A DNA stretch of 64,000 nt from Phaeacidiphilus oryzae TH49 (GTDB taxonomy: Bacteria > Actinomycetota > Actinomycetes > Streptomycetales > Streptomycetaceae), in contig NZ_JQMQ01000005.1 in assembly GCF_000744815.1 (NCBI RefSeq), forward strand, positions 256,055 through 320,054, read 5' to 3'. The number at the start of each line of letters is the position of its first letter. Positions within the stretch are counted from its first letter, which is position 1. This document shows, piece after piece, positions 1 to 64,000 of this stretch. The translations under genes were made by a program, and so were the position numbers. The notes under the pieces were generated by a model. The model saw nothing but the letters and a program-made list of their open reading frames with translations. It did no database searches and was not told the origin of the DNA.

Positions 1-369
1 CGGCCGGGTCGTCCCCGGTCCGTTTCCACTCATGTGCATCCCCGTCGCCACCTCCTGGCCGCGGTCGCACACCACCCGCGACTGCCTGTCCCCACGCCAC
101 GGGCCGTAACCCGCTGTGCCGAGCCTATGACCGGCCTGCGACGCGGCCGAGCATCTGAGCGCAACTCGTCGCATCCCGATCACCGCGGCGTCCTCTGCGT
201 CCGAATCCGTCCGCCGATGACCGCCCCGCCACCCCTTCCGGCTGCGCCACCCACCCCCACCTCGCGCGATGCCTCAGCCCGCCCACCTGGCGGCTGGTGA
301 AGCACTGGCTGATTTCTTGGTATGGTTGTCCACGTCGCCGCAGGGAGACCCGCGTGCAGACGACACCTC
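1..369. other. leading stretch without a supported gene
   Basis: No convincing gene is visible before the tRNA. A short open frame at 34-300 (+) has no ribosome-binding site, is rich in Pro/Arg/His, and matches no family I recognise. The last 60 bases before the tRNA are probably its promoter region. Confidence 0.5.
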
Positions 370-454
370 GTCCGGGTGGCGGAATGGCAGACGCGCTAGC
401 TTGAGGTGCTAGTGCCCTTTATCGGGCGTGGGGGTTCAAGTCCCCCTCCGGACA
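370..454 (+). tRNA. tRNA-Leu (anticodon GAG)
   Basis: Cloverleaf with a long variable arm, as expected for a class II tRNA. The acceptor arms GTCCGGG and TCCGGAC pair with one G-U. The anticodon stem CTAGC/GCTAG encloses the loop TTGAGGT, giving anticodon GAG, which reads CUC/CUU leucine codons. The T arm is GGGGG-TTCAAGT-CCCCC. The 3' CCA is not encoded. A strong hairpin follows at once. Confidence 0.95.
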
Positions 455-461
455 CACATCA

Positions 462-485
462 GAAAGCCCCTGACCAGGGGCTTTC
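462..485 (+). terminator. terminator of tRNA-Leu
   Basis: A perfect 10-bp stem (GAAAGCCCCT / AGGGGCTTTC) with a four-base loop GACC lies 8 bases after the tRNA and is followed by GTCGTTTTCC. It could also serve the convergent gene at 562-1167. Confidence 0.85.
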
Positions 486-561
486 GTCGTTTTCCTGCTC
501 GGCCGGTGCCGGCCGCCCGACCCGGTCCACGCCGGTCGCGCCCCGGAGCGGAGGAGCACGC

Positions 562-1167
562 CTAGTAACTGTCATAGCTGGGCCTGCCGTTCGGCCGGTA
601 GACGCCGACGACGGTGCCGCCCTTCGTCGTCGAGACGCTGACCGGCTCCAGCGCGGTGGGGATCGCTCCGTCGGCGAAGAGCCGCTTGCCACTGCCGATG
701 ATCACCGGATGGACGGTCAGCCGGAACTCGTCGACGAGGCCGTTCCGCATGAGGGTCTGGGCGAGGTCGCCACTGCCCACGACGTTGATACCGCCGCCGT
801 CGGACGCCTTCAACTCCCTTACGGCATCGACGACATCGCCCTCTAACAGCGTGGAGTTCCGCCACTCGACGGAGGACAGGGTGCGCGAGGCCACGTACTT
901 GCGCATGCCGTTCATCCGCGCGGTGAACGGGTTGCCGGGATCGGCGTTCGGCCAGTACGAGGCGAAGAGTTCGTAGGTCTTGCGGCCGAGCAGCATCGCG
1001 TCGGACTGCTCGTACCAGCCGGCGATGGCCGCCCCGACCTCGTCATCGGACACCGCCTTCTGCCAGCCGCCGTGCTCGAAGCCGCCCTCGGCGTCCTCGT
1101 CCGGCGCACCCGGCGCCTGCATGACACCGTCCAACGTCAGAAACGTGCAAATGATGATCTCGCGCAC
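562..1167 (-). CDS. dihydrofolate reductase family protein (RibD C-terminal-like)
   Basis: A 201-residue protein of the RibD_C/DHFR-like fold. The N-terminal strand and turn (IIICTFLTLDGVMQAPG), the central LLGRKTYELFASYWP segment and the C-terminal HPVIIGSGKRLF and VYRPNG segments are typical of the single-domain actinobacterial members. These bind NADPH but mostly lack an assigned substrate. The GTG start at 1167 is preceded by AGGGAG and leaves the usual N-terminus; the frame runs open far upstream without family similarity. It is a stand-alone gene, convergent with tRNA-Leu. I infer a reductase but cannot name the substrate. Confidence 0.85.
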   Translation of the reverse strand: MREIIICTFLTLDGVMQAPGAPDEDAEGGFEHGGWQKAVSDDEVGAAIAGWYEQSDAMLLGRKTYELFASYWPNADPGNPFTARMNGMRKYVASRTLSSVEWRNSTLLEGDVVDAVRELKASDGGGINVVGSGDLAQTLMRNGLVDEFRLTVHPVIIGSGKRLFADGAIPTALEPVSVSTTKGGTVVGVYRPNGRPSYDSY

Positions 1168-1319
1168 GATGCGCTCCCTTCGTCGACCGGTAGACCTCGC
1201 GGCCGCCGGAGACTCATCGGGGTAGCGCGCCGGACGCGTGATCCCCGAGTCATCCATCCTGACGCGTCGGGGATACCCCCGCGGCGGCTGGCGGAGCAAT
1301 GCCGGGCGCCCCGCGGCGC

Positions 1320-2135
1320 TCAGACGCCGGCCTCCAGGCCCGGCAGGTAGGCGTTCGCCTGCCCGGCCGCGCTCGGGTGGTAGGCCCCGCCGAAGTCGTA
1401 CCAGTTGTTGATCCAGGGGGTGGAGTCGCAGATCTCGTGTCCTGCGAAGCGGGAGCGGACGTCCTCGTAGGTGAAGCCGGAGTACTTGGCCACCTCGGTC
1501 TGGATCACGTTGTCGAGCAGGTCGGACCCATTGTCCAGGGCGGTGCGCTTGGTGGCGTCCATGGTGTCGGAGCAGGAGCTCTGGCCGCGGTCGTAGAACT
1601 CGGGGTAGCCGAGGATCACGACGTGGGCGTTGGGCGCGGCCTGGCGGATGTCGGAGTAGGTGGTGTCCAGCTTTGCCGGCAGCTGGTTCTGGGCCGTGCT
1701 CTCGGCGGTGGCGACCGCGCTCAGGCAGGTCGCGTCGGAGGAGAGGAGGCAGGTCTGCATGACGTTGGAGAAGCCGACGTCGTTTCCGCCGATGGTCATG
1801 CTCACCAGCGCGGTCGAGGAGTTGAGGCCGCCCAGCTGGTTGTCGATGACGTCGGTGGTGACGGCCCCGGCGCAGGCCGCGAAGTCGAAGCTGCTCGGGG
1901 AGGTGGCCTGGGCGTAGAGGTAGCCGTAGGCCGCGGTGCTGGTGTCGCAGGTGCTGTCGATGTAGGTGCTGCTGGCACCGTAGCCGGAGGAGTACGAGTC
2001 GCCGAGGGCCGCGTACGCGCCACCGCTCGCGTTCGCGGAGGCGGCGGAAGCGGAGGCGGCACCGAACAGTGTCGCCAGCAGTGCCACGACCGTCAGGGCG
2101 AGGCCGCGAAGTCGAAGCAGTCGGATGGGGTTCAC
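1320..2135 (-). CDS. secreted SGNH/GDSL-family lipase or esterase
   Basis: A 271-residue SGNH hydrolase. A Sec signal peptide (about residues 1-30, VNPIRLLRLRGLALTVVALL onward, ending near ASA) precedes block I ALGDSYSSGYG with the nucleophilic serine. Block III is IGGNDVGF and block V, YHPSAAGQ, carries the catalytic histidine. The six or more cysteines fit the disulfide-stabilised Streptomyces lipase subgroup acting on acyl esters outside the cell. The GTG start at 2135 has GGGGAAGGAT upstream; a longer frame to 2183 would add a non-signal N-terminus. It is transcribed alone, away from the sulfatase promoter region. Confidence 0.9.
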   Translation of the reverse strand: MNPIRLLRLRGLALTVVALLATLFGAASASAASANASGGAYAALGDSYSSGYGASSTYIDSTCDTSTAAYGYLYAQATSPSSFDFAACAGAVTTDVIDNQLGGLNSSTALVSMTIGGNDVGFSNVMQTCLLSSDATCLSAVATAESTAQNQLPAKLDTTYSDIRQAAPNAHVVILGYPEFYDRGQSSCSDTMDATKRTALDNGSDLLDNVIQTEVAKYSGFTYEDVRSRFAGHEICDSTPWINNWYDFGGAYHPSAAGQANAYLPGLEAGV

Positions 2136-2302
2136 TGGAGCATCCTTCCCCTTTGGGCATGTACAGGTCATCAACCTGGACACACGTGATCGTCGAGCGG
2201 GGATGTGCTGTGCTCACTGCGCTGCGCGCTCGGATGCGTCTCGCCGCCGTCGCGGCGGGCTCTGGGGAGATTGAAGGTTCTCAGTGGGAAAGAACCACAT
2301 TC

Positions 2303-2332
2303 GTTATAGCGCCGGGTACCGGCCGGTAGCAA
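2303..2332 (-). promoter_or_regulatory. probable promoter of the SGNH lipase
   Basis: Read on the minus strand, TTGCTA (2332-2327) and TATAAC (2308-2303) are separated by 18 bases, a good vegetative-type promoter. It would leave a leader of about 160 bases before the GTG at 2135. No other feature is seen between 2136 and 2420. Confidence 0.5.
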
Positions 2333-2420
2333 TACTCGTGACGCTTCAGCGCACGTCCCCATCCGCGGAGAGCCCCCAGCCCGGCCCCGCGCCCTCCTCG
2401 GTCCCGAGCAACCGGGTGGT

Positions 2421-2437
2421 CCGGATTAATTATCCGG
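2421..2437. promoter_or_regulatory. ROK-regulon operator, copy 1 (CCGGAT-N5-ATCCGG)
   Basis: Inverted repeat CCGGATTAATTATCCGG. The identical 17 bp recurs at 12928-12944. In both places it ends exactly 4 bp before a TTGACG hexamer. It is AT-rich at its centre in otherwise very GC-rich DNA. I infer binding of the ROK repressor encoded at 11560-12750, because the second copy lies next to that gene. Confidence 0.8.
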
Positions 2438-2441
2438 CCTG

Positions 2442-2471
2442 TTGACGATAATCGCTCAGGTTTCCCATGCT
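2442..2471 (+). promoter_or_regulatory. promoter of the sulfatase-amidase operon
   Basis: TTGACG (2442-2447), an 18-base spacer, then CATGCT (2466-2471). The same hexamers and spacer occur at 12949-12978, and nearly the same on the opposite strand at 12786-12758. Transcription would begin near 2478 and give a leader of about 140 bases that contains a CCCCTGC/GCAGGGG stem before the start codon at 2620. Confidence 0.7.
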
Positions 2472-2619
2472 GAGCTCAGCGCATCAGAGACCCCGCGCCG
2501 ACACAGCCCTGTCCGAACGTGCCACCGCCGGCTGCCCCCGCCCCTGCCGCATTGCTCCGCTCCGCAGGGGTTCGACTTCTCCCCTGCCAGAAGGTCGGGG
2601 AATCCTCCAAGGAGATTCG

Positions 2620-4110
2620 GTGACCTGCCCGACCGCTCCGAACATCGTCTTCGCCATGTCCGACCAGGTCCGCGCCGATTTCACCGCGGGCATGGGCTTC
2701 GAGCTGGACACGATGCCCTTTCTCGACTCCCTCGCCGCCGAGGGCACCCGCTTCCGACGGGCCTACACCACCGCCCCCGCCTGCGTCCCGGCGCGGACCA
2801 GTCTGCTCACCGGCAGATGGCCCAGCACCCACCGGATACGGCAGAACTCCAACACCAGCCCCACGCTGGTGTCCCGCGGCGACGACCTGATCGATGTGCT
2901 GCGCGGTGCCGGCTACCAGCTGTTCTACTCCGGCAAGACGCACATGTACCGGAACAGCCCGGCGGACTACGACGCCTTCTCCGAGTACGGGCACACCTTC
3001 GGGCCGGACACCACCGACGAGCAGCGCGCCTTCACCGCCTATCTGAACTCCATCGACATGGGCCCGACGACCGAGGCCACCCCGTTCCCGGCCGAGCAGC
3101 AATACCCGTACCGGATCGTCTCCGACGCCATCCGGCAGATAGACGGCCGCGACCCCGCCAAGCCCTTCTTCGCCTTCGTCTCCACGCCCGAGCCGCACAA
3201 CCCGTACCAGGTGTCGGAGCCGTACTTCTCGATGTTCGCCGAGGAAAGGATCCCCAGTCGGCTCTGCGGCCCCGAGGCCGCGGAGGCCAAGGGCGGTGCC
3301 TACAAGTGGCTGCGCGACCTGGTGGAACAGAAACGTCCCGGCTATGACGGCCTCGCGCAGCGCTACCGCGCCACCTACTGCGGCATGCTCCGGCTCATCG
3401 ACGACCAGTGGCGCCGACTCGTCGACCACCTCAAGGCCGAGGGCCTGTGGGAGAACACCCTGGTGTTCTTCCTCGCCGACCACGGCGACTACGCCGCCGA
3501 GTACGGCCTCCAGCGCAAGGGGGCCGGCATCGCCGAGGTCCTGGCGCACGTCCCGATGATCGTGCACGGTCCCTGCATCGCGACCAGGGACAACAGGACG
3601 GACTTCGTCTCGATCGCCGACATCCTGCCCACCGTGTGCGAGGCGATCGGCCGCCCGATCCCCCTGGGTGTCCAGGGCCGCAGCCTGTGGCAGATGCTCA
3701 CCGGTGCCGACTACCCGACCGCGGAGTTCGAGGACATCGTCACCGAGCGCGGCTTCGGCGGCCTCCCCTATCCCGACGACGCCCGGCCACCGCTGCACTT
3801 CCCCTACCCGGGCACCAGGTACGACGAGCTGAACAGCGTGACCCAGAGCGGCTCCTCGCGGATGCTCCGGCACGACCACTACAAGCTCTACGAGCATGTC
3901 TCCGACGGCTGTGAGCTCTACGACCTCGACAAGGACCCGATGGAGCTGGACAACCTCTGGGACGAGCCGAGGATGCGCAAGGTCCAGGCCGATCTCGCAC
4001 AGCGGCTGCAGCGGTGGTCGGTCCGGCTCACCGACGATCTCCCCAAAGGCGTCTACAACGCCAACCTCGCCCCCCACAACTGGTACCGGACCACGGAGGA
4101 GGACGCATGA
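2620..4110 (+). CDS. cytoplasmic sulfatase, formylglycine (Cys) type
   Basis: A 496-residue alkaline-phosphatase-superfamily sulfatase. The metal-binding start (NIVFAMSDQ) is followed by the sulfatase signature ACVPARTSLLTG, with Cys55 as the residue to be converted to formylglycine and Arg59. LADHGDY supplies the second metal-binding Asp/His. There is no signal peptide, so it should act in the cytoplasm. The GTG at 2620 is chosen because AAGGAG lies 5 bases upstream; the frame is open to 2467, which overlaps the promoter. It overlaps the amidase gene by ATGA. No formylglycine-generating enzyme is encoded in the window, so maturation must rely on one elsewhere. The substrate is unknown; a sulfated sugar or alkyl/aryl sulfate is inferred from context. 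Choline-sulfatase or phosphonate-monoester hydrolase activity is possible. Confidence 0.88.
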   Translation: MTCPTAPNIVFAMSDQVRADFTAGMGFELDTMPFLDSLAAEGTRFRRAYTTAPACVPARTSLLTGRWPSTHRIRQNSNTSPTLVSRGDDLIDVLRGAGYQLFYSGKTHMYRNSPADYDAFSEYGHTFGPDTTDEQRAFTAYLNSIDMGPTTEATPFPAEQQYPYRIVSDAIRQIDGRDPAKPFFAFVSTPEPHNPYQVSEPYFSMFAEERIPSRLCGPEAAEAKGGAYKWLRDLVEQKRPGYDGLAQRYRATYCGMLRLIDDQWRRLVDHLKAEGLWENTLVFFLADHGDYAAEYGLQRKGAGIAEVLAHVPMIVHGPCIATRDNRTDFVSIADILPTVCEAIGRPIPLGVQGRSLWQMLTGADYPTAEFEDIVTERGFGGLPYPDDARPPLHFPYPGTRYDELNSVTQSGSSRMLRHDHYKLYEHVSDGCELYDLDKDPMELDNLWDEPRMRKVQADLAQRLQRWSVRLTDDLPKGVYNANLAPHNWYRTTEEDA

Positions 4111-4766
4111 CCCCGCCGGTTCCCCGCGGCGACGACGACCGGCGACCCCTCCCCTCGCGACGTACCGTCCTGCGTGGCGCCGCCGCCGTCACCGCGGGCA
4201 CGGCGATCACCACCGCGGTCGCGACCGGAACCGCTTCCGCGGCCGAGGCCACCCCCTCCCCCGCGATCGTCGACCATCCGGGGGCGCACTGGCTGCCGGC
4301 CGACCCCGCCAACTACCGCACCGCTCAGCGCCCTCGCAGCCATCCGATCGAGTACGTGGTCATCCACGTCACTCAGCAGCACTTCGACGACGCCGTCGCC
4401 GTCTTTCGGAACCCCGCCCGGGGCACCTCGGCGCACTATCTGGTCCGCTCGGCGGACGGCCGCATAGGCCAGTGCGTCCGGGAGAAGGACATCGCCCGGC
4501 ACACCGGTGATCCGGACTTCGACAGCCGCAGCATCGGCATCACCCACGAGGGCTGGGTCCATTCCACCGCCTGGCTGACCGAGGCGATGTACGCCTCGTC
4601 CGCGGCGCTCACCGCGGCCGTGTGCGCACGCCATGCGATCCCGGTGGACCGTGCCTACATCCTGGGTCACCACGAGCTGCCCGGCGCCACCCACACCGAC
4701 CCCGGGGCCAACTGGGACTGGGGACGCTTTCTCACGCTGGTGCGGAAGGCGAGAACGCCGGCCTGA
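4107..4766 (+). CDS. Tat-exported N-acetylmuramoyl-L-alanine amidase-fold protein (Amidase_2/PGRP)
   Basis: A 219-residue protein with a twin-arginine signal (SRRTVLRG, hydrophobic stretch, cleavage near ASA) and an Amidase_2/PGRP-type zinc domain. VVIHVTQ gives the first zinc histidine, SAHYLV follows, and GHHELPGATHTDPG carries the second histidine and the conserved Asp-Pro-Gly end. Family members cut the amide between muramic acid and L-Ala in peptidoglycan. The start ATG overlaps the sulfatase stop (ATGA) behind GGAGGAGG, so translation is coupled and the gene is under the ROK-type promoter. Pairing an exported amidase with a cytoplasmic sulfatase is unusual. A role in wall remodelling or in degrading an amide-containing sulfated glycan is only inference. 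Confidence 0.85.
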   Translation: MTPPVPRGDDDRRPLPSRRTVLRGAAAVTAGTAITTAVATGTASAAEATPSPAIVDHPGAHWLPADPANYRTAQRPRSHPIEYVVIHVTQQHFDDAVAVFRNPARGTSAHYLVRSADGRIGQCVREKDIARHTGDPDFDSRSIGITHEGWVHSTAWLTEAMYASSAALTAAVCARHAIPVDRAYILGHHELPGATHTDPGANWDWGRFLTLVRKARTPA

Positions 4767-4774
4767 GAGCCGTC

Positions 4775-4812
4775 CGCCCGCTGGGCCCCGGACTCCCGGG
4801 GCCCAGCGGGCG
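4775..4812. terminator. bidirectional terminator between amidase and GH43
   Basis: A perfect 17-bp GC-rich stem (arms 4775-4791 and 4796-4812) with a four-base loop, placed between the convergent genes ending at 4766 and 4835. Confidence 0.85.
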
Positions 4813-4834
4813 ACTGCGAGCGAACGGCCGCCGT

Positions 4835-7288
4835 TCAGTCGCGGTAGACGTGGACGTAGTCGAAGCGCGCGACCGCACCGGCCGTGTTCATGGAGACCAG
4901 GCCGATCCTGAGCGGTCCCGTGATCGGCAGGGTCCAGACACCGGTGTCGACCCAGTGGCTGCCGTCCGTGCTCGTCGCGGCGCTCACGTCGTTCTGGTCG
5001 CGGGCGGCGTCCGCGTGGTACGTCAGGCGCAGCCACATGGTGTCCGCGGTCGGACCGCCGAACATCCGGCCGTAGGCGACGGGTTGCGGCGGCGTGTAGG
5101 TCGGGCGCTCGCCCTCCTTCCCGAATTCGGTGACGTCCACCTGAGCGCCGTTGCCGTCGTTGAGCGGCAGGGCGGTGTGGGTGAGCTTGAAGTAGCGATC
5201 GTCGTTCTGGTAGAGCACCAGACCGGCCTGCTGGGCCGCCTTCGTCGGGGCGAAGTGGATCTCCGTCTCGACCGTGTAGTCACCCGGGGGCGCGGGCCGG
5301 GTCAGGACGGAGGCGTTGTCGGTGGTGAGGTTGAGGTCCCCGTTCTGCGTCGGCCAGGAGAGTGCGCCGTCCGCCATGGAGACGCCCGCCGCGGGGCCCC
5401 GCACCCAGCTCCACGGCGAGTCCGGCGTGGTCCCTGGCACCGTGCCGCCGGTGAAGTCGTCGCTGTAGGCGGGCAGCAGGTGTTCCGGTCGCCGGGTGGG
5501 CACCCGGGAGGTGACGGGGGTGAACAGCTTGACCGCGCCCACGTTGTCCGAGGCCGTCGTGCCGCCGCGGGAGGCGGTGCCCACCGCTCCGGGCCGCGCC
5601 GCCGCGGGAGGAAGCCGACGCGTCTGGTCGGTCACGGCGTCGTTCAGCCGGTCCGCGCTGACCTCGGTGGTCATCACGCCGCCGCGCACCTCGACGGACA
5701 CGTTCTGCCAGGTGTCCCACGAGAAGTCCGCCGGAAGAGCGGAGGACTCCCGGTGGTGGACGCCGTTGACGACCGCGTCGGTCACCAGGGCGCCCGCCGG
5801 CCTGTCCAGCCACGCGGCGACGTAGTCGTCGGCGTCCCTGTAGTCGACGGTCAGTCCGGCGGCTCCGGAGGCCGAGGGTACTTCGAGATCGGCTTCGGCC
5901 CGCAGGTCCGCGGACGTGGAGGTGGACGTGGACGTAGACGCGTGGGCGGAGGAGACGAGGAAGGCCGGGGCGGCGTCCGTTCCGGTGTGGGTGACGTACC
6001 GCCCGGCGTCGGGTCCGGTCGTCAGTGACCATCCGCCGGGCTCCGTCCCGGTCGGCCGCCAGCCGGAGAGCGAGCCGTCGTTGAACGTGCTGCCCGCGTC
6101 CCACCCGGTGACCGGTGCGGTCTGCCTGCCCTGCGAGGGGCCGGCGCCGGCCCGGACCGTGGGCCAGCCGTCGATCCAGTCGAGCCGGTCGATGAGCATC
6201 GGCCGCCTGGTGAGCTCCAGTGTCCCGTTGTCGGCGGGCTTGAGGTCGGGGTCGTCGGAGGGGATGGCGTGGTAGACGAGCCAGTCCTGTCCCGAGAGGT
6301 CGGTCGCGACGGACATATGGCCGGGGCCGATCCATCCGTTGCCGTTGGCGGTGACCACGATGCCGCCCTTGCTGGTCAGGTCCATCAGGCCGACGCCCTG
6401 GGGGTCGGTGAACGGGCCCGTCGGGCTGGTGGAACGGCCGACCTTGACCTGATAGCCGCTGTAGGCGCCGTCGCAGCAGTTGGCGTCGGAGTAGAAGAGG
6501 TAGTAGTAGTCGCCCCGCCGGACGACGTAACCGCCTTCCATCCTGCGGCCCCGCGCCACCTGGGTGACGGCGCCCACGACGCGGGTGCGGTCGGCGTTCA
6601 TCCGGGCGACGCAGATGGTGTCGTAACTCCCCCAGTACATATAGGGGGTGCCGCCCTTGTCGGTGAACTGGGCCTCATCGATGTTGCCGGTGGGACAGCC
6701 GCTCGGGCTGGGCAGCACCTGGCCGCCGTCGGTCCAGGGGCCGGTCGGCGTGGGACCGGTGGCCACCGCGACGGTGTTGAGGCCGGGCACCGCGTAGTAC
6801 AGGACGTAGTGGCCGTCGACGTAGCGGATGTCCGGTGCCCACAGCCGGGAGCCCTTCTCCCAGGCGGGCTGCGTCTGGGGGGTGAACGCCTGGCCCGCGT
6901 AGGTCCAGTGCACCATGTCGGGCGAGCGCAGGATCGGCAGGATCCGCTCGCCGTCCTCGCCCTTGCTCTGGAACACCGGGTTCTGGGTTCCGTAGGCGTA
7001 CCACATGCCGTCCTTGCCGCGGATCATGGACGGGTCCGGGAACGTGTCGACCACCCCGGCGGTCACCGGGTTGGTGAAGGTGCCCGCGGACGTGCCGGCC
7101 GCTGAGGTGCCGGCCGCTGAGGTGCCGGCCGTCGACGTGACGGCCGCGTCCGGCTCCGCTGCCGCCTGCGCGGTGGGCGACATGCCGGTCTGGGGCAGGA
7201 CGGCGGCGGCGAGTGCGCATACCAGGGCCGTGATGCCGAGCAGGGGTGACCGCAGGCGTCTCAGCCTGCGGCCGGGTATCCGGTTCAT
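4835..7288 (-). CDS. secreted GH43-family glycosidase (arabinanase/xylosidase-like), multidomain
   Basis: An 817-residue secreted enzyme. A Sec signal (about 1-43) is followed by a short TSAAG repeat linker, then a five-bladed GH43 propeller (about 70-390). The classic acidic triad is visible: Asp85 in FPDPS, Asp153 in APDIRYVDG and Glu205 in NIDEAQF. A Ser/Thr-repeat linker region and two beta-sandwich modules follow; the last (about 620-817) resembles concanavalin-A-like accessory domains of GH43 enzymes. GH43 members remove or cut arabinofuranose or xylose chains. AAGGAG precedes the ATG at 7288. It is the last gene of the leftward ROK operon, 62 bases after the sulfatase. The exact bond cleaved cannot be read from the sequence. 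Confidence 0.88.
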   Translation of the reverse strand: MNRIPGRRLRRLRSPLLGITALVCALAAAVLPQTGMSPTAQAAAEPDAAVTSTAGTSAAGTSAAGTSAGTFTNPVTAGVVDTFPDPSMIRGKDGMWYAYGTQNPVFQSKGEDGERILPILRSPDMVHWTYAGQAFTPQTQPAWEKGSRLWAPDIRYVDGHYVLYYAVPGLNTVAVATGPTPTGPWTDGGQVLPSPSGCPTGNIDEAQFTDKGGTPYMYWGSYDTICVARMNADRTRVVGAVTQVARGRRMEGGYVVRRGDYYYLFYSDANCCDGAYSGYQVKVGRSTSPTGPFTDPQGVGLMDLTSKGGIVVTANGNGWIGPGHMSVATDLSGQDWLVYHAIPSDDPDLKPADNGTLELTRRPMLIDRLDWIDGWPTVRAGAGPSQGRQTAPVTGWDAGSTFNDGSLSGWRPTGTEPGGWSLTTGPDAGRYVTHTGTDAAPAFLVSSAHASTSTSTSTSADLRAEADLEVPSASGAAGLTVDYRDADDYVAAWLDRPAGALVTDAVVNGVHHRESSALPADFSWDTWQNVSVEVRGGVMTTEVSADRLNDAVTDQTRRLPPAAARPGAVGTASRGGTTASDNVGAVKLFTPVTSRVPTRRPEHLLPAYSDDFTGGTVPGTTPDSPWSWVRGPAAGVSMADGALSWPTQNGDLNLTTDNASVLTRPAPPGDYTVETEIHFAPTKAAQQAGLVLYQNDDRYFKLTHTALPLNDGNGAQVDVTEFGKEGERPTYTPPQPVAYGRMFGGPTADTMWLRLTYHADAARDQNDVSAATSTDGSHWVDTGVWTLPITGPLRIGLVSMNTAGAVARFDYVHVYRD

Positions 7289-7350
7289 CGGCGTCTCCTT
7301 GTGGGCCGGGAGATTGCGGATGGTGCTGCGGGTGGCGCGGACGGCGCGGT

Positions 7351-8817
7351 TCAGGCGGTGCCGCTCTGCTCGAAGGAGCTCAGGGTGACGTCGTAGTCGG
7401 AGGCGCCGATCTCGTACATCGAGGTCATCCAGTGGTAGAAGTTGTCGCCCCGCTCGCGCAGCAGGTCGTACAGCCGGCGCATGAGGCGGCCGCGCACCTG
7501 CCGCATCTCCGGATGCCGGTAGCGGTTGTGGAGTTCGTGCGGGTCCTCGACGAGGTCGTACAGCTCGTTGACCGACTCGGGGTTCACCACCAGCTTGTAG
7601 CGCTCGTCGCGCAGCATCCGCTGCGGGTAAGGGAAGTGGTGCCCGTGGAACTCGGCGACGAGTTCGTCGGGCCACTCCGGGCTCTCCCCCCGGACCAGCG
7701 GCACCAGGCTGCGGCTGTCGACGGCCGGCGCGGTGTCGCAGCCGGCCAGTTCCAGGATGGTCGCCGTGCAGTCGGTGAGGGAGACGAACTCCTCGCGCAC
7801 CTGCGGAGGCGCGCCGGGGATCCGGACGATACCGGGGATGCGGTAGATGTCCTCGTACATCGCCGGGCCCTTGTCGTGCAGCCGGTGGGCGCCGGTGAAC
7901 TCGCCGTGGTCGGCGGTGAAGAGGACCGAGGTGGAGTCGGTCAGCCCGAGTTCGTCCATCCGGTCCAGGATGCGGCCGATCTGCTCGTCGATCAGGGTGA
8001 CATAGCCCCAGTAGACGGCGATGAGCTTGCGGGTGACCTCGATCGGCATGGTGTCGAAGGTCCAGTGGGCACTGTAGTTGCGCTGGACCGGGGGCTTGCC
8101 CTCGAAGGTCTCGGCGATGGACGGCGGCAGCTCGACCAGGTCGGGGTCGTACATGTCGAAGTACTCGTCGGGCAGCAGGTACGGCAGGTGCGGTCCGAAG
8201 AAGTGGGTGGCCAGGAAGAAGGGCCGGCCGTCCGCGGCGTACTTCTCCAGCTGCTCGATGGCCCGGGTGGCCAGGTAGTGCTCGAAGGTCGCCTCCACGG
8301 GCTGGTGGAGCCGCGCCGCCAGCAGGTTGCCCGGGTTCCCGTTGGGGGTCGTCCCGCGGATCAACTCGGAGATCTCGTACGGGGGCAGGCCTCGCTCCTC
8401 GAGGAAGGCGAGGTAGTCGGGGTGGTCGACGGGGTTGTGCCAGCCGGGCAGGTCGGGCCCGTCGAATCCGTACGAGGCCGCGTTGCGGTGGGTGCCGCCG
8501 TGCCACTTGCCGATGAGGCCGAGCTGGTAGTCGCGTTCCGCGAGGGCACCGGGGAAGGTGAAGGCGTCGTCCCGCAGGTCCTCCAGGTAGCCGACGTTCC
8601 GCTCGTAGTTGGCGAGCAGCCGGTGGCGGAAGGGGGCCTGTCCGGTGAGGAGGCTGGCCCGGGCGGGGGTGCAGATGGCCGTCGGGGTGTAGAAGCGGTC
8701 GAAGCGGGTGCCGGTCGCGGCGAGCCGGTCCAGGTTCGGCGTGGCGACGTGCGGATTCCCGTAGCAACCGAGGGTGTCGACCCGGTGCTGATCGGTCATC
8801 AGGAAGAGGAGGTTCAC
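7351..8817 (-). CDS. cytoplasmic sulfatase, formylglycine (Cys) type (second)
   Basis: A 488-residue sulfatase. The N-terminus LFLMTDQHRVDTLGCYG and the ICTPARASLLTG signature (Cys49 to become formylglycine, Arg53) are clear, and FTADHGE supplies the later metal ligands. There is no signal peptide. The GTG start overlaps the stop of the upstream solute-binding gene (GTGA, 8814-8817), which implies translational coupling with the importer. Architecture and length suit arylsulfatase, choline-sulfatase or N-sulfoglucosamine-sulfohydrolase-like members. Being cotranscribed with an SsuABC-type transporter suggests that it desulfates an imported compound. Like the first sulfatase it needs an external formylglycine-generating enzyme. 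Confidence 0.9.
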   Translation of the reverse strand: MNLLFLMTDQHRVDTLGCYGNPHVATPNLDRLAATGTRFDRFYTPTAICTPARASLLTGQAPFRHRLLANYERNVGYLEDLRDDAFTFPGALAERDYQLGLIGKWHGGTHRNAASYGFDGPDLPGWHNPVDHPDYLAFLEERGLPPYEISELIRGTTPNGNPGNLLAARLHQPVEATFEHYLATRAIEQLEKYAADGRPFFLATHFFGPHLPYLLPDEYFDMYDPDLVELPPSIAETFEGKPPVQRNYSAHWTFDTMPIEVTRKLIAVYWGYVTLIDEQIGRILDRMDELGLTDSTSVLFTADHGEFTGAHRLHDKGPAMYEDIYRIPGIVRIPGAPPQVREEFVSLTDCTATILELAGCDTAPAVDSRSLVPLVRGESPEWPDELVAEFHGHHFPYPQRMLRDERYKLVVNPESVNELYDLVEDPHELHNRYRHPEMRQVRGRLMRRLYDLLRERGDNFYHWMTSMYEIGASDYDVTLSSFEQSGTA

Positions 8818-9794
8818 CGGGTGTAGGCCTTCGTGTAGAGGTCGCCTTCGTAGTACGTCGACGCGGCGGGCGCCTGCTTGAGCTGGCCGCTCTGCACGAA
8901 GAAGCCGGAGAGGCTGTCGAGCCACTTGCCGACCGTGCCGTCCTTCGTGGCGGCGACCAGCTGGGCGGTGGTCATCGTCTTCACGTTGGCGGCGTCCCGC
9001 GTGGTCTCGGCGGTGCTGACGTGCAGCATGGCGGCCGCGAGGCTGATCGACTGCGCGGGGTGGGCGGAGCGCCAGTCGTTGGCCTCCTGGAGGACCTTCT
9101 CCACCTTCGACACCAGCTTGGGGTCGGTCTTGTTGCCCGCGACGAAGGCGGTCGGGAAGGAGTCCTGGGGGAAGTCCGTGTCGCTGGCGATCTCGTGGAG
9201 ACCCGGCCGGTTCTTCTTGATCGTGTCCAGCAGCGGATACCAGATGCCGGCGCCGTCGATCTTCCCCGCGTCGAACGCCGAGACGATGGTCGAGGCGTCC
9301 ATGGGGATCACCTGGAGGTCCTTCTCGGTCATCCCGGCCTTCTTGAGCGCCAGGTCCAGGACCATCTCGCCGGAGGTGCCCTGCACGACGCCGACCTTCT
9401 TGCCCTTGAGCGCCTGTATCGAGTCGATGCCCGGCTGGCCGATGACGCGGTCGGCCGTGGTCAGCGTGTCGATGGCGATGACCTTCGACTTGCCGGAGGC
9501 GGGCAGCCACATCGCGCCGGGGCCGATGTAGCCGAAGTCGAGGTCGCCGGCGCCGAGCGCCTGGATCTGGATCGGGCCGTTGTTGAACACCTTGACGTCG
9601 GGCTTCAGCCCGGCCTTCTTCCACAGCCCCTCCTTGTCCGCTATCGCGAGGAGGCTGGAGCCGTTGTAGTCGCCGATGTATCCGAACCGCACAGTGCCGT
9701 CGTTGCCGGAACCGCCGGAGCAGGCCGTGAGGGACAGTGGGAGCAGCAGGGCGGCGGCGCACAGCAGAGCGGTGCGGCGAGCTCTTCTTCTCAT
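8814..9794 (-). CDS. ABC transporter solute-binding lipoprotein (SsuA/TauA/NMT1-like)
   Basis: A 326-residue lipoprotein with a lipobox ending at Cys25 (SLTAC), then a type II periplasmic-binding fold of the nitrate/taurine/sulfonate class (GYIGDYNGSSLLAIADKEGL, QALGAGDLDFGYIGPG, GKKVGVVQGTSGEM). This class feeds importers for sulfonates, sulfate esters, taurine, nitrate or thiamine precursors. The neighbouring sulfatases make a sulfate ester the best inference. It follows the ATPase gene after 136 bases containing a stable hairpin, which may raise its level relative to the rest of the operon, and it is coupled to the sulfatase by GTGA. Confidence 0.88.
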   Translation of the reverse strand: MRRRARRTALLCAAALLLPLSLTACSGGSGNDGTVRFGYIGDYNGSSLLAIADKEGLWKKAGLKPDVKVFNNGPIQIQALGAGDLDFGYIGPGAMWLPASGKSKVIAIDTLTTADRVIGQPGIDSIQALKGKKVGVVQGTSGEMVLDLALKKAGMTEKDLQVIPMDASTIVSAFDAGKIDGAGIWYPLLDTIKKNRPGLHEIASDTDFPQDSFPTAFVAGNKTDPKLVSKVEKVLQEANDWRSAHPAQSISLAAAMLHVSTAETTRDAANVKTMTTAQLVAATKDGTVGKWLDSLSGFFVQSGQLKQAPAASTYYEGDLYTKAYTR

Positions 9795-9866
9795 GACGGG
9801 GACCTTTCTGGACCGCGCGACGGAGTCGCGGAGGACGGGTGGGTTCGCGGCGGCGTGCCAGGGGGC

Positions 9867-9887
9867 GGCGCGGCGGAGCGCCGCGCC
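9867..9887 (-). other. intra-operon hairpin between ATPase and binding-protein genes
   Basis: Perfect 9-bp stem GGCGCGGCG/CGCCGCGCC with a three-base loop in the only long gap of the leftward operon. Such structures often stabilise or attenuate messages around binding-protein genes; the role here is inferred. Confidence 0.5.
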
Positions 9888-9930
9888 GGTGGGGTGGTGC
9901 CTTCGGCATCCCCGTGCCGCCGGCGGCGGG

Positions 9931-10716
9931 TCAGGCGGTGGCGTTGGAGGGCGTCGGCGTCTGGTGGTAGACCGCGTGCCAGACGTCGTTGCGGATGGCG
10001 CTGAACTCGGGCGAGAGCCGGATCTCCTCCGTCCTCGGGTACGGCAGGTCCACGTCGATGACCGAGTGGATCCGGCCCGGGCGGGCGGCCATCACCACGA
10101 CCCGCCGGGCGAGGTAGACCGCCTCGTCGACGTCGTGGGTGATGAACATGATCGTGCGGCGTTCCCGGTTCCAGGTGTCGAGCAGCTGGTCCTGAAGCTG
10201 CACCCGGGTCAGCGCGTCCAGGGCCCCGAACGGCTCGTCCATCAGCAGCACTTCCGGGTCCACCGCGTAGGCGCGGGCGATCGCGCAGCGCTGCTTCATG
10301 CCGCCGGAGAGCGTCTTGGGCAGCGCGTCCGCGAAGTCGGAGAGGCCGACCAGGTCGATGGCCCGCTCGGCGCGCCGCCGGCGTTCCTCGGCCGGCATCG
10401 ACGACAGTCTCAGCCCGAACTCGACGTTGCGGCGCACGGTGAGCCAGGGGAAGAGGGCGTACTGCTGGAAGATGACGCCGCGCTCCGGGCCGGGTCCGCG
10501 TACCGGGACGCCGTCCACCAGCGTCTCGCCCGAGTCGGGGTGGACGAGTCCGGCGGCCATGTTCAGCAGCGTGCTCTTGCCGCAGCCGGAGGGGCCGACC
10601 ACGGTGACGAACTCCCGGTCGTCGATGTCGAGCGACACCCGGTCCAGCGCGGTGAAGGTGGTGTCCTTCATCGGGTAGGTCTTCACGACCTCGCGGAACG
10701 AGATCTTGGCGGTCAT
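9931..10716 (-). CDS. ABC transporter ATPase (SsuB/TauB-like)
   Basis: A 261-residue nucleotide-binding subunit. Walker A is GPSGCGKST, the Q-loop is [13 protein letters not shown], the signature is LSGGMKQR, Walker B is [16 protein letters not shown] and the H-loop is [13 protein letters not shown]. The [10 protein letters not shown] pattern and C-terminal length match the nitrate/sulfonate/taurine group. The ATG at 10716 overlaps the permease stop (ATGA) and has GGAG upstream. It energises the importer made with the neighbouring permease and lipoprotein. Confidence 0.92.
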
Positions 10717-11525
10717 CGGCGCTCCTGCCAACGGGTGAGCCGCCGCTCGGCCAGGAGCAGCAGCCGGTCCATGACCAGGCCGAGCACCCCGATGGTGATC
10801 AGCCCCACGAAGATGGTGGTGAGGTCGTAGTAGGTCTCGGCGTGCTGCATCTCGTATCCGAGGCCCTGCTGGGCGGCGATGAGCTCGGCGGCGACCAGGG
10901 TCGCCCACGCGGAGCCGAGCCCGATCCGCATGCCGACCAGGATGAACGGCGTCGAGGCGGGGATGACCACCTTCAGGAAGATGGTCCAGTCCGAGGCGCC
11001 GAGCACCCGGGCCGCGTTGATCAGTGTCCGGTCGACGTCCACCACGCCCTGGAAGGTCGCGACGACGCAGGAGAGGAACGCGGCCAGGAAGATGACGAAG
11101 ATCTTCGGCGTCTCCCCGATGCCCATCAGCACGATCGCGAGCGGGATGATGGCCAGCGGCGGGATGGTGCGGAAGAACTGGATGTACGGCTCCAGCAGTC
11201 CTCGCGCGACGGAGTACCAGCCCATCAGGAAGCCGACCGGGACGGCGAGGGCCGTGCCCAGGACGAAGCCGATCAGCACGCGGCGGAGGCTGGCGAGGGC
11301 GTCGGCGGGCAGGGTTCCGTCGCCGATCATCTGGCCCGCGCGGGAGACGACGGAGACCGGTCCCGGCAGGCTCTGCACGCCGAGGGCGGCGAGGAGGGCC
11401 CAGATGCCCACCCCCACCACCACGGCCACCAGGTTGAGTACGAGCGGGTGGGTGACCCGGCGCCGCCCGGCACGTTTGGCGTCCGACTGAGCCGCCGTCT
11501 TCTCGGTAGTGGTCATCACGGCCAT
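10713..11525 (-). CDS. ABC transporter permease (SsuC/TauC-like)
   Basis: A 270-residue integral membrane protein with about six helices. It carries the EAA loop [20 protein letters not shown] that docks the ATPase, and [21 protein letters not shown] is typical of SsuC/TauC. The start at 11525 is supported by GAGG five bases upstream; ATG 11516 is an alternative. It begins 34 bases after the ROK stop and overlaps the ATPase by four bases, so the regulator and transporter form one message. Confidence 0.9.
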
Positions 11526-11559
11526 GAATGCCTCGATCCGGTCATGCCTCTCGTGCCTC

Positions 11560-12750
11560 TCATGCCTTCTCCTCGGGTTTGGACTCGGCCGGGTAGTGGG
11601 TCAGTAGGGGGGACTCGTGGAGCACCAGTGCGATACCGCCGAGGGCCGCGCCGGCCTCGCCGAGCTCCGCCGGACGCAGGCTCATCCGCCACCGGGACAC
11701 CGGCAGGATGTTCGCGCTCAGCGCGCGTTCGACCGGCTCGGTCAACGCCCGTCCCAGTGCCGCGAGTTCGCCGCCGACGACGATCACCGCCGGTCCGATG
11801 GCATTGCACACCGCGGCGAGCACGGAGCCGACCCGGGCGCCGGCCTCGCTCACCACGGAGCTCGCCCGGGCGTCACCGGACGCGATCGCCTCGATCAGCG
11901 CCGGTACGTCGTCCGCCCGACCGCCCTGGGCGCGATAGGCGCCGAGGACGGCCCCGACGGAGGCCACCGTCTCCAGGCAGCCGGTGCCGCCGCAGCCGCA
12001 CGGCGCGCCCTCCGGGTCCACGGTGATGTGGCCGAACTCGCCCGAGAGCCCCTCGGCGCCGCGGTGGAGTGCGCCGCCGACGACAAGGCCGCCGCCGACG
12101 CCATGGGAGAGCCGCAGATAGAGGACGTCCTGCTCACCCGTGGCCGCGCCCCAGGTCGACTCGGCGAGAGCGGCCAGCCGGGTGTTGTTGTCCACGAGCA
12201 CGGGGACCTCGAAGCGCTCGCGGACGAGCGCGGCCAGCGTGTCCCCGTTGTGCCCGAGACCGGCCTCCTCGCCCGGCCGGCCCACCGGTCCGACCACGCC
12301 CACGCCGATGGCGCCCAGCGCGCCGAGGCGCAGCGCTCCGCCGGTGAGCCTGCCGACCAGGCGCTGGGCGACGTCGACCCGCTTGTCCTCGGACATCTCC
12401 GAGCCGTGGGTCTCGCTCGCCGTCCCGACGATCTCGTGCGCCACGTTGACCACCGCGACGTGGACCGCCCGTCGTGCGAAGTCGATGCCGATCGCCTGCC
12501 CTGCCTGCGGGTTGAGGGTGAGCCGCTCCACCGGGCGCCCCCGCCCGCGGTGGGCGGACTGGGGTACCGACGTGACCACGGCACCGCTCGCTACCAGGGC
12601 ACTGATGATGTCGTAGAGAGTCGTACGGGAGAGCCCGCACAGGCCTCCCAGCTCGCCCCTGGTCATCGGCCCCTGCTTGCGCAGGAGGTCCAGGACGAGG
12701 CGCTCGTGATCTCTGCGCAGCCGCGACAGAGGACCCTCGTTCTGTTGCAT
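11560..12750 (-). CDS. ROK-family transcriptional repressor, first gene of the leftward operon
   Basis: A 396-residue NagC/XylR-type ROK regulator. An N-terminal winged helix (about 15-75; [21 protein letters not shown]) precedes the actin-like ROK domain. The GIDFARR phosphate-binding strand, the [15 protein letters not shown] segment and the zinc motif with [10 protein letters not shown] (spaced His and Cys) are all present. I start at ATG 12750 because a strong promoter on this strand ends only 7 bases upstream, which predicts a leaderless message; ATG 12762 would lie inside the -10 element. It leads the permease-ATPase-lipoprotein-sulfatase-GH43 operon and should repress it until a sugar ligand binds. 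Confidence 0.9.
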
Positions 12751-12757
12751 GGCGAAC

Positions 12758-12786
12758 AGCATGGGACCGCCGGTAATTTTCGTCAA
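12758..12786 (-). promoter_or_regulatory. promoter of the ROK-led operon (leaderless start)
   Basis: On the minus strand TTGACG (12786-12781) is followed by a 17-base spacer and CATGCT (12763-12758). The context TTGACGAAAAT and CATGCTG matches the two rightward promoters. The -10 ends 7 bases before ATG 12750, the spacing expected for a leaderless transcript. Confidence 0.7.
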
Positions 12787-12790
12787 CGCT

Positions 12791-12807
12791 ACGGAAAAAT
12801 AAATTTC
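12791..12807. promoter_or_regulatory. degenerate ROK operator at its own promoter
   Basis: ACGGAAAAATAAATTTC sits 4 bp from the -35 of the ROK promoter, exactly where the perfect operators sit at the two rightward promoters. One half (CGGANAANTAA) agrees with the operator at 9 of 11 positions and the other half is lost. Weak autoregulation is inferred. Confidence 0.45.
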
Positions 12808-12927
12808 GCCGAGCCGCGGATCGCGGACACCGCCGCCTCGACGGGCACGCGGGCGCGCGTCGGGGCGTGGCCGAAACGCGGCGGACCACCGCGCCGGCCG
12901 CCGTTACCCGATCGTGACTCCGAAGGT

Positions 12928-12944
12928 CCGGATTAATTATCCGG
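12928..12944. promoter_or_regulatory. ROK-regulon operator, copy 2
   Basis: CCGGATTAATTATCCGG, identical to 2421-2437, again 4 bp upstream of TTGACG. It lies in the 270-base divergent region between the ROK gene and the GH43-like gene. Confidence 0.8.
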
Positions 12945-12948
12945 ATGG

Positions 12949-12978
12949 TTGACGAAAATAACCGCCCCTTCACATGCT
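12949..12978 (+). promoter_or_regulatory. promoter of the rightward GH43-like gene
   Basis: TTGACG (12949-12954), 18-base spacer, CATGCT (12973-12978). The geometry is the same as at 2442-2471. Confidence 0.7.
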
Positions 12979-13020
12979 GTCCAAGCACCGGCGCCAGGAC
13001 GACGAAGGAGAGCGTGATCC

Positions 13021-14364
13021 ATGACCAGCACCGAGAGCGGGTTCCCCCGGCGGTCCCTGTTGGCCGGCGTCGCCGGCCTGGGCGTGGCCGCGGCCCTGCC
13101 CGCGGCCGCCGCGCAGGCAGCGCCCGCACCGACGTCGAGCGCGTCGCCGAAGGCCTACCCGGCCAACTGGCCCGACCTCCAGCCGTACGGCCTCGCCGAC
13201 ACCCGGGTGGACCTGTGGCCGCGCAGGGACGACTCCTTCGTCCTCCCACTCGAACTGCGGCCTCGTGACAAGGCACTCGGCCGGGTATGGGTCCGGGACT
13301 TCTACGTCAACTGCTTCGTGGTCGACAACCGCCCGGTCTATGTCGCCACGGCCACCACTCGCGTGCCCGGGCTCACCGCTGCCGCGCCCTGGAACGACGG
13401 CATCTTCCTCTGGGTCTCCCCCTCTCTCAAGGGCCCCTGGAAGCTGGTCGACACGACCAAGATCCGGCCCGGCGCCGAGAAGGGCAAGGTGTGGTCGCCC
13501 GAGTTCGTGGACGAGAACAGGCCGGGACGCACCGTCGTCGCTCCGTGGCAGGAGTACTGGTACGACGACCAGTTCGGCAAGCGCGGTGAGGTCTGGGCCC
13601 CCGAGGTGCACTACTTCCAGGGCAGGTGGTACATCGTCGCGTGCATGGGCGACCACTCCACCAAGGTGGGGTCTTTCATGATCGTGAGCGAGGGCGGGCT
13701 CGAGGGGCCGTACCGGCTCATCGAGGGCAACGTCGACAAGCCCTTCGGCGACTCGCTCACCGGAGGGCCGGCGTTCATCAAGCCCGGCGCCTACTACCAC
13801 ATCGACGGCAGCTTCTTCTCCGAGGGCGACAGGGCCCGGCTCGTGCTGCACAACGACCTGTACGCCGAGTTCCGGGACGACATGGAGGACATCGTCCCGG
13901 CCACCGGCCTGCCGACGTTCCAGCAGACGCCCTACTCCCCCGAGCCCTACCGGGAAGGCGTCTACGTGTTCAAGTACGGCGGCAAGTACTTCCTCTCCCA
14001 GGCCACCTGGGACTGGAAGTCGACGAACCCCGACGGCACACCGCGCTACGCCTACGACACCCCCGGGGCGGGCCGCGTCCAGTACCAGTACGACTCGGTC
14101 CTCGCCGTCTCGGACACCTTCGAGGGCCCGTACTCCGCGCGGTACACCGCAGGCGTATCGGCCGGCCACAACAACTACTTCGAGGACCACCACGGCGGCC
14201 TGTGGGCGACGTTCTTCAACAACGGGAACGCCGGCTACTGGTCCGATCCGTCGCGCGTCGCCCAGGCGTCCGTGGCCGGCGTCGCGCGGGTGGAGTGGAC
14301 CGGCCCGGCGGGGAACCGCCTGTATTTCCAGCGCCGGAGCCCCGGGCAGTCGAAGACCGGCTGA
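13021..14364 (+). CDS. secreted GH43-like five-bladed propeller glycosidase
   Basis: A 447-residue protein with a Tat-like signal (FPRRSLLAGVAGLGVAAALP, cleavage near AQA). The propeller repeats have GH43-style blades: VWAPEVHYFQGRWYIVAC, YYHIDGSFFSEGD and WATFFNNGNAGYW. GH43 and related families hydrolyse arabinosides, xylosides or galactosides; the subfamily is not clear to me. AAGGAG lies about 10 bases before the ATG. The gene sits directly behind operator copy 2, divergent from the ROK operon, so it should be coregulated with both sulfatases and work outside the cell. Confidence 0.8.
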   Translation: MTSTESGFPRRSLLAGVAGLGVAAALPAAAAQAAPAPTSSASPKAYPANWPDLQPYGLADTRVDLWPRRDDSFVLPLELRPRDKALGRVWVRDFYVNCFVVDNRPVYVATATTRVPGLTAAAPWNDGIFLWVSPSLKGPWKLVDTTKIRPGAEKGKVWSPEFVDENRPGRTVVAPWQEYWYDDQFGKRGEVWAPEVHYFQGRWYIVACMGDHSTKVGSFMIVSEGGLEGPYRLIEGNVDKPFGDSLTGGPAFIKPGAYYHIDGSFFSEGDRARLVLHNDLYAEFRDDMEDIVPATGLPTFQQTPYSPEPYREGVYVFKYGGKYFLSQATWDWKSTNPDGTPRYAYDTPGAGRVQYQYDSVLAVSDTFEGPYSARYTAGVSAGHNNYFEDHHGGLWATFFNNGNAGYWSDPSRVAQASVAGVARVEWTGPAGNRLYFQRRSPGQSKTG

Positions 14365-14556
14365 CAGCGCGGTGCGCGGCGGCCGGACACCTCCGCCCCC
14401 GGAGGACCGACCGCCGCCACCCCCAGCGCCCCAGAACACGGCCCGCTCAGCCAGACGGGCTTCGAGAACCGACGCAACGTGCCCCGAGACACCGCAGCCC
14501 CGCACGGGTGAGGGCTGTCTTCGCTGATGAGACCCGACGGAAGGGCAGGCACACCC

Positions 14557-15834
14557 ATGCAGGAGAAAGGTCCGGAACTCGGCGGCGGGCCGCAGCGCGG
14601 GACGACGACCCGGCGCCGGTTGCTCAGCCTGTCCGCGGGCGCCGCACTCGCGGCGGCCGGGCTGGTGACCCGCGGCGCCGACCCGGCGTACGCCGGCAGC
14701 GCCGGGGCCCATCCCCGCGGCGCCTCGGAGTCCGCGCCGTCCGGCACGGTCCTGAACCAGGTGACCGCGCCCCCCGCCGCCAACGTCCTCGCCGCCAACG
14801 TCAACGAATCCCTGGACATGATCGACTACGCCGAACTGGGGGCGGTCTCCGCCACCTGGATCCGCGGCTTCTACCTGATGTCCGACGCCGACCAGAGCGA
14901 CCCGGCGACCCAGACCGGGATGGCCAAGCTCCTGCAGGCCTCCGCCGACGGCTACGGCACCGTGCTCTCCACGAAGTTCCAGTACCAGAACACGACGATC
15001 CCCGTGCCCGGCACCGCGGCCATGGACACCGCCCTGACCCGGCTCGACAAGGTCCTGGCCGCGGTGCTCGACAAGGTCGACCTCCTCACCATCGGCAACG
15101 AACCGTTCTACGAGACGAGCCCGCAGGACCGCACCACCTCCGCCATCAACGACTTCTACGAGGCACTGGCCAAACACGCCATCCAGTACCGGACGGCGAA
15201 CTTCGGGACGACCTGCAAGACAGCCTTCTACATGGGGGCACTCAACGGCCTGGAAGACCCCGCGAACCAGAACACCCAAACCGAGCGCTGGATGACCTTC
15301 GTCGCCGGCAATGCCGGCATCGCCGGTGTGGACATCCACCCCCACGTGGCGGGCATCGACGCGGCACAGAAGTACACCGACTTCATCCTGCCGTACCTCC
15401 GCCCGGACCAGACGTTCCTCGCCACCGAGTTCTCCCTGATCAAGCTCTGGGAGGAGCATATGAGCGACCCGGTGGACCCCTCCTACGCGAGCGCCTACGG
15501 CGTCCCGGCCGGCACCCTGGTGTGGCAGGTCATCCACGACGCCGCCAACAACCCCTTCACCGAGCAGAAGTGGAACGACTTCCTGCTCTCCAACACGTGG
15601 TTCGCCAACCACTCCACCTTCATCACCAACGAGATGGCCGACCTGCGCAACACCGGCAAGCTCGCGGTGGCGGGCTACGGCATCACCGAAGGCGCGCCGA
15701 TCCCCGACTTCGGCGCGAGCAGCCCGCCCTGGGTGCTCAACAGCATCTTCTGCCCCTACGTGTGCCAGATCGGAACGGGAGGCCTGCCCGGCCGCGACCG
15801 CACCTGGGCCGCCTCGTTCCGGGCCGCACAGTAG
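14557..15834 (+). CDS. secreted TIM-barrel glycoside hydrolase (clan GH-A-like)
   Basis: A 425-residue protein with a Tat-type signal (TTRRRLLSLSAGAALAAAG). The body looks like a beta/alpha-barrel retaining glycosidase: LLTIGNEPFYE gives a candidate acid/base Glu182 in the NEP motif, and FLATEFSL gives a candidate nucleophile Glu291; DIHPHV lies between. I cannot assign a GH family. Start ATG 14557 is preferred over 14527 because GGAAGGG lies upstream and the signal peptide then has normal length. It follows the GH43-like gene by 192 bases in the same direction and may share its promoter. Confidence 0.7.
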   Translation: MQEKGPELGGGPQRGTTTRRRLLSLSAGAALAAAGLVTRGADPAYAGSAGAHPRGASESAPSGTVLNQVTAPPAANVLAANVNESLDMIDYAELGAVSATWIRGFYLMSDADQSDPATQTGMAKLLQASADGYGTVLSTKFQYQNTTIPVPGTAAMDTALTRLDKVLAAVLDKVDLLTIGNEPFYETSPQDRTTSAINDFYEALAKHAIQYRTANFGTTCKTAFYMGALNGLEDPANQNTQTERWMTFVAGNAGIAGVDIHPHVAGIDAAQKYTDFILPYLRPDQTFLATEFSLIKLWEEHMSDPVDPSYASAYGVPAGTLVWQVIHDAANNPFTEQKWNDFLLSNTWFANHSTFITNEMADLRNTGKLAVAGYGITEGAPIPDFGASSPPWVLNSIFCPYVCQIGTGGLPGRDRTWAASFRAAQ

Positions 15835-15917
15835 AGCGGCAGGACGCCTCCAGCCACGCCGCGCGGCCGGGTCGGTCCAGCCGGCGGCGCTGGGAGCGGC
15901 ATCCCGGGATCGCGACC

Positions 15918-15955
15918 TGATCCGGCTGCGTCGGGGGGACGGGGCAGCCGGATCA
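15918..15955 (+). terminator. terminator after the TIM-barrel hydrolase
   Basis: Twelve-bp perfect stem TGATCCGGCTGC/GCAGCCGGATCA with a 14-base loop, between convergent genes. Confidence 0.75.
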
Positions 15956-15976
15956 GCTTCTGCACGCCCTGTCCGC

Positions 15977-16018
15977 CCCGCCGCAGTCGACCCGCCGCAG
16001 TCGCCCCGCCGCAGTCGA
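15977..16018. repeat. three tandem copies of a 14-bp unit
   Basis: Unit CCCGCCGCAGTCGA (the second copy ends in C), three copies head to tail, ending 3 bases before the GH2 stop codon. Simple tandem duplication; no function is evident. Confidence 0.7.
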
Positions 16019-16021
16019 CCC

Positions 16022-17944
16022 TTACTGCCGAGGGCGGGTGCCGGTGACGATCTCGTGGATGGTGTCCATCGGGAGCTTCGGCGTCCCGTCGTCGAAGAGG
16101 AGTCCGTTGGTCTCCTGGGCGGTGTCCATGAACTGGGTGTAGCAGAACCCGGCGACCAGCGGGCTGTCCCGGAGCGCGGCGAACAGACCGCGCAGCAGCT
16201 CGCGGTACTGCTCGTCCGAGCCGGTGCGGGTGTAGGAGAAGGCGTCGTCCTCCGCGCGGAGCGAGAGTCCGCCGAACTCGGTGACCATGAGCGGTGCTTC
16301 GCCGGCCGCGTACCGTTCGGTCTGCGCGCGGGTGACCGAGAGCCGCCGGCCCTGCGGTCCGGGACCGGCCAGCAGGCGGTCGAACGCGGCCGGGTCCCCG
16401 TACCGGGCGGCGAGTACGGCCGGGTCGCCGCTGTAGTCGTGGACGCCGAGGATGTCGCTGTCCGCGTGCTCCCAGCCCTCGTTCGAGACCACCGGGCGGC
16501 TGGGGTCGACGGCCCGGGTCAGGTTGGCCAGGGCCACGGTGTAGTCGCGCTGCGCCGGGTCGGCGGGGATGTCCGAGGCTCCCCAGCTCTCGTTGACGGG
16601 GACCCAGGTGACGAGGGAGGGGTGGCCGCGGTCGCGGCGCACCAGGTCCAGCCATTCGCGGGTGAGGAGCTCCACCGCGTGCGCGCCGAACTCGTAGGCC
16701 GCGCCGGTCTCCCCCCACACCAGCAGGCCGAGGCGGTCGGCCCAGTAGAGGAAGCGCGGATCCTCCGCCTTCTGGTGGATACGGACCGCGTTGAAGCCCA
16801 TCTCCTTGATCAGCTCGACCTCGCGGCGCAGTTCGTCGGTGCCGCGGTTGGCCAGCAGGGTCGCGGGGCGGTAGCCCTGGTTGAGGACCGAACGCACGAA
16901 GTAGGGGCGGTCGTTGAGGAGGAAGGCGCCCTTGCCGACGCCGGCGCTGCGCAGGCCGACGTAGCTGTCCACCGCGTCCAGGGTGCCGTCGCCGCCGTCG
17001 CCACCGTCGCCGCCGGTACCGTTCGCATCACGCAGGACGACCCTGGCGTCCAGCAGGGTCGGGGTCTCCGGGCGCCACAGCAGTTCCTCGCGGTCGATGC
17101 CGTTGGCGAGGGCCGGAATCAGCACCTCGATCCGGGCGCGCGGAGTGGCGGTGACCGCGCCGGCGCGGGCGAGGAGCCGTTCGCCGTGCCGCAGGGAGAT
17201 CTCGATCTCCACCGGCTCCTCAGGGACCCGGGCGAGGGTGATCTCGGCCAGCACCCCGCGCTTCGGGTCGGGCGTCCACTGCAGTTCGGCGATGCGCTGG
17301 GCGGGCACGGTCTCGACCCAGACGGTCTGCCAGATTCCGGTGGTGCGCTCGTACCAGACGGCGTGCGGGCGCTCCTGCCAGTCCTGCTTGCCGCGCGGCT
17401 GGGCCAGGTCGGCGGGGTCGTCCTCGGCGCGCACCACGAGCAAGTGCTCCTCGGCGCCGGGCGCCAGGACGTCGGTGACGTCCGCGCTGAACGGGCTCTG
17501 GCCGCCGACGTGTTCGGCCACCAGTCGCCCGTCGAGCCAGACCCGCGCGCGGTGGTCGACGGCGCCGAAGTGGATCAGCGTCCGCTCCCCCGAGCCGCCG
17601 GTCTCGCCCGGCAATGCGGCCAGCACGGAGTGCGGCACCCGGCGGCGGTACCAGACGACGCGGTGCGGCGCGGTCTCGCCGATGCCGGAGGCCGGGGCCT
17701 CGGGCGGGAAGGGCACGGTGATCTCGCGGTCGAAGGGCTTGCCCGCGACACCGGGTCCGCCGGGTTCGCCGAGTCCGCCGGGTTCGCTGGATTCCCCCGA
17801 CTCGCCGGGGAGCGCGTACCAGGCTTCGCGCTCCCCGACGTCGGCGTCGTCGTAGCCGAACTCCCACACGCCGTCCAGGCTGGTCCAGTCCTCCCGGCGC
17901 AGCATCGGGCGCGGATAGCCGCCGTCCTGCTGGCTCGCGTTCAT
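16022..17944 (-). CDS. intracellular glycoside hydrolase family 2 enzyme
   Basis: A 640-residue GH2 enzyme without signal peptide. It has a sugar-binding jelly-roll, an Ig-like domain and a TIM barrel. WVPVNESWG carries the acid/base Glu452 and MVTEFGG the nucleophile Glu556. Beta-galactosidase, beta-glucuronidase or related activities are possible. Low-complexity glycine repeats occur near residues 50-65 and 310-325 and look like surface-loop expansions. GAGGAGG precedes the ATG. It is divergent from the LacI gene at 18117, and the operator between them suggests joint control with the ABC importer further right, which would bring in its substrate. Confidence 0.88.
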   Translation of the reverse strand: MNASQQDGGYPRPMLRREDWTSLDGVWEFGYDDADVGEREAWYALPGESGESSEPGGLGEPGGPGVAGKPFDREITVPFPPEAPASGIGETAPHRVVWYRRRVPHSVLAALPGETGGSGERTLIHFGAVDHRARVWLDGRLVAEHVGGQSPFSADVTDVLAPGAEEHLLVVRAEDDPADLAQPRGKQDWQERPHAVWYERTTGIWQTVWVETVPAQRIAELQWTPDPKRGVLAEITLARVPEEPVEIEISLRHGERLLARAGAVTATPRARIEVLIPALANGIDREELLWRPETPTLLDARVVLRDANGTGGDGGDGGDGTLDAVDSYVGLRSAGVGKGAFLLNDRPYFVRSVLNQGYRPATLLANRGTDELRREVELIKEMGFNAVRIHQKAEDPRFLYWADRLGLLVWGETGAAYEFGAHAVELLTREWLDLVRRDRGHPSLVTWVPVNESWGASDIPADPAQRDYTVALANLTRAVDPSRPVVSNEGWEHADSDILGVHDYSGDPAVLAARYGDPAAFDRLLAGPGPQGRRLSVTRAQTERYAAGEAPLMVTEFGGLSLRAEDDAFSYTRTGSDEQYRELLRGLFAALRDSPLVAGFCYTQFMDTAQETNGLLFDDGTPKLPMDTIHEIVTGTRPRQ

Positions 17945-18069
17945 GTGTGCCTCCTCCTGCCGAACCGGCAGACGCCTTCGGGGATACGGATCAAGGGGGA
18001 TCGGCAGGCGTGCTCGTATAGGATGAGACGCCGCTGGTGATGAGCAGTGGGTTCATCATGAGCGATCGT

Positions 18070-18083
18070 TTGCAACGATGCAA
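18070..18083. promoter_or_regulatory. LacI-type operator upstream of its regulator
   Basis: TTGCAACGATGCAA, an inverted repeat TTGCA-N4-TGCAA between the divergent GH2 and LacI genes. It differs by one base from the operator at 19414-19427. It probably mediates autoregulation and may repress the GH2 gene too. Confidence 0.75.
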
Positions 18084-18116
18084 GAGCCGCTTCGTCGGGC
18101 AGGAGGTGGGGCGCTG

Positions 18117-19229
18117 GTGGCCAAGGTGCGAATGCGGGACGTGGCGGAGCACGCCGGCGTCTCGGTGCGGACGGTGTCCAACGTGGTCAGCGGCTATGCG
18201 CACGTCAGCGCCGCCACCCGGGCCAAGGTGCAGCGCTCGCTGGACGAACTCGGCTACCAGATGGACTACCTGGCCCGCGGTCTTCGCTCCGGCCGCACCG
18301 GGTTCATCGCCCTGGCCGTGCCCTTCCTGGCCGAACCGTACTTCGCCGAGCTGGCCCAGGCGGTCGTCCGGGCCGCGGCCCGCCGGGGTCTGACCGTGCT
18401 GGTGGAGTCCACCGACGGCGACGCCGAGGTGGAGCGCAGGATCATCGCCGGCGGGTTGACCAACGTGGCCGACGGGGTGCTGCTCAGCGCGCTGACCGTG
18501 CCCGAGGACGCGGCTTCCGGCTCCTCCTCCGCCCCCGACTTCCCGCTGGTCCTCCTCGGCGAGCACGGCGTCGGCGACCGGTTCCCCCGGGTCGGCATCG
18601 ACAACGTCGCCGCCGCCCGCACGGTGGTGGACCACCTGCTGGAGCAGGGCTGCCGCCGGATCGTGGCGCTGGGCAGCAACGGCAGCGAGAACGGGCGGCA
18701 GCGCACCGAGGGCTACCGGGAGGCCATGGCGGCCGCCCGGATCCGCCCGGCGAACCAGCTGATCGTCCCCGTCCAGGACTGGACCCGCCGGCAGGGCCAC
18801 GAGACGGTCCGCAAGCTGCTGGACGGAGAGGGCGGACCGCTGCCGGACGGCGTCTTCGCCTACAACGACGCGCTGGCCATCGGCGCCCTGCGGGCCCTGG
18901 ACGCGGTCGGGGTGCGGGTCCCGGAGGAGATCGCGGTGGCCTCGATCGACGACGTGCAGGAGGCGGCCTACGCCCACCCGCCGCTCACCTCGGTCGCCCC
19001 TGACCTGGACGTCATCGCGGAGCGGGCGCTCACCCTGCTGGAGGAGCAGGCCGGACGCCATGGTGCGCCCGGCGGCGGGACCGGCGGGGCGGGCAACGCC
19101 GGCCAGGCGGCCCAGGCGGCCCAGGCGGCCGAGACGACCGAGGCCGAGCGGATCGGCAGCGCGCAGACGCCGGCGCCGTTCCGGCTGGTCGTCCGCGAAT
19201 CCTCGCGGCACGCACGCCGGCAGGACTGA
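18117..19229 (+). CDS. LacI-family transcriptional regulator (sugar locus)
   Basis: A 370-residue LacI/GalR repressor. The N-terminal HTH (MRDVAEHAGVSVRTVSNVVSG) and hinge helix are followed by a periplasmic-binding-like sensor domain (GFIALAVPFLAEPYF, DGVFAYNDALAIGAL, VASIDD). An Ala/Gly-rich insert near residues 320-345 precedes the end. The GTG at 18117 is chosen because AGGAGG lies 10 bases upstream and the HTH then starts close to the N-terminus. Matching TTGCA-N4-TGCAA sites in front of this gene and of the ABC operon identify its likely operator. The inducer is unknown. Confidence 0.88.
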   Translation: MAKVRMRDVAEHAGVSVRTVSNVVSGYAHVSAATRAKVQRSLDELGYQMDYLARGLRSGRTGFIALAVPFLAEPYFAELAQAVVRAAARRGLTVLVESTDGDAEVERRIIAGGLTNVADGVLLSALTVPEDAASGSSSAPDFPLVLLGEHGVGDRFPRVGIDNVAAARTVVDHLLEQGCRRIVALGSNGSENGRQRTEGYREAMAAARIRPANQLIVPVQDWTRRQGHETVRKLLDGEGGPLPDGVFAYNDALAIGALRALDAVGVRVPEEIAVASIDDVQEAAYAHPPLTSVAPDLDVIAERALTLLEEQAGRHGAPGGGTGGAGNAGQAAQAAQAAETTEAERIGSAQTPAPFRLVVRESSRHARRQD

Positions 19230-19413
19230 ACGGAACGCCCGGGGCGCGCGGCCGAGCCTCCCCTGCTCCCACGCGGCCACCGACACCGCGACACCCTGCC
19301 GCCCCCACCCCGCCACCGCGCGAACCCTCGCTTCCGCCCCCTCCCCCGCAGCCCTGCGCCCAGCCGCCGCCCTCCCCCTCGATATCAGCTGTTACACGGT
19401 TCCTTCTCGGCTA

Positions 19414-19427
19414 TTGCATCGATGCAA
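19414..19427. promoter_or_regulatory. LacI-type operator of the sugar ABC operon
   Basis: Perfect 14-bp palindrome TTGCATCGATGCAA, 59 bases before the binding-protein start. It is the near twin of 18070-18083 and the classic CG-centred shape of LacI-family sites. Confidence 0.85.
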
Positions 19428-19486
19428 ACTGTGTGCCAATGTTCCCGCCATCCGGTTCACATCGCAGTAACGAGGTGGATGCCCCC

Positions 19487-20827
19487 ATGAGCGGAACCAT
19501 GGCGCGGCGGCGGTTCCTGGGCCTAGGCGGCGGCCTCGCGCTGACCGCCGGGCTGGCGGCGTGCTCGACACCGCTGGCCTCCGGCCTGGTCGGCGCCCAG
19601 CCGAACACCGCGGATGTCATCTTCTGGAACCTGTTCACCGGCGGCGACGGCGCCAACATGGTGCTGATGGAGCAGGACTTCCGCAGGACCCACCCGGGTG
19701 TCACCGTCGAGGCCACCATCCTCGGCTGGGGCAACCCGTACTACACCAAGCTCGCACTGGCGACGGCCAGCGGCACACCGCCCGACGTGGGCATCACCCA
19801 CCTCTCCCGGCTGCCCCTCCTCGCCGCCTCCGGTCTCCTCACCCCCATCGACCGGACCGGCCTGCCCGAACTCGGCGTCACCGCGGACCACTTCACCCCG
19901 GCCGCCTGGCAGAAGGCCACCCTCGACGGCACCGTCTACGCCGCCCCGCTGGACACCCACCCCTTCGTCCTCTTCTACAACGCCGATCTGGCCCGCAAGG
20001 CCGGCCTGCTCAACGCCGCCGGCGACGGGCTGAAGCCGATGAAGGGCGCCGCGCAGTTCCTGGACGCGGTCAAGGCGATGAAGGAGGCCAGCGGCCAGTA
20101 CGGCGCGGTCATGTCGATCACCGCGGACCCCTCCACCGCCTGGCGGTACTTCAGCATGGTCTACTCCGGCCTGGCCGGACCGATCGTCACCGACTCGGGC
20201 ACACGGATCTCCATCGACGACGCGGCCATGGAGGAGTCCTTCGCCTTCGTCCAGAGCCTGACCAAGGCCGGCCTGATGCCCAAGGAGCTCAACGGCTCCG
20301 GCGCCAACGCCCTGTTCAGCACGGGGAAGGCGGGCTTCCTCTTCGACGGAGAATGGCAGATCCCCTCCTACCGGCTGGTGAAGGGCCTGAACTTCAACGT
20401 CGTCCCCTTCCCCGCGCTCCTCGGCCCCCGGCCGGTGGCCTACGCCGACTCCCACGCCCTGGTGATCCCGCACGACCCCCAGCGCTCGGCGGCCCGCACC
20501 GCCAACGCCGCCCGGTTCATCAAGAGCCTCCTCGACGACAGCGCCGTGTGGGCGCACGGCGGGCACGTCCCGGCCTGGCTGCCGACCCAGCGCAGCAAGG
20601 CGTTCCTGAGCCAGTCGCCGCAACGCAACTACGTGCAGGCCGCCTTCAACGCCCAGTACGACCCGTCCGCGTGGTACACCGGCGCGGGCTCGGACTTCCA
20701 GAACACCGTGGGAGCCACCATCATCGAGGCCCTCGGCGGCGGGATCAGTCCCCGGCACGCCACCGCCGCGATCCGCGCGGACCTCAAGCGCTACACCACC
20801 GCCCGACCGCCGGTCACGATGAAGTAG
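19487..20827 (+). CDS. sugar ABC transporter solute-binding lipoprotein (family 1)
   Basis: A 446-residue lipoprotein. The signal contains RRRFLGLGGG, so it may use the Tat route, and the lipobox is LAAC with Cys26. The mature part has family-1 features: VIFWNLFTGGDGANM, FLFDGEWQIPSY and the ALVIPHD segment. It captures a mono- or oligosaccharide for the two permeases that follow. The start at 19487 has GAGGTGG upstream; ATG 19499 is an alternative. No ATPase gene is adjacent; a shared MsiK-type ATPase is the usual solution in Streptomyces. Confidence 0.88.
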   Translation: MSGTMARRRFLGLGGGLALTAGLAACSTPLASGLVGAQPNTADVIFWNLFTGGDGANMVLMEQDFRRTHPGVTVEATILGWGNPYYTKLALATASGTPPDVGITHLSRLPLLAASGLLTPIDRTGLPELGVTADHFTPAAWQKATLDGTVYAAPLDTHPFVLFYNADLARKAGLLNAAGDGLKPMKGAAQFLDAVKAMKEASGQYGAVMSITADPSTAWRYFSMVYSGLAGPIVTDSGTRISIDDAAMEESFAFVQSLTKAGLMPKELNGSGANALFSTGKAGFLFDGEWQIPSYRLVKGLNFNVVPFPALLGPRPVAYADSHALVIPHDPQRSAARTANAARFIKSLLDDSAVWAHGGHVPAWLPTQRSKAFLSQSPQRNYVQAAFNAQYDPSAWYTGAGSDFQNTVGATIIEALGGGISPRHATAAIRADLKRYTTARPPVTMK

Positions 20828-20838
20828 GAGGCTGACCC

Positions 20839-21783
20839 ATGACGACCGTCGCCGTACCGCGATCGGCCCCCGAACCCCTCGTGCGCAGTGGACCGGCCCG
20901 GACGCCGAGATCCGAACGGCGGGCCGGGGTGCTGCTCAGCGCACCCTTCATGATCGTCTACCTGCTCTTCCTGGTCGGCCCGCTGCTGGTCGGCATCGTG
21001 CTGAGCTTCTTCAACACCACCACGGTCAAGAACGGCCTGGGCTCCTTCGTCGGCTGGTCCAACTACGCCAAGGTGTGCCAGGATCCGCTGTTCTGGCAGG
21101 CCATGTGGCACTCGGTGCTCTTCACCCTGTTCACCACCCCGCCGCTGGTCGTCCTGGCGCTGGCCGCGGCGGTGCTGGCCGGACGGATGCGGCGCGGCCG
21201 GGTCTTCTACCGGATCGCGTTCTTCGCGCCGTACGTCGTCCCCTCGTCCGTGGTCGCGCTGATCTTCCTGTGGATGTACACCCCGCAGATCGGCCTCTTC
21301 CCCAAGGTCTTCTCGGCGCTGGGACTGCCGGTGCCCGACTTCCTCGGCAGCACCCCCGGCGGCTGGACCGCCGTGGTGCTGATGACCCTCTGGTGGACCT
21401 TCGGCTTCAACTTCGTGCTGTACACCGCGGCCCTCCAGGACATCCCCGGCGACCTCTACGAGGCTGCCGCCCTGGACGGGGCGGGGCCCTGGCAGCAGAT
21501 CCGGATGATCACCGTGCCGATGCTGGCGCCGACCACCAGCCTGGTGCTGATCCTGCAGATCCTGGCCTCGCTCAAGGTCTTCGACCAGATCTACCTGCTG
21601 CTCGGCGGCGGTCCCAACCAGTCCACCCGGCCGGTCATCGAGTACATCTACGACACCGGCTTCACCTCCTACCGCGGCGGCTACGGCGCCGCGGCGACCC
21701 TCGTCTACTTCCTCATCATCGTCGCCGTCAGCGCAGCCTGGTACGGGCTGCGCAAGTGGCGCACGACCAGCAGTGCGGCCTGA
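20839..21783 (+). CDS. sugar ABC transporter permease (MalF/UgpA-like)
   Basis: A 314-residue inner-membrane subunit with about six helices and the EAA motif EAAALDGAGPWQQIRMITVPM. GGAGG lies 7 bases before the ATG and only 11 bases separate it from the binding-protein gene. It pairs with the next permease to form the channel. Confidence 0.92.
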   Translation: MTTVAVPRSAPEPLVRSGPARTPRSERRAGVLLSAPFMIVYLLFLVGPLLVGIVLSFFNTTTVKNGLGSFVGWSNYAKVCQDPLFWQAMWHSVLFTLFTTPPLVVLALAAAVLAGRMRRGRVFYRIAFFAPYVVPSSVVALIFLWMYTPQIGLFPKVFSALGLPVPDFLGSTPGGWTAVVLMTLWWTFGFNFVLYTAALQDIPGDLYEAAALDGAGPWQQIRMITVPMLAPTTSLVLILQILASLKVFDQIYLLLGGGPNQSTRPVIEYIYDTGFTSYRGGYGAAATLVYFLIIVAVSAAWYGLRKWRTTSSAA

Positions 21784-21795
21784 GCGGAGGACAGC

Positions 21796-22686
21796 GTGAC
21801 CACCACCTACACCACCGCGCCGGGCGTCGGGGCCCAGCAGGTCCAGGCCCCGCGCAGAGGCGGCGTCGACGGAGCGAAGCTCTTCAACCGCCTGTGCGCG
21901 GTCTGCCTGACGCTGTTCGCCCTGATCTGGCTGGTGCCGTTCTTCTGGGCGCTCGCCACCTCGCTGCGCTCGGACGGCTCGATCACCCAGAACCCCACCT
22001 CCCCCTTCGCCGGCGGCTGGTCCTTCCACGCGTACTCGTTCGCGGTGGGCAACTACCCGATCGGCTGGTGGTATCTGAACAGCCTGATCATCGCGACCCT
22101 CGCGGTGGTCCTCACCGTCGGCTTCTGCTCGATGGCCGGCTTCGCGCTGGTCTTCCTCCGCTTCCGCGGCCGCTCGGTGATCCTGGCGCTGGTCACGGCC
22201 GGGCTGATGCTGCCGACCGAGGCGCTGGTGCTGCCGCAGTTCGTCGAGTTCCGCGCGCTCCACCTGCTCGGCACCTACTGGGCGCTGGTGCTGCCCACGG
22301 TCGCGGCACCGGTGTCGGTCTTCGTCTTCCACGCCTTCTTCCGGTCCATCCCGACCCCGCTGATCGAGGCGGCCCGGATCGACGGGGCGAGCTGGTGGAA
22401 GGTCTACGCCTCGGTCTGCATGCCGATCAGCCGGCCCGCCGCGGCGACGGTGGCCATCCTGACCTTCATCAGCTCCTGGAACGCCTTCCTGTGGCCGCTG
22501 CTGGCGCTCAACCAGACCAAGTCGCAGACCATCCCGGTCGGCCTGGCCTCCCTGGTGAACAACAGCAACATCCAGTACGCCGAGGTGATGGCCTCCTCTG
22601 TGCTCGGGTTCCTGCCGCTGATCGCCGTCTTCCTGATCTTCCAGCGCCAGATCACCCAGGGGGTGGCCACCACCGGCATCCGCTGA
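21796..22686 (+). CDS. sugar ABC transporter permease (MalG/UgpE-like)
   Basis: A 296-residue permease with six helices and the EAA motif EAARIDGASWWKVYASVCMP. The GTG start at 21796 lies five bases after GGAGG. It is the last gene of the LacI-controlled importer operon and ends at a hairpin. Confidence 0.92.
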   Translation: MTTTYTTAPGVGAQQVQAPRRGGVDGAKLFNRLCAVCLTLFALIWLVPFFWALATSLRSDGSITQNPTSPFAGGWSFHAYSFAVGNYPIGWWYLNSLIIATLAVVLTVGFCSMAGFALVFLRFRGRSVILALVTAGLMLPTEALVLPQFVEFRALHLLGTYWALVLPTVAAPVSVFVFHAFFRSIPTPLIEAARIDGASWWKVYASVCMPISRPAAATVAILTFISSWNAFLWPLLALNQTKSQTIPVGLASLVNNSNIQYAEVMASSVLGFLPLIAVFLIFQRQITQGVATTGIR

Positions 22687-22708
22687 GCGGCGGGCCTCCG
22701 GCCGCCGC
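22687..22708. terminator. hairpin between convergent permease and GlcG genes
   Basis: Seven-bp stem GCGGCGG/CCGCCGC with an 8-base loop immediately after the permease stop. Confidence 0.5.
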
Positions 22709-22735
22709 CGCCCCGCCACCGGCATACGGCTCGCG

Positions 22736-23161
22736 TCAGGAGCCGCCGAGCTCCTCGACGGCCGCGCGCGCGAAACCGTCGTCCTGAGCGGGCGTCCCGC
22801 CGCCTACGCCGACCGCGCCGATCAGGCGGCCGTCGCGATGGAGCGGGCGTCCGCCGGCGATGAACAGCAGCGGGCGGTCGAGCGCGGTGGGCAGGGAGTG
22901 GAACGGTCCGTCCGGCTTGACCAGGTCGACCAGGTCGGCCGTCGGCGCGTCCAGCTGCAGGGCGGTGTAGGCCTTGCGGGTGCTGGTCTCCCCGGAGATC
23001 AGGACGGCGCGGTCGTCGCGGCGGAAGGCGAGGAGGTTCCCGCCGGCGTCCAGGACGGTGACGCTCACCGGGACCCCGGCCGTCTCGGCGGCCCGGCGGG
23101 CGGCTTCGATCAGTGCTTCGGCGTCGGCGGTGGCGAGGGGGGTGGTCGCGGTGGTGCTCAT
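22736..23161 (-). CDS. GlcG/HbpS-family heme-binding-like protein
   Basis: A 141-residue single-domain protein of the GlcG/HbpS family (VSVTVLDAGGNLLAFRRDD, GGRPLHRDGRLIGAVGVGGG near the C-terminus). Members bind heme or small ligands and often accompany oxidative metabolism genes. It has no signal peptide, unlike secreted HbpS, so a cytosolic role is likely. It lies downstream of the MarR and MFS genes on the same strand and may belong to that group. Confidence 0.85.
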   Translation of the reverse strand: MSTTATTPLATADAEALIEAARRAAETAGVPVSVTVLDAGGNLLAFRRDDRAVLISGETSTRKAYTALQLDAPTADLVDLVKPDGPFHSLPTALDRPLLFIAGGRPLHRDGRLIGAVGVGGGTPAQDDGFARAAVEELGGS

Positions 23162-23243
23162 GGCGGCGCTTCTCCTGTGTGGCTGGCAGAGGCAGGTGCA
23201 GGGGTAGAGGTAGGAGTGTGCAGGGGCAGGGGCCTCCTGCGGA

Positions 23244-24449
23244 TCAGTGGTGGGCGGGGACGCGGACCTCGCCCTCGGAGACGTCCGGCACCGCCGCGCT
23301 TCCGGCGGCGCGCCGCTCGAGCGCGGCGGACCAGAGGGCCAGGACGAGAGCGGCCGCGGCGAGGACCGCGCCCACCCAGTTCGGCGAGGTGTAGCCGAAC
23401 CCCGCGGCGATCACCATGCCGCCGAGCCACGCGGACAGCGCGTTCCCGAGGTTGAAGGCACCGATGTTGACCGCCGAGGCCAGCGTCGGCGCACCGTGCG
23501 CCTGGTCGAGCACCCGCTTCTGCAGCGGCGGCACGGTGGCGAACCCCAGTGCCCCGATGAGCGGGACGGTGGCCGCGGCGAGGATCTTGTCGTGAGCGGT
23601 CAGGCTGAACAGGACCAGAACGACCGCCAGTCCGCCGAGGGCGGTGAACAGCATCGGCATCAGCCTGCGGTCGGCGAACCGCCCGCCGACCAGGTTGCCC
23701 AGGAACATCCCGACCCCGAACAGCACCAGCAGCCAGGTGACGGCCCCGTCCGAGTAGCCCGCGACATGCGTCATCATCGGCGCGATATAGGTGATCGCGG
23801 CGAACACCCCGCCGAAGCCGAGGACCGTCATCGCCATCGCCAGCACCACCTGCGGATTGCGGAAGGCGCTGAGCTCCCGCCGCAGATGAGCCCCCTCGGG
23901 CCGGGGCATCGGCGGGACCAGTCTGGCGATGCCCAGCAACCCGAGGACGCCGAGTCCGGCGACGATGAAGAAGGTCGTGCGCCAGCCGGCGGCCTGCCCG
24001 ACGAAGGTACCCAGCGGCACACCGACGATGTTGGCGACGGTCAGTCCGGTGAACATCAGGGCGATGGCCCCGGCCTTCTTCTGCGGTGCGACCAGCCCGG
24101 CGGCGACCACGGACCCGATCCCGAAGAACGCGCCGTGGGCGAGGGAGGCGATCACCCGGCCGGCCAGCATCAGGCCGAAGTTCGGGGCGAGAGCGGAGAC
24201 CACGTTGCCGAGGATGAACAGACCCATCAGCAGCATCAGCATCCGCTTGCGGCCGACCCTGGTGCCGAGCACGGTCATCAGCGGCGCCCCGACGACCACA
24301 CCGAGCGCGTAGCCGCTGACCAGCAGTCCGGCGGTGGGGATGGAGACGCCGAAGTCACCGGCGATCTGCGGCAGCAGCCCCATGATCACGAATTCGGTGG
24401 TCCCGATCCCGAAGGCTCCGATGGCCAGAGCCAGGAGTGCGAGAGGCAT
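23244..24449 (-). CDS. MFS transporter, DHA1 family (AraJ/NepI-like exporter)
   Basis: A 401-residue, 12-helix major-facilitator protein. GTTEFVIMGLLPQIAGDFGVS at the start, GRKRMLMLLMGLFI in the loop 2-3 region and the C-terminal LASAVNIGAFNLGNALSAWLGG are characteristic of sugar/nucleoside/drug efflux DHA1 proteins. AGAAGG precedes the ATG. It lies behind a MarR gene and its own promoter at 24497-24536, so substrate-responsive export is likely; the substrate is unknown. Confidence 0.88.
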   Translation of the reverse strand: MPLALLALAIGAFGIGTTEFVIMGLLPQIAGDFGVSIPTAGLLVSGYALGVVVGAPLMTVLGTRVGRKRMLMLLMGLFILGNVVSALAPNFGLMLAGRVIASLAHGAFFGIGSVVAAGLVAPQKKAGAIALMFTGLTVANIVGVPLGTFVGQAAGWRTTFFIVAGLGVLGLLGIARLVPPMPRPEGAHLRRELSAFRNPQVVLAMAMTVLGFGGVFAAITYIAPMMTHVAGYSDGAVTWLLVLFGVGMFLGNLVGGRFADRRLMPMLFTALGGLAVVLVLFSLTAHDKILAAATVPLIGALGFATVPPLQKRVLDQAHGAPTLASAVNIGAFNLGNALSAWLGGMVIAAGFGYTSPNWVGAVLAAAALVLALWSAALERRAAGSAAVPDVSEGEVRVPAHH

Positions 24450-24496
24450 GGGCTCGACCCTTCTTTCCTTGCTTGAGCGTGTTCGAGCTTGCTCTC

Positions 24497-24536
24497 ACAA
24501 TAGTTGCAGACGCGCTATACATGCAAGCGCGCACTA
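24497..24536 (-). promoter_or_regulatory. promoter of the MFS gene
   Basis: Minus strand: TTGCAT (24536-24531), an 18- to 28-base AT-rich stretch with TATTGT (24502-24497). The block is unusually AT-rich and contains repeated TGCAA/TTGCA words, a plausible target for the MarR regulator. Confidence 0.4.
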
Positions 24537-24580
24537 AACCTGCCCGCACAGGTTGGGTCGGGGCGCGCCCCTCCGGGCCA

Positions 24581-25066
24581 TCACCGCCGCGCCGGGGCGG
24601 CCTCCACCGCTTCAACCGCCTCCACCGCTTCAACCGCCCTGACCAGCGGGGCCAGCGCGGGATTCCGGGCGGCCTCGTCGAGGGCCTCGTGGAGCGCGGC
24701 CTCATTGGTCGGCCGGGCCTCGGCGAGGAGCCGGCGCCCGGCCTCGGTGACGTCGGCGTAGATCCCGCGGCGATCCGTCGGGCACAGGTAGCGGGAGAGG
24801 AGACCGCGGTCTTCGAGGCGGGTGACCAGGCGGGTGGTCGCGCTCTGGCTGAGCACGACCGCGTCGGCCGCCTGCTTCATCTGCAGATGGCCGCCCTCCC
24901 CGTCGTGCTGCCGGCCGAGCACGTCAAGCAGCGCGTACTCGCGGACGCTGAGCCCGTGGCGGGACTGCAGGGCGCGCTCGACATGGGTCTCGATCCTGTC
25001 GTGCAGCAGAGAGAGGGCGCTCCAGCCGTTGGCGAAGGCGGTCAGCGCAGGATCCGTGGCGGTCAT
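24581..25066 (-). CDS. MarR-family transcriptional regulator
   Basis: A 161-residue winged-helix regulator. The HTH core (LSVREYALLDVLG, MKQAADAVVLSQSATTRLVTRLEDRGLLSR) and the wing (RRGIYADVTEAGRRLLAEA) are intact. The C-terminus is a short repeat of Val-Glu-Ala units produced by a small tandem duplication in the DNA. It precedes the MFS exporter on the same strand and probably represses it and itself through the site at 25104-25122. Confidence 0.9.
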   Translation of the reverse strand: MTATDPALTAFANGWSALSLLHDRIETHVERALQSRHGLSVREYALLDVLGRQHDGEGGHLQMKQAADAVVLSQSATTRLVTRLEDRGLLSRYLCPTDRRGIYADVTEAGRRLLAEARPTNEAALHEALDEAARNPALAPLVRAVEAVEAVEAVEAAPARR

Positions 25067-25103
25067 GGCCCCGGCCTCCTTTCTGGATGTCTGCCCTTCA
25101 GGT

Positions 25104-25122
25104 TAGTCCACTGGGTAAACTA
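25104..25122. promoter_or_regulatory. candidate MarR operator
   Basis: TAGTCCACTGGGTAAACTA, an imperfect 19-bp inverted repeat (TAGT..AC / GT..ACTA) 38 bases upstream of the MarR start, in the size range of MarR sites. Confidence 0.5.
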
Positions 25123-25213
25123 TCGGCGTATGCATATATAACGCCCCCGCAAGCACTGGGATGAGAGCGCGACCGTAGCCGGCGTCGGCGTCCGCCTCGC
25201 CGGACATCGGAAA

Positions 25214-25260
25214 CGGCTCGCGCCCACCGCCCGGTGTGCCGGGGCGGTGGGCGCGAGCCG
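25214..25260 (-). terminator. terminator of the PA14-GH2 gene
   Basis: A 19-bp perfect stem (25214-25232 with 25242-25260) and a 9-base loop, 20 bases past the GH2 stop. Confidence 0.85.
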
Positions 25261-25280
25261 TGGGCGCGGGTGAGTCCGCG

Positions 25281-27947
25281 TCAGCTTCCGCCGGCCGCGG
25301 CTCCCGCCGCGATCACCTTGCGGTTGATGTCCCGCACGGGGCCGGGTTCGACCTTCATCACCGCCCTGTCGTACGTCAGCAGGCCGTTGAGCTCGCCCTC
25401 GACGTCGCTGAGCTGGGTGAAGACCGAGCCGGAGAGGGTGGTGGCGGCGTTCGGCAGCAGAAGGCTCGTGTTGTCCACGTAGGCCTGCGTCATCTCGGCG
25501 ATGCTGCCGGGCCCGTCACCGTAGTCCTGGCCGCCCGCCGTGCCGGCGATGTGGCCGGGGACGGTCAGCGAGTAGCCGCCGTGCTCGCCGTCGACGGCGG
25601 CGCGGGTGGCGTCCGGCTGCGGGTTCGCCGGCCCGTGGTAGACATGCCAGTCGATCACATCGCCCCGGCCCGAATCGCCGTGCGACGCACAGCAGTTGAC
25701 ACCGGAGTGGGCGTCGACCAGGCGCGACGGGTCCTGCGCCTTGACGGAGTCGGCGAGTGCGCCGGTGGCCTCCTTGCTCTGCTCGCCCCAGCCCTCGTTC
25801 ATCATGTTCCACATGACGATGGAGGGGCTGCTGAGGTGCTGGTCCACGATCTCGTGGACCTCCTTGTCGAACTCCGCGTCGTCGGCGGCGCTCGCCGGGG
25901 CGGCGTTGCGACTGGGCATGTCCTGCCAGACCATCAGCCCGAGCCTGTCCGCCCAGTAGTACCAGCGGGCCGGCTCGACCTTGATGTGCTTGCGGACGGT
26001 GTTGAAGCCGAGCTCCTTGTCCGCCTGCAGGTCGGACTTCAGGGCCGCGTCGGTGGGCGCGGTGTAGATGCCGTCCGGCCAGAAGCCCTGGTCGAGGTTG
26101 GCCAGCAGGAAGGTCGGCTTGCCGTTGAGCTCGATCTTCTCGACGCCGCCGACCTTGGCGAGCGAGATCGACCGCATGCCGAAGTAGGAGCCGACGCTGT
26201 CGTGCGAGGCGCCGTCGTTCAGGGTGACCTTCAGGTCGTAGAGGAAGGGGTGGTCCGGGCTCCACAGCTCGGGGTGCGGGACCGCCAGCCGGAGCGCGGT
26301 GCCGGCGGCGCCGGTCACCGAGCCGATCGGCCGCCCGTCCCGGTACGCCGTGGCGGTCACCCGCGCGGAGGCCCTCGTGCCGGCGCTGGGGCGCGCCGTA
26401 ACGGCGACCGAGTCGTCCTTGAGGTTCGGGGTGAGCACCAGGGAGTCGATGCTCTCCTCGGGGACCGGCTCCATCCACACCGTCTGCCAGATGCCCGAGG
26501 TGGAGGTGTACCAGATGCCGCTCGGGTCCGAGGACTGCTTCCCGGTCGCCTGCGAGGGGCCGGTGGTGTCCTTGACCTTCAGCAGCACGGTCTGGGTGCC
26601 GCGGCCCTTGACGGCCTCGGTGATGTCGGCGGTGAACGCCTGGTAGCCGCCCAGGTGGTGGGCCACCGGCCGGCCGTTGACATAGACCCAGGCCTCGTAG
26701 TCCACCGCGCCGAAGTTGAGGTGAAGGCGGTTGCCCGAGCCGATCCGCCAGCTCCGCGGGACCTGGAAGGTGCGCTGGTAGAGCGACCAGTCGTGGTGCT
26801 CGGCGACGCCGGAGAGGGGCGCCTCCATCGGGTAGGGGACGAGGATCCTGCCGTCCAGCCTGCTCTTGGGGAGCGCGGCGTCCTGCGTGGTGGCCTGGAA
26901 CTGCCAGGTGCCGTTCAGGTTGGCCCACTGCCTGCGGGTCTGCTGCGGACGCGGGTAGTCCGGCAGGGCGTTGGACGGGGAGACGTCCTTGGCCCACTTG
27001 GTGGCGAAATACCAGGTGGATTCGTTCTGGGCGATGCTGGAGAAGACGTCGAGCGGGCCGGCGGAGGTGGCCAGGCCGTCCAGGCCGTCATAGCCGATCC
27101 GCACCTTCGCCTTCATGGCGGCCGGGATGTCCGAGGCCGCGGCGGTGAGGACCAGCTTGGAACGGTCTGCCGGGTCCAGTGCCGCGGTCGGCGACCAGCG
27201 GTGGTCACCGGCGATCACCGAGACGTGCTTGGTGAGGTCGGCGGGGAGGGAGTCCACCGGGCCGGGGAGGTCCACAACGGCCTTGCGGCCGGTGGTGTCC
27301 ACGGTGCTCGGCAGCATGAGGGGCGCGTACCCGTCGGGAAGGTGGAGGGCGGAGTCCGGCACGGGCTGCCGGGCGATGCCGGGGCCCGACCACTCCGTCT
27401 GGATCGAGGCGCCCCCGCTCTCCTGGTTGTAGTCGAAGGCCAGCCGGTGCGGACCGGCGGTCAGGGTCACCGGCTGGGACTGGGTCTGCACGTCCCAGTC
27501 GGTGGTCCAGTGGTCGATGACGGAGGCCCCGTCCAGCGACATCCGGAAGCCGTTGTCGCCCTTGATGTAGAACGTGTACGCGCCGTCGGCCGGGACGTCC
27601 AGGAGGCCGGTCCAGTGGACGGCCACGTTGGTGGTGGTGCCGGCGCACTCGCGGAGTGCCGGGACGAGGTCTGCCACGTTCAGTGAGGGCTGCACCGTGG
27701 TTCCGCCGTAGGTGGCGAAGTCCATCGCGGTCCCGTTGGAGCTGAGGTAGCAGTCACTGCGCAGGCCTTGGGCGGTGGTCGCGGCGCTGGTCGCGGCGGT
27801 GGAGGCGGCGCGGGCCGCGACGGCCGCCGGTGCGGCAGCCTCCGCCTGGGCGATCGCGGCCGGCGCCAGGAGAGCGCCCCCGAGGAGGATCGGAACCGCG
27901 GTCGCCAGTCCTCGGAGGAGGGTTCTGCGATGCCTTCGGGTACTCAC
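25281..27947 (-). CDS. secreted PA14-domain glycoside hydrolase family 2
   Basis: An 888-residue secreted enzyme. A twin-arginine-like signal (HRRTLLRGLATAVPILLGGA) and an Ala-rich linker lead into a PA14 carbohydrate-binding domain (about 65-190: WTGLLDVPADGAYTFYIKGD). The GH2 jelly-roll, Ig-like and barrel domains follow. MMNEGWGE carries acid/base Glu718 and GEHGG the probable nucleophile Glu788. Beta-galactosidase-like activity on extracellular glycans is the likely class. The GTG start at 27947 is preceded by AAAGGTG. It is a single gene with LacI-like operator sequences in its upstream region but no adjacent regulator. Confidence 0.88.
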   Translation of the reverse strand: MSTRRHRRTLLRGLATAVPILLGGALLAPAAIAQAEAAAPAAVAARAASTAATSAATTAQGLRSDCYLSSNGTAMDFATYGGTTVQPSLNVADLVPALRECAGTTTNVAVHWTGLLDVPADGAYTFYIKGDNGFRMSLDGASVIDHWTTDWDVQTQSQPVTLTAGPHRLAFDYNQESGGASIQTEWSGPGIARQPVPDSALHLPDGYAPLMLPSTVDTTGRKAVVDLPGPVDSLPADLTKHVSVIAGDHRWSPTAALDPADRSKLVLTAAASDIPAAMKAKVRIGYDGLDGLATSAGPLDVFSSIAQNESTWYFATKWAKDVSPSNALPDYPRPQQTRRQWANLNGTWQFQATTQDAALPKSRLDGRILVPYPMEAPLSGVAEHHDWSLYQRTFQVPRSWRIGSGNRLHLNFGAVDYEAWVYVNGRPVAHHLGGYQAFTADITEAVKGRGTQTVLLKVKDTTGPSQATGKQSSDPSGIWYTSTSGIWQTVWMEPVPEESIDSLVLTPNLKDDSVAVTARPSAGTRASARVTATAYRDGRPIGSVTGAAGTALRLAVPHPELWSPDHPFLYDLKVTLNDGASHDSVGSYFGMRSISLAKVGGVEKIELNGKPTFLLANLDQGFWPDGIYTAPTDAALKSDLQADKELGFNTVRKHIKVEPARWYYWADRLGLMVWQDMPSRNAAPASAADDAEFDKEVHEIVDQHLSSPSIVMWNMMNEGWGEQSKEATGALADSVKAQDPSRLVDAHSGVNCCASHGDSGRGDVIDWHVYHGPANPQPDATRAAVDGEHGGYSLTVPGHIAGTAGGQDYGDGPGSIAEMTQAYVDNTSLLLPNAATTLSGSVFTQLSDVEGELNGLLTYDRAVMKVEPGPVRDINRKVIAAGAAAGGS

Positions 27948-28001
27948 CAGGGGTTCACCTTTCGTCGGAGCCCGTCGGTGCGAGGGTGGAGGAGAAGCTG
28001 C

Positions 28002-28016
28002 TGACAACGTTGGAAA
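28002..28016. promoter_or_regulatory. LacI-like operator half-pair, proximal copy
   Basis: TGACAACGTTGGAAA, centred on CAACGTTG; its reverse complement recurs with one change at 28216-28230. It lies about 55 bases upstream of the GH2 start. A weaker relative, TGACAACGCTGTCCA, is at 28045-28059. The rest of the 366-base gap (27948-28314) holds nothing else I can identify. Confidence 0.55.
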
Positions 28017-28215
28017 CGAAAGCAGCCACATGACAGCACGCCTCTGACAACGCTGTCCACCCCCTGTGCGCACCCTGATCGGGCTGGCCGAACTCGGCCT
28101 CCTCAGGGCGGTTTCGGCCACGCCACGGTGGATCGGGGAGCCCGAAGACCATGGCCTCGTGCCCACAGTGGAGGGCCGGTGGGCCGGCCTTTGCGCCCCT
28201 GCGCCACCCGCCGAT

Positions 28216-28230
28216 TTTCCAACGTTGTAA
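28216..28230. promoter_or_regulatory. LacI-like operator, distal copy
   Basis: TTTCCAACGTTGTAA, matching the reverse complement of 28002-28016 at 14 of 15 positions. The roughly 210-base separation would allow looping by a tetrameric LacI-type repressor, which must be encoded elsewhere. Confidence 0.5.
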
Positions 28231-28296
28231 CGACCCGCCAGGACGATAAACGGCGACATATCATGGCAGTACGCTCGCGCGGGCGCATGGGACCAC

Positions 28297-28309
28297 ACCC
28301 CCAGGGGGT
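28297..28309 (+). promoter_or_regulatory. palindrome covering the lipoprotein ribosome-binding site
   Basis: ACCCCCAGGGGGT is a perfect 6-bp stem around a single base. Its right arm contains the AGGGGG that serves as Shine-Dalgarno for the ATG at 28315, so the structure could hide the site. Confidence 0.45.
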
Positions 28310-28314
28310 ACCTC

Positions 28315-28854
28315 ATGAATCTCCGAACCGGCCTCTCCGTCGGCGCCACCGCGGCAGCACTCCTCCTCGGCGCGACCGCCTGCGGCTCCGCCGCGACACA
28401 GCACAACGCGGCTCCCCCGAGCACGACGACCGCCCCGGCCACGTCCCGGCCGAGCTCCCCACCCGCCACCACGGTGACGCCCACCCCGCGCCCCACCGTG
28501 ACCGTGACGGCGCCGCCGGCGACCGGCCCGCCGGCCGCCGCCACCACACCGGCGCCGGCCAACATCAACGCCGGCGCGGTGGTGGAGCAGTACTACCAGG
28601 ACATCAACGACCAGAACTACGCGGCGGCGTGGGCGCTCGGCGGGAAGAACATCGCCGGGACCTCATACTCCGACTACGTGGCCGGCTTCGCCACCACCGC
28701 GAGCGTCAGCCTCGGCACGACCAACGACTTCGGCTCCGACCAGGTCTCCGCCGTCCTGTACGCCACCCAGACCGACGGATCGGTCAAGGTCTACCAGGGC
28801 ACCTACACCGTGGTGCAGGGGGTGATAGTCGCCGCGGACATCAAGCAGGAGTGA
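28315..28854 (+). CDS. small secreted lipoprotein of unknown function
   Basis: A 179-residue protein with a lipobox at Cys23 (GATAC), then about 60 residues rich in Pro/Thr/Ala that form a wall-spanning linker. A compact domain of about 85 residues follows (VVEQYYQDINDQNYAAAWALGG to the end), resembling NTF2-like folds found in many actinobacterial lipoproteins. No catalytic motif is visible. It is a monocistronic gene, convergent with the DprE operon. Confidence 0.75.
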   Translation: MNLRTGLSVGATAAALLLGATACGSAATQHNAAPPSTTTAPATSRPSSPPATTVTPTPRPTVTVTAPPATGPPAAATTPAPANINAGAVVEQYYQDINDQNYAAAWALGGKNIAGTSYSDYVAGFATTASVSLGTTNDFGSDQVSAVLYATQTDGSVKVYQGTYTVVQGVIVAADIKQE

Positions 28855-28914
28855 CGCTCCCGGGGAGCACACCCGAGAGACCTCCCGAGAGACCTCCCGA
28901 TGGGCCCGGCGGGC

Positions 28915-29667
28915 TCACCGCGGCAGGCGGCGCCAGAGCGGCCGTGGCAGCAGCCGCATGGCCAGGGCCAGCAGGGCCAGCCGGCGGGGGATCCAGAGGG
29001 TGCCGGTCCGGCGGGTGAGGGCGGTGGCCACCGCCGCGCCGACCTGGGCGGGGGTGACGGACAGCGGGGCGGGCCGCATCCCCCGGGTCATCCGGCCGGT
29101 CACGAAACCGGGGCGGACCAGCAGTAGCCGGACGCCGCTGCCGTGGAGGCTGTCCCGCAGTCCCCGCGCGAAGGCGTCCAGTCCGGCCTTGGCCGCGCCG
29201 TAGACGTAGTTGGCGCGGCGGGGCCGGACGGCGGCGACCGAGGACAGCACCACCAGGACGCCGTGCCGGCCGGCGCGCATCCGGCGGGCCAGCGCGAGCA
29301 GCACGCTGACATGGCCGGTCAGATTGGTGGTCACCAGGAGTGCGGCGGCGGCCGGGTCGGCGTCGAGGTCCGGCTGGGGCAGGAGGACGCCGGCCGCGGA
29401 GACGGCCACGTCCAGCGGCGCCGCGGCGAAGACCTCCTCGGCGAGCCGGTCGTGGGCCGCCGGGTCGGCGGCGTCGTAGGGGAGCACCGTGACCCGGCAC
29501 GGCAGCTCCGCGCCGGCCTGGACCAGCCGCTCCGGATCGCGCCCGGCCAGCAGCGCCTCGTCCTCGGGGCCGAGCGCGAGGGCGCGCAGGACCGCGAGGC
29601 CGATCTCGCTGGTTCCGCCCAGCAGGAGCACTCGGCGCGGTGGCCGCCGAAGCGGAGTCGCGCTCAT
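28915..29667 (-). CDS. dprE2: decaprenylphosphoryl-2-keto-ribose reductase (DprE2-like SDR)
   Basis: A 250-residue short-chain dehydrogenase. LLLGGTSEIGLAVLRAL is the cofactor loop, with the TSEIG form typical of DprE2, and YVYGAAKAGLDAFARGL supplies the Tyr-x3-Lys pair (it reads YGAAK). The C-terminus is arginine-rich. In mycobacteria DprE2 reduces the 2-keto intermediate to decaprenylphosphoryl arabinose. The ATG overlaps the DprE1 stop (ATGA), so the two enzymes are translationally coupled, which strongly supports this assignment over a generic SDR. Confidence 0.85.
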   Translation of the reverse strand: MSATPLRRPPRRVLLLGGTSEIGLAVLRALALGPEDEALLAGRDPERLVQAGAELPCRVTVLPYDAADPAAHDRLAEEVFAAAPLDVAVSAAGVLLPQPDLDADPAAAALLVTTNLTGHVSVLLALARRMRAGRHGVLVVLSSVAAVRPRRANYVYGAAKAGLDAFARGLRDSLHGSGVRLLLVRPGFVTGRMTRGMRPAPLSVTPAQVGAAVATALTRRTGTLWIPRRLALLALAMRLLPRPLWRRLPR

Positions 29668-31118
29668 CCGCACAGCCCGAGACGCCGGCCGAGGTCGGAG
29701 CGGAAGACCCCGTGCGGGTCGAGTTCCGCACGGGCCTCCTGGAAGTCCTCCAGGGGGCCGTACATGTCGCGGAGGCAGCCGCGGTCCATCCGCGCGTCCT
29801 TGGCCAGGTAGACCCGGCCGCCCGCGGCGGCGACCTGCCGGTCGAAGTGGTCGAGCAGCTCGGCGGTATGGCGGCGCCCGGCGGGCATGTCGAGCGCCAG
29901 CGACCAGCCCGCACGGGGGAAGGAGAGCGGATGCCCGTCCCCGGCGCCGAACCGCTTGAGGGTCCCCAGGAAGGTCGCCGCGCCCGCCCGGCGCAGCCCC
30001 TCGACCACCTGGGCCAGCAGCGGCGCAGAGGCGTCCGGGACGACGAACTGGTACTGCCAGATTCCGGCCGGGCCGAGGGCGCGGCTCCAGTGGGCGACCG
30101 CGTCGAGCCGGTGGAAGAAGGCGGACGCGGTGACGGTGCCCTCCCGGCGGGGCGGCGCCTTGCGATACCACAGGGCGTTGAACGCCCGGGCGGTGAGCGG
30201 GCGGACCGGGCTGAACGGCAGCCGGGGCGCGGGGAGGACCGGGCCCGGGGCGTACCGGATCCCGGCGGGCTCGCGGCGCGGATCGGGGGCCGGCAGGTGA
30301 TCGCCGGCCTCGACGATGCCGCGTCCCAGCGACCGGCCGCCGGCCGTGCCGTCGATCCAGCCGACCGCGTAGCGGTGGCGCTCGGCGGCCTCGGCCAGCC
30401 CGGCGAGGAGGGCGTCCAGGTCGGCGGCTCGCTCGGTGGTCACCCGCAGCAGGGCGCTGCGGATCGGCAGCAGCCGCAGGGTCGCGCCCAGGACGACCCC
30501 GGTCAGGCCCATTCCGCCGACGGTGGCCCGGAACGCCGCCGGTTCCCGGTCGGGGGTGAGGGAGCGGACCGTACCGGTGCCGTCCAGCAGTTCGACCGCG
30601 GTCAGCCCGCTCGCCAGGGCGCCCTCCCGGTACTGGTTCTTGCCGTGGACGTCCGCGGCGACCGCGCCGCCGACCGTCAGATGGCGGGTCCCGGGGAGCA
30701 CCGGAGGCAGCCAGCCGTGCGGGACGGTGTGCGCCAGCAGTTCGGCGAAGGTGACCGAAGCGCAGGCCCGGACGGTGCCGGCGGCCGCGTCCAGCGCGAT
30801 CCGGGGCGCCTCGGGGCTCGGGACCGGCGCCACCACCAGACCGCCCGTGTTCAGGGCCGCGTCCCCGTAGCTGAGGCCCGCACCCCGGGCCAGCAGGCCC
30901 GCCGCGGGCTTGCCGGCGATCAGTGCCCGCAGCTCCTCGGCGCCGGACGGGGCGACCAGGCGGGAGCGGCCCGCCGTGCTCCGGCCCCAGCCGGTGAGGA
31001 GCACCTCTCCGGTGTGCGAGGGACGTGGCGCTCGCCGCGCTTCGCCTGGTCGTCGCGGGCCCGGTGATCCCAGTCGGCCCAGCGACCCCAGCGGGCCCTG
31101 CCGCCCAAGCCCTCGCAC
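29664..31118 (-). CDS. dprE1: decaprenylphosphoryl-beta-D-ribose 2-oxidase (DprE1-like flavoenzyme)
   Basis: A 484-residue FAD-linked oxidase. LTGWGRSTAG begins the family-conserved region, ARGAGLSYGDAALNTGG and GGAVAADVHGKNQY bind FAD, and LAKDARM is near the C-terminal active-site lysine. The position that is Cys387 in M. tuberculosis (the benzothiazinone target) aligns with Ala408 in WSLALDMP. The GTG at 31118 follows GAGGGGG and the UbiA stop by 9 bases; it adds about 40 Gly/Pro/Arg-rich residues, but no other start codon lies before the conserved domain except the GTG just at its edge. It oxidises the C2 hydroxyl of lipid-phosphoryl ribose. Confidence 0.85.
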   Translation of the reverse strand: MRGLGRQGPLGSLGRLGSPGPRRPGEARRAPRPSHTGEVLLTGWGRSTAGRSRLVAPSGAEELRALIAGKPAAGLLARGAGLSYGDAALNTGGLVVAPVPSPEAPRIALDAAAGTVRACASVTFAELLAHTVPHGWLPPVLPGTRHLTVGGAVAADVHGKNQYREGALASGLTAVELLDGTGTVRSLTPDREPAAFRATVGGMGLTGVVLGATLRLLPIRSALLRVTTERAADLDALLAGLAEAAERHRYAVGWIDGTAGGRSLGRGIVEAGDHLPAPDPRREPAGIRYAPGPVLPAPRLPFSPVRPLTARAFNALWYRKAPPRREGTVTASAFFHRLDAVAHWSRALGPAGIWQYQFVVPDASAPLLAQVVEGLRRAGAATFLGTLKRFGAGDGHPLSFPRAGWSLALDMPAGRRHTAELLDHFDRQVAAAGGRVYLAKDARMDRGCLRDMYGPLEDFQEARAELDPHGVFRSDLGRRLGLCG

Positions 31119-31126
31119 GGCCCCCC

Positions 31127-32056
31127 TCACAGCGCCGGCCCGAGGAAGGCGGCCAGCCACACCAGTTCGGCCGCGACCATCAGACGATCCGTCACCATCA
31201 AGTCCTCCACCCGGGCGCCGGGACGGCGCGAGGCGAGCCGGTCGAAGCGTAGCAAGGCGAGAAGGAGGGGGAGGACGCTCAGCAGGTGCCAGATCCGGAG
31301 GGGCGTCGCGGCCGCCCCGAGCGCCCAGCCGAGGTAGGCGGCCGGCACCGCCGCGATCAGGCATCTGCGGGCCGCCGGCAACCACCCGCCGCGGTACCAG
31401 CGGAGCACCGGCCGGTGCGCGGCGGCGGCCGCGCCGAGCAGTGCGACCTCCGCGCCGCGCTTCTCGACCGCCATCAGCAGCGCCCCCAGGCTGCACACCA
31501 GCACGAACCAGGCCGAGGGCGGCACCCCGGCGGCCGCCCCTCCCCCCACTGCCCGCAGCACGAAACCCGAGGCGAGGACCACTAGTTCCAGGCCCGGGAC
31601 GTGCTTGAGCAGGACCGAGTAACCCAGGCTGAGCAGGAGGTAGCAGCTCAGCACAGCCGAGAACGCCACCCGCCCGGTGGCCACCCCGAACAGTTCGCCG
31701 GCCAGGACGCAGCCCGCTCCGCAGGCCAGTGCCGCTCGCGCACTCAGGGCGCCCGAGGGCAGCGGGCGCAGCCGTTTGACCGGGTGCCGGCGGTCCCGCT
31801 CCAGGTCGACCAGGTCGTTGACGAAGTACAGCGCGGAGGCGACGCAGACGAACGCGGCGACGGCCAGCGCCAGTTCGCCCGCCGCGAGCCGGCCCCGGCC
31901 GGCCGCCCACGCCGCCAGCGGCGCCGCGAGGACCAGCAGGTTCTTGCTCCACTGCCGGGGGCGGGCGGTCCGCACGGCCGCCACGGCGGTCGTGCGGAAC
32001 CGTGCCCCCGCACGGGCCTGTGCGTCGGCGGCGACCGTGCGCAGTGCCGCGGTCAT
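31127..32056 (-). CDS. UbiA-family decaprenyl-phosphate phosphoribosyltransferase
   Basis: A 309-residue polytopic membrane protein (about nine helices). TARPRQWSKNLLVLAAPLAA at the N-terminus and NDLVDLERDRRHPVKRLRP, with the Mg-binding Asp residues, closely follow mycobacterial Rv3806c, which transfers phosphoribose from PRPP to decaprenyl phosphate. Neighbouring DprE1 and DprE2 carry out the next redox steps, so this is the entry enzyme of lipid-linked arabinose synthesis. Start and stop both lie in four-base overlaps or tight junctions with its neighbours. A dedicated phosphatase for the 5-phosphate intermediate is not seen here. Confidence 0.88.
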   Translation of the reverse strand: MTAALRTVAADAQARAGARFRTTAVAAVRTARPRQWSKNLLVLAAPLAAWAAGRGRLAAGELALAVAAFVCVASALYFVNDLVDLERDRRHPVKRLRPLPSGALSARAALACGAGCVLAGELFGVATGRVAFSAVLSCYLLLSLGYSVLLKHVPGLELVVLASGFVLRAVGGGAAAGVPPSAWFVLVCSLGALLMAVEKRGAEVALLGAAAAAHRPVLRWYRGGWLPAARRCLIAAVPAAYLGWALGAAATPLRIWHLLSVLPLLLALLRFDRLASRRPGARVEDLMVTDRLMVAAELVWLAAFLGPAL

Positions 32057-33282
32057 CGGGCGAACACTGCGACGAAATCGCGGCTGGTGGGCGTGTAGTA
32101 GCGGTCGGCGGGACGCTGCTGCCCGGCGAGCAGTTTGACCGGCACCGGATCGGCCGCCCCCACCGGCGGCCGGTAGTACATGAAGGACATCCAGGCCGGG
32201 TTGATGTCCAGCTGCATCGCCTCCACGCAGCCCGCCCGCTGCAGCAGGTCGGCGAGGGTGCGTACGGACAGCGCGGGGCCGTAGACGAAGACCACCCGGC
32301 CGTCGGCGGTGACCCCCACGCCCGAGCGCCACACGAAGTACTTCCCGCCGATGGTCAGCCCCCACCCGGACTCGATGTCGCTGTTCACGCCGGAGGGCAC
32401 CCGGCCGTGGTCGACGACCAGCCGCAGGTTCTGCCGCACACCGACCACCTGCGGGGACATCGAGACCTCCGACCCCCAGGTGCCCACCGCGACCCTGCCG
32501 TCGCGGTAGAAGACCAGGGAGGCCGCGCCGGGCTTGAGGGCGCCCTTGGTGACCCCGCCCAGGAGGAAGCCGCCGCCGGACTGGTTGATCTTGAAACCGC
32601 CGTTGAAGGTGGCCACCAGGCCGGAGCGCGAGGCCGGCGGCACCGAGTAGGGCACGCCCCAGTTCGCCGGGCCCGGGTCCGCGGTGCCCGGATGGAGCTC
32701 GAAGCGGACCAGTGCGGGGTCCATGGAGGCGACCGCGGCGACGTAGGAGGTGTGGGTGGCGTCCGGCCGCAGATAGGCGCCGATCACGGCGGGCCTGCCG
32801 TGGACCGTGCGCAGCACCTGCCAGGCGCCCTCGCCGGGCAGTGCCGGGCGGGCGGGAGAGACCAGCCGGGGCGGCAGCGCGACGGCGGCCGCCGAGTGCG
32901 CCGAGTGCGGCGAGGGCGCTGAGGCCGTGCCGGGGGCAGTGCCGCCATCGGGACGCAGAGCTATCGACGGGGTGCCGCCGGTCTTAGGCGGATGGAGGTT
33001 GTACTGGGCCGTCTCCAGCCAGGCCACTACCACGCCCAGATGGTGATCGCGCCCCCACTCGGCCACCCGGGCGGCCACGCTGTCGTCACCGGGCGCGGCC
33101 AGTGCCCGCCCCATCGACCAGCAGAACCAGGCGAGGAAGACCCCGAAGAGCGCCAGCGACACCCGCATCCAGCGCCGCCGCAGCAGCCGGCGAAGCCGTC
33201 CCGGGCCGCCGCGCCGGCGCCCGGGCGGGGCCGCCTTGGAGCCGCTCGCCGTTCGCCGCCCTCGTCCCAGCAGTTCCGACAT
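32053..33282 (-). CDS. membrane-anchored phosphodiester glycosidase (NAGPA family)
   Basis: A 409-residue protein. An Arg-rich cytosolic tail, one membrane helix (about 40-60, VSLALFGVFLAWFCWSMG), a Pro/Ala linker and a C-terminal NAGPA domain (VATFNGGFKI, GVNSDIESGWGLTIGGKYF, VEAMQLDINPAWMSF) place the catalytic part outside the membrane. NAGPA enzymes split sugar-1-phosphodiesters. GAGGTG precedes the ATG. It is the first gene of the NAGPA-UbiA-DprE1-DprE2 operon and overlaps UbiA by ATGA. That context suggests that it acts on an arabinosyl- or ribosyl-phosphodiester, an inference without direct precedent known to me. Confidence 0.85.
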   Translation of the reverse strand: MSELLGRGRRTASGSKAAPPGRRRGGPGRLRRLLRRRWMRVSLALFGVFLAWFCWSMGRALAAPGDDSVAARVAEWGRDHHLGVVVAWLETAQYNLHPPKTGGTPSIALRPDGGTAPGTASAPSPHSAHSAAAVALPPRLVSPARPALPGEGAWQVLRTVHGRPAVIGAYLRPDATHTSYVAAVASMDPALVRFELHPGTADPGPANWGVPYSVPPASRSGLVATFNGGFKINQSGGGFLLGGVTKGALKPGAASLVFYRDGRVAVGTWGSEVSMSPQVVGVRQNLRLVVDHGRVPSGVNSDIESGWGLTIGGKYFVWRSGVGVTADGRVVFVYGPALSVRTLADLLQRAGCVEAMQLDINPAWMSFMYYRPPVGAADPVPVKLLAGQQRPADRYYTPTSRDFVAVFAR

Positions 33283-33378
33283 CCGCCCACCTCAGGTCGC
33301 GCCAGTCCTGTACGACGCCGACCTCAAGTCTTGGACGGCAAATCTTCAAATCTCTACCGCCGACTTCTTCAGAAACCT

Positions 33379-33510
33379 TTAAGGCCGGCCCGGTGGGGCG
33401 GAGTCGCCGTCCGCCGGCAGACCGTAGCCGTGGCGGTGGGCCCGGGCGACGGCCTCGGCGCGGGTGCGGACGCCGAGCCTGGTATCGAGGTGGTCGAGAT
33501 GGCTGTCCCA
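33379..33510 (-). pseudogene. remnant of a LuxR/NarL-type HTH regulator (C-terminal tail)
   Basis: Reading the minus strand toward the TAA at 33379 gives SHLDHLDTRLGVRTRAEA then VARAHRHGYGLPADGDSAPP. The first half is the recognition helix and last helix of a LuxR-type domain. The frame is cut by the terminator hairpin at 33513, so about 90 residues upstream plus any receiver domain are missing. No start codon or ribosome-binding site remains. Confidence 0.65.
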
Positions 33511-33512
33511 GC

Positions 33513-33567
33513 CCGAGCGACCTCACACCCGGGGCCCTCGGGCGGGTCCGGGTGTGAGGTCGCTCGG
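33513..33567 (-). terminator. terminator of the aldehyde oxidoreductase operon
   Basis: A 20-bp perfect stem (33513-33532 with 33548-33567) and a 15-base loop, starting 6 bases after the molybdenum subunit stop codon. Confidence 0.88.
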
Positions 33568-33572
33568 CCCTG

Positions 33573-35714
33573 TCAGGCGTCCGGCAGCGCGGTGCCCGCC
33601 TGGAGGACGCGGTCCGGGCGGATGGGGAGGTGGCGGTAGCGTACGCCGGTCGCGTGCCAGACCGCGTTGGCGATCGCGGCGGCCGCGCCCACGATGCCGA
33701 TCTCGCCGACGCCCTTGATGCCGACCGGGTCCTCCGGGTCCTCGTCCGCCACCCAGTCCGCCTCGATGGGCGGGATGTCGGCGTGCGCGGCCACATGGTA
33801 GCCGGCCAGGTCGGGGCCGTAGAGCCCGCCGCTGGCGCGGTCCCGCACGGCCTCCTCGTGGAGGGCCATGGAGAGCCCCCAGGCCATCCCGCCGGCCAGC
33901 TGGTTGCGGGCGGTGAGCGGGTTGACGATGCGGCCGGCCGCGAAGATGCCGAGCATCCGGCGGACCCGCACCTCCCCGGTGGCCGGGTCCACCGCCACCT
34001 CGGCGAACTGGGCGCCGAAGGAGTGCCGCTCCTTGGGCGCCAGGGAGCCGACGGCCTGGGTGGTGTCCGAGCGGACGGTGATCCCCTCCGGCGGGATGTC
34101 GGCGCCGAGGGCGAGCCGCTCGCGCAGCTCCGCGGCCGCGACCGTGATCGCCCAGGCCCAGGAGCGAGTGCCCATCGAGCCGCCGGCGATCGAGGCCGGG
34201 CCGAAGTCGCTGTCGCCGATGTGCACCCGGACCCGGTCCGGGGTGGTGTCCAGCGCGTCCGCCGCGATCAGGGTGAGCGCCGTACGGGCGCCGGTGCCGA
34301 TGTCCGCGGCGCCGATCCGCACCGTGAACCCGCCGTCCGCCTCGGCTGTGACGGCCGCGGTGGACGGCAGCGCGCCCGCGTGGAAGGAGGCCGCGGCGGT
34401 GCCGGTGCCGAGCAGCCAGCGGCCGTCCCGGCGGACGCCCGGGCGCGGGTCACGGTCGGCCCAGCCGAACCTGCGGGAGCCCTCCCGGAAGCAGGCGAGG
34501 AGGTTGCGGCTGCCGAAGGGCAGTCCGGAGACCGGGGCCCGCTCGGGCTCGTTGCGGACGCGCAGCTCGACCGGGTCGATCCCGCACTTCTCGGCCAGCT
34601 CGTCGAGCGCCGACTCCAGCGCGAAGGACCCCGGGGCCTCCCCCGGCGCCCGCATGAAGGTGGGCGTCGGGACGTCGAGCCGCAGGACGCGGTTGGCCGT
34701 GCGGTGGGCGTCGGCGTCGTACATCACCCGGGCGACCCCGGCGCTGGGCTCGATGAACTGGTGGACGGTGGAGGTGAGGCTCAGCGAGTCGTGCTCCAGC
34801 GCGCGCAGCCGCCCGTCGGCGTCGGCGCCCAGCCTGACCCGCTGCACGGTGGGGCTGCGGTAGCCGGTGAGCGAGAAGACCTGACGGCGGGTCAGCACCA
34901 CCCGGACCGGCCGCTGGAGGACGGTCGCGCCCATCGCGGCGGCGACCTGGTGGGCGCGCAGGCCCTTGCTGCCGAAGCCGCCGCCGACGTGCTCGGAGCG
35001 CACCCGGACCGAGGAGAGGTCGAGCGAGAACATCTTGGCGAGCTCGTCGGCGACCCAGATCGCGCTCTGGTTGGAGTCGACCAGGTCCAGCCGGCCGTCC
35101 TCCCAGCGGGCGGTCGCGGCGTGCGGCTCCATGGAGCTGTGGTGCTCCTCCGGAGTGGTGTACTCCTCGTCCACGACCACGGCGGAGGCGGCGAGTTCGG
35201 CCGCCTGGTCGCCCTTCTCGGTGATCGCGGGCATGAAGCCGTCGACCGGGTACGCGTCCGGGCGCCCGGCGGAGAACTCGACGTCGTGCGGTTCCGTCCG
35301 GTACCGCACGACCAGGGACTCGGCGGCCTCCCTGGCCTGCTCCGGAGTCTCGGCCACCACCATCGCCACCGGCCAGCCCAGATGCGGCACCCGGTCGTGC
35401 TGGAAGACGGCGGCGGTCGGGTCGGGGGGGCCGACCATCCCGGCGTAGTCGGTGTCCACCCGGGGGGCGTTGCCGTGGTGGAGGACCGTGATCACCCCGG
35501 GCATCTCCAGGACCGGCCCGGTCTCGACCGACTGGATCCGGCCCCGGGCCACCGTGGACAGCACCAGCCAGCCGTAGGCGAGTTCGGTGAAGGGGATGTC
35601 GGCCGCGTAGCGGGCCGCGCCGGTCACCTTGTCCCGGCCCTCCACCCGGGTGTGGGCGGTGCCGACGGCCCGGTTGGCCGAGGGGGCCGCGGCGCCGGTC
35701 GTGGTGGTGGTCAT
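33573..35714 (-). CDS. aldehyde oxidoreductase, molybdenum cofactor subunit (PaoC/YagR-like)
   Basis: A 713-residue xanthine-dehydrogenase-family large subunit. The N-terminal domain (RVEGRDKVTGAARYAADIP) and two molybdopterin-binding regions (HVGGGFGSKGLRAHQVAAA, RAPGEAPGSFALESALDEL, GSMGTRSWAWAI) lead to the catalytic Glu in GVGEIGIVGAAAAIANAVW. These enzymes oxidise aldehydes or heteroaromatics with water as oxygen source. The ATG overlaps the FAD subunit stop (ATGA). It is the last gene of the three-subunit operon, controlled by the divergent TetR. Confidence 0.92.
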   Translation of the reverse strand: MTTTTTGAAAPSANRAVGTAHTRVEGRDKVTGAARYAADIPFTELAYGWLVLSTVARGRIQSVETGPVLEMPGVITVLHHGNAPRVDTDYAGMVGPPDPTAAVFQHDRVPHLGWPVAMVVAETPEQAREAAESLVVRYRTEPHDVEFSAGRPDAYPVDGFMPAITEKGDQAAELAASAVVVDEEYTTPEEHHSSMEPHAATARWEDGRLDLVDSNQSAIWVADELAKMFSLDLSSVRVRSEHVGGGFGSKGLRAHQVAAAMGATVLQRPVRVVLTRRQVFSLTGYRSPTVQRVRLGADADGRLRALEHDSLSLTSTVHQFIEPSAGVARVMYDADAHRTANRVLRLDVPTPTFMRAPGEAPGSFALESALDELAEKCGIDPVELRVRNEPERAPVSGLPFGSRNLLACFREGSRRFGWADRDPRPGVRRDGRWLLGTGTAAASFHAGALPSTAAVTAEADGGFTVRIGAADIGTGARTALTLIAADALDTTPDRVRVHIGDSDFGPASIAGGSMGTRSWAWAITVAAAELRERLALGADIPPEGITVRSDTTQAVGSLAPKERHSFGAQFAEVAVDPATGEVRVRRMLGIFAAGRIVNPLTARNQLAGGMAWGLSMALHEEAVRDRASGGLYGPDLAGYHVAAHADIPPIEADWVADEDPEDPVGIKGVGEIGIVGAAAAIANAVWHATGVRYRHLPIRPDRVLQAGTALPDA

Positions 35715-36703
35715 CGGGTGGCCTCCTGGGTGAGTTCGGTCAGGACGGCGACCATGAGGTTGTGGAGGAGGGTGACCTTGTAGCCGTTGTGGGGCAGGGG
35801 TGCGGCGGTGGCCAGTTCGGCCTCGGCGGCGGCCGTGAAGGAGGCGGGGGTGGCCGGGCGGCCGGTCAGCGCCGCCTCGGCGGCCCGGGCCCGCCAGGGG
35901 TGGGAGGCGACCGCGCCCAGGGCCAGGCGCACCTGCCGCACCGTGCCCCCCTCGACCGCCAGGGCGGCCGCCACCGAGCCGATCGCGAAGGCGTAGGAGG
36001 CGCGCTCGCGGACCTTGCGGTAGCGCGAGTGGGCGGCGACCGGGGCCGGCGGCAGGACCACACCGGTGATCAGGGCGCCCGGCGGCAGCGCGGTCTCCCG
36101 GTGCGGGGAGTCCCCGACCGGGAGGTAGAAGTCGGTGAGCGGCAGCCGCCCCTCGCCCTGCGCGGTGCGGTAGGTCACCACGGCGTCCAGCGCGGCCAGC
36201 GCCACCCCCATGTCGGAGGGGTGGACGGCCACGCAGTGCGGGGAGGCGCCCAGGATGGCGTGGTTGTGGTGCTCGCCCTGGATGGCCGGGCAGCCGCTGC
36301 CCGGGACCCGCTTGTTGCACGGGCGGCTGACGTCGGTGAAGTAGCCGCAGCGGGTGCGCTGCAGCAGGTTGCCGCCGACCGTGGCCATGTTGCGCAGCTG
36401 GCCCGAGGCCCCGGCCAGCACCGCCTGCGCCAGCAGCGGATAGCGCCGCCGCACCTCCCCATCTGCGGCCAGGTCGCTGTTGCTGACCGTGGCCCCGATC
36501 CGCAGCCCGCCCTCCGCGGTCGACTCGATCCCGCCCAACGGCAGTTCCCGCACATCCACCAGCAGCGACGGCCGCTCCACCCCGGACTTCATCAAATCCA
36601 CCAGATTGGTCCCCCCACCGAGGAACCGCGCCCCGGGATCGCCGTCGAGCAGTGCGACCGCGCCGGAGACGTCAGTGGCGCGTCGGTATCCGAACTCCTT
36701 CAT
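35711..36703 (-). CDS. aldehyde oxidoreductase, FAD subunit (PaoB/YagS-like)
   Basis: A 330-residue FAD-binding subunit (FLGGGTNLVDLMK, NMATVGGNLLQRTRCGYF). Cys119, Cys129, Cys138 and Cys157 occupy the inserted loop that in E. coli PaoB binds an extra [4Fe-4S] cluster, which separates this type from ordinary xanthine dehydrogenase medium subunits. ATGA overlaps on both sides show tight coupling with the iron-sulfur and molybdenum subunits. Confidence 0.92.
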   Translation of the reverse strand: MKEFGYRRATDVSGAVALLDGDPGARFLGGGTNLVDLMKSGVERPSLLVDVRELPLGGIESTAEGGLRIGATVSNSDLAADGEVRRRYPLLAQAVLAGASGQLRNMATVGGNLLQRTRCGYFTDVSRPCNKRVPGSGCPAIQGEHHNHAILGASPHCVAVHPSDMGVALAALDAVVTYRTAQGEGRLPLTDFYLPVGDSPHRETALPPGALITGVVLPPAPVAAHSRYRKVRERASYAFAIGSVAAALAVEGGTVRQVRLALGAVASHPWRARAAEAALTGRPATPASFTAAAEAELATAAPLPHNGYKVTLLHNLMVAVLTELTQEATR

Positions 36704-37251
36704 CGGGCCGCCTCCTCGGTGCGGGCGCCGGCCGCGCGGCCGATCGCCTGGACGATCGACACATAGGCGGCGCAGCGGCACAGGTTGCCGCTCATCCGCT
36801 CGCGGATCTCCTCAGGGGTGAGCGGCGGAGGTCCGGCCTCCGGGCTGAGGTCCCGGGTGGCGGCGCTCGGCCAGCCGGCCGCGTGCTCCTCCAGCATCGC
36901 CACGGCGGAGCAGATCTGCCCCGGCGTGCAGTAGCCGCACTGGTATCCGTCCAGATCGAGGAAGGCCTGCTGCACCGGGTGGAGCTGTCCGCTCTCCTCG
37001 GCGATGCCTTCGATGGTGGCGATCTCGCGGCCCTCGGCCGCCACCGCCAGCTGCAGGCAGGACAGGGCCCTGCGGCCGTCGACGAGGACCGTGCAGGCGC
37101 CGCACTGGCCCTGGTCGCAGCCCTTCTTGGTACCGGTCAGATCGAGGCGCTCGCGCAACAGGTCGAGCACAGTGGTGCGGTGGTCGACGGGCAGTGTGTG
37201 CTTCTCGCCATTGATGTGGAGAGTGATATCGCTGGACGTCGAAGAGTCCAT
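36700..37251 (-). CDS. aldehyde oxidoreductase, 2Fe-2S subunit (PaoA/YagT-like)
   Basis: A 183-residue small subunit with a plant-type ferredoxin domain (GCDQGQCGACTVLVDG) and the four-helix second cluster domain (QCGYCTPGQICS, SGNLCRCAAY). The start at 37251 is set by AAGAAGG seven bases upstream; a frame-extending ATG at 37272 lacks a site. Unlike E. coli PaoA there is no Tat leader, so this complex should stay in the cytoplasm. It is the first gene of the operon. Confidence 0.92.
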   Translation of the reverse strand: MDSSTSSDITLHINGEKHTLPVDHRTTVLDLLRERLDLTGTKKGCDQGQCGACTVLVDGRRALSCLQLAVAAEGREIATIEGIAEESGQLHPVQQAFLDLDGYQCGYCTPGQICSAVAMLEEHAAGWPSAATRDLSPEAGPPPLTPEEIRERMSGNLCRCAAYVSIVQAIGRAAGARTEEAAR

Positions 37252-37350
37252 GCTCGGCCTTCTTTCAGGCATCCGGAAGACGACGAGATAAGACGAGGCA
37301 GGAGGTGGTGGAGGCGGCTGCGGAAGGGGCCGCTAGAGTGGGCTCGAAGT

Positions 37351-37393
37351 GGACAACTGTCCGACTCCGAGAGAAGCTAGTGGACAATTGTCC
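37351..37393. promoter_or_regulatory. paired TetR operators (GGACAA-TTGTCC)
   Basis: GGACAACTGTCC at 37351-37362 and the perfect palindrome GGACAATTGTCC at 37382-37393, centres 31 bp (about three helical turns) apart, in the divergent region between the oxidoreductase operon and the TetR gene. Both are followed by GAC/GC-type flanks. Confidence 0.8.
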
Positions 37394-37449
37394 GCTTGGC
37401 AAGGGCGACCCGACCGGCTCCGGAAGCGGGACGGGTACGGGAGAAGAAG

Positions 37450-38067
37450 GTGGACGACAAGAAGGCCTCCGCCCCGCAGCGCTCGGACGCGCTGCGGAAC
37501 CGCCGGCGCATCCTGGAGGTCGCGCTGGCCGAGCTGACGCGCTCGGACCAGGTCCCGCTGAGCGCGATCGCCCGGAAGGCGGGCGTCGGCCAGGGCACCT
37601 TCTACCGCAACTTCCCCAGCCGGGAGGCGCTCGTCCTGGAGGTGTACCGCTACGAGGCCCAGCAGGTGGCCGAGAGCGCGGACCAGCTGCTGGCGACCAG
37701 GGAGCCGGACCGGGCGCTGCGCGAGTGGATGGACCGGCTCGCCCGGTTCGCCGCCGCCAAGGCCGGCCTGGCCGACGCGATCCGCCAGGCCACCAGCGGC
37801 GCCGGGGAGGTCAAGGAGCAGGGCTACGCGGCGATGACGGCCGCGGCGGAGCGCCTCCTCCGCGCCTGCGAGGAGGCCGGGGCCGTCCGCCCCGGGCTGA
37901 CCGCCGAGGACTTCTTCCTCCTCATCGCCGGCCTGTGGCAGCTGGCCGGCCAGGAGAACGCGCAGCCGCAGCTCACCCGGCTGCTCGACCTGATCATGGA
38001 CGGCCTGCGGGCCGGTGCGGCGGCCGGCGGGACCGCCCCGTCCGCACCGGCCGCACCAGCGAGTTGA
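37450..38067 (+). CDS. TetR-family regulator of the aldehyde oxidoreductase operon
   Basis: A 205-residue TetR repressor. The HTH (ILEVALAELTRSDQVPLSAI, AGVGQGTFYRNFPSREALV) is intact and an all-helical ligand domain follows. The GTG at 37450 is preferred since GGAG lies 6 bases upstream; the frame opens at a TTG (37396) overlapping the operator region. The divergent layout with two palindromes indicates repression of itself and of the three-subunit enzyme, probably relieved by an aldehyde or related small molecule. Confidence 0.88.
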   Translation: MDDKKASAPQRSDALRNRRRILEVALAELTRSDQVPLSAIARKAGVGQGTFYRNFPSREALVLEVYRYEAQQVAESADQLLATREPDRALREWMDRLARFAAAKAGLADAIRQATSGAGEVKEQGYAAMTAAAERLLRACEEAGAVRPGLTAEDFFLLIAGLWQLAGQENAQPQLTRLLDLIMDGLRAGAAAGGTAPSAPAAPAS

Positions 38068-38086
38068 GCCGCTGCCGCGTGGCGGC

Positions 38087-39721
38087 TCACCGCCCCGGGG
38101 CGCCCGCCTCCTCCAGGACTCCGTCGGTCAGCCGCAGCCACCGGTCGACCCCGATGCCGGCCAGGAACCGTTCGTCGTGGCTCACCACCACGAACGCCCC
38201 CTGGTAGGAGTCGAGGGCACCCTCCAACTGGCCGGCGCTCACCAGGTCGAGGTTGTTCGTCGGCTCGTCGAGGAGGAGCAGCTGAGGGGCCGGCTCCCCG
38301 CACAGCACGCAGGCCAGGGTGGCCCGCAGCCGCTCGCCGCCGGAGAGCGCCCGGACCGGCAGATGGGCGGCGGCGCCGCGGAAGAGGAAGCGGGCCAGGA
38401 GGTTCATCCGCTCCACGGCGGGCAGGTCGGGGGCCGCCGCCGCGAAGTTCTCGGCCACCGTGCGGTCCTGCTCCAGCAGGTCCAGCCGCTGGGACAGGTA
38501 GGCGACCCGCCCGTCCGCCCGCTTGATCCGGCCCCCGTCCGGGGCCAGGTCACCGGTCAGGACGCGGAGAAGGGTGGTCTTCCCGGTCCCGTTCGGGCCG
38601 ACCAGGGCGATCCGCTCGGGACCGCGGATGGCCAGATCCACCCCCTCCCCCGCGAAGAGCGGCCGGTCCCCGACGAGGACCTGTAGCTTTTCGCCGGAGA
38701 AAAGGTCGCGCCCGCTCGGCACCCGGGTGCCGGAGAGGTCGAGGGTCAGCCGCTGCTCCTCGCGCAGGCCCCGCTCCGCCTCGTCGAGCCGGGCCTTGGC
38801 CTCGCCGACCCGGGAGGCGTGCAGCTGACCGGAGCGGCCTGCCGACTCCTGGGCGCCGCGCTTCATGTTCCCGGCGAAGATCCGGGGCAGGCCGGCGCTC
38901 TTGAGGTTGCGGGCGGCGTTGCTCGCCCGGCGTTCCGCGCGCTCGCGGGCCTGCTGCAACTCCCGCTTCTCCCGCTTCAGCTCCTGCTCCGCGTTCCGGA
39001 TGTTCTTCTCCGCGACCTCCCGCTCGGCCTCCACGGCCTGCTCGTAGGCGGTGAAGTTCCCGCCGTACAGGCGCAGTTCGCCGGGGTCGAGCTCGGCGAT
39101 CCGGTCCATCCGGTCGAGCAGCGCGCGGTCGTGGCTGACCAGCAGCAGGCAGCCGGAGAAGTCCGCGAGGACCTCGTACAGCCGGTGCCGGGCGGCCAGG
39201 TCGAGGTTGTTGGTGGGCTCGTCCAGGAGCAGTACGTCGGGCCGCCTCAACAGCTGGGCGGCGAGGCCGAGTTGGACGACCTGCCCGCCACTGAGGGTGC
39301 CCAGCGGCCGGTCCAGGCGGACTCCGCCCAGGCCCAGGCGTTCGAGCTGCGCCAGGCTGCGCTCCTCGATGTCCCAGTCGTCGCCGATGGTGGTGAAGTG
39401 CTCCTCGGCGACGTCGCCGGACTCCACCGCGTCCAGCGCGCGGATCCGCTCGGCGACGCCGAGGACCTCGGCGACCGTGAGGGCGGCGGTCAGCGGCAGG
39501 TCCTGCGGGAGGTAACCGGAGGTGCCGCCGACCGTCAGCGACCCCGCGGACGGGGTCAGTTCGCCGGCGATCAGCCTGAGCAGCGTGGTCTTGCCGGAGC
39601 CGTTGGGCGCGACCAGGCCGGTGCGGCCGGCGCCGACGGCGAAGGTCAGGTCCTGGAAGACGGGGGTGTCGTCGGGCCAGGAGAAGGACAGGTGGGAGCA
39701 GACGACGGAGGCGTCGGACAT
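38087..39721 (-). CDS. ABC-F family ATPase (ribosome-associated, antibiotic-resistance type)
   Basis: A 544-residue protein with two ATPase domains and no membrane segments. Walker A motifs are APNGSGKTT and GPNGTGKTT, signatures LSGGQ and LSGGERL, and both Walker B motifs read LLLDEPTNNLDL. A charged coiled-coil linker (about 235-320, rich in Arg/Glu) is the part that reaches into the ribosome in ABC-F proteins. Such proteins rescue drug-stalled ribosomes or act as translation factors. The upstream region carries a short leader reading frame and three hairpins, a layout typical of antibiotic-induced members. No clear Shine-Dalgarno precedes the ATG. Confidence 0.9.
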   Translation of the reverse strand: MSDASVVCSHLSFSWPDDTPVFQDLTFAVGAGRTGLVAPNGSGKTTLLRLIAGELTPSAGSLTVGGTSGYLPQDLPLTAALTVAEVLGVAERIRALDAVESGDVAEEHFTTIGDDWDIEERSLAQLERLGLGGVRLDRPLGTLSGGQVVQLGLAAQLLRRPDVLLLDEPTNNLDLAARHRLYEVLADFSGCLLLVSHDRALLDRMDRIAELDPGELRLYGGNFTAYEQAVEAEREVAEKNIRNAEQELKREKRELQQARERAERRASNAARNLKSAGLPRIFAGNMKRGAQESAGRSGQLHASRVGEAKARLDEAERGLREEQRLTLDLSGTRVPSGRDLFSGEKLQVLVGDRPLFAGEGVDLAIRGPERIALVGPNGTGKTTLLRVLTGDLAPDGGRIKRADGRVAYLSQRLDLLEQDRTVAENFAAAAPDLPAVERMNLLARFLFRGAAAHLPVRALSGGERLRATLACVLCGEPAPQLLLLDEPTNNLDLVSAGQLEGALDSYQGAFVVVSHDERFLAGIGVDRWLRLTDGVLEEAGAPGR

Positions 39722-39744
39722 TCAGGGCGATCCAGGGAGGAATG

Positions 39745-39834
39745 GGCGGAGACGGCTCCGCCGGGGGCAGACAGGTCTCGAACGGGCACGACGAAGCGGG
39801 CCGTCACGCAGGGCGCCCAGCGCCCGCGACGGCC
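39745..39834 (-). promoter_or_regulatory. structured leader of the ABC-F gene
   Basis: Two stable hairpins lie between the leader frame and the ABC-F start. One has a 7-bp outer stem (39799-39805/39828-39834) and a 6-bp inner stem (39811-39816/39820-39825). The other, GGCGGA-N6-TCCGCC (39745-39762), is close to the start codon. A third small stem, CCGGGT-ATC-ACCCGG (39841-39855), overlaps the leader-frame stop. Alternative pairing driven by ribosome stalling is plausible. Confidence 0.6.
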
Positions 39835-39847
39835 TCAGGACCGGGTA

Positions 39848-39877
39848 TCACCCGGAGATGTCGTCGTCACCCGCCAT
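39848..39877 (-). CDS. leader peptide MAGDDDISG upstream of the ABC-F gene
   Basis: A nine-codon frame beginning ATG at 39877 with GGACGGGAAG about 5-14 bases upstream, ending at TGA 39850-39848, 126 bases before the ABC-F start. Its stop is inside a small hairpin. Short leader frames before ABC-F resistance genes sense ribosome-targeting antibiotics by stalling; the role here is inferred from position and structure. Confidence 0.5.
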   Translation of the reverse strand: MAGDDDISG

Positions 39878-39952
39878 GTCTGCTTCCCGTCCTTGGGGGG
39901 AAATTGCCGTCGGTCAGGTTAGCAGCCCGGCCCGGGCGCATCGAGGACGGCG

Positions 39953-40024
39953 GCCCGCACGGCGGGTCGGGCCCGCACGGCGGGTCGGGCCCGCACGGCG
40001 GGTCGGGTCCGGACGGCGGGTCGG
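39953..40024. repeat. four tandem copies of an 18-bp unit
   Basis: Unit GCCCGCACGGCGGGTCGG repeated three times exactly and once with two changes, just after the HAD gene stop. Each unit can fold on itself, so the array may act as the terminator for the leftward HAD gene. Confidence 0.8.
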
Positions 40025-40033
40025 ACCCAGCCG

Positions 40034-40714
40034 TCAGCCCAGCACGGCGGCGAGTTCCACCAGGTCCCGCGCGGTCACCCCGGGTGGGGTCAGCGAGCTG
40101 GGGTAGGCCCTCGGCCCGGCTCCCCGCCGGATCCAGGCGCCGAGCAGTCCGGCGCGCTGCGCCCCGTCCACGTCCCAGGGGTGGACGGCGACCAGCATGG
40201 CCTGGTCCGGGCGGACACCGGCCCGCTCGACCGGGTAGTGGTAGGCCGCCGGATGCGGCTTCCACCGGCCGGGGCCGCGTACGCCGTGCAGCGCCTCGAA
40301 GCAGTCCCGCACCCCGGCCCGCCGCAGCAGGCCCTCGCTGAGGTCGGGACTGCCGTTGGTCATGGTGACCAGCCGGAAGCCGGCCGCGCGCAGTGCCCTT
40401 ACCCCGTCGGGGACGTCCGGGTGGACGTTCAGTTCGGCGAAGCCGGAGACGACGTGTTCGACGGCGGCCTCCCCCTCGGCCTCCGCCCACTCGGCCGGCA
40501 GCAGGGCGCGGAGGCCGTCCCGGGCCAGGTCGGCGAAGTCCGCGTAGCCGCCGGCCGCGGCGAGGGCGATGCCGTCCCGGAGGATGCCGGCGAACCACAG
40601 CGGCATCCGGTCGGCGGGCAGGCCGGCCTCCGCGAAGCGGTCGCCCAGCGGGCTCAGGTCGCTGAGGGTCTCGTTGACGTCGAAGACGAGGACGGACGGG
40701 CGATTCTTCGGCAT
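40034..40714 (-). CDS. HAD-superfamily hydrolase, haloacid dehalogenase type II-like
   Basis: A 226-residue HAD protein. Motif I VFDVNETL gives the nucleophilic Asp, motif II is VTMTNGS, motif III includes GRWKPHPAAY (Lys) and motif IV is VAVHPWDVDGA. The spacing resembles L-2-haloacid dehalogenases, but many such actinobacterial proteins have other phosphatase-like substrates. It stands alone between the ABC-F and BVMO genes and has no obvious Shine-Dalgarno. Confidence 0.85.
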   Translation of the reverse strand: MPKNRPSVLVFDVNETLSDLSPLGDRFAEAGLPADRMPLWFAGILRDGIALAAAGGYADFADLARDGLRALLPAEWAEAEGEAAVEHVVSGFAELNVHPDVPDGVRALRAAGFRLVTMTNGSPDLSEGLLRRAGVRDCFEALHGVRGPGRWKPHPAAYHYPVERAGVRPDQAMLVAVHPWDVDGAQRAGLLGAWIRRGAGPRAYPSSLTPPGVTARDLVELAAVLG

Positions 40715-40765
40715 GGTCGCCAGACTAGGGGCCGCGGCCCGGGGACCTCTCCGGGCGCGGACCGC

Positions 40766-42418
40766 TCAGCTCAGTTCGAAGCCGTGGTAGCGGGCCACCG
40801 CGACCCCGTCGCCGATCTGGCGATAGGTGCCGACCCCGCCCACGAAGGGCATGAACACCCGTTGCTTGCCGGGGATGTTGGCGCCCATGTACCAGGACGC
40901 CGCCTGCGGCATCAGGGTGAGGGCGGCGACGTCGTTGGTGGTGTTCACCCAGTTGTCCTCGGCCTCCGGCTCCGCCTCCATCCGGGTCAGCCCCCGCTCG
41001 CCGAGATGCCCCAGGGCGCGGGTGATCCAGTCCACGTGGTACTCGATCGAGGTCATCATGTTGGACAGCACCGAGGGGCTCTGCGGGCCGGTGATCATGA
41101 ACAGGTTGGGGAAGCCGGCCGACATCAGGCCGAGATAGGTGCGCGGGCCGTGGGCCCACTTCTCCCGCAGGCTCTGGCCGCCCTCGCCCCGGACGTCCAT
41201 CGAGGTGAGCGCGCCGGTCATGGCGTCGAAGCCGGTGGCCAGGATGATCACGTCGTGCGCGCGATCCTCCTCGCCGGCCAGGATGCCGCGCTCGGTGATC
41301 CGCCGGATGGGGTGCTCGTTGATGTCGACCAGGCCGACGTTGTCCCGGTTGTAGACCTCGAAGTAGCCGGTGTCCACGCACATCCGCTTGGAGGCGATCG
41401 GATAGCCGCGCGGGGAGAGCTTCTCGGCCAGCTTCGGGTCCGCGACCTTCTCCCGGATCCGGGACCGGACGTACTCCGCCGCCCTCTCGTTGGCGTCGGG
41501 GTTCCGCAGGACGTCCCGGTAGGCGCTGGAGAAGCACAGGCCGCCGTCGGCCCACCGGCGGTCCAGCTCCCGCCGGGCCTCCTCCGGGTCCGTCTCGGCC
41601 AGCAGGGCGGTGCCCTCCTGGCACTGGAAGCCGATCCGCGAGTCTCTGCTGTAGGCGCGGATCTCCCGGTACCGCTTCCTGGCCTCGGCCAGCCGGTCCT
41701 GGTTGGGCCCGTTGTGGGCCGGGACGGCGAAGCTCGGGGTGCGCTGATACACCGTCAGCTCGCCGACGAGCGGGGCGATCGCGGTGATGGTCTGGAGTCC
41801 GGAGGAGCCGGTGCCGATCACGGCGACCCGCTTGCCGGCCAGGTCGACCTCCTCGTGCGGCCAGCTCGAGGTCCAGTACAGCTCTCCGGAGAAGTCGCCG
41901 AGACCGGCGAAGTCCGGCCGCGAGGGCACCGAGAGGCAGCCGGTGGCGGCGATCACGAAGCGGGCGGTGCGGGTGCCGCCGTCCTCGGTGCGCACCGTCC
42001 AGCGGCCGGCCTCGGCGTCCCACTCCAGGCCGGCCACGCGGGTGTGGAAGGTGATGTCCCGGCGGAGGTCGTAGCGGTCGGCGACGTGCCGGGCGTACGA
42101 GAGGATCTCCGGCTGGGCGGCGTATCGCTCGCTCCAGTCCCACTCCTGCTCCAGCTCGGGGTCGAAGGAGTAGGAGTACTCGATCGACTCGATGTCGCAG
42201 CGGGCGCCCGGGTAGCGGTTCCAGTACCAGGTGCCGCCGACGTCGCCGCCCGCCTCCAGGACGTGGGCGCGCAGGCCGAGCCGGCGCAGCCGCAGCAGCT
42301 GGTAGAGGCCGGCGAAACCGGCACCGATGATGATCACGTCCTGCCCGGAACCGGGCGCCGGCCGAGGCGTGGGCCGGGTCATCGGCTGAGGCGTGGGCCG
42401 AGGCGTGGGCTGGGTCAT
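40766..42418 (-). CDS. Baeyer-Villiger monooxygenase (flavin-dependent)
   Basis: A 550-residue class B flavoprotein. VIIIGAGFAGL binds FAD, VIGTGSSGLQ binds NADPH, and GGTWYWNRYPGARCD matches the second BVMO motif. The fingerprint FxGxxxHxxxW appears as FSGELYWTSSWP, with tryptophan where the key histidine usually sits. The N-terminus has a Thr/Pro/Arg repeat of about 24 residues made by a short DNA repeat. AAGGAG lies 8 bases before the ATG, just after the esterase gene. The enzyme would insert oxygen into a ketone and the coupled esterase would open the product. Confidence 0.88.
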   Translation of the reverse strand: MTQPTPRPTPQPMTRPTPRPAPGSGQDVIIIGAGFAGLYQLLRLRRLGLRAHVLEAGGDVGGTWYWNRYPGARCDIESIEYSYSFDPELEQEWDWSERYAAQPEILSYARHVADRYDLRRDITFHTRVAGLEWDAEAGRWTVRTEDGGTRTARFVIAATGCLSVPSRPDFAGLGDFSGELYWTSSWPHEEVDLAGKRVAVIGTGSSGLQTITAIAPLVGELTVYQRTPSFAVPAHNGPNQDRLAEARKRYREIRAYSRDSRIGFQCQEGTALLAETDPEEARRELDRRWADGGLCFSSAYRDVLRNPDANERAAEYVRSRIREKVADPKLAEKLSPRGYPIASKRMCVDTGYFEVYNRDNVGLVDINEHPIRRITERGILAGEEDRAHDVIILATGFDAMTGALTSMDVRGEGGQSLREKWAHGPRTYLGLMSAGFPNLFMITGPQSPSVLSNMMTSIEYHVDWITRALGHLGERGLTRMEAEPEAEDNWVNTTNDVAALTLMPQAASWYMGANIPGKQRVFMPFVGGVGTYRQIGDGVAVARYHGFELS

Positions 42419-42421
42419 GGC

Positions 42422-43384
42422 TCAGGCTCCTTCCGCGGAACTGCCGGGGAACGCCGCGACGAAGGCGTTGACGTGGTCGGCGACCAGCCGCACGCCCTCC
42501 TCGTAGCCGGGCAGGATCTTGGCCATCTGGAAGTACGCGTGCATCTGCCCGGCGGCCTCCTCCAGCACCACCGGGACCCCGGCGTCCTTCAACGCCCGCG
42601 CGTAGGCGACCCCTTCGTCGTGGAGGGGGTCGTACTCGGCCACGTAGACCAGCGCCGGCGGCAGCCCGGCGTGGCTCTCGGCGCGCAGCGGGGAGGCGTC
42701 CGGATGGCTGCGGGCCGCCTCGTCCGGCAGGTAGTGGCGCCAGAACCAGGCCATGGTGTCCCGGCTGAGCAGCAGCTGGTTCTCCGGTGCCAGGCTGGAC
42801 TCGGTGTCCAGGTCGCAGTCGGTCACCGGGTAGACCAGCACCTGGTAGTCGATCCTCGGTCCGCCCCGGTCCCGGGCCCAGAGCGTCATCACGGCACTGA
42901 TGTTGCCGCCGGCACTGTCCCCGGCGACGATCAGCGGGGCGCCCTCGGCGGCCAGTTCGCCGGCGTGCTCGGCGGCCCACCGCAGGCCGGCGTAGCTGTC
43001 CTCGATCCCGGCCGGGAAGGGGTGCTCGGGGGCCTTGCGGTAGTTGACCAGCACGACGGTGGCACTGGTCTGGTTCGCCAGATCGCGGCCCAGATGGTCG
43101 TACTGCAGGTCGATGTCGCCGATCACCCAGCCGCCGCCGTGGAAGTACACGATGACGGCCCTCGGCTCGCCCTCGGGCCTCAGCACCCGGACCCGGAACC
43201 GGCCGCCGCCCCAGCCCGCCAGCTTGAGGTCGCGGACCTCTCCCACCTCGGGGCCGGGACCGCTCAGCCCGGCCAGGACGGGACCGCTCATCCGCGCGAT
43301 CGCCGGGGTGGACTCGTGGATGGGCGGGGCGTCGCCCTCGGCCATCAGTGCCAGGAAGGCCTGCGTCACCGGTTCCAGCGGCAT
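42422..43384 (-). CDS. alpha/beta-hydrolase, hormone-sensitive-lipase family esterase
   Basis: A 320-residue HSL-type esterase. The oxyanion motif YFHGGGWVIGD and nucleophile elbow GDSAGGN are clear. Catalytic Asp (YDPLHDEG) and His (MHAYFQM) follow. GGAGGAG precedes the ATG. It lies only 3 bases before the monooxygenase, so the pair forms an operon for ketone-to-ester-to-alcohol plus acid degradation, a known BVMO/esterase arrangement. Confidence 0.92.
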   Translation of the reverse strand: MPLEPVTQAFLALMAEGDAPPIHESTPAIARMSGPVLAGLSGPGPEVGEVRDLKLAGWGGGRFRVRVLRPEGEPRAVIVYFHGGGWVIGDIDLQYDHLGRDLANQTSATVVLVNYRKAPEHPFPAGIEDSYAGLRWAAEHAGELAAEGAPLIVAGDSAGGNISAVMTLWARDRGGPRIDYQVLVYPVTDCDLDTESSLAPENQLLLSRDTMAWFWRHYLPDEAARSHPDASPLRAESHAGLPPALVYVAEYDPLHDEGVAYARALKDAGVPVVLEEAAGQMHAYFQMAKILPGYEEGVRLVADHVNAFVAAFPGSSAEGA

Positions 43385-43435
43385 GGCTCGCTCTCCTCCG
43401 TTGCGTTGCCGGCGTGAGACGTACCGTGCAGGTCC

Positions 43436-43969
43436 TCAGGGTCGGCGGAGTAGTCCGGTACGGACGGCGGGCCGGCCCTTGCGGACGGCGGCCGAGCGCC
43501 ATCGGCGCCGCGCGCGGACCGCGGCCGCCGCGCCCGGCCGGTCCAGCCGCTCCCGCGGCCTCCGCCCGCACTGGGCGACACCCTCCCGGGCGTTCAGCGG
43601 ACTGCCCGGCGGCAATGGCGGGGTCGGGTGCTCAGGCTCGAAGGCCGGCCTGCTCTCCGCGGCCCCGAAGTCCACCGGGGCCCCGTGCGGCGGCTCTACG
43701 GCCGCCCGGGGGGACGCCGGGCGCACCGCGAGGAGCAGGAACTCCCCTGCGCCCCACGGCTCCTGACGCATGGTCACGAGGGCCGCGAGATCGCGCTCGA
43801 CCAGAAACCGCCGGCCGGGGCGGTCGCCGCAGGACGCGAGGAGGTCGCGGGCCGCCGCGATCTCCCGAGCGGCCGCGCTCCGCGCCCCGGGCGCGCGGCG
43901 GCCCTCCATGAGGCGCTCGGAAGCGTCGCAGAGCGGCGCTTCGATCCGAGCCCCGGAGCCGTGCACCAC
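43436..43969 (-). CDS. hypothetical protein
   Basis: A 177-residue frame without a family I recognise. The GTG at 43969 has a strong GGAGGAG five bases upstream, the main argument that it is translated. The first 110 residues look like a normal soluble protein (ARDLLASCGDRPGRRFLVER, MRQEPWGAGEFLLLAVRP); the last 50 are Arg/Pro-rich and may be out of frame. It is on the same strand as the esterase gene, 51 bases upstream. Confidence 0.45.
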   Translation of the reverse strand: MVHGSGARIEAPLCDASERLMEGRRAPGARSAAAREIAAARDLLASCGDRPGRRFLVERDLAALVTMRQEPWGAGEFLLLAVRPASPRAAVEPPHGAPVDFGAAESRPAFEPEHPTPPLPPGSPLNAREGVAQCGRRPRERLDRPGAAAAVRARRRWRSAAVRKGRPAVRTGLLRRP

Positions 43970-44101
43970 GCGTTCTCCTCCTGCCCGCCACTCGGGAGGC
44001 GGGCCGCCGTGGCCATGGTGCCGCACCCGACCGGAGATGTCACCGGTCGGGACGCCCTGCTCCGCGCCGCCGCGGGCCGGTCGGGCTGCGGCCGCGCGCG
44101 G

Positions 44102-44722
44102 CTACTCGAACCGCGAGACGTCGCCGGCGCCCTGGCGGACGATCTCGGGGGCGCCGTCGGAGAAGTCGATGACGGTGGTCGGCTCGGTGCCGCAGTCCCC
44201 CGAGTCCAGGACCGCGTCCACCACGTGGTCGAGCCGCTCCTTGATCTCCCAGCCCTGCGTCATGGGCTCCTCCTCGTCCGGCAGGAGCAGGGTGCTGGAG
44301 AGCAGCGGCTCCCCCAGCTCCGCGAGGAGGGCCTGGGTGACGACGTGGTCCGGGATCCGCACCCCGACGGTCTTCTTCTTGGGGTGGAGCATCTGCCGCG
44401 GCACCTCACCGGTCGCCGGGAGGATGAAGGTGTAACTCCCGGGCGTGGCCGCCTTGATGGCCCGGAAGACGTTGTTGTCGATGTGCACGAACTGGCCCAG
44501 CTGGGCGAAGTTCTGGCAGACCAGCGTGAAGTGGTGGCGGTCGTCGAGGTGACGGATCGACCGGATCCTGGAGAGCCCCTCGCGGTTGCCGAGCTGGCAT
44601 CCCAGCGCGAAACAGGAGTCCGTGGGGTACGCGATGAGCGCGCCGGACCGGATGCTGTCCGCCACCTTGCCGAGGATGCGCGGCTGCGGGTTCTGCGGGT
44701 GGACGTCGAAGTACTTCGCCAT
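44102..44722 (-). CDS. yciO: YciO-family (Sua5/YrdC-like) protein
   Basis: A 206-residue YrdC-domain protein that follows E. coli YciO through its whole length: YFDVHPQNPQPR at the start, IAYPTDSCFALGCQLGN, HFTLVCQNFAQL, KTVGVRIPDH and TTVIDFSD near the end. The YrdC fold binds ATP and RNA; the TsaC branch makes threonylcarbamoyl-AMP, whereas YciO is a related group whose cellular role is less certain. It is a single gene with housekeeping character amid accessory genes. Confidence 0.9.
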   Translation of the reverse strand: MAKYFDVHPQNPQPRILGKVADSIRSGALIAYPTDSCFALGCQLGNREGLSRIRSIRHLDDRHHFTLVCQNFAQLGQFVHIDNNVFRAIKAATPGSYTFILPATGEVPRQMLHPKKKTVGVRIPDHVVTQALLAELGEPLLSSTLLLPDEEEPMTQGWEIKERLDHVVDAVLDSGDCGTEPTTVIDFSDGAPEIVRQGAGDVSRFE

Positions 44723-44802
44723 CCGCCGAGCGTAGGGGATCGGGAGGCGCCGGCCACCGGGGGCGCGCCCGCCGATGATCCCGCCGCCGCTGCCGGGGGA
44801 TT

Positions 44803-45133
44803 CCCCTGCCCGGCCCGGAGCGGGAGTCCCGGCACTTCCCGTTCGCCGCCCCCCACCGTGCCGGAGCACGGCTGGCGATGGGTATCGGCTGGTTGGGGCC
44901 GGTCACCGACCCCAACCCGCTCTGGGCCGTCCACACCGCGGTGACCAGGCTGGGGCCGCCCGAGGTCCCCCACGCGATCGGCCCGGACGCCCTCGCCCGG
45001 CCCCTGGAGCCCGGTCAGGCGCTGGACCTGGACGCGGCGCTGGACGCCTACCCGGCAGGCTCCGCCTACGCCGACCACGCGGAGGCGGTGGCCGGCACGA
45101 TCGCCCCGGGCCGGCCCGCGGACCGCGGCTCCG
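44803..45133 (+). pseudogene. C-terminal remnant of a YtcJ-like amidohydrolase
   Basis: One frame reads GPERESRHFPFAAPHRAGARLA, then MGIGWLGPVTDPNPLWAVHTAV, LDLDAALDAYPAGSAY and AGTIAPGRPAD. In the Amidohydro_3/YtcJ family the same places read GPERARRQYPF, AGARLA-GSDWP-V-DP-PL, TAGSAY and GTLAPGKLAD. The catalytic GSDW block is broken, the N-terminal two thirds are absent and the end runs into the convergent MFS stop. This fills the 411-base gap between YciO and the MFS gene. Confidence 0.75.
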
Positions 45134-46564
45134 CTACGCCCGCACCTCGGCCTCCGAGGGGCGCGGGATCAGGAAGGAGGCGCCGAAAGCGGCCAGGGTG
45201 ATCAGGAACCCGGCCACCACCACGAACAGGTACGAGGTGCGGGTGTCCACCGCCGCCTGGGTGGCCTGGTGGACCGCCGGCAGGACGAGGAAGCTCAGCC
45301 CCGCCCCCAGGTTGAAGGCGCCGGCGTTCATCCCCGGCAGGAAGCCGGGGTTGCCCTCCGGGGAGAGGACCACACCGAGCCCGTTGAGGATGATGTTCGC
45401 CGTCCCCGCGTAGGCGATGCCGAGCAGGGCGGTGCCCACCACCATCGCCGGCAGGCTGATAAGCCCCAGCGCCCCGACCACCACCAGGGAGAGGAGGCTG
45501 CCGAGCAGCCCGATCCGCAGCACCCTGCGGTAGCCCAGCACCGGGGCGAGCCGGCCGCTGAACGGGCCCACGATCCAGCCGAGGAGCGCGTACGGGGTCA
45601 GGATCAGCAGCGAGGTCGCCGTGGCGCCGACCGAGAAGCCCGGCGAGGCGGCCTGGACATAGGCCGGCACGATCCCGTTCACCACCGCGAAGACACCGGT
45701 CATGGTGAGGACGGTGGTCAGCAGCGGGGCCCAGGTCGCGCGGCGGCGCAGGTGGACGATCTCGACCATCGGCTGGTCCGCGCGCTTCTCCACCGCCCAG
45801 AAGCCGGCGAAGGCCGCGGCCGCGACCACCGCCAAGACCAGCGCGGTCACCAGCGTGCCGGCGCTGTAGGCGCTGAGGAGCCCGGCCCCCTCGTCCAGCG
45901 CGACCAGGGCGGCGCCGACAGCGACCACGATGCAGAGGACCCCGGCCCAGTCCATCCGGGTGCCGCGCCCCGGGCGGGTCTCCGGCGCCCTGACCGCCAC
46001 CAGGACGGCGGCCACCGCGGCCAGTCCGGCCATGATCCAGAAGAGGCTGCGGAACCCGTAGTGCTCGGTGAAGAAGCCGCCGACGAAGGAGTCGACGCCG
46101 GCCACCCCTCCGTTGACCGCGGTGATCAGCCCCATCAGCGCCCCGTAGCGGCGCGGGTCGGGCACGGCGGAGCGGAGCATCAGCAGGCAGAGCGGGACGG
46201 TCGGGCCGGAGACGCCCTGGATGATCCGCCCCGCGAAGACCCAGCCCACGTCGGGGGCCAGCGCGGCGATCACCGAGCCGGCCGCCATCAGCGCCATCAT
46301 CCCGGCCAGCACCCGCTTGCGGCCGACGATGTCGCTCAGCCGCGGCAGGAAGAGGGAGAACAGGGCGGCCGCGGTGAAGAACCAGGTCTGCGAGAGGTCG
46401 ACGGTGGCCGCGCTGGTGTGCAGCTCCTTCTGCATCGACACCAGGGCGGGGCTGAGCATCGAGGCGTTCAGCTGGAAGGCGATGCAGGCGACCAGGAGGG
46501 CGGCGGTCAGGACTCCGGTCCTGGCGGGGGCGGTCGCGGCCGTGGTCTCGGTACGCACGCTCAC
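45134..46564 (-). CDS. MFS transporter linked to nucleoside hydrolase
   Basis: A 476-residue major-facilitator protein with about 14 hydrophobic segments. GRKRVLAGMMALMAAGSVIA and GRIIQGVSGPTVPLCLLML are DHA2-like motifs. The GTG start overlaps the nucleoside hydrolase stop (GTGA), and the pair is divergent from a LacI gene with tandem operators. Uptake of nucleosides is a reasonable inference, although DHA2 proteins are usually exporters. Confidence 0.85.
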   Translation of the reverse strand: MSVRTETTAATAPARTGVLTAALLVACIAFQLNASMLSPALVSMQKELHTSAATVDLSQTWFFTAAALFSLFLPRLSDIVGRKRVLAGMMALMAAGSVIAALAPDVGWVFAGRIIQGVSGPTVPLCLLMLRSAVPDPRRYGALMGLITAVNGGVAGVDSFVGGFFTEHYGFRSLFWIMAGLAAVAAVLVAVRAPETRPGRGTRMDWAGVLCIVVAVGAALVALDEGAGLLSAYSAGTLVTALVLAVVAAAAFAGFWAVEKRADQPMVEIVHLRRRATWAPLLTTVLTMTGVFAVVNGIVPAYVQAASPGFSVGATATSLLILTPYALLGWIVGPFSGRLAPVLGYRRVLRIGLLGSLLSLVVVGALGLISLPAMVVGTALLGIAYAGTANIILNGLGVVLSPEGNPGFLPGMNAGAFNLGAGLSFLVLPAVHQATQAAVDTRTSYLFVVVAGFLITLAAFGASFLIPRPSEAEVRA

Positions 46565-47586
46565 CGCCCGCTCCCCTGCGGCTCGTCGCCCGCGCTCTCC
46601 GCGCCGGGCTCGCCGATGGCGCGCACCGCGTCGACGACCAGGTCCCAGAACCTCTCCCGGTCGAGGTCGACGGCGACCGAGGTGTGGCACTCCTCCGGCG
46701 CCGGGGCGCGGAAGTCGGCGACCGTCATCCCGAGCGTGAGGGTGCCGGTGAGCTCGATGTTCACCGGGGCCCGCCGGGTGGTGACGATGCTGGGGTCGAT
46801 GACGTAGGCCACCGCGCAGGGGTCGTGCACGGGAGGGTGCTCGAAGCCCTGGTTGTCCCGGTAGGCGGCGGCGAAGAAGTCCATCAGCTCGACGACGAAC
46901 CGCGCGGGGCGGGTGCCGATCGCGGCGATCCGCTCGACCACGTCCGGGGTGGCCAGCGCCTGGTGGGTGAGGTCCAGGCCGACCATGACGAGCGGCCAGC
47001 ACTCGTTGAAGACGATATGCGCGGCCTCGGGGTCGATCTTTATGTTGAACTCGGCGACCGGGCTCCAGTTGCCCACGTGGTAGCCGCCGCCCATCAGCAC
47101 CACCTCGCGCACCCGCTCGACGATCCGCGGCTCCTTGCGGGCCGCCATCGCGATGTTGGTCAGCCCGGCGGTGGGGACCAGGGTGACGGTCCCGGGCTCG
47201 TGCGACATCACCGTCTCGATGATCAGGTCGACGGCGTGCCGCGGGTCGAGGGCGAAGGACGGCTCGGGGAGGTCGGGCCCGTCCAGGCCGGAGTCGCCGT
47301 GGATGTCCGGCGCGGTCTCGACCGTGCGGACCAGGGGGCGGGGGCAGCCGGCCGCGAAGGGGACGCCGGTGATCCCGGCGACGGCGGCCACCGAGAGCGC
47401 GTTTCGGGTGACCTTCTCCAGCGTCTGGTTGCCGACCACGGTCGTCACCGCGAGGAGCTCGATACCGGGGTTCCCGTGGGCCAGCAGGAGGGCGACCGCG
47501 TCGTCGTGACCCGGATCGCAGTCCAGGATGATCTTGCGCGGCGAGTCCGCCGAGGCGGGCGCGGGCGGTGGCGGGGGCACGGGCAT
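46561..47586 (-). CDS. inosine-uridine-preferring nucleoside hydrolase
   Basis: A 341-residue IUNH-family enzyme. The N-terminal calcium/ribose motif LDCDPGHDDA, LVPTAGLTNIA, MGGGYHVGNWSPVAEFNIKIDPEAA and the late HDPCAVAYV are all conserved. It hydrolyses the N-glycosidic bond of ribonucleosides to give base and ribose. GGAG precedes the ATG. It is the first gene of a two-gene operon with the MFS protein and faces the LacI regulator. Confidence 0.92.
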   Translation of the reverse strand: MPVPPPPPAPASADSPRKIILDCDPGHDDAVALLLAHGNPGIELLAVTTVVGNQTLEKVTRNALSVAAVAGITGVPFAAGCPRPLVRTVETAPDIHGDSGLDGPDLPEPSFALDPRHAVDLIIETVMSHEPGTVTLVPTAGLTNIAMAARKEPRIVERVREVVLMGGGYHVGNWSPVAEFNIKIDPEAAHIVFNECWPLVMVGLDLTHQALATPDVVERIAAIGTRPARFVVELMDFFAAAYRDNQGFEHPPVHDPCAVAYVIDPSIVTTRRAPVNIELTGTLTLGMTVADFRAPAPEECHTSVAVDLDRERFWDLVVDAVRAIGEPGAESAGDEPQGSGR

Positions 47587-47679
47587 CGGTAGGGCTCCAC
47601 ATCGTTGGGGGCCGAGGCTGCGGGACGCAGTCGGTCGAGCTTCGGACGGGGTGACTCTGACAGGCCGGGCGAGTCGACG

Positions 47680-47705
47680 TCAAGCGTTTGACGTCAAGCG
47701 TTTGA
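47680..47705. promoter_or_regulatory. tandem LacI operators (TCAAGCGTTTGA twice)
   Basis: TCAAGCGTTTGA at 47680-47691 and 47694-47705, 14 bp apart head to tail, each an almost perfect palindrome with the CG centre of LacI sites. They lie between the divergent nucleoside hydrolase and LacI genes. Confidence 0.85.
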
Positions 47706-47759
47706 CCCCGTGCTCCGCGGCCGTCTCCAGGCCGCCGGCCGGCGCGTAGGATGACCGCC

Positions 47760-48845
47760 ATGGTCAGCACGGCAGACGAGGCCCCGCGCCCCCGCGCCCG
47801 CCGCCCGGACTCCCCGCGGGTGACCGCGGCGACGGTCGCCCGGGAGGCCGGCGTCTCCACCGCGACCGTCTCGCTGGTGGTCAGCGGAAAGGCCCGGGGC
47901 CGGGTCTCGGCCGGGAACCAGGCGAAAGTGGAGGCGGCGATCGCCCGCCTGGGATACGTGGTGGACTCCGCGGGCAGCACCCTGTCCAAGGGCTTCAGCC
48001 CGGTGGTCCTCCTCATCGCGACGGACATCACCAACCCGTTCTACGCCGGGCTGATCGCCTCCGCCCGGGCGGCGCTCGGCGAGCGGTACGAACTCCTGCT
48101 CTCGGTCAGCGATCCGGGCAGCCCGACCGATCCGGCGAGCATCCCCCGGCTCCTCTCTCAGCGCCCGGCGGGCTGCCTGATCCACGCGCCCAGCGCCGAG
48201 TTGGTCGCCCGCCTGCCCGCCGGGACGCGGGCGGTGCTGCTGGACGCCCCCGGGCTGGCCGCGGACTGGCCCACCGTAAATCTCGATGTGGCGGGCGGGG
48301 CAAGCGAGTTGGCCCGCCACCTGGCCGGCCTCGGCCACCGGCGGGTCGGCTACCTGGACAGCGTCGTCCCCGCGGAGACCTTCCGGGTGCGGCGGGAGGC
48401 CTTCCGGGCGACGGCGGCGGAGTCGGGCCTGGAGGTGGCGCACCCGGTCCGCTCGCTGACCGACGCCGGGGACGCGGCCAGGGTGTTCACGGAGCACTGG
48501 CCGGCGTGGCGGGACGCCGGCGTCAGCGTGGTGGTCGGCTGCACCGACACCCACGCCCTCGGCGTCCTCTCCGCGGCGCGGGCCGCGGGCATCGGGATCC
48601 CCGCCGAGCTCGCCGTCGCCGGCTTCGACAACCTCCCGTACTCCCGCGACGCGAGCCCCGGCCTGACCACCGTCGACTTTCCCGCCGAACGCCTGGGCCG
48701 GGCCGCGGGCGAGGCCCTCCGCTCCCTCATCGAGGGCGACCCCGCCCAGCCGCCGCCCCGGATCACCCTGGAGAGCCGCCTCATCCCCCGCGGCTCGACG
48801 CTGGGGCCGCGGGGGGACGACCGGGCCGCCGCGGACAGCAGCTGA
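47760..48845 (+). CDS. LacI-family regulator of the nucleoside locus
   Basis: A 361-residue LacI/GalR repressor. The HTH TAATVAREAGVSTATVSLVV and the sensor domain (VVLLIATDITNPFYAGLI, VVVGCTDTHALGVLSAA, VAGFDNLPYS) are complete. The start at 47760 is favoured by AGGATG; ATG 47751 is possible. The tandem TCAAGCGTTTGA sites 55 bases upstream make autoregulation and control of the divergent nucleoside hydrolase operon likely. Ribose or a nucleoside is the expected inducer. Confidence 0.88.
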   Translation: MVSTADEAPRPRARRPDSPRVTAATVAREAGVSTATVSLVVSGKARGRVSAGNQAKVEAAIARLGYVVDSAGSTLSKGFSPVVLLIATDITNPFYAGLIASARAALGERYELLLSVSDPGSPTDPASIPRLLSQRPAGCLIHAPSAELVARLPAGTRAVLLDAPGLAADWPTVNLDVAGGASELARHLAGLGHRRVGYLDSVVPAETFRVRREAFRATAAESGLEVAHPVRSLTDAGDAARVFTEHWPAWRDAGVSVVVGCTDTHALGVLSAARAAGIGIPAELAVAGFDNLPYSRDASPGLTTVDFPAERLGRAAGEALRSLIEGDPAQPPPRITLESRLIPRGSTLGPRGDDRAAADSS

Positions 48846-48934
48846 CGGGCCGTCAATTCAGCGGCGGGGCGGGCCGGCTCCGCCATCCACGCCCTCCGCG
48901 ACACCGGGCGACCAGGCGTCCGGGCCCCGGCCGC

Positions 48935-49282
48935 CTACTCGGCGGCCATCGCCTCGCGCATCGCCTTGGCCGTGCCGGCCGGGTCGTAGCCGTCCGGGAC
49001 GCCGGGGACCAGGATGATGTCGCCCTCGATGTGGCGGGAGCGGAGAGGGGCGATCCGCCGGTAGTCGGGCGAGTCCCACCAGGCCCGCGCCTCGTCCATG
49101 CCGGGGAAGGAGATCACCACGACATGGCCGGGCCAGCTGCCCTCCTTCACCTCGTGCTGCGCCGCGTGGACCAGGAAGCGGCCGCCGTACGGCTCGAAGG
49201 TGGCGGAGATCCGCTCGATGTACTCGGCGGTCTCCGGATGCGGGGCGGCCTCCTGAAGATGGGCGATCGCATAGGCGGGCAT
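48935..49282 (-). CDS. DUF1330 family protein
   Basis: A 115-residue alpha/beta-barrel dimer family protein (MPAYAIAHLQ, YGGRFLVHAAQHEVKEG, VVVISFPGMDEARAWWDSPDY). DUF1330 proteins are ferredoxin-like and their function is generally unknown. AAGGA precedes the ATG. The 273 bases between this gene and the enoyl-CoA hydratase hold no other gene I can see, only presumed divergent promoters. Confidence 0.88.
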   Translation of the reverse strand: MPAYAIAHLQEAAPHPETAEYIERISATFEPYGGRFLVHAAQHEVKEGSWPGHVVVISFPGMDEARAWWDSPDYRRIAPLRSRHIEGDIILVPGVPDGYDPAGTAKAMREAMAAE

Positions 49283-49555
49283 GGCGTCCTTCCGGTCGAT
49301 CCAGCTGCGGACACCGGGAATCCTGCCATGCCGTGGGCTCGCGGTCCGGGGATTTTCGTCGCCTTGATCCATCCGAGCCGACTGCTCAACTCCCTTGTCG
49401 ACGCGGCACGTTGGGCGCAGGCCGGGAGCCTCGGCCGGCGCCTGGACGGCGTCCCGCGCCTCCCGTCGCCCGGCGGAGCGGCCGGACGGGGTCGATAGGG
49501 TGGACGGCCGGGCCGTGCGCGGCGCGCCCGATCGTCCGCCGAAGGGGCTTGATCC

Positions 49556-50305
49556 ATGACCGTCCGCCTGGAGCGCCGGGGACCGATCGCGGTCCTCACC
49601 CTCGATCGCCCGGAGAAGCGCAACGCCTTCGACGCGGCCGCCACCCAGGCGCTGGACTCGGCCCTCAACGCGTTCGAGGACGATCCGGGGCTGCGCGCCG
49701 CCGTCCTCACCGGCGGGCCGCGGTTCTTCTCCGCCGGGACGGACGTCAGGACCTGGGCCGGCACGCCGACCGAGCGCGGCGGCCCGTACGGCATCGCCGC
49801 CCGGGCCCTGCGCAAGCCGCTGATCGCCGCGGTGGAGGGGGTGGCGGCGGGCGGCGGCTTCGAGATCGCCCTGAGCGCGACGATGGTCGTCGCCTCGACC
49901 GAGGCCCGGTTCTCCTTCCCGGAGGTGGGACTCGGCCTGGTGGCCGAGTGCGGCGGCCTGTTCCGCGGGCCGCGGGCGCTGCCGCTGAACGTGGCCCGCG
50001 AGCTGCTCCTCACCGGCCGCCCGCTCACCGCCGAGCGCGGCTACGCCCTCGGCCTGGTCAACCGGCTCACCGAGCCCGGCGGCGCGCTGGACGCCGCCCT
50101 GGCGCTCGCCGAGGAGGTCGCCGCGCAGGCGCCGGTCGCCGTCGCCGAGACGCTGGCCGCGGTCGAGGCGGCCTACGCCGAGGCGAACGCCGCCGGGTGG
50201 GAGAGCACGGCCGAGTCCGCCGTCCGGGTCCGGGCCACGGCGGACGCCGTCGAGGGCGTGGCCGCCTTCCTCGAACGGCGGCCGGCCCGCTTCTCCGGGC
50301 GCTGA
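49556..50305 (+). CDS. enoyl-CoA hydratase/isomerase family protein
   Basis: A 249-residue crotonase-fold protein. FFSAGTDVRTWAG and VEGVAAGGGFEIALSATM form the oxyanion hole, and the FPEVGLGLVAECGG region supplies the acidic residues of hydratases. GGGG lies 7 bases before the ATG. It is convergent with the acyl-CoA ligase at 50344, which would make its substrate, so both may belong to one acid-degradation pathway. Confidence 0.9.
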   Translation: MTVRLERRGPIAVLTLDRPEKRNAFDAAATQALDSALNAFEDDPGLRAAVLTGGPRFFSAGTDVRTWAGTPTERGGPYGIAARALRKPLIAAVEGVAAGGGFEIALSATMVVASTEARFSFPEVGLGLVAECGGLFRGPRALPLNVARELLLTGRPLTAERGYALGLVNRLTEPGGALDAALALAEEVAAQAPVAVAETLAAVEAAYAEANAAGWESTAESAVRVRATADAVEGVAAFLERRPARFSGR

Positions 50306-50343
50306 TCCAAGGCCCGCTCTCCTCCCCGCCGGCCGGGGTCCTG

Positions 50344-52047
50344 TCAGGTCTGGTTCCGCAGCTCCGGGAACTGGTCGTCGCGGTAGTCGGTGGCCTCGCC
50401 GGCACCGCCGGCGGCGGCCCGCGCCTCGCGTTCGCGGAGGTCGACCCGGCGGATCTTGCCGGAGATCGTCTTCGGCAGATCGTAGAACTCGACCCGGCGG
50501 ATCCGCTGGTAGGGGGCGAGCTTCTGCCGGGCGTGCCGGAGGATCGAGCGGGCCGTCTCCGGTGTGGGCTGGAAGCCGACGGCGAGCTGGATGTAGGCCT
50601 TCGGCACGGAGAGCCGGAGTTCGTCGGGCGCCGGCACCACCGCGGCCTCGGCCACCGCCGGGTGCTCGATCAGCACGCTCTCCAGCTCGAACGGCGAGAT
50701 CTTGTAGTCCGAGGACTTGAAGACGTCGTCCGTGCGCCCGATGTAGAAGATGTAGCCCTCCGCATCGCGGGAGGCGACGTCGCCGGTGTGGTAGTAACCG
50801 CCCGCCATCGCCTCGGCGTTCCGCTCCGGGTCGCCCTGGTAGCCGGTCATCAGGGAGACCGGCCGCCTGGAGAGGTCGACGCAGATCTCGCCCTCGTCGG
50901 CCGGCAGTCCGGTGAGCGGGTCGACCAGCACGATCGGCACGCCCGGCAGCGGCGGCCCCATCGAGCCGGGCTTGACCGGCATCCCCGGCACGTTGCCGAC
51001 GGCGAGCGGCAGTTCGGTCTGCCCGTAGCCGTCCCGGATGGTCAGCCCCCAGGCCTTGGCGACCTGGTCCATCACCTCGGGGTTGAGCGGCTCGCCCGCG
51101 GACAGCAACTCGCGCAGGCCCGGGGGCCGTTCGGAGAGTTCGGCCTTGATCAGCATCCGCCATACGGTCGGCGGGGCGCAGAAGGTGTTCACCCCGGCCC
51201 GGCGGATCTGCTCCAGCAACCGGGCCGCGTCGAAGCGGGCGTAGTTGTAGACGAAGATGGTCGCCTCGGCGATCCACGGCGCGAAGAAGCAGGACCAGGC
51301 GTGCTTCGCCCAGCCCGGGCTGGAGATGTTCAGATGGACGTCGCCCGGCTTGGCCGCCACCCAGAAGGAGGTCGCCAAGTGCCCCACCGGGTATGAGATC
51401 TGGGTGTGCTCGACCAGCTTGGGCCGGCTGGTCGTGCCGGAGGTGAAGTACAGCAGCTGGGGGTCGCCCGGCGCGGTGCCCGGGTGCTCGGCGGGCGGCA
51501 CGTCCAGCCGGTAGGCGTCCCGATAGGCGATGCATCCGGGGGGCGCCTCCCCCACCGCGATCCGCTGGTAGTCCCCGGGAACCTCGGCGAACTTGCCGGT
51601 GTCCGCGGCGTTCGCCAGGACGTGCCCCACCCGCCCGCGCTCGATCCGGTCGATCAGCTCGGCGGGGCCGACGGCGGTGGTGGTGGGGAGGATCACCGCG
51701 CCGAGCTTCATCACCCCGAGCATCGACTCCCAGAGCTCGACCTGGTTGTCGAGCATCAGCAGCACCCGGTCGCCGCGGCCGACGCCGTGCGCGGCCAGGT
51801 GCGCGGCGACCTGGTCCGAGCGGCGGGCCAGCTCGTCGAAGGAGTACCTGGCCTCCGAGCCGTCCTCCTCGACGATCCACAGCGCCGTGCGCTCCTGGCC
51901 CCGGGCGACGGCGTCGAACCAGTCGATCGCCCAGTTGAACCGGTCGCCGAGGTCCGGCCAGGCGAACTCCTCGACCGCTCGCTGGTAGGCCAGGTTCTGC
52001 AGAAGGTCGCGGGCCGCGCGGTAGGCCGCCGTGGTGGGGGACACCAT
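50344..52047 (-). CDS. medium-chain acyl-CoA ligase-like AMP-forming synthetase (from internal start)
   Basis: A 567-residue adenylate-forming enzyme as read from ATG 52047, which has GGAG four bases upstream. YFTSGTTSRPK is the phosphate loop (Ser for the usual Gly), and DGYGQTE, YHTGDVASRD, GRTDDVFKSSDYKI and KTISGKIRR (catalytic Lys) follow in order. It resembles ACSM-type ligases that activate medium-chain or aromatic acids. The frame is open upstream without a stop into an XRE regulator, so this product may be made alone, as part of the fusion listed separately, or both. Confidence 0.75.
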   Translation of the reverse strand: MVSPTTAAYRAARDLLQNLAYQRAVEEFAWPDLGDRFNWAIDWFDAVARGQERTALWIVEEDGSEARYSFDELARRSDQVAAHLAAHGVGRGDRVLLMLDNQVELWESMLGVMKLGAVILPTTTAVGPAELIDRIERGRVGHVLANAADTGKFAEVPGDYQRIAVGEAPPGCIAYRDAYRLDVPPAEHPGTAPGDPQLLYFTSGTTSRPKLVEHTQISYPVGHLATSFWVAAKPGDVHLNISSPGWAKHAWSCFFAPWIAEATIFVYNYARFDAARLLEQIRRAGVNTFCAPPTVWRMLIKAELSERPPGLRELLSAGEPLNPEVMDQVAKAWGLTIRDGYGQTELPLAVGNVPGMPVKPGSMGPPLPGVPIVLVDPLTGLPADEGEICVDLSRRPVSLMTGYQGDPERNAEAMAGGYYHTGDVASRDAEGYIFYIGRTDDVFKSSDYKISPFELESVLIEHPAVAEAAVVPAPDELRLSVPKAYIQLAVGFQPTPETARSILRHARQKLAPYQRIRRVEFYDLPKTISGKIRRVDLREREARAAAGGAGEATDYRDDQFPELRNQT

Positions 52048-53088
52048 CGTCTCCAAAAGGAAGTGCGGGGACTCGATCGGCCCCAGTCTGGCCTGCCGGG
52101 CGGCCACCCGGCCAGCACTCGCCGGGGCCGCTTCCGCGGTTCGCCCCCGGCGGGTCCGCTCAGCGCGTGCGGTCGGACGGACGGGTCCTGCCCGGCTCGT
52201 GCCGTTCCCCCTGCGCCCTCTGCTCCCCCGCTCCTCCCGCTCGCCCCGCTCCCGCGCCTCGTCGGCCCGGTCCGCGGTGAGCGCCGTGGAGGCGAGGAGG
52301 CGCAGCTTCTCGTCGCTCTCGCTGCCCTGGTCGGCGTAGTAGAGGACCAGCAGCAGCCCGTCCACCGGAAGCTTGTCCCGGTGGAGGCGCAGCTCGCCGA
52401 CGACCGGGTGGCGGACGGTGGTGGTGCCGCCGTCCATCGCGCGGACGTCGTGCCGGGCCCAGAGGGCGCGGAACCGCTCGCTCGACAGCGCCAGCTCCCC
52501 CACCAGTTCCACGAACCGCGGATCGTCGACGTCGTCGCCGACGGACTTCCTGAAGGCCGCGACGAACCCCTCGGTGGCGCGCGCCCAGTCCTGATGGAAG
52601 GCCCGCTCCTCCGGGTCGAGGAGCAGCGAGCGCAGCCTGTTGCAGCCGGGCCGGAGGCGCGGGGAGAGGGCGACCGCCAGCCGGTTCGAGGCCAGCACGT
52701 CGAACGCCCGCCCCTCCACGAAGGCCGGCACCTGCACGCTCGCCAGCAGCTCGTGGAGGCGCGCGGGCACCCGCTCCGGCCTCGGCCGCCGCTGCCGCCG
52801 GGGGCGGGGGGCGGCCAGGCCGACGAGGTACTCCTGCTCCAGCTCGTCCAGCCGCAGCACCCGGGCGAGGGACTCCAGCACCTGGACGGACGGGTTCTTG
52901 TCCCGGCCGCGCTCCAGCCGCAGGTAGTAGTCGGCGCTGATGCCCGCGAGCATGGCGACCTCCTCCCGGCGGAGTCCGGGGACGCGGCGGTTCCCGCCGG
53001 GAGGCAGCCCGGCCTGCTCCGGGGTGACCAGCCCCCGCCTGGCCCGGAGGTAATCGCCCAGCGGATTGGCGCGGTCCCTGTCGCTCAT
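50344..53088 (-). CDS. XRE/MmyB-type regulator continuous in frame with the acyl-CoA ligase
   Basis: From ATG 53088 the frame encodes an XRE helix-turn-helix (about 35-90: VPGLRREEVAMLAGISADYY), then a MmyB-like ligand-binding domain (about 105-272: LLASVQVPAFVEGRAFDVLA, WARHDVRAMDGGTTTVRHP). An Arg/Glu/Gly-rich stretch (about 275-345) runs straight into the ligase, 914 residues in all. MmyB regulators normally end near residue 275-290, but no stop codon exists here. A fused sensor-enzyme, read-through translation with an internal ligase start, or a base error in the linker are the options. It is divergent from an SDR gene, the usual neighbour of such regulators. Confidence 0.6.
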   Translation of the reverse strand: MSDRDRANPLGDYLRARRGLVTPEQAGLPPGGNRRVPGLRREEVAMLAGISADYYLRLERGRDKNPSVQVLESLARVLRLDELEQEYLVGLAAPRPRRQRRPRPERVPARLHELLASVQVPAFVEGRAFDVLASNRLAVALSPRLRPGCNRLRSLLLDPEERAFHQDWARATEGFVAAFRKSVGDDVDDPRFVELVGELALSSERFRALWARHDVRAMDGGTTTVRHPVVGELRLHRDKLPVDGLLLVLYYADQGSESDEKLRLLASTALTADRADEARERGEREERGSRGRRGNGTSRAGPVRPTARAERTRRGRTAEAAPASAGRVAARQARLGPIESPHFLLETMVSPTTAAYRAARDLLQNLAYQRAVEEFAWPDLGDRFNWAIDWFDAVARGQERTALWIVEEDGSEARYSFDELARRSDQVAAHLAAHGVGRGDRVLLMLDNQVELWESMLGVMKLGAVILPTTTAVGPAELIDRIERGRVGHVLANAADTGKFAEVPGDYQRIAVGEAPPGCIAYRDAYRLDVPPAEHPGTAPGDPQLLYFTSGTTSRPKLVEHTQISYPVGHLATSFWVAAKPGDVHLNISSPGWAKHAWSCFFAPWIAEATIFVYNYARFDAARLLEQIRRAGVNTFCAPPTVWRMLIKAELSERPPGLRELLSAGEPLNPEVMDQVAKAWGLTIRDGYGQTELPLAVGNVPGMPVKPGSMGPPLPGVPIVLVDPLTGLPADEGEICVDLSRRPVSLMTGYQGDPERNAEAMAGGYYHTGDVASRDAEGYIFYIGRTDDVFKSSDYKISPFELESVLIEHPAVAEAAVVPAPDELRLSVPKAYIQLAVGFQPTPETARSILRHARQKLAPYQRIRRVEFYDLPKTISGKIRRVDLREREARAAAGGAGEATDYRDDQFPELRNQT

Positions 53089-53256
53089 GTCCGCATCGTA
53101 GATCAGGACGGAACGGGCAGAGGGGGTCCTGCCAGGACCCCGGAAGACGGGGGCACTGCCGCGGGCCCGCGGCCGGACCAAGACTGGGGACGTGGCCGCG
53201 AGAGCGTGCCCGGCCGGTCGGCAGGACGCCGCCGGCACCCCGAACAGGAGCAGTCC

Positions 53257-54018
53257 ATGGACATCAGCAACCGCACCGTCTTCATCGCCGGCGCCACCTC
53301 GGGCATCGGCCTTGAGCTGGCCCGCCGCTTCACCGCCGCCGGCAGCACCGTGGTCGTCGGCGGCCGCCGTACCGACCTGCTGGAGAAGCTGGCGGCGGAG
53401 GGGTTCGGCACCGTGCCGATCGACGTCACCGACCGGGACAGCGTGGACCGGGCCCGGGACGAGGTCCTCCGCGGCCATCCTGAGCTGGACACCGTGGTGA
53501 CCATGTCCGGCGTGATGATCCCGGAGGACCTCCGCGACCCGGCGCACTTCGAGGCCGCACGGCAGACCGTGGAGACCAACCTCCTCGGCACCATCCGGGT
53601 GATCGACGCCTTCACCCCGCATCTGGTCGGACGCGGGGCCGGCCGGATCGTCACCGTCAGCTCGGGGATCGGCTTCCTGCCGTTCCCGGCGATGCCGACG
53701 TACGCCGCCACCAAGGCCGGCGTCCACGCCTACTCCGAGGCGCTCCGGGTGCAGCTGGCCGACACCGGCGTCGGCGTCTCCGAACTGGTCCCCCCGGCGG
53801 TCGCCCTCACCCCGGAGCACAGCCGGCTCAACCCCCGCGCGCTGCCGCTGGAGGCCTTCGCCACCGAGGTGATGGACCTGCTGCGGGCCGAGCCCACCCC
53901 GGACGAGATCCTCGTCGAGGGCGTCATGATGCACCGCTGGGCCGAGCGCGACGGCACCTACACCGAGCTGGTCGCCCAGCGCGCGCAGGCGCTCGGCGCC
54001 CTCCTCGGCCGGCGCTGA
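53257..54018 (+). CDS. short-chain dehydrogenase/reductase (DltE-like)
   Basis: A 253-residue SDR. FIAGATSGIGLELARRF is the cofactor loop and YAATKAGVHAYSEAL holds the catalytic Tyr/Lys, with Ser in VTVSSGIGFLPF. AGGAG lies 6 bases before the ATG. It is divergent from the XRE/MmyB regulator, which in this family typically controls such a neighbouring oxidoreductase. The substrate is unknown. Confidence 0.9.
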   Translation: MDISNRTVFIAGATSGIGLELARRFTAAGSTVVVGGRRTDLLEKLAAEGFGTVPIDVTDRDSVDRARDEVLRGHPELDTVVTMSGVMIPEDLRDPAHFEAARQTVETNLLGTIRVIDAFTPHLVGRGAGRIVTVSSGIGFLPFPAMPTYAATKAGVHAYSEALRVQLADTGVGVSELVPPAVALTPEHSRLNPRALPLEAFATEVMDLLRAEPTPDEILVEGVMMHRWAERDGTYTELVAQRAQALGALLGRR

Positions 54019-54058
54019 CACCCGGCGGCCTCCGCCCGCTCTCCAGCCCTTGCGTCTG

Positions 54059-54106
54059 ATACCCCCCAGGGGTACAAAGGAGCCGAGTTGATACCCCCTG
54101 GGGGTA
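54059..54106. promoter_or_regulatory. two CsoR-type copper boxes
   Basis: ATACCCCCCAGGGGTA (54059-54074) and ATACCCCCTGGGGGTA (54091-54106), spaced 32 bases apart, match the G/C-run inverted repeat bound by copper-sensing CsoR repressors. They precede the copper ATPase. No csoR gene is in the window. Confidence 0.85.
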
Positions 54107-54164
54107 CCCGACCCCTTGGTCGGCCGGGCCCGAGCGGACGATGAGAGGCGTGGAGGAGACCGGG

Positions 54165-56480
54165 ATGAGTACCGCGGCAGCCATGGACCGATCCGAGGTC
54201 GAACTCGCCATCGGCGGGATGACCTGCGCCTCCTGCGCGGCCCGGATCGAGAGGAAGCTCAACCGGATGGACGGCGTGGCGGCCACCGTCAACTTCGCCA
54301 CCGAGAAGGCGCACGTCGCCTACCCGGACGGGGTGGACGTGGACGAGCTGATCGCGACCGTCGTGAAGACCGGGTACACGGCGGAGGTGCCGCGACCGGC
54401 CGAGCCGGAGCCCGGAGGCCCGGAGCCCGGAGGCCCGGAGGCCGCGCACGGCGGCAGCGGCAGCGGTGGGGGCGGGAGAGCCGGCGACCGGCCCGCCGAC
54501 TCCGCCGAGCTGGTGGCGCTGCGTCAGCGGCTGCTGGTCTCGGCGGTGCTGGCGGTGCCGGTGATCGTGCTGGCCATGGTGCCGGCCCTGCAGTTCACCT
54601 CCTGGCAGTGGCTCTCCTTCGCCCTGACCGGACCGGTGGTCGTGTACGGCGGCTGGCCCTTCCACAGGGCGGCGGCGGTGAACGCCCGGCACGGGGCCGC
54701 GACCATGGACACCCTGGTGTCGGTGGGCACGGTCGCCGCCTTCGGCTGGTCGGTCTGGGCGCTCTTCCTCGGCCACGCCGGGATGCCGGGGATGCGGCAC
54801 GGCTTCGACCTGTCGGTGGGCGACGCGGACCCGTCCTCCAGCCTCTATCTGGAGGCCGCCGCCGGAGTGACGGCGTTCATCCTCCTCGGCCGGTACCTGG
54901 AGGCGCGGGCCAAGCGCCGCGCCGGGGCCGCCCTGCGGGCGCTGCTGGAGCTGGGCGCCAAGGACGTCGCGGTGCTGCGCGGCGGGCGCGAGGTACGGGT
55001 GCCGGTCGGGCGGCTCGCCGTCGGGGACCGGTTCGTGGTCCGCCCCGGCGAGAAGATCGCCACCGACGGAACGGTGGTCGAGGGCACCTCGGCGGTGGAC
55101 GCCTCGATGCTGACCGGAGAGTCGGTGCCGGTCGAGGTCGGCGCCGGGGACGCGGTCACCGGGGCCACGGTGAACGCCGGCGGACGGCTGGTGGTCGAGG
55201 CGACCCGGGTCGGCGCCGACACCCAGCTGGCCCGGATGGCGAAGCTGGTCGAGCAGGCCCAGAACGGCAAGGCCGCCGCCCAGCGGCTGGCCGACCGGAT
55301 CTCCGCGGTCTTCGTCCCGGCCGTCCTCCTCATCTCCCTTGCCACCCTGGGCGTCTGGCTGGGCGTCAGCGGCTCGGCGGCGGAGGCGTTCACGGCCGCG
55401 GTGGCGGTGCTGATCATCGCCTGCCCGTGCGCCCTCGGGCTGGCCACCCCGACCGCGCTGATGGTCGGCACCGGCCGGGGCGCTCAGCTGGGCATCCTGA
55501 TCCGGGGCCCGCAGGTGCTGGAGTCCACCCGCCAGGTCGACACCATCGTGCTGGACAAGACCGGCACCGTCACCACCGGGCGGATGACCCTCCTCGCCGT
55601 CCACACCGCCGAGGGCGTCACGGAGAAGGAGGCGCTGCGGCTGGCCGGCGCCCTGGAGCACGCCTCGGAGCACCCGATCGCGCAGGCGGTGGCCGCCGCG
55701 GCGAGCGAGCGGCTGGGCGAGCTGCCGCCGGTCGAGGAGTTCGAGAACGTCCCCGGCCGCGGGGTGGAGGGCGTGGTGGACGGGCACGCCGTCGTCGCCG
55801 GACGGGAGGCGCTGCTGGCCGACTGGGCGCAGCCGCTGCCGGCCGGACTGGCCGCCGCCAAGCGGCGGGCCGAGGCCGCCGGCCGGACCGCGATCGCGGT
55901 CGGCTGGGACGGGGAGGCCCGCGCGGTCCTGGAGGTGGCCGACGCGGTGAAGCCGACGAGCCGTCAGGCCATCGCCGAACTGCGGGAGTTGGGACTGACC
56001 CCGGTGCTGCTGACCGGGGACCACCAGGCCGTGGCGCGGTCGGTCGCGGACGATGTGGGGATCACGGAGGTGATCGCCGAGGTGCTGCCGGAGGACAAGG
56101 CCGCGGTGGTCTCCCGGCTCCAGTCCGAGGGCCGCGCGGTGGCGATGGTCGGGGACGGAGTCAACGACGCCGCCGCGCTGGCCCAGGCGGACCTCGGACT
56201 GGCCATGGGCACCGGTACCGACGCGGCCATCGAGGCCGCCGACCTCACCCTGGTCCGCGGCGACCTGCGGGTCGCGGCCGACGCCATCCGGCTCTCCCGC
56301 CGCACCCTGTCCACGATCAAGGGCAACCTCTTCTGGGCCTTCGGCTACAACGTCGCGGCCCTGCCGCTGGCGGCCTTCGGCCTCCTCACCCCGATGATCG
56401 CCGGCGCCGCGATGGCCTTCTCCTCGGTCTTCGTGGTGAGCAACAGCCTGCGCCTGCGCCGCTTCCGGGCGCAGGCCTAG
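54165..56480 (+). CDS. copA: copper-exporting P1B-type ATPase
   Basis: A 771-residue CopA-type pump. One N-terminal metal-binding domain ([10 protein letters not shown], Cys21 and Cys24) and a Gly-rich linker precede the membrane domain. CPC in [15 protein letters not shown] is the intramembrane copper site. DKTGTVTTG contains the phosphorylated Asp, EHPIAQA the nucleotide-binding His-Pro, and [10 protein letters not shown] the hinge. The ATG at 54165 is chosen for GGAGGAG upstream; ATG 54141 is in frame but lacks a site. Twin CsoR boxes predict induction by copper. Confidence 0.95.
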
Positions 56481-56489
56481 TGCCGGCGG

Positions 56490-57155
56490 TCAGTCCGGCA
56501 TCGGCTCGGCGTAGTGCCGGAAGCCGGTGCGCTCGCTGTGGATGGCGTACAGCAGCTCCGCCAGCGCGGCGGGGCTGCTGTGCGCCGCGTCCGGGCGGAT
56601 CGCCCCGGGGACGATGAGCTGGGCGGCGTGGATGTTCTCCGGGGCGAGCGCGTCGTGGAGCATCCGGGCGTAGGCGCTCTCCGCGGCGAAGGCGATCGAG
56701 GTGCCGGCCCGCTCGGCGTTCGGCCGGACCGCCGTGCCGCCGTTGACGAAGAGAAGGGTGCCCCGGCCCAGCTCGCGCATCCCGGGCAGCACCGCGTTGA
56801 CGCAGCCGATCGCCCCCAGCAGGGAGAAGGCCAGCGGGTCCGCGAGGTCGGCGGCCGCGGTGTCCAGGACCGGCTTCATGAAGTCGGCCCGCACCGACGG
56901 GCTGTACTGCAGGACCTCGACGGGCCCGAGTTCCGCCCCGGCCGCCTCCAGGGCGCCGGTGAGCGAGTCCGGGTCGAGGACGTCGGCGGCGAAGCCCCGG
57001 GCCGTGACGCCGGCCGAGGCCAGCTCGTCCACCAGCTCCTTCCGGCGTTCGGCGGTACGGGAGAGGAGAGCGATCCGGTGGCCGGCGGCTCCGAAGCGGC
57101 GGGCGGCGGCGAGGCCGAGGCCGGGCCCGGCACCGATGAGGGCGAACGTGGTCAC
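56490..57155 (-). CDS. short-chain dehydrogenase family protein
   Basis: A 221-residue SDR-like protein. FALIGAGPGLGLAAARRFG is the nucleotide loop, but the usual Tyr-x3-Lys pair is not obvious (SIAFAAESAYARMLHDAL stands in its place), so it may be an atypical or non-catalytic member. The GTG at 57155 follows AAGGA by 8 bases. It is convergent with copA, 9 bases apart, and divergent from the quinate/shikimate transporter. Confidence 0.8.
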   Translation of the reverse strand: MTTFALIGAGPGLGLAAARRFGAAGHRIALLSRTAERRKELVDELASAGVTARGFAADVLDPDSLTGALEAAGAELGPVEVLQYSPSVRADFMKPVLDTAAADLADPLAFSLLGAIGCVNAVLPGMRELGRGTLLFVNGGTAVRPNAERAGTSIAFAAESAYARMLHDALAPENIHAAQLIVPGAIRPDAAHSSPAALAELLYAIHSERTGFRHYAEPMPD

Positions 57156-57249
57156 AAAAGCGTCCTTCGGGGGAGTTCGGGAGAGAGCGTCGGGGTGGAG
57201 CGGTTGCCAGGGCGCCACGCTAAGCCCCGGAACGGCCCGCCGCGAGGGC

Positions 57250-57278
57250 TTGACAGCACGGCCCGGGGGCAAGACCAT
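57250..57278 (+). promoter_or_regulatory. promoter of the quinate/shikimate operon
   Basis: TTGACA (57250-57255), a 17-base spacer and GACCAT (57273-57278). Transcription would start near 57285, just before the palindrome at 57304-57319. Confidence 0.5.
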
Positions 57279-57303
57279 CCTCCCCGAGCCGTTTTAACTA
57301 TCT

Positions 57304-57319
57304 GGTGGGTTAACTCACC
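57304..57319. promoter_or_regulatory. candidate operator of the quinate/shikimate operon
   Basis: GGTGGGTTAACTCACC, a 16-bp inverted repeat with one mismatched pair and a GTTAAC core, just downstream of the promoter. The TetR protein encoded at the end of the operon is the likely binder. Confidence 0.6.
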
Positions 57320-57375
57320 GGCGCGGTGGGACGGCCGCCCTCCTGCCCCTCCCGAGTACTCGACGAGGAGTACCC

Positions 57376-58692
57376 ATGAGCAACGGCAAGTCCAGAACCG
57401 CGGCAGCGGGCGCGTGGATAGGCAGCGCGCTGGAGTACTACGACTTCTTCATCTACGGCAGTGCCGCGGCGCTGATCTTCCCCAAGGTCTTCTTCAACCC
57501 GGACGACCCGTCCACCGCCACCCTCACCTCCCTGGCCACCTTCGGCGTCGCCTACGCGGCCCGCCCGGTCGGCGCGCTGATCCTCGGCCACTTCGGCGAC
57601 CGGCTGGGACGCCGCCGGATCATGGTCTTCACGGTGGCCCTGATGGGCCTGGCCACCTTCCTGATCGGCTGCCTCCCCACCTACCGCCAGATCGGCGCCG
57701 CCGCCCCCGTCCTGCTGGTGGTGCTGCGAGTGCTGCAGGGGCTGTCCGCGGCCGGGGAGCAGGCGGGGGCCAGCAGCCTGACCCTGGAGCACTCCCCCGA
57801 GGGGCGGCGCGGCTTCTTCACCAGCTTCACGCTGATCGGCACGCAGTTCGGGCAGATCATCGCGACCCTGGTGTTCATCCCGGTGGCCGACCTGCCGGAG
57901 CGTCAGCTCCTCTCCTGGGGCTGGCGGATCCCCTTCCTGGTGAGCGCGGTGGTCACGGTCGTCGCGTATCTGATCCGGCGCCGGCTGGACGAGACCCCGG
58001 AGTTCCGGCAGGCCGCCCAGGAGGGCCGGCTGGCCCGGCTGCCGCTGGCGGAACTCCTGCGCCGCCATTGGACCGCCGTCCTGCGCATCGTCCTGGCCAG
58101 CACCATCGCCACGGCCTCCACCGTCTTCACGGTCTGGGCGCTGAGCTTCGGCGCGGAGAAGGAGGGCCTGGACCGCTCGCTGCTGCTGTGGGTCGGCGTC
58201 GCCGCCAACGTGGTCGCCGTCTGCGCCATCCCGCTGTGGGCGCGGCTCTCCGACCGGATCGGCCGCAAGCCGGTCTTCGCCGTCGGCTGCTTCGGCAGCG
58301 CGGCGCTGTTCTACCCGTACGTCTGGTCGCTGACCACCCGAAGCTATCCGCTGGTCTTCCTCTTCGGCGTGCTCTTCTTCGGGGTGGTCTACAGCGCCGC
58401 CAACGGGGTCTGGCCCAGCTTCTACGCGGAGATGTTCAGCACCCAGGTGCGGCTCTCCGGACTCGCCGTCGGCACCCAGATCGGCTTCGCGGTGGCCGGC
58501 TTCGCCGTCACCTTCGCCCAGCAGATCCAGGACGCCCACGGCTGGCTGGGGGTGGCCGGCTTCAGCGCCGTCATCTGCGTGATCGCCGGGCTGGCCGGGC
58601 TCACCGCCCGGGAGACCCACCGGATCCCCACCGCCGCCCTGGGCCAGGGCATCCGAACCGAGGCGGCCGCCCGGCCGCTGACCACCACCTGA
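57376..58692 (+). CDS. MHS-family proton symporter (shikimate/quinate-type transporter)
   Basis: A 438-residue, 12-helix metabolite:H+ symporter. GSALEYYDFFIYGSAAALIF and GHFGDRLGRRRIM are signatures of the ShiA/ProP/KgtP group. GAGGAG lies 5 bases before the ATG. It is first in an operon with shikimate dehydrogenase and dehydroshikimate dehydratase, so uptake of shikimate, quinate or dehydroshikimate is the natural reading. Confidence 0.9.
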   Translation: MSNGKSRTAAAGAWIGSALEYYDFFIYGSAAALIFPKVFFNPDDPSTATLTSLATFGVAYAARPVGALILGHFGDRLGRRRIMVFTVALMGLATFLIGCLPTYRQIGAAAPVLLVVLRVLQGLSAAGEQAGASSLTLEHSPEGRRGFFTSFTLIGTQFGQIIATLVFIPVADLPERQLLSWGWRIPFLVSAVVTVVAYLIRRRLDETPEFRQAAQEGRLARLPLAELLRRHWTAVLRIVLASTIATASTVFTVWALSFGAEKEGLDRSLLLWVGVAANVVAVCAIPLWARLSDRIGRKPVFAVGCFGSAALFYPYVWSLTTRSYPLVFLFGVLFFGVVYSAANGVWPSFYAEMFSTQVRLSGLAVGTQIGFAVAGFAVTFAQQIQDAHGWLGVAGFSAVICVIAGLAGLTARETHRIPTAALGQGIRTEAAARPLTTT

Positions 58693-58702
58693 AAGGCCAT
58701 CG

Positions 58703-59575
58703 GTGCGCACCTCCTTCCTGACCGGCCTGATCGGCACCGGCATCGGCCCCTCGCTCAGCCCGGCACTGCACGAGCGCGAGGCGGACCGGCACGGTCTGCG
58801 GCTCCTCTACCGCCGGCTCGACCTGGACGAGCTCGGCCGGCGCCCGGAGGACGTCGGCAGCCTCCTGGGAGCCGCTCGCGAGCTCGGCTTCGACGGCCTC
58901 AACATCACCCACCCCTGCAAGCGGCTGGTCATCCCGTACCTGGACGAACTCGACCCGACCGCAGCCGAGTTGGGCGCGGTCAACACCGTCGTCCTGCACG
59001 GCGGCCGGGCCGTCGGCCACAACACCGACACCACCGGCTTCGCCCGCAGTTTCGCCCGCGGGCTGCCCGACGCCGCCACCCGCCGGATCGTCCTCCTCGG
59101 CGCGGGCGGAGCCGGCTCCGCCGTCGCCCACGCCCTGCTGACCCTGGGCGCGGACCGGCTCACCGTGGTGGACGCCGACCCCGCCCGGTCCACCGCCCTC
59201 GCCGCCGAGCTGGCGCAGCGGTTCGGCCCCGGCCGGGCCGAGCCGCTGCCGGCCGCCGCGCTCACCGTTGAAGGCCGCGGGCTGGCGGGGGCGGACGGGC
59301 TGGTCAACGCCACTCCCATCGGCATGGCCGGCCATCCGGGCCTTCCGCTGCCCGCCGAGCTGCTGCACCCCGGGCTGTGGGTGGCGGAGGTGGTCTACCG
59401 CCCGCTGGAGACCGAGCTGCTGCGCCGGGCGGCCGAGGCGGGCTGCCGCACGCTGGACGCCGGCGGGATGGCGGTCTTCCAGGCCGCCGGCGCCTTCCGG
59501 CTCTTCACCGGCCGGGAGCCGGACACCGCGGCGATGCTCGCGGACCTGGCGGAACTGGCCGCCGCTCCCCGCTGA
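58703..59575 (+). CDS. shikimate/quinate dehydrogenase (AroE/YdiB family)
   Basis: A 290-residue AroE-fold enzyme. GPSLSPALHERE binds the shikimate ring, GLNITHPCK contains the catalytic Lys, HNTDTTGF the catalytic Asp, and LLGAGGAGSAVAHAL binds the dinucleotide. GTG start with GAAAGG upstream. Its place between a transporter and dehydroshikimate dehydratase indicates a catabolic role, oxidising quinate or shikimate to the 3-dehydro compound, rather than aromatic biosynthesis. Confidence 0.92.
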   Translation: MRTSFLTGLIGTGIGPSLSPALHEREADRHGLRLLYRRLDLDELGRRPEDVGSLLGAARELGFDGLNITHPCKRLVIPYLDELDPTAAELGAVNTVVLHGGRAVGHNTDTTGFARSFARGLPDAATRRIVLLGAGGAGSAVAHALLTLGADRLTVVDADPARSTALAAELAQRFGPGRAEPLPAAALTVEGRGLAGADGLVNATPIGMAGHPGLPLPAELLHPGLWVAEVVYRPLETELLRRAAEAGCRTLDAGGMAVFQAAGAFRLFTGREPDTAAMLADLAELAAAPR

Positions 59576-59598
59576 CCCACCCTCAGGAGCCCTTTTCC

Positions 59599-61620
59599 AT
59601 GCGCAACTCCATCGCCACCGTATCGCTGAGCGGCACCCTCACCGAGAAGCTGGCCGCCGCCTCCGCCGCGGGCTTCGACGGAGTGGAGATCTTCGAGAAC
59701 GACCTCCTCTCCTGCCCGCTCAGCCCGGAGGAGGTACGCGACCGGGCCGCCGACCTCGGCCTGCGGATCGAGCTCTACCAGCCGTTCCGGGACTTCGAGA
59801 CGGACGACGAGGCGGCCCTCGCCGCCCATCTCCGGCGCGCCGAGCGGAAGTTCGAGACGGTCCGGCGGCTGGGCGCGGATCTGCTGCTGGTCTGCTCCTC
59901 GGTCGAGGCCGACGCCCCCGCCGAGGACGCCCGCACCGCCGAGCAGCTGCGGCTGCTGGCCGAGCGCGCCCAGCGGCAGGGCGTCCGCATCGCCTACGAG
60001 GCGCTGGCGTGGGGGCGCCGGGTGAACACCTATCCGCACTCCTGGCGGATCGTGGCGGCGGCCGACCATCCGGCGCTGGGGCTCTGCCTGGACAGCTTCC
60101 ACATCCTCGCCCGCGGCGGCGATCCGGCGGGGATCGCCGGCATCCCCGCCGAGAAGCTCTTCTTCCTCCAGCTCGCGGACGCGGCGCCGATCGCCATGGA
60201 CGCCCTGCAGTGGAGCAGGCACCACCGCTGCTTCCCCGGCCAGGGCGGACTTCCGGTGGCCGAGGTGGTGGCCGCCACGCTGCGGGCCGGGTACCGGGGG
60301 CCACTGTCGCTGGAGGTGTTCAACGACGTCTTCCGGCGGGCCGACGCGGGCCGCACGGCGGTGGACGGACTGCGCTCGCTGCTCGCCCTGGCCGAGTCGG
60401 CGACGGCGGTCGCCGGACCTGACGCACCGGCGGCAGCGGCCGCGGCGCCCGCCCCGGCAGCCCAGGCCGCACCGGCGGCACCGGCAGCCCAGGCCGCCCA
60501 GGCAGCACCAGCCACACCTGCGCCGTCGCCCGCCCCGGCCCTGCCGGCCCGGCAGGCCGGAAAGCCGGAGCCCGCCGGGCCGCCGGCCTCGATCTCCCCG
60601 ACCGGGGTCGCCTTCGCCGAGCTGGCGGCCGCCGACCCGGAGCCGCTGCGCTCGCTGCTCGCCGCCCTCGGCTTCGTCCGCACCGGCCGCCACCGCGGCG
60701 GCAAGCCGGTGGAGCTCTGGGAGCAGGGGGAGGCCAGGGTGGTCCTCAACTCCTCGGCCGACGGCGGTCCGCACGGGGAGCCGCGGCTGGCCGCCCTCGG
60801 ACTGGAGAGCCCCGATCCCAGGGCGGCCGCCGAGCGCGCCGAGGCGCTCCTCGCCCCCGTGCTGCCGCGCCGGCTCGCCCCCGGGGACGTGCCGCTGGAG
60901 GCGGTCGCCGCTCCGGACGGCACCGAACTCTTCTTCTGCTCCACCGGCCACCCCGAACGACCGGACTGGCGCGCGGACTTCACCGACCTCCGGCGGACCG
61001 GCACCGCCCCCGGCCTCGCCGGCCCGGCCCCCGGCTCGGAGGTCGGCACACCGCTGGTGAGCCGGATCGACCACATCGCCCTCACCCAGCCCTGGCACCG
61101 GTTCGACGAGGCGGTGCTCTTCTTCCCGGCCGTCCTCGGCCTGCGCCCCCAGCAGAGCCTGGACCTGGCCGACCCGTACGGCCTCTTCCGCAGCCGGGCC
61201 CTGGCCGGCCCCGGGGGCGGGCTGCGCCTGGCGCTCAACCTCGCCCCCGGACCGGACTTCGACGAGGAGCGCCCGCAGCATCTCGCGCTGGCCGTCACCG
61301 ATCTGGAGGCGGCCGTACGCCGGCTGCGCGCGAGCGGGATCGCGACGCTGGACATCCCGGCCAACTACTACGACGACCTGGAGGCGCGATTCCCCCTGCC
61401 GGAGGGCGAGTCGGCCGGGCTGCGGGAGCTCGGCATCCTCTACGACCGGGAGGACCGGGGCCGGCGCGTCAGCGAGTTCCGGCACGCCTACACCGCCGCC
61501 TACGGCCGGGTCTCCGTGGAGCTGGTCCAACGCGGCGGCGGCTACCGGGGCTTCGGCGCCGCCAACGCCCCCGTCCGGCTGGCCGCCCAGCGGGCCGCCC
61601 GGCCGGCCCGGCGTCCGTAG
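59599..61620 (+). CDS. quiC1: 3-dehydroshikimate dehydratase fused to an HPPD-like domain (QuiC1 type)
   Basis: A 673-residue two-domain protein. The N-terminal xylose-isomerase-like barrel (about 1-265; GFDGVEIFENDLL, LGLCLDSFHILARG, PLSLEVFNDVF) is the dehydratase that makes protocatechuate. An Ala/Pro linker (about 275-330) leads to a C-terminal vicinal-oxygen-chelate region (about 335-655; IDHIALTQP, QHLALAVTD, VSVELVQR) like 4-hydroxyphenylpyruvate dioxygenase. The same fusion is known from Pseudomonas QuiC1, where the second domain has no settled catalytic role. CAGGAG precedes the ATG. Protocatechuate genes are not in the window. Confidence 0.92.
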   Translation: MRNSIATVSLSGTLTEKLAAASAAGFDGVEIFENDLLSCPLSPEEVRDRAADLGLRIELYQPFRDFETDDEAALAAHLRRAERKFETVRRLGADLLLVCSSVEADAPAEDARTAEQLRLLAERAQRQGVRIAYEALAWGRRVNTYPHSWRIVAAADHPALGLCLDSFHILARGGDPAGIAGIPAEKLFFLQLADAAPIAMDALQWSRHHRCFPGQGGLPVAEVVAATLRAGYRGPLSLEVFNDVFRRADAGRTAVDGLRSLLALAESATAVAGPDAPAAAAAAPAPAAQAAPAAPAAQAAQAAPATPAPSPAPALPARQAGKPEPAGPPASISPTGVAFAELAAADPEPLRSLLAALGFVRTGRHRGGKPVELWEQGEARVVLNSSADGGPHGEPRLAALGLESPDPRAAAERAEALLAPVLPRRLAPGDVPLEAVAAPDGTELFFCSTGHPERPDWRADFTDLRRTGTAPGLAGPAPGSEVGTPLVSRIDHIALTQPWHRFDEAVLFFPAVLGLRPQQSLDLADPYGLFRSRALAGPGGGLRLALNLAPGPDFDEERPQHLALAVTDLEAAVRRLRASGIATLDIPANYYDDLEARFPLPEGESAGLRELGILYDREDRGRRVSEFRHAYTAAYGRVSVELVQRGGGYRGFGAANAPVRLAAQRAARPARRP

Positions 61621-61652
61621 ACTCTCCCCCACCGTCCCCGCAGAGGAGCAGC

Positions 61653-62327
61653 ATGGCCACCCGAGCGTCCTCCCCCTCCGAGCCGAAGCGCACCCGCGAC
61701 CCGGTCCGCACCCGCGCGGAGATCCTGGCGGTGGCCACCGAGGAGTTCGCGGCCAAGGGGTACACCGGCGCCCGGGTCGACGAGATCGCCGAGCGGATCC
61801 GCACCACCAAGCGGATGATCTACTACTACTTCGGCAGCAAGGAGCAGCTGTTCACCGCGGTGCTGGAGCACGCCTACGCGGAGATCCGGCTGCGCGAGCA
61901 GCAGCTCGCCGAGGACGAGCCCGACCCGGTCGCCGCGCTGCGGCGGCTGGTCGAGCTGACCTTCGACCACCACGAGGCGCATCCGGACTTCATCCGCCTG
62001 GTCAGCATCGAGAACATCCACCGGGCCGAGCACATGGCCGCCTCGGAGACCCTGGGCAAGCTCAACCACCCGGCCATCGAGGTGCTCTCCCGCATCCTGG
62101 CGGCCGGCCGCGAACGCGGGGTCTTCCGGGCCGACGTCGACCCCATCGACCTCCACGCGATGATCAGTTCCTACTGCTTCTTCCGGATAGCCAACCGGCA
62201 CACCTTCCAGGCCCTCTTCGACCGCGACCTCGCCGCCCCGGAGGACCGGGACCGCTACCGCACCATGCTCGCCGAGATGATCGTCAGCTATCTCCGGCCC
62301 GAGGCCGGCCCCGCCCAGGTCGGCTGA
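61653..62327 (+). CDS. TetR-family regulator of the quinate/shikimate operon
   Basis: A 224-residue TetR protein. The HTH (ILAVATEEFAAKGYTGARVD, RTTKRMIYYYFGSKEQLF) and a C-terminal domain with SIENIHRAEHM are intact. This type often accompanies aromatic-acid catabolism genes. AGAGGAG lies 4 bases before the ATG and 32 bases separate it from quiC1, so it is probably cotranscribed and self-regulating through 57304-57319. Confidence 0.9.
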   Translation: MATRASSPSEPKRTRDPVRTRAEILAVATEEFAAKGYTGARVDEIAERIRTTKRMIYYYFGSKEQLFTAVLEHAYAEIRLREQQLAEDEPDPVAALRRLVELTFDHHEAHPDFIRLVSIENIHRAEHMAASETLGKLNHPAIEVLSRILAAGRERGVFRADVDPIDLHAMISSYCFFRIANRHTFQALFDRDLAAPEDRDRYRTMLAEMIVSYLRPEAGPAQVG

Positions 62328-62347
62328 CCGGAGCCGGCCCGCCGGGC

Positions 62348-63805
62348 TCACTCCCCCGGCGGGCTCCAGCGCAGTCGCCGGGCCCGCGCTCCCCCGGCAT
62401 CCGGGCCGCCGCACGGCCGGGAGGTGAGGACCACCCGGGAGGCCGGGGCCGCACTCACCGGCTGGACGGCCTGCCGCCACGGCCGCAGCAGCAGCGCGGG
62501 CAGGAGGAGCACCGCGGCGGGCAGCGCCCCCGCGATCCCCAGCCCGGCCCGGGGGCCGAGGTGCTGGTCGACTGCGCCGAGCAGCGGCCCGCCGACGGCC
62601 CCGCAGCCGTAGGTGGCCGGCAGGTAGACGCCCATCACCCGCCCCCGGAGGGCCGGCCCGGCGGCGAGCTGAACGCTGGCGTTGGCGCCGGTGTAGAGCT
62701 GCTGGGTGGCCATGCCGACGGCGGCCACCACCACCGCGAGTCCCCACACCGGAGGCACCGCGCCGGCCACCGGGTAGAGCCCGGCCACCGCGCAACCGGT
62801 CAGGGTCAGCCCGCGCAGGGTGATCCGGGTGCGCCCGGCCGAGACCAGCGCGCCCAGGACGGAGCCCAGGGCGAGGGCGGCGGTCAGCAGCGCGTAACCG
62901 CCGGGGCCGCCGTGGAAGGCCCGGGCGTACGCGGCCAGGGTGACCGCCGAGTTGAGGCAGAACACGCTGAACGCCCCGGCCAGCACGATCGGCCACCAGA
63001 TCTCCGGCCGCCGCAGCGCGGTGCGCAGGGCGGCCCGCGACTCGGCACCGGAGGCGGGAACGGGGGTGGGGACGGGGACGGCGGCCGGATGGTCCGGGTG
63101 AGCCGGATGGTCCGGGTGGGCCGCGAGGGGATCGCAGCCCGGCCGCGTACCGTCCTGCCGCCCCGGGCCGCGGCGGATGCGCGCGAACGCCGTCAGCGGG
63201 ACGGCGAAGGAGGCCGCGTTCAGGGCGAACGCCCAGCCGGGCCCGAAGAGGCCGACCAGCACTCCGGACAGCGCCGGCCCCAGGAAGCCGCCGAGGTAGA
63301 AGAGGGAGTTGCTGAGGCCGATCGCGCTGTGGATCTCCGCCCGCCCGATCAGCTCGGTGGCGAAGGACTGCCGCACCGGCTGGTCGACACCGGTCACCAC
63401 GCCGACCGCGGCCGCCAGCGACTGCACCTGCCAGGCCGCCACCTGGTGGCTGAGGGTGAGGACGGCCAGCAGTCCGGCCAGAGTGGCCGCGGCCAGCTGG
63501 GTGGCCTGGAGGATCCGGCGCTTGGGGTGGCGGTCGGCGAGCCGGCCGCCGAGCGGTCCGACCACCAGCATGGGCGCCCACTGCAGCCCCATGGTGACGC
63601 CGACCGCCGTCGCGCTCCCGGTGAGGTGGAGCACCAGCCAGTCCTGGGCGATGCGCTGCACCCACAGCCCGGTGGTCGTCACCCCCTGGCCCAGCATGTA
63701 CAGCCGGAAGTCCCGGTGGCGGAGTGCCGCGAACCTGCCGTGTCGTCGGGTGGATCGTGCGGATCGGGGACGGGTGAGGCCGCTCGGGTCGGTCGCCCTG
63801 GTCAC
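62348..63805 (-). CDS. MFS transporter, DHA3-like exporter
   Basis: A 485-residue major-facilitator protein. FAALRHRDFRLYMLGQGVTT at the start and GGRLADRHPKRRIL in the 2-3 loop are typical of DHA3 drug exporters. A His/Pro repeat (HPDHPAHPDHP) in the central loop comes from a short tandem duplication. It is convergent with the TetR gene and divergent from the LysR gene at the window edge, which may control it. The exported compound is unknown. Confidence 0.88.
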   Translation of the reverse strand: MTRATDPSGLTRPRSARSTRRHGRFAALRHRDFRLYMLGQGVTTTGLWVQRIAQDWLVLHLTGSATAVGVTMGLQWAPMLVVGPLGGRLADRHPKRRILQATQLAAATLAGLLAVLTLSHQVAAWQVQSLAAAVGVVTGVDQPVRQSFATELIGRAEIHSAIGLSNSLFYLGGFLGPALSGVLVGLFGPGWAFALNAASFAVPLTAFARIRRGPGRQDGTRPGCDPLAAHPDHPAHPDHPAAVPVPTPVPASGAESRAALRTALRRPEIWWPIVLAGAFSVFCLNSAVTLAAYARAFHGGPGGYALLTAALALGSVLGALVSAGRTRITLRGLTLTGCAVAGLYPVAGAVPPVWGLAVVVAAVGMATQQLYTGANASVQLAAGPALRGRVMGVYLPATYGCGAVGGPLLGAVDQHLGPRAGLGIAGALPAAVLLLPALLLRPWRQAVQPVSAAPASRVVLTSRPCGGPDAGGARARRLRWSPPGE

Positions 63806-63870
63806 GGCGACGTACCTCCTAGGTCGAGGTCTGCCCCTCCATCCTTTCGACGCCGCTCGTGTTCGCAGAA

Positions 63871-63892
63871 GAGAATTGATCCAATAATTCTC
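63871..63892. promoter_or_regulatory. candidate LysR operator
   Basis: GAGAATT-N8-AATTCTC, a perfect 7-bp inverted repeat in an AT-rich patch between the divergent MFS and LysR genes, 37 bases before the LysR start. Confidence 0.65.
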
Positions 63893-63928
63893 ATTGCGGA
63901 TCGTGATGGGTCGGCCTAGCGTGGAGCC

Positions 63929-64000
63929 GTGCTGTTCCCTCCCGAGCAGGTCCGGACGTTTCTCGCGGTGGCCCAGTCGCTCAGCTTCACCCAGGCCGCG
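63929..64000 (+). CDS. LysR-family regulator, 5' part only
   Basis: Twenty-four codons before the window end read VLFPPEQVRTFLAVAQSLSF then TQAA, the start of a LysR HTH (first helix and beginning of the second). The GTG at 63929 has a weak GGAG just upstream. It is divergent from the MFS exporter with a palindrome between, the classic LysR layout. Confidence 0.8.
   Translation, partial: MLFPPEQVRTFLAVAQSLSFTQAA

Follow-up and report, generated by a model that had tools for sequence, protein, structure and literature searches.

A predicted ROK regulon of sulfatase, glycosidase, and importer genes in Phaeacidiphilus oryzae, defined by a shared operator-promoter module

RESULTS

Genes of the locus

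The window (the whole stretch of DNA analyzed, 64,000 nucleotides from the soil bacterium Phaeacidiphilus oryzae TH49) harbors a gene for a regulator of the sugar-sensing ROK type together with genes for an importer, two sulfatases, an amidase, and GH43 enzymes.

2620 to 4110, plus strand: sulfA, cysteine-type sulfatase with a CVPAR motif at residue 55
4107 to 4766, plus strand: amidase (Amidase_2) with a Tat-like N terminus, overlapping the sulfA stop codon
4835 to 7288, minus strand: GH43 glycosidase, final gene of the presumed ROK operon
7351 to 8799, minus strand: sulfB, cysteine-type sulfatase with a CTPAR motif at residue 43
8814 to 9794, minus strand: SsuA-family substrate-binding protein, above the TIGR01728 cutoff
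9931 to 10716, minus strand: SsuB-like ABC ATPase
10713 to 11525, minus strand: SsuC-like ABC permease
11560 to 12750, minus strand: ROK regulator, 396 aa from a predicted leaderless ATG at 12750
13021 to 14364, plus strand: GH43-like protein with a Tat-like N terminus, paired with the ROK module in numerous other genomes
14527 to 15834, plus strand: g14527, Tat-signal-like protein without a Pfam or NCBIfam match

The ROK protein has the architecture of the family at full length, with an N-terminal winged helix-turn-helix (HTH) and a ROK domain. PF00480 was matched with 155.2 bits over profile positions 2 to 293 of 294, HTH_24 at the N terminus with 20.7 bits (slightly below the cutoff of 21.9), and the ROK regulators 1z05, 3bp8, 1z6r (Mlc), and 5f7p (Lmo0178) of the PDB aligned over residues 10 to 379. 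The protein also contains CxCGxxGCxE, which we take to be the cysteine zinc motif of the family. It missed the NCBIfam equivalog cutoffs for Mlc (128.6 of 530 bits) and NagC (127.6 of 650 bits).

An operator-promoter module in the window and the genome

Three promoters of the locus share a common module.

2421 to 2437, plus strand: 17-bp palindrome CCGGATTAATTATCCGG (CCGGAT-N5-ATCCGG), ahead of the sulfA promoter
2442 to 2471, plus strand: promoter of the sulfA-amidase unit, TTGACG-N18-CATGCT
12758 to 12786, minus strand: ROK promoter, TTGACG-N17-CATGCT, with the ATG 7 nt downstream
12928 to 12944, plus strand: second exact copy of the 17-bp palindrome, ahead of the GH43-like promoter
12949 to 12978, plus strand: promoter of the GH43-like gene, TTGACG-N18-CATGCT

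These elements were largely described in an earlier note on this DNA, and we recovered both exact palindromes, each 4 bp ahead of TTGACG-N18-CATGCTG, as well as TTGACG-N17-CATGCTG on the minus strand at the ROK gene (12786 to 12757). Allowing up to 3 mismatches, the window held four matches to the 17-mer (two sites read on both strands), compared to an average of 0.02 in shuffled windows, and the pattern TTGACGN{14,20}CATGCTG occurred three times in the window and not once in 100 shuffles. The note had also suggested a scan of the genome (7,806,543 bp), in which the 17-mer proved not to be widely scattered: exact copies were found at the two window sites only, both with TTGACG at 4 bp, and three other places needed 3 mismatches, all lacking TTGAC 4 bp downstream. 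A pattern joining half-site and promoter, TCCGN5TTGACGNWAAT, matched perfectly only at the sulfA, ROK, and GH43-like promoters; one more genomic site appeared at 1 mismatch, and the reversed control gave none. Among 394 genomes of the family, 17-mer matches with up to 2 mismatches were present in 30. A single locus was read in each of these, and most had no TTGAC 4 bp away; once 2 mismatches are allowed, the 17-mer by itself therefore lacks specificity. A genus-level pattern search was uninformative because the genus comprises a single genome.

ROK promoters in relatives

We compared the flanks of ROK orthologs, as the note had proposed. In the first-examined loci, each of the 47 ROK genes (18 of type A and 29 of type B, with L036 and L080 representing one genome) had a T-rich stretch 4 bp upstream of TTGAC, and in all 47 the start codon lay 6 to 7 nt past a -10-like hexamer, although the hexamer rule was loose. 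From this spacing, ROK genes probably start leaderless. The half-site varies, as illustrated by CCCAA at the ROK gene of L082. The ROK copy in the window, which shares 9 of 17 bases with the 17-mer (counted by eye), had been regarded as a degraded operator and decayed third copy; this description does not hold, since the one-sided T-rich site is the form present at all 47 of these ROK promoters, and its right half, TTTTTCCG, resembles those retained in the others. ROK-A-like genes of Microbispora (57 to 58%) and more distant ROK paralogs have other promoters, and the GH43-like module is absent from ROK-B loci in other genera (L047, L056, L070, L083, L113, and L117).

Recurrence of the module and its association with ROK in trans

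With a matrix built from 29 GH43/sulfA-class sites and a cutoff of 14 bits, we scanned 1.83 Mb of related loci from 115 sources, leaving aside L001, L002, L006, L007, L008, and L087, which repeat other loci. All 83 matches were located at promoters of three genes (54 GH43-like, 28 ROK, and 1 sulfA) and none elsewhere; the training set contained no ROK site, yet 28 matches precede ROK genes. No match above 14 bits was obtained for 34 of the 79 scanned GH43-like loci. The exact 17-mer is also present in L048.

In 32 genomes, the GH43-like locus has no ROK gene, and 17 of these encode a window-type ROK elsewhere (61% identity or more). The operator was present at the GH43-like gene in 16 of these 17 genomes and in 1 of the 15 without such a regulator (Fisher P = 7e-7). 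Counting only matrix matches above 14 bits yielded 13/17 versus 1/15 (P = 8e-5); L045, L063, and L110, with 11.1, 11.6, and 13.5 bits, are positive under the looser rules, one for L045 and another, applied to 24 loci together, for L063 and L110. L044, flagged by a looser rule (a TTGTC site without half-site), was scored negative, and counting it as positive gave 16/17 versus 2/15 (P = 5e-6). The table omits L092, L057, L069, L084, L087, and L118, and its ROK-positive genomes include L072, whose match spans residues 73 to 401 only, and L046, whose match consists of two pieces of one open frame. The exceptions were L046 (window-type ROK without operator) and L071 (operator without window-type ROK). 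Fifteen of the unlinked window-type ROK genes have the module at their start as well. Pooled over 15 genomes, ROK and GH43-like promoters were more similar within than between genomes (P = 5e-5), a difference that was not significant inside Streptomyces (0.09) or in the rest (0.06); coevolution of the two promoters beyond phylogeny was therefore rejected.

Genome-wide specificity, recurrence at orthologous promoters, and the association in trans speak for the regulon that the earlier note had proposed, except for its decayed third copy; on this sequence evidence, the ROK regulon is well supported.

A remote member and a possible further target

The gene for a formylglycine-generating enzyme (FGE), a sulfatase maturase, lies 968 kb from the locus. 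Its product matched PF03781 with 256.9 bits and the PDB FGE 6s07 with an E value of 6e-111, with CHESYCNRYR aligned, which fits the FGE segment CHxSYCNRYR. The FGE promoter is the sole perfect match to ATTTATGTNCGN5TTGAC in the genome (a pattern drawn from sulfB-class promoters of other genomes after the FGE site had been seen), and the start codon follows 7 nt past a -10-like hexamer. In relatives, FGE is found inside the ROK locus in 32 of 42 cases, adjoining sulfB in 27 of those 32. In 17 other ROK-A genomes, 25 further FGE loci (one of them a fragment) all lacked this promoter directly upstream, and FGE was rejected as a promoter target common to relatives. For this genome, it was still counted as a regulon member, given that FGE belongs to the ROK locus in relatives. 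Two homologs of g14527 sit behind operator modules in genome G395; ROK control of g14527 itself within the window is conjecture. The regulon is probably larger than first proposed, with FGE and perhaps g14527 added.

A dyad over the -35 element

Dyad symmetry was scanned in promoter classes of the relatives, from which the register of the following elements was taken.

2426 to 2452, plus strand: predicted ROK dyad at the sulfA promoter, T-rich arm 2426 to 2433, N11, A-rich arm 2445 to 2452, overlapping the -35 element; arms imperfect
12776 to 12802, minus strand: predicted ROK dyad at the ROK promoter, with complementarity in 4 of the 8 arm pairs (by eye)
12933 to 12959, plus strand: predicted ROK dyad at the GH43-like promoter, with complementarity in 3 of the 8 arm pairs (by eye)

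The best center was the 4-bp gap for ROK-A (0.55), ROK-B (0.61), and the sulfB class (0.66; 9 sulfB and 2 GH43-like promoters, L061 and L096, chosen post hoc), against reference means of 0.26 to 0.28 with a standard deviation of about 0.1. Runner-up centers were close (ROK-A, 0.52 at center 30; ROK-B, 0.58 at center 35). In the GH43 class, centers 35.5 and 35 (0.46 and 0.45) exceeded center 28 (0.44), which equaled the 17-mer center (0.44). These class averages point to a T-arm/A-arm dyad over the -35 element as a possible common operator, and the minimal operator may differ from the 17-mer, although the dyad is weak in the window's own promoters (3 to 4 of 8 pairs, by eye).

DISCUSSION

Taken as a whole, the recurrence of the module, its specificity in the genome, its association in trans with window-type ROK, and its conserved geometry are best explained by a local ROK regulon for the use of sulfated glycans or sugar sulfates, controlled via a shared operator overlapping the -35 element, and we regard this explanation as quite probable. 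The regulator, encoded by the first gene of its presumed operon ROK-ssuCBA-sulfB-GH43, would bind across the -35 element of a strong promoter with a short leader or none, contacting a T-rich left arm and an A-rich right arm about 11 bp apart. It most likely represses by covering the -35 element until released by a ligand, which is probably a substrate-derived sugar or sugar sulfate. At the GH43-like and sulfA-amidase promoters, a second inverted half-site beside the left arm (the 17-mer) could accommodate a second dimer for tighter control. FGE, of the type that activates cysteine-type sulfatases, would be co-controlled from its distant position.

The same regulon could be activated instead, with a ROK dimer near -39/-40 (counted from the predicted start) recruiting RNA polymerase. 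Class II activators bind at about -41.5, close to the dyad center; however, a near-consensus -35 element with 17- to 18-bp spacing usually needs no activator, and most ROK sugar regulators are repressors. We consider activation unlikely, even though, according to the study on Corynebacterium glutamicum, sulfonate genes are activated by the ROK-type SsuR, CysR acts as a dual regulator, and the genes of both are leaderless (PMC2580772).

Alternatively, the 17-mer itself might be the operator, bound by ROK or another regulator, with the ROK promoter merely sharing ancestry; if so, ROK binding would depend on CCGGATTA. The tie of both dyads in the GH43 class (0.44 each) and the exact copy in L048 fit this idea, but the left half is missing from the ROK and sulfB promoters and from many GH43-like ones, all of which retain the right half, the gap, and the -35 extension, and the module tracks the presence of window-type ROK, which makes it rather improbable. 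Least credible is promoter homology without common control, i.e., duplicated promoters too young to have diverged: the likeness does run through the spacer, the -10 element, and the first transcribed bases, and ROK-like first codons were seemingly left behind some GH43-like promoters and one orphan copy, but the half-site is kept across genera though spacers differ, and it accompanies ROK-A.

In three Actinacidiphila-type genomes, a free-standing ROK DNA-binding domain lies between the operator and the GH43-like gene and is apparently under selection. We tentatively propose that the ROK regulon grew as copies of the regulator's autoregulatory 5′ end, comprising operator and promoter as well as the leaderless start and the first codons, were placed before target genes. 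Most copies would have lost the coding part, and the Actinacidiphila-type copy would be a selected DNA-binding domain, cotranscribed with the target enzyme and acting as a ligand-blind competitor or partner of full-length ROK. ROK-like first codons behind GH43-like promoters reached z > 2 in only 9 of 41 leaders; therefore, we do not claim this route as general. The start codons behind these promoters could also be former leaderless starts of the GH43-like gene itself, being in frame in L094, L098, L099, L120, and L033. Growth of a regulon through dispersal of an autoregulated promoter with the start of the regulator gene has a concrete case to examine here. The free-standing domain is an uncommon component, and how it alters an inducible circuit is open to direct testing.

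The predicted ROK regulon set out here provides an actinobacterial example with a predicted operator and testable genes (importer, sulfatases, sulfatase maturase, and GH43 enzymes). Much of the circuit is readable from DNA alone, and the distribution across genomes offers a test in trans. A literature search by title, with subscription papers mostly outside its reach, retrieved no title on a ROK-sulfatase regulon. Mlc, NagC-like proteins, and Lmo0178 share the full-length ROK repressor architecture with the window ROK, but their matches reach at most 109 bits and their gene neighbors differ. RokB of Streptomyces coelicolor recognizes TTTGTTC-N11-GAACAAA at PnovH and has sites at its own gene too (PMC4856308), so that spacer and T/A arms resemble the dyad predicted here. 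In contrast, the abstract hints at amino acid metabolism, the genomic sites lack a perfect inverted repeat, and the available description does not include the CCGG palindrome of the window (PMC4856308). Another close parallel, by description rather than by sequence, is SsuR/CysR of C. glutamicum: a ROK-type actinobacterial regulator is tied to ssu genes and encoded by a leaderless gene, as predicted for the window, and T-rich/A-rich arms, resembling those of the predicted dyad, mark the sites of Mlc, NagC, SsuR, and CysR alike (PMC2580772). The window differs in its operator and in having sulfatases, GH43 enzymes, and FGE in place of sulfonate monooxygenases.

Identical operator-promoter modules within the window

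The earlier note had claimed that an identical 17-mer, CCGGATTAATTATCCGG, precedes two distant promoters, and this was borne out: both copies (2421-2437 and 12928-12944) are exact, and each is followed by 4 bp, TTGACG, 18 bp and CATGCTG. A search of the 7.8-Mb genome for the 17-mer returned just these two exact places; at three mismatches, three further places appeared, all lacking TTGAC at 4 bp. On the opposite strand, the promoter of the ROK regulator gene reads TTGACG-N17-CATGCTG. Perfect genome-wide matches to the half-site plus promoter pattern were confined to 2421, 12928 and the ROK promoter. The genes concerned are the following:

2620-4110 (+), sulfA, a second cysteine-type sulfatase, downstream of the 2421 site
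4107-4766 (+), amidase, downstream of sulfA
4835-7288 (-), GH43 enzyme
7351-8799 (-), sulfB, a cysteine-type sulfatase
8814-9794 (-), ssuA, SsuA-type importer gene
9931-10716 (-), ssuB, SsuB-type importer gene
10713-11525 (-), ssuC, SsuC-type importer gene
11560-12750 (-), ROK regulator (PF00480)
13021-14364 (+), GH43-like protein, divergent from ROK
14527-15834 (+), g14527, a Tat-signal-like protein

The minus-strand genes share one direction with short gaps. A GDSL-type lipase/esterase (1320-2183, -) lies upstream of the sulfA unit, and genes for a GH2 enzyme, a LacI regulator and a sugar-type ABC importer (16022-22686) form a second carbohydrate locus beside the ROK regulon.

The module recurs before GH43-like and ROK genes of relatives

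A family scan of 394 genomes revealed modules with 4 bp and TTGAC ahead of GH43-like orthologues in G038, G140, G137 and G209. Among the best 80 of 136 relatives, taken from a scan of genome contigs with a GH43-like alignment, tblastn detected a ROK gene in 42 loci, 16 of type A (best query the window ROK) and 26 of type B (best query the ROK of locus L035); ssuCBA and sulfB accompany it in most of these. A matrix built from 29 sites, none of them a ROK promoter, was run over 115 sources (1.83 Mb) and scored above 14 bits at 83 places. Of these, 54 precede GH43-like genes or their paralogues, 28 precede ROK genes and one precedes sulfA, which leaves none elsewhere. Such a site was present in 45 of the 79 GH43-like loci scanned and absent from 34.

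The pattern TTTCCGN5TTGACGAAA, with at most one mismatch, gave 56 matches in 31 of 35 genomes versus 2 for the reversed control. Forty-eight lie in ROK, GH43-like or GH43-like2 loci (including a site at the contig end of L255, its gene beyond view), and five look like chance. Two, both in G395, stand ahead of homologues of g14527 (46% and 45% identity); in several loci a g14527 homologue also neighbors the GH43-like gene. The g14527 protein has no match in Pfam, NCBIfam or PDB; it contains an IGNEPF stretch of a kind seen in glycosidases. One further match is an orphan operator-promoter in G402 (L262, about 210-310, G402:C59) with an ATG 7 nt past CATGCT. The sequence behind it reads like broken ROK first codons, and the 3.2 kb examined holds no ORF of at least 250 aa in this orientation.

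In relatives, a GH43-like paralogue behind a similar operator stands before sulfA (L038, with the amidase included, and L036, where the paralogue is shortened). Therefore, the identical pair in the window probably marks two GH43-like units that arose by duplication, with the GH43-like gene of one unit since lost from this genome. In L038, a tandem pair of modules (9564 and 9515, -) precedes the GH43-like2-sulfA-amidase unit.

ROK promoters and the shape of the operator

The operator at the ROK gene, which had been taken for a decayed third copy, proved to be the common form: a T-rich half-site is found at 47 of 47 ROK promoters of the first-examined loci (18 of type A and 29 of type B, with L036 and L080 representing the same genome). 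By eye, the stretch stops 4 bp short of the -35 element in a sequence resembling TTCCGA/TTCCGG or CTGTCGG, with single-base exceptions (e.g., L082). In all 47, TTGAC(G) is extended by A/T-rich sequence, and the start codon lies 6 to 7 nt past a -10-like hexamer. ATTTATGT-N11-ACATAAAT or variants occupy the same register at the sulfB promoter in nine ROK-A loci and at the GH43-like promoter in two more (L061 and L096).

A dyad scan placed the best center in the 4-bp gap for the ROK-A (0.55; next, 0.52 at center 30), ROK-B (0.61; next, 0.58 at center 35) and sulfB (0.66; next, 0.41) classes, with background means of 0.26 to 0.28. In the GH43 class, centers 35.5 and 35 led (0.46 and 0.45), and the gap center and the 17-mer center scored 0.44 each. 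We infer that the common operator is a T-arm/A-arm dyad over -35; the 17-mer would then combine its left arm with a second half-site in inverted orientation. This reading stays provisional because the dyad is poor in the window's own promoters (3 to 4 of 8 pairs by eye).

Operators are associated with window-type ROK genes in trans

We searched 32 genomes with a GH43-like locus lacking a local ROK, counting as window type a ROK of at least 61% identity. Such a ROK was located elsewhere in 17 genomes, 16 of which had the operator at the GH43-like gene (exception, L046), versus 1 (L071) of the 15 genomes without it (Fisher P = 7e-7), three of the 16 positives (L045, L063 and L110) passing looser rules only. 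The strict count, by the 14-bit matrix line alone, was 13/17 versus 1/15 (P = 8e-5). A start could be placed for all of the 17 unlinked ROK genes except those of L072 and L046, and each of these 15 genes carries the module there. At the sequence level, these data establish the recurrence and specificity of the module and its association with ROK. The half-site was absent from more distant ROK paralogues in the trans-test genomes and from ROK-A-like genes of four Microbispora (57 to 58%). In Microbispora L183-L186, the ROK-A-like gene has a different promoter with TTGACA, and the GH43-like gene of the same genomes has no operator.

GTTA is common to ROK and GH43-like promoters of Nonomuraea-type genomes, as is a CAGACT hexamer, with a TTGACC variant in two genomes; outside Streptomyces, 8 of 9 GH43-like promoters carry GTTA or CTTA, and L053 has ACTG. 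For 15 unlinked ROK/GH43-like promoter pairs, mean similarity was 0.69 within and 0.63 between genomes (shuffled sequence, 0.36). Phylogeny may explain this within-genome similarity, since the excess was clear when pooled (P = 5e-5) yet not inside groups (0.09 and 0.06).

The sulfatase maturase gene

The sole one-mismatch half-site in the genome of the window stands before L124:452-1474, a formylglycine-generating enzyme (FGE) and the only one found there at E up to 1e-30. Its promoter is also the only perfect match to the sulfB-class pattern in that genome (two mismatches, n = 2; three mismatches, n = 11). In 17 other ROK-A genomes, none of 25 FGE loci had a promoter of this type directly upstream of the gene. 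Among the best 80 of 136 relatives, FGE lies within 32 of 42 ROK loci versus 2 of 38 without ROK, and it adjoins sulfB in 27 of the 32; in L075, L085, L089 and L115, one sulfB-class operator precedes both sulfB and FGE. A third ROK type (44 to 45% to the window ROK), with its own T-rich/TTGACG promoter, stands directly before sulfB-FGE in L251 (5747-9415) and L252 (1270-4913), whose genomes also have ROK-A.

A free-standing ROK DNA-binding domain

In 3 of 35 genomes of one genus, probably Actinacidiphila (G038; G140, 7% contaminated; and G137, 71% complete), a 103- to 104-aa ORF starting 7 nt past the -10 lies between operator and GH43-like gene; a fourth genome of the genus, G108, has the GH43-like gene, and no module was found. 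The ORF encodes a helix-turn-helix without the ROK domain and is closer to type A (70 to 85 bits) than to type B (43 to 44 bits), unlike the full-length ROK of these genomes, which is type B. Its dN/dS is 0.28 to 0.33 over three pairs (GH43-like, 0.17 to 0.32), with one in-frame indel and Fisher P = 8e-4 for one pair. A start codon occupies the equivalent place in 29 of 44 GH43-like leaders collected by a loose rule (offset 7, 21 ATG and 3 GTG; offset 6, 5 ATG), and a few leaders (L077, L079 and L120) read like ROK first codons. These observations suggest, short of proof, that the module spread via copying of the regulator's 5' end.

Proposed control and known systems

We infer that ROK would bind over -35, where repression is the likelier outcome; activation from the same position is less likely. 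A substrate-derived ligand would alter ROK binding, and the importer, sulfatases, FGE and GH43 enzymes would be induced together. The predicted T-arm/A-arm dyad over -35 can be likened to the RokB site at PnovH (PMC4856308) and to other ROK sites (PMC2580772). Nearest in kind to the window ROK are SsuR and CysR, known ROK regulators of sulfur metabolism.
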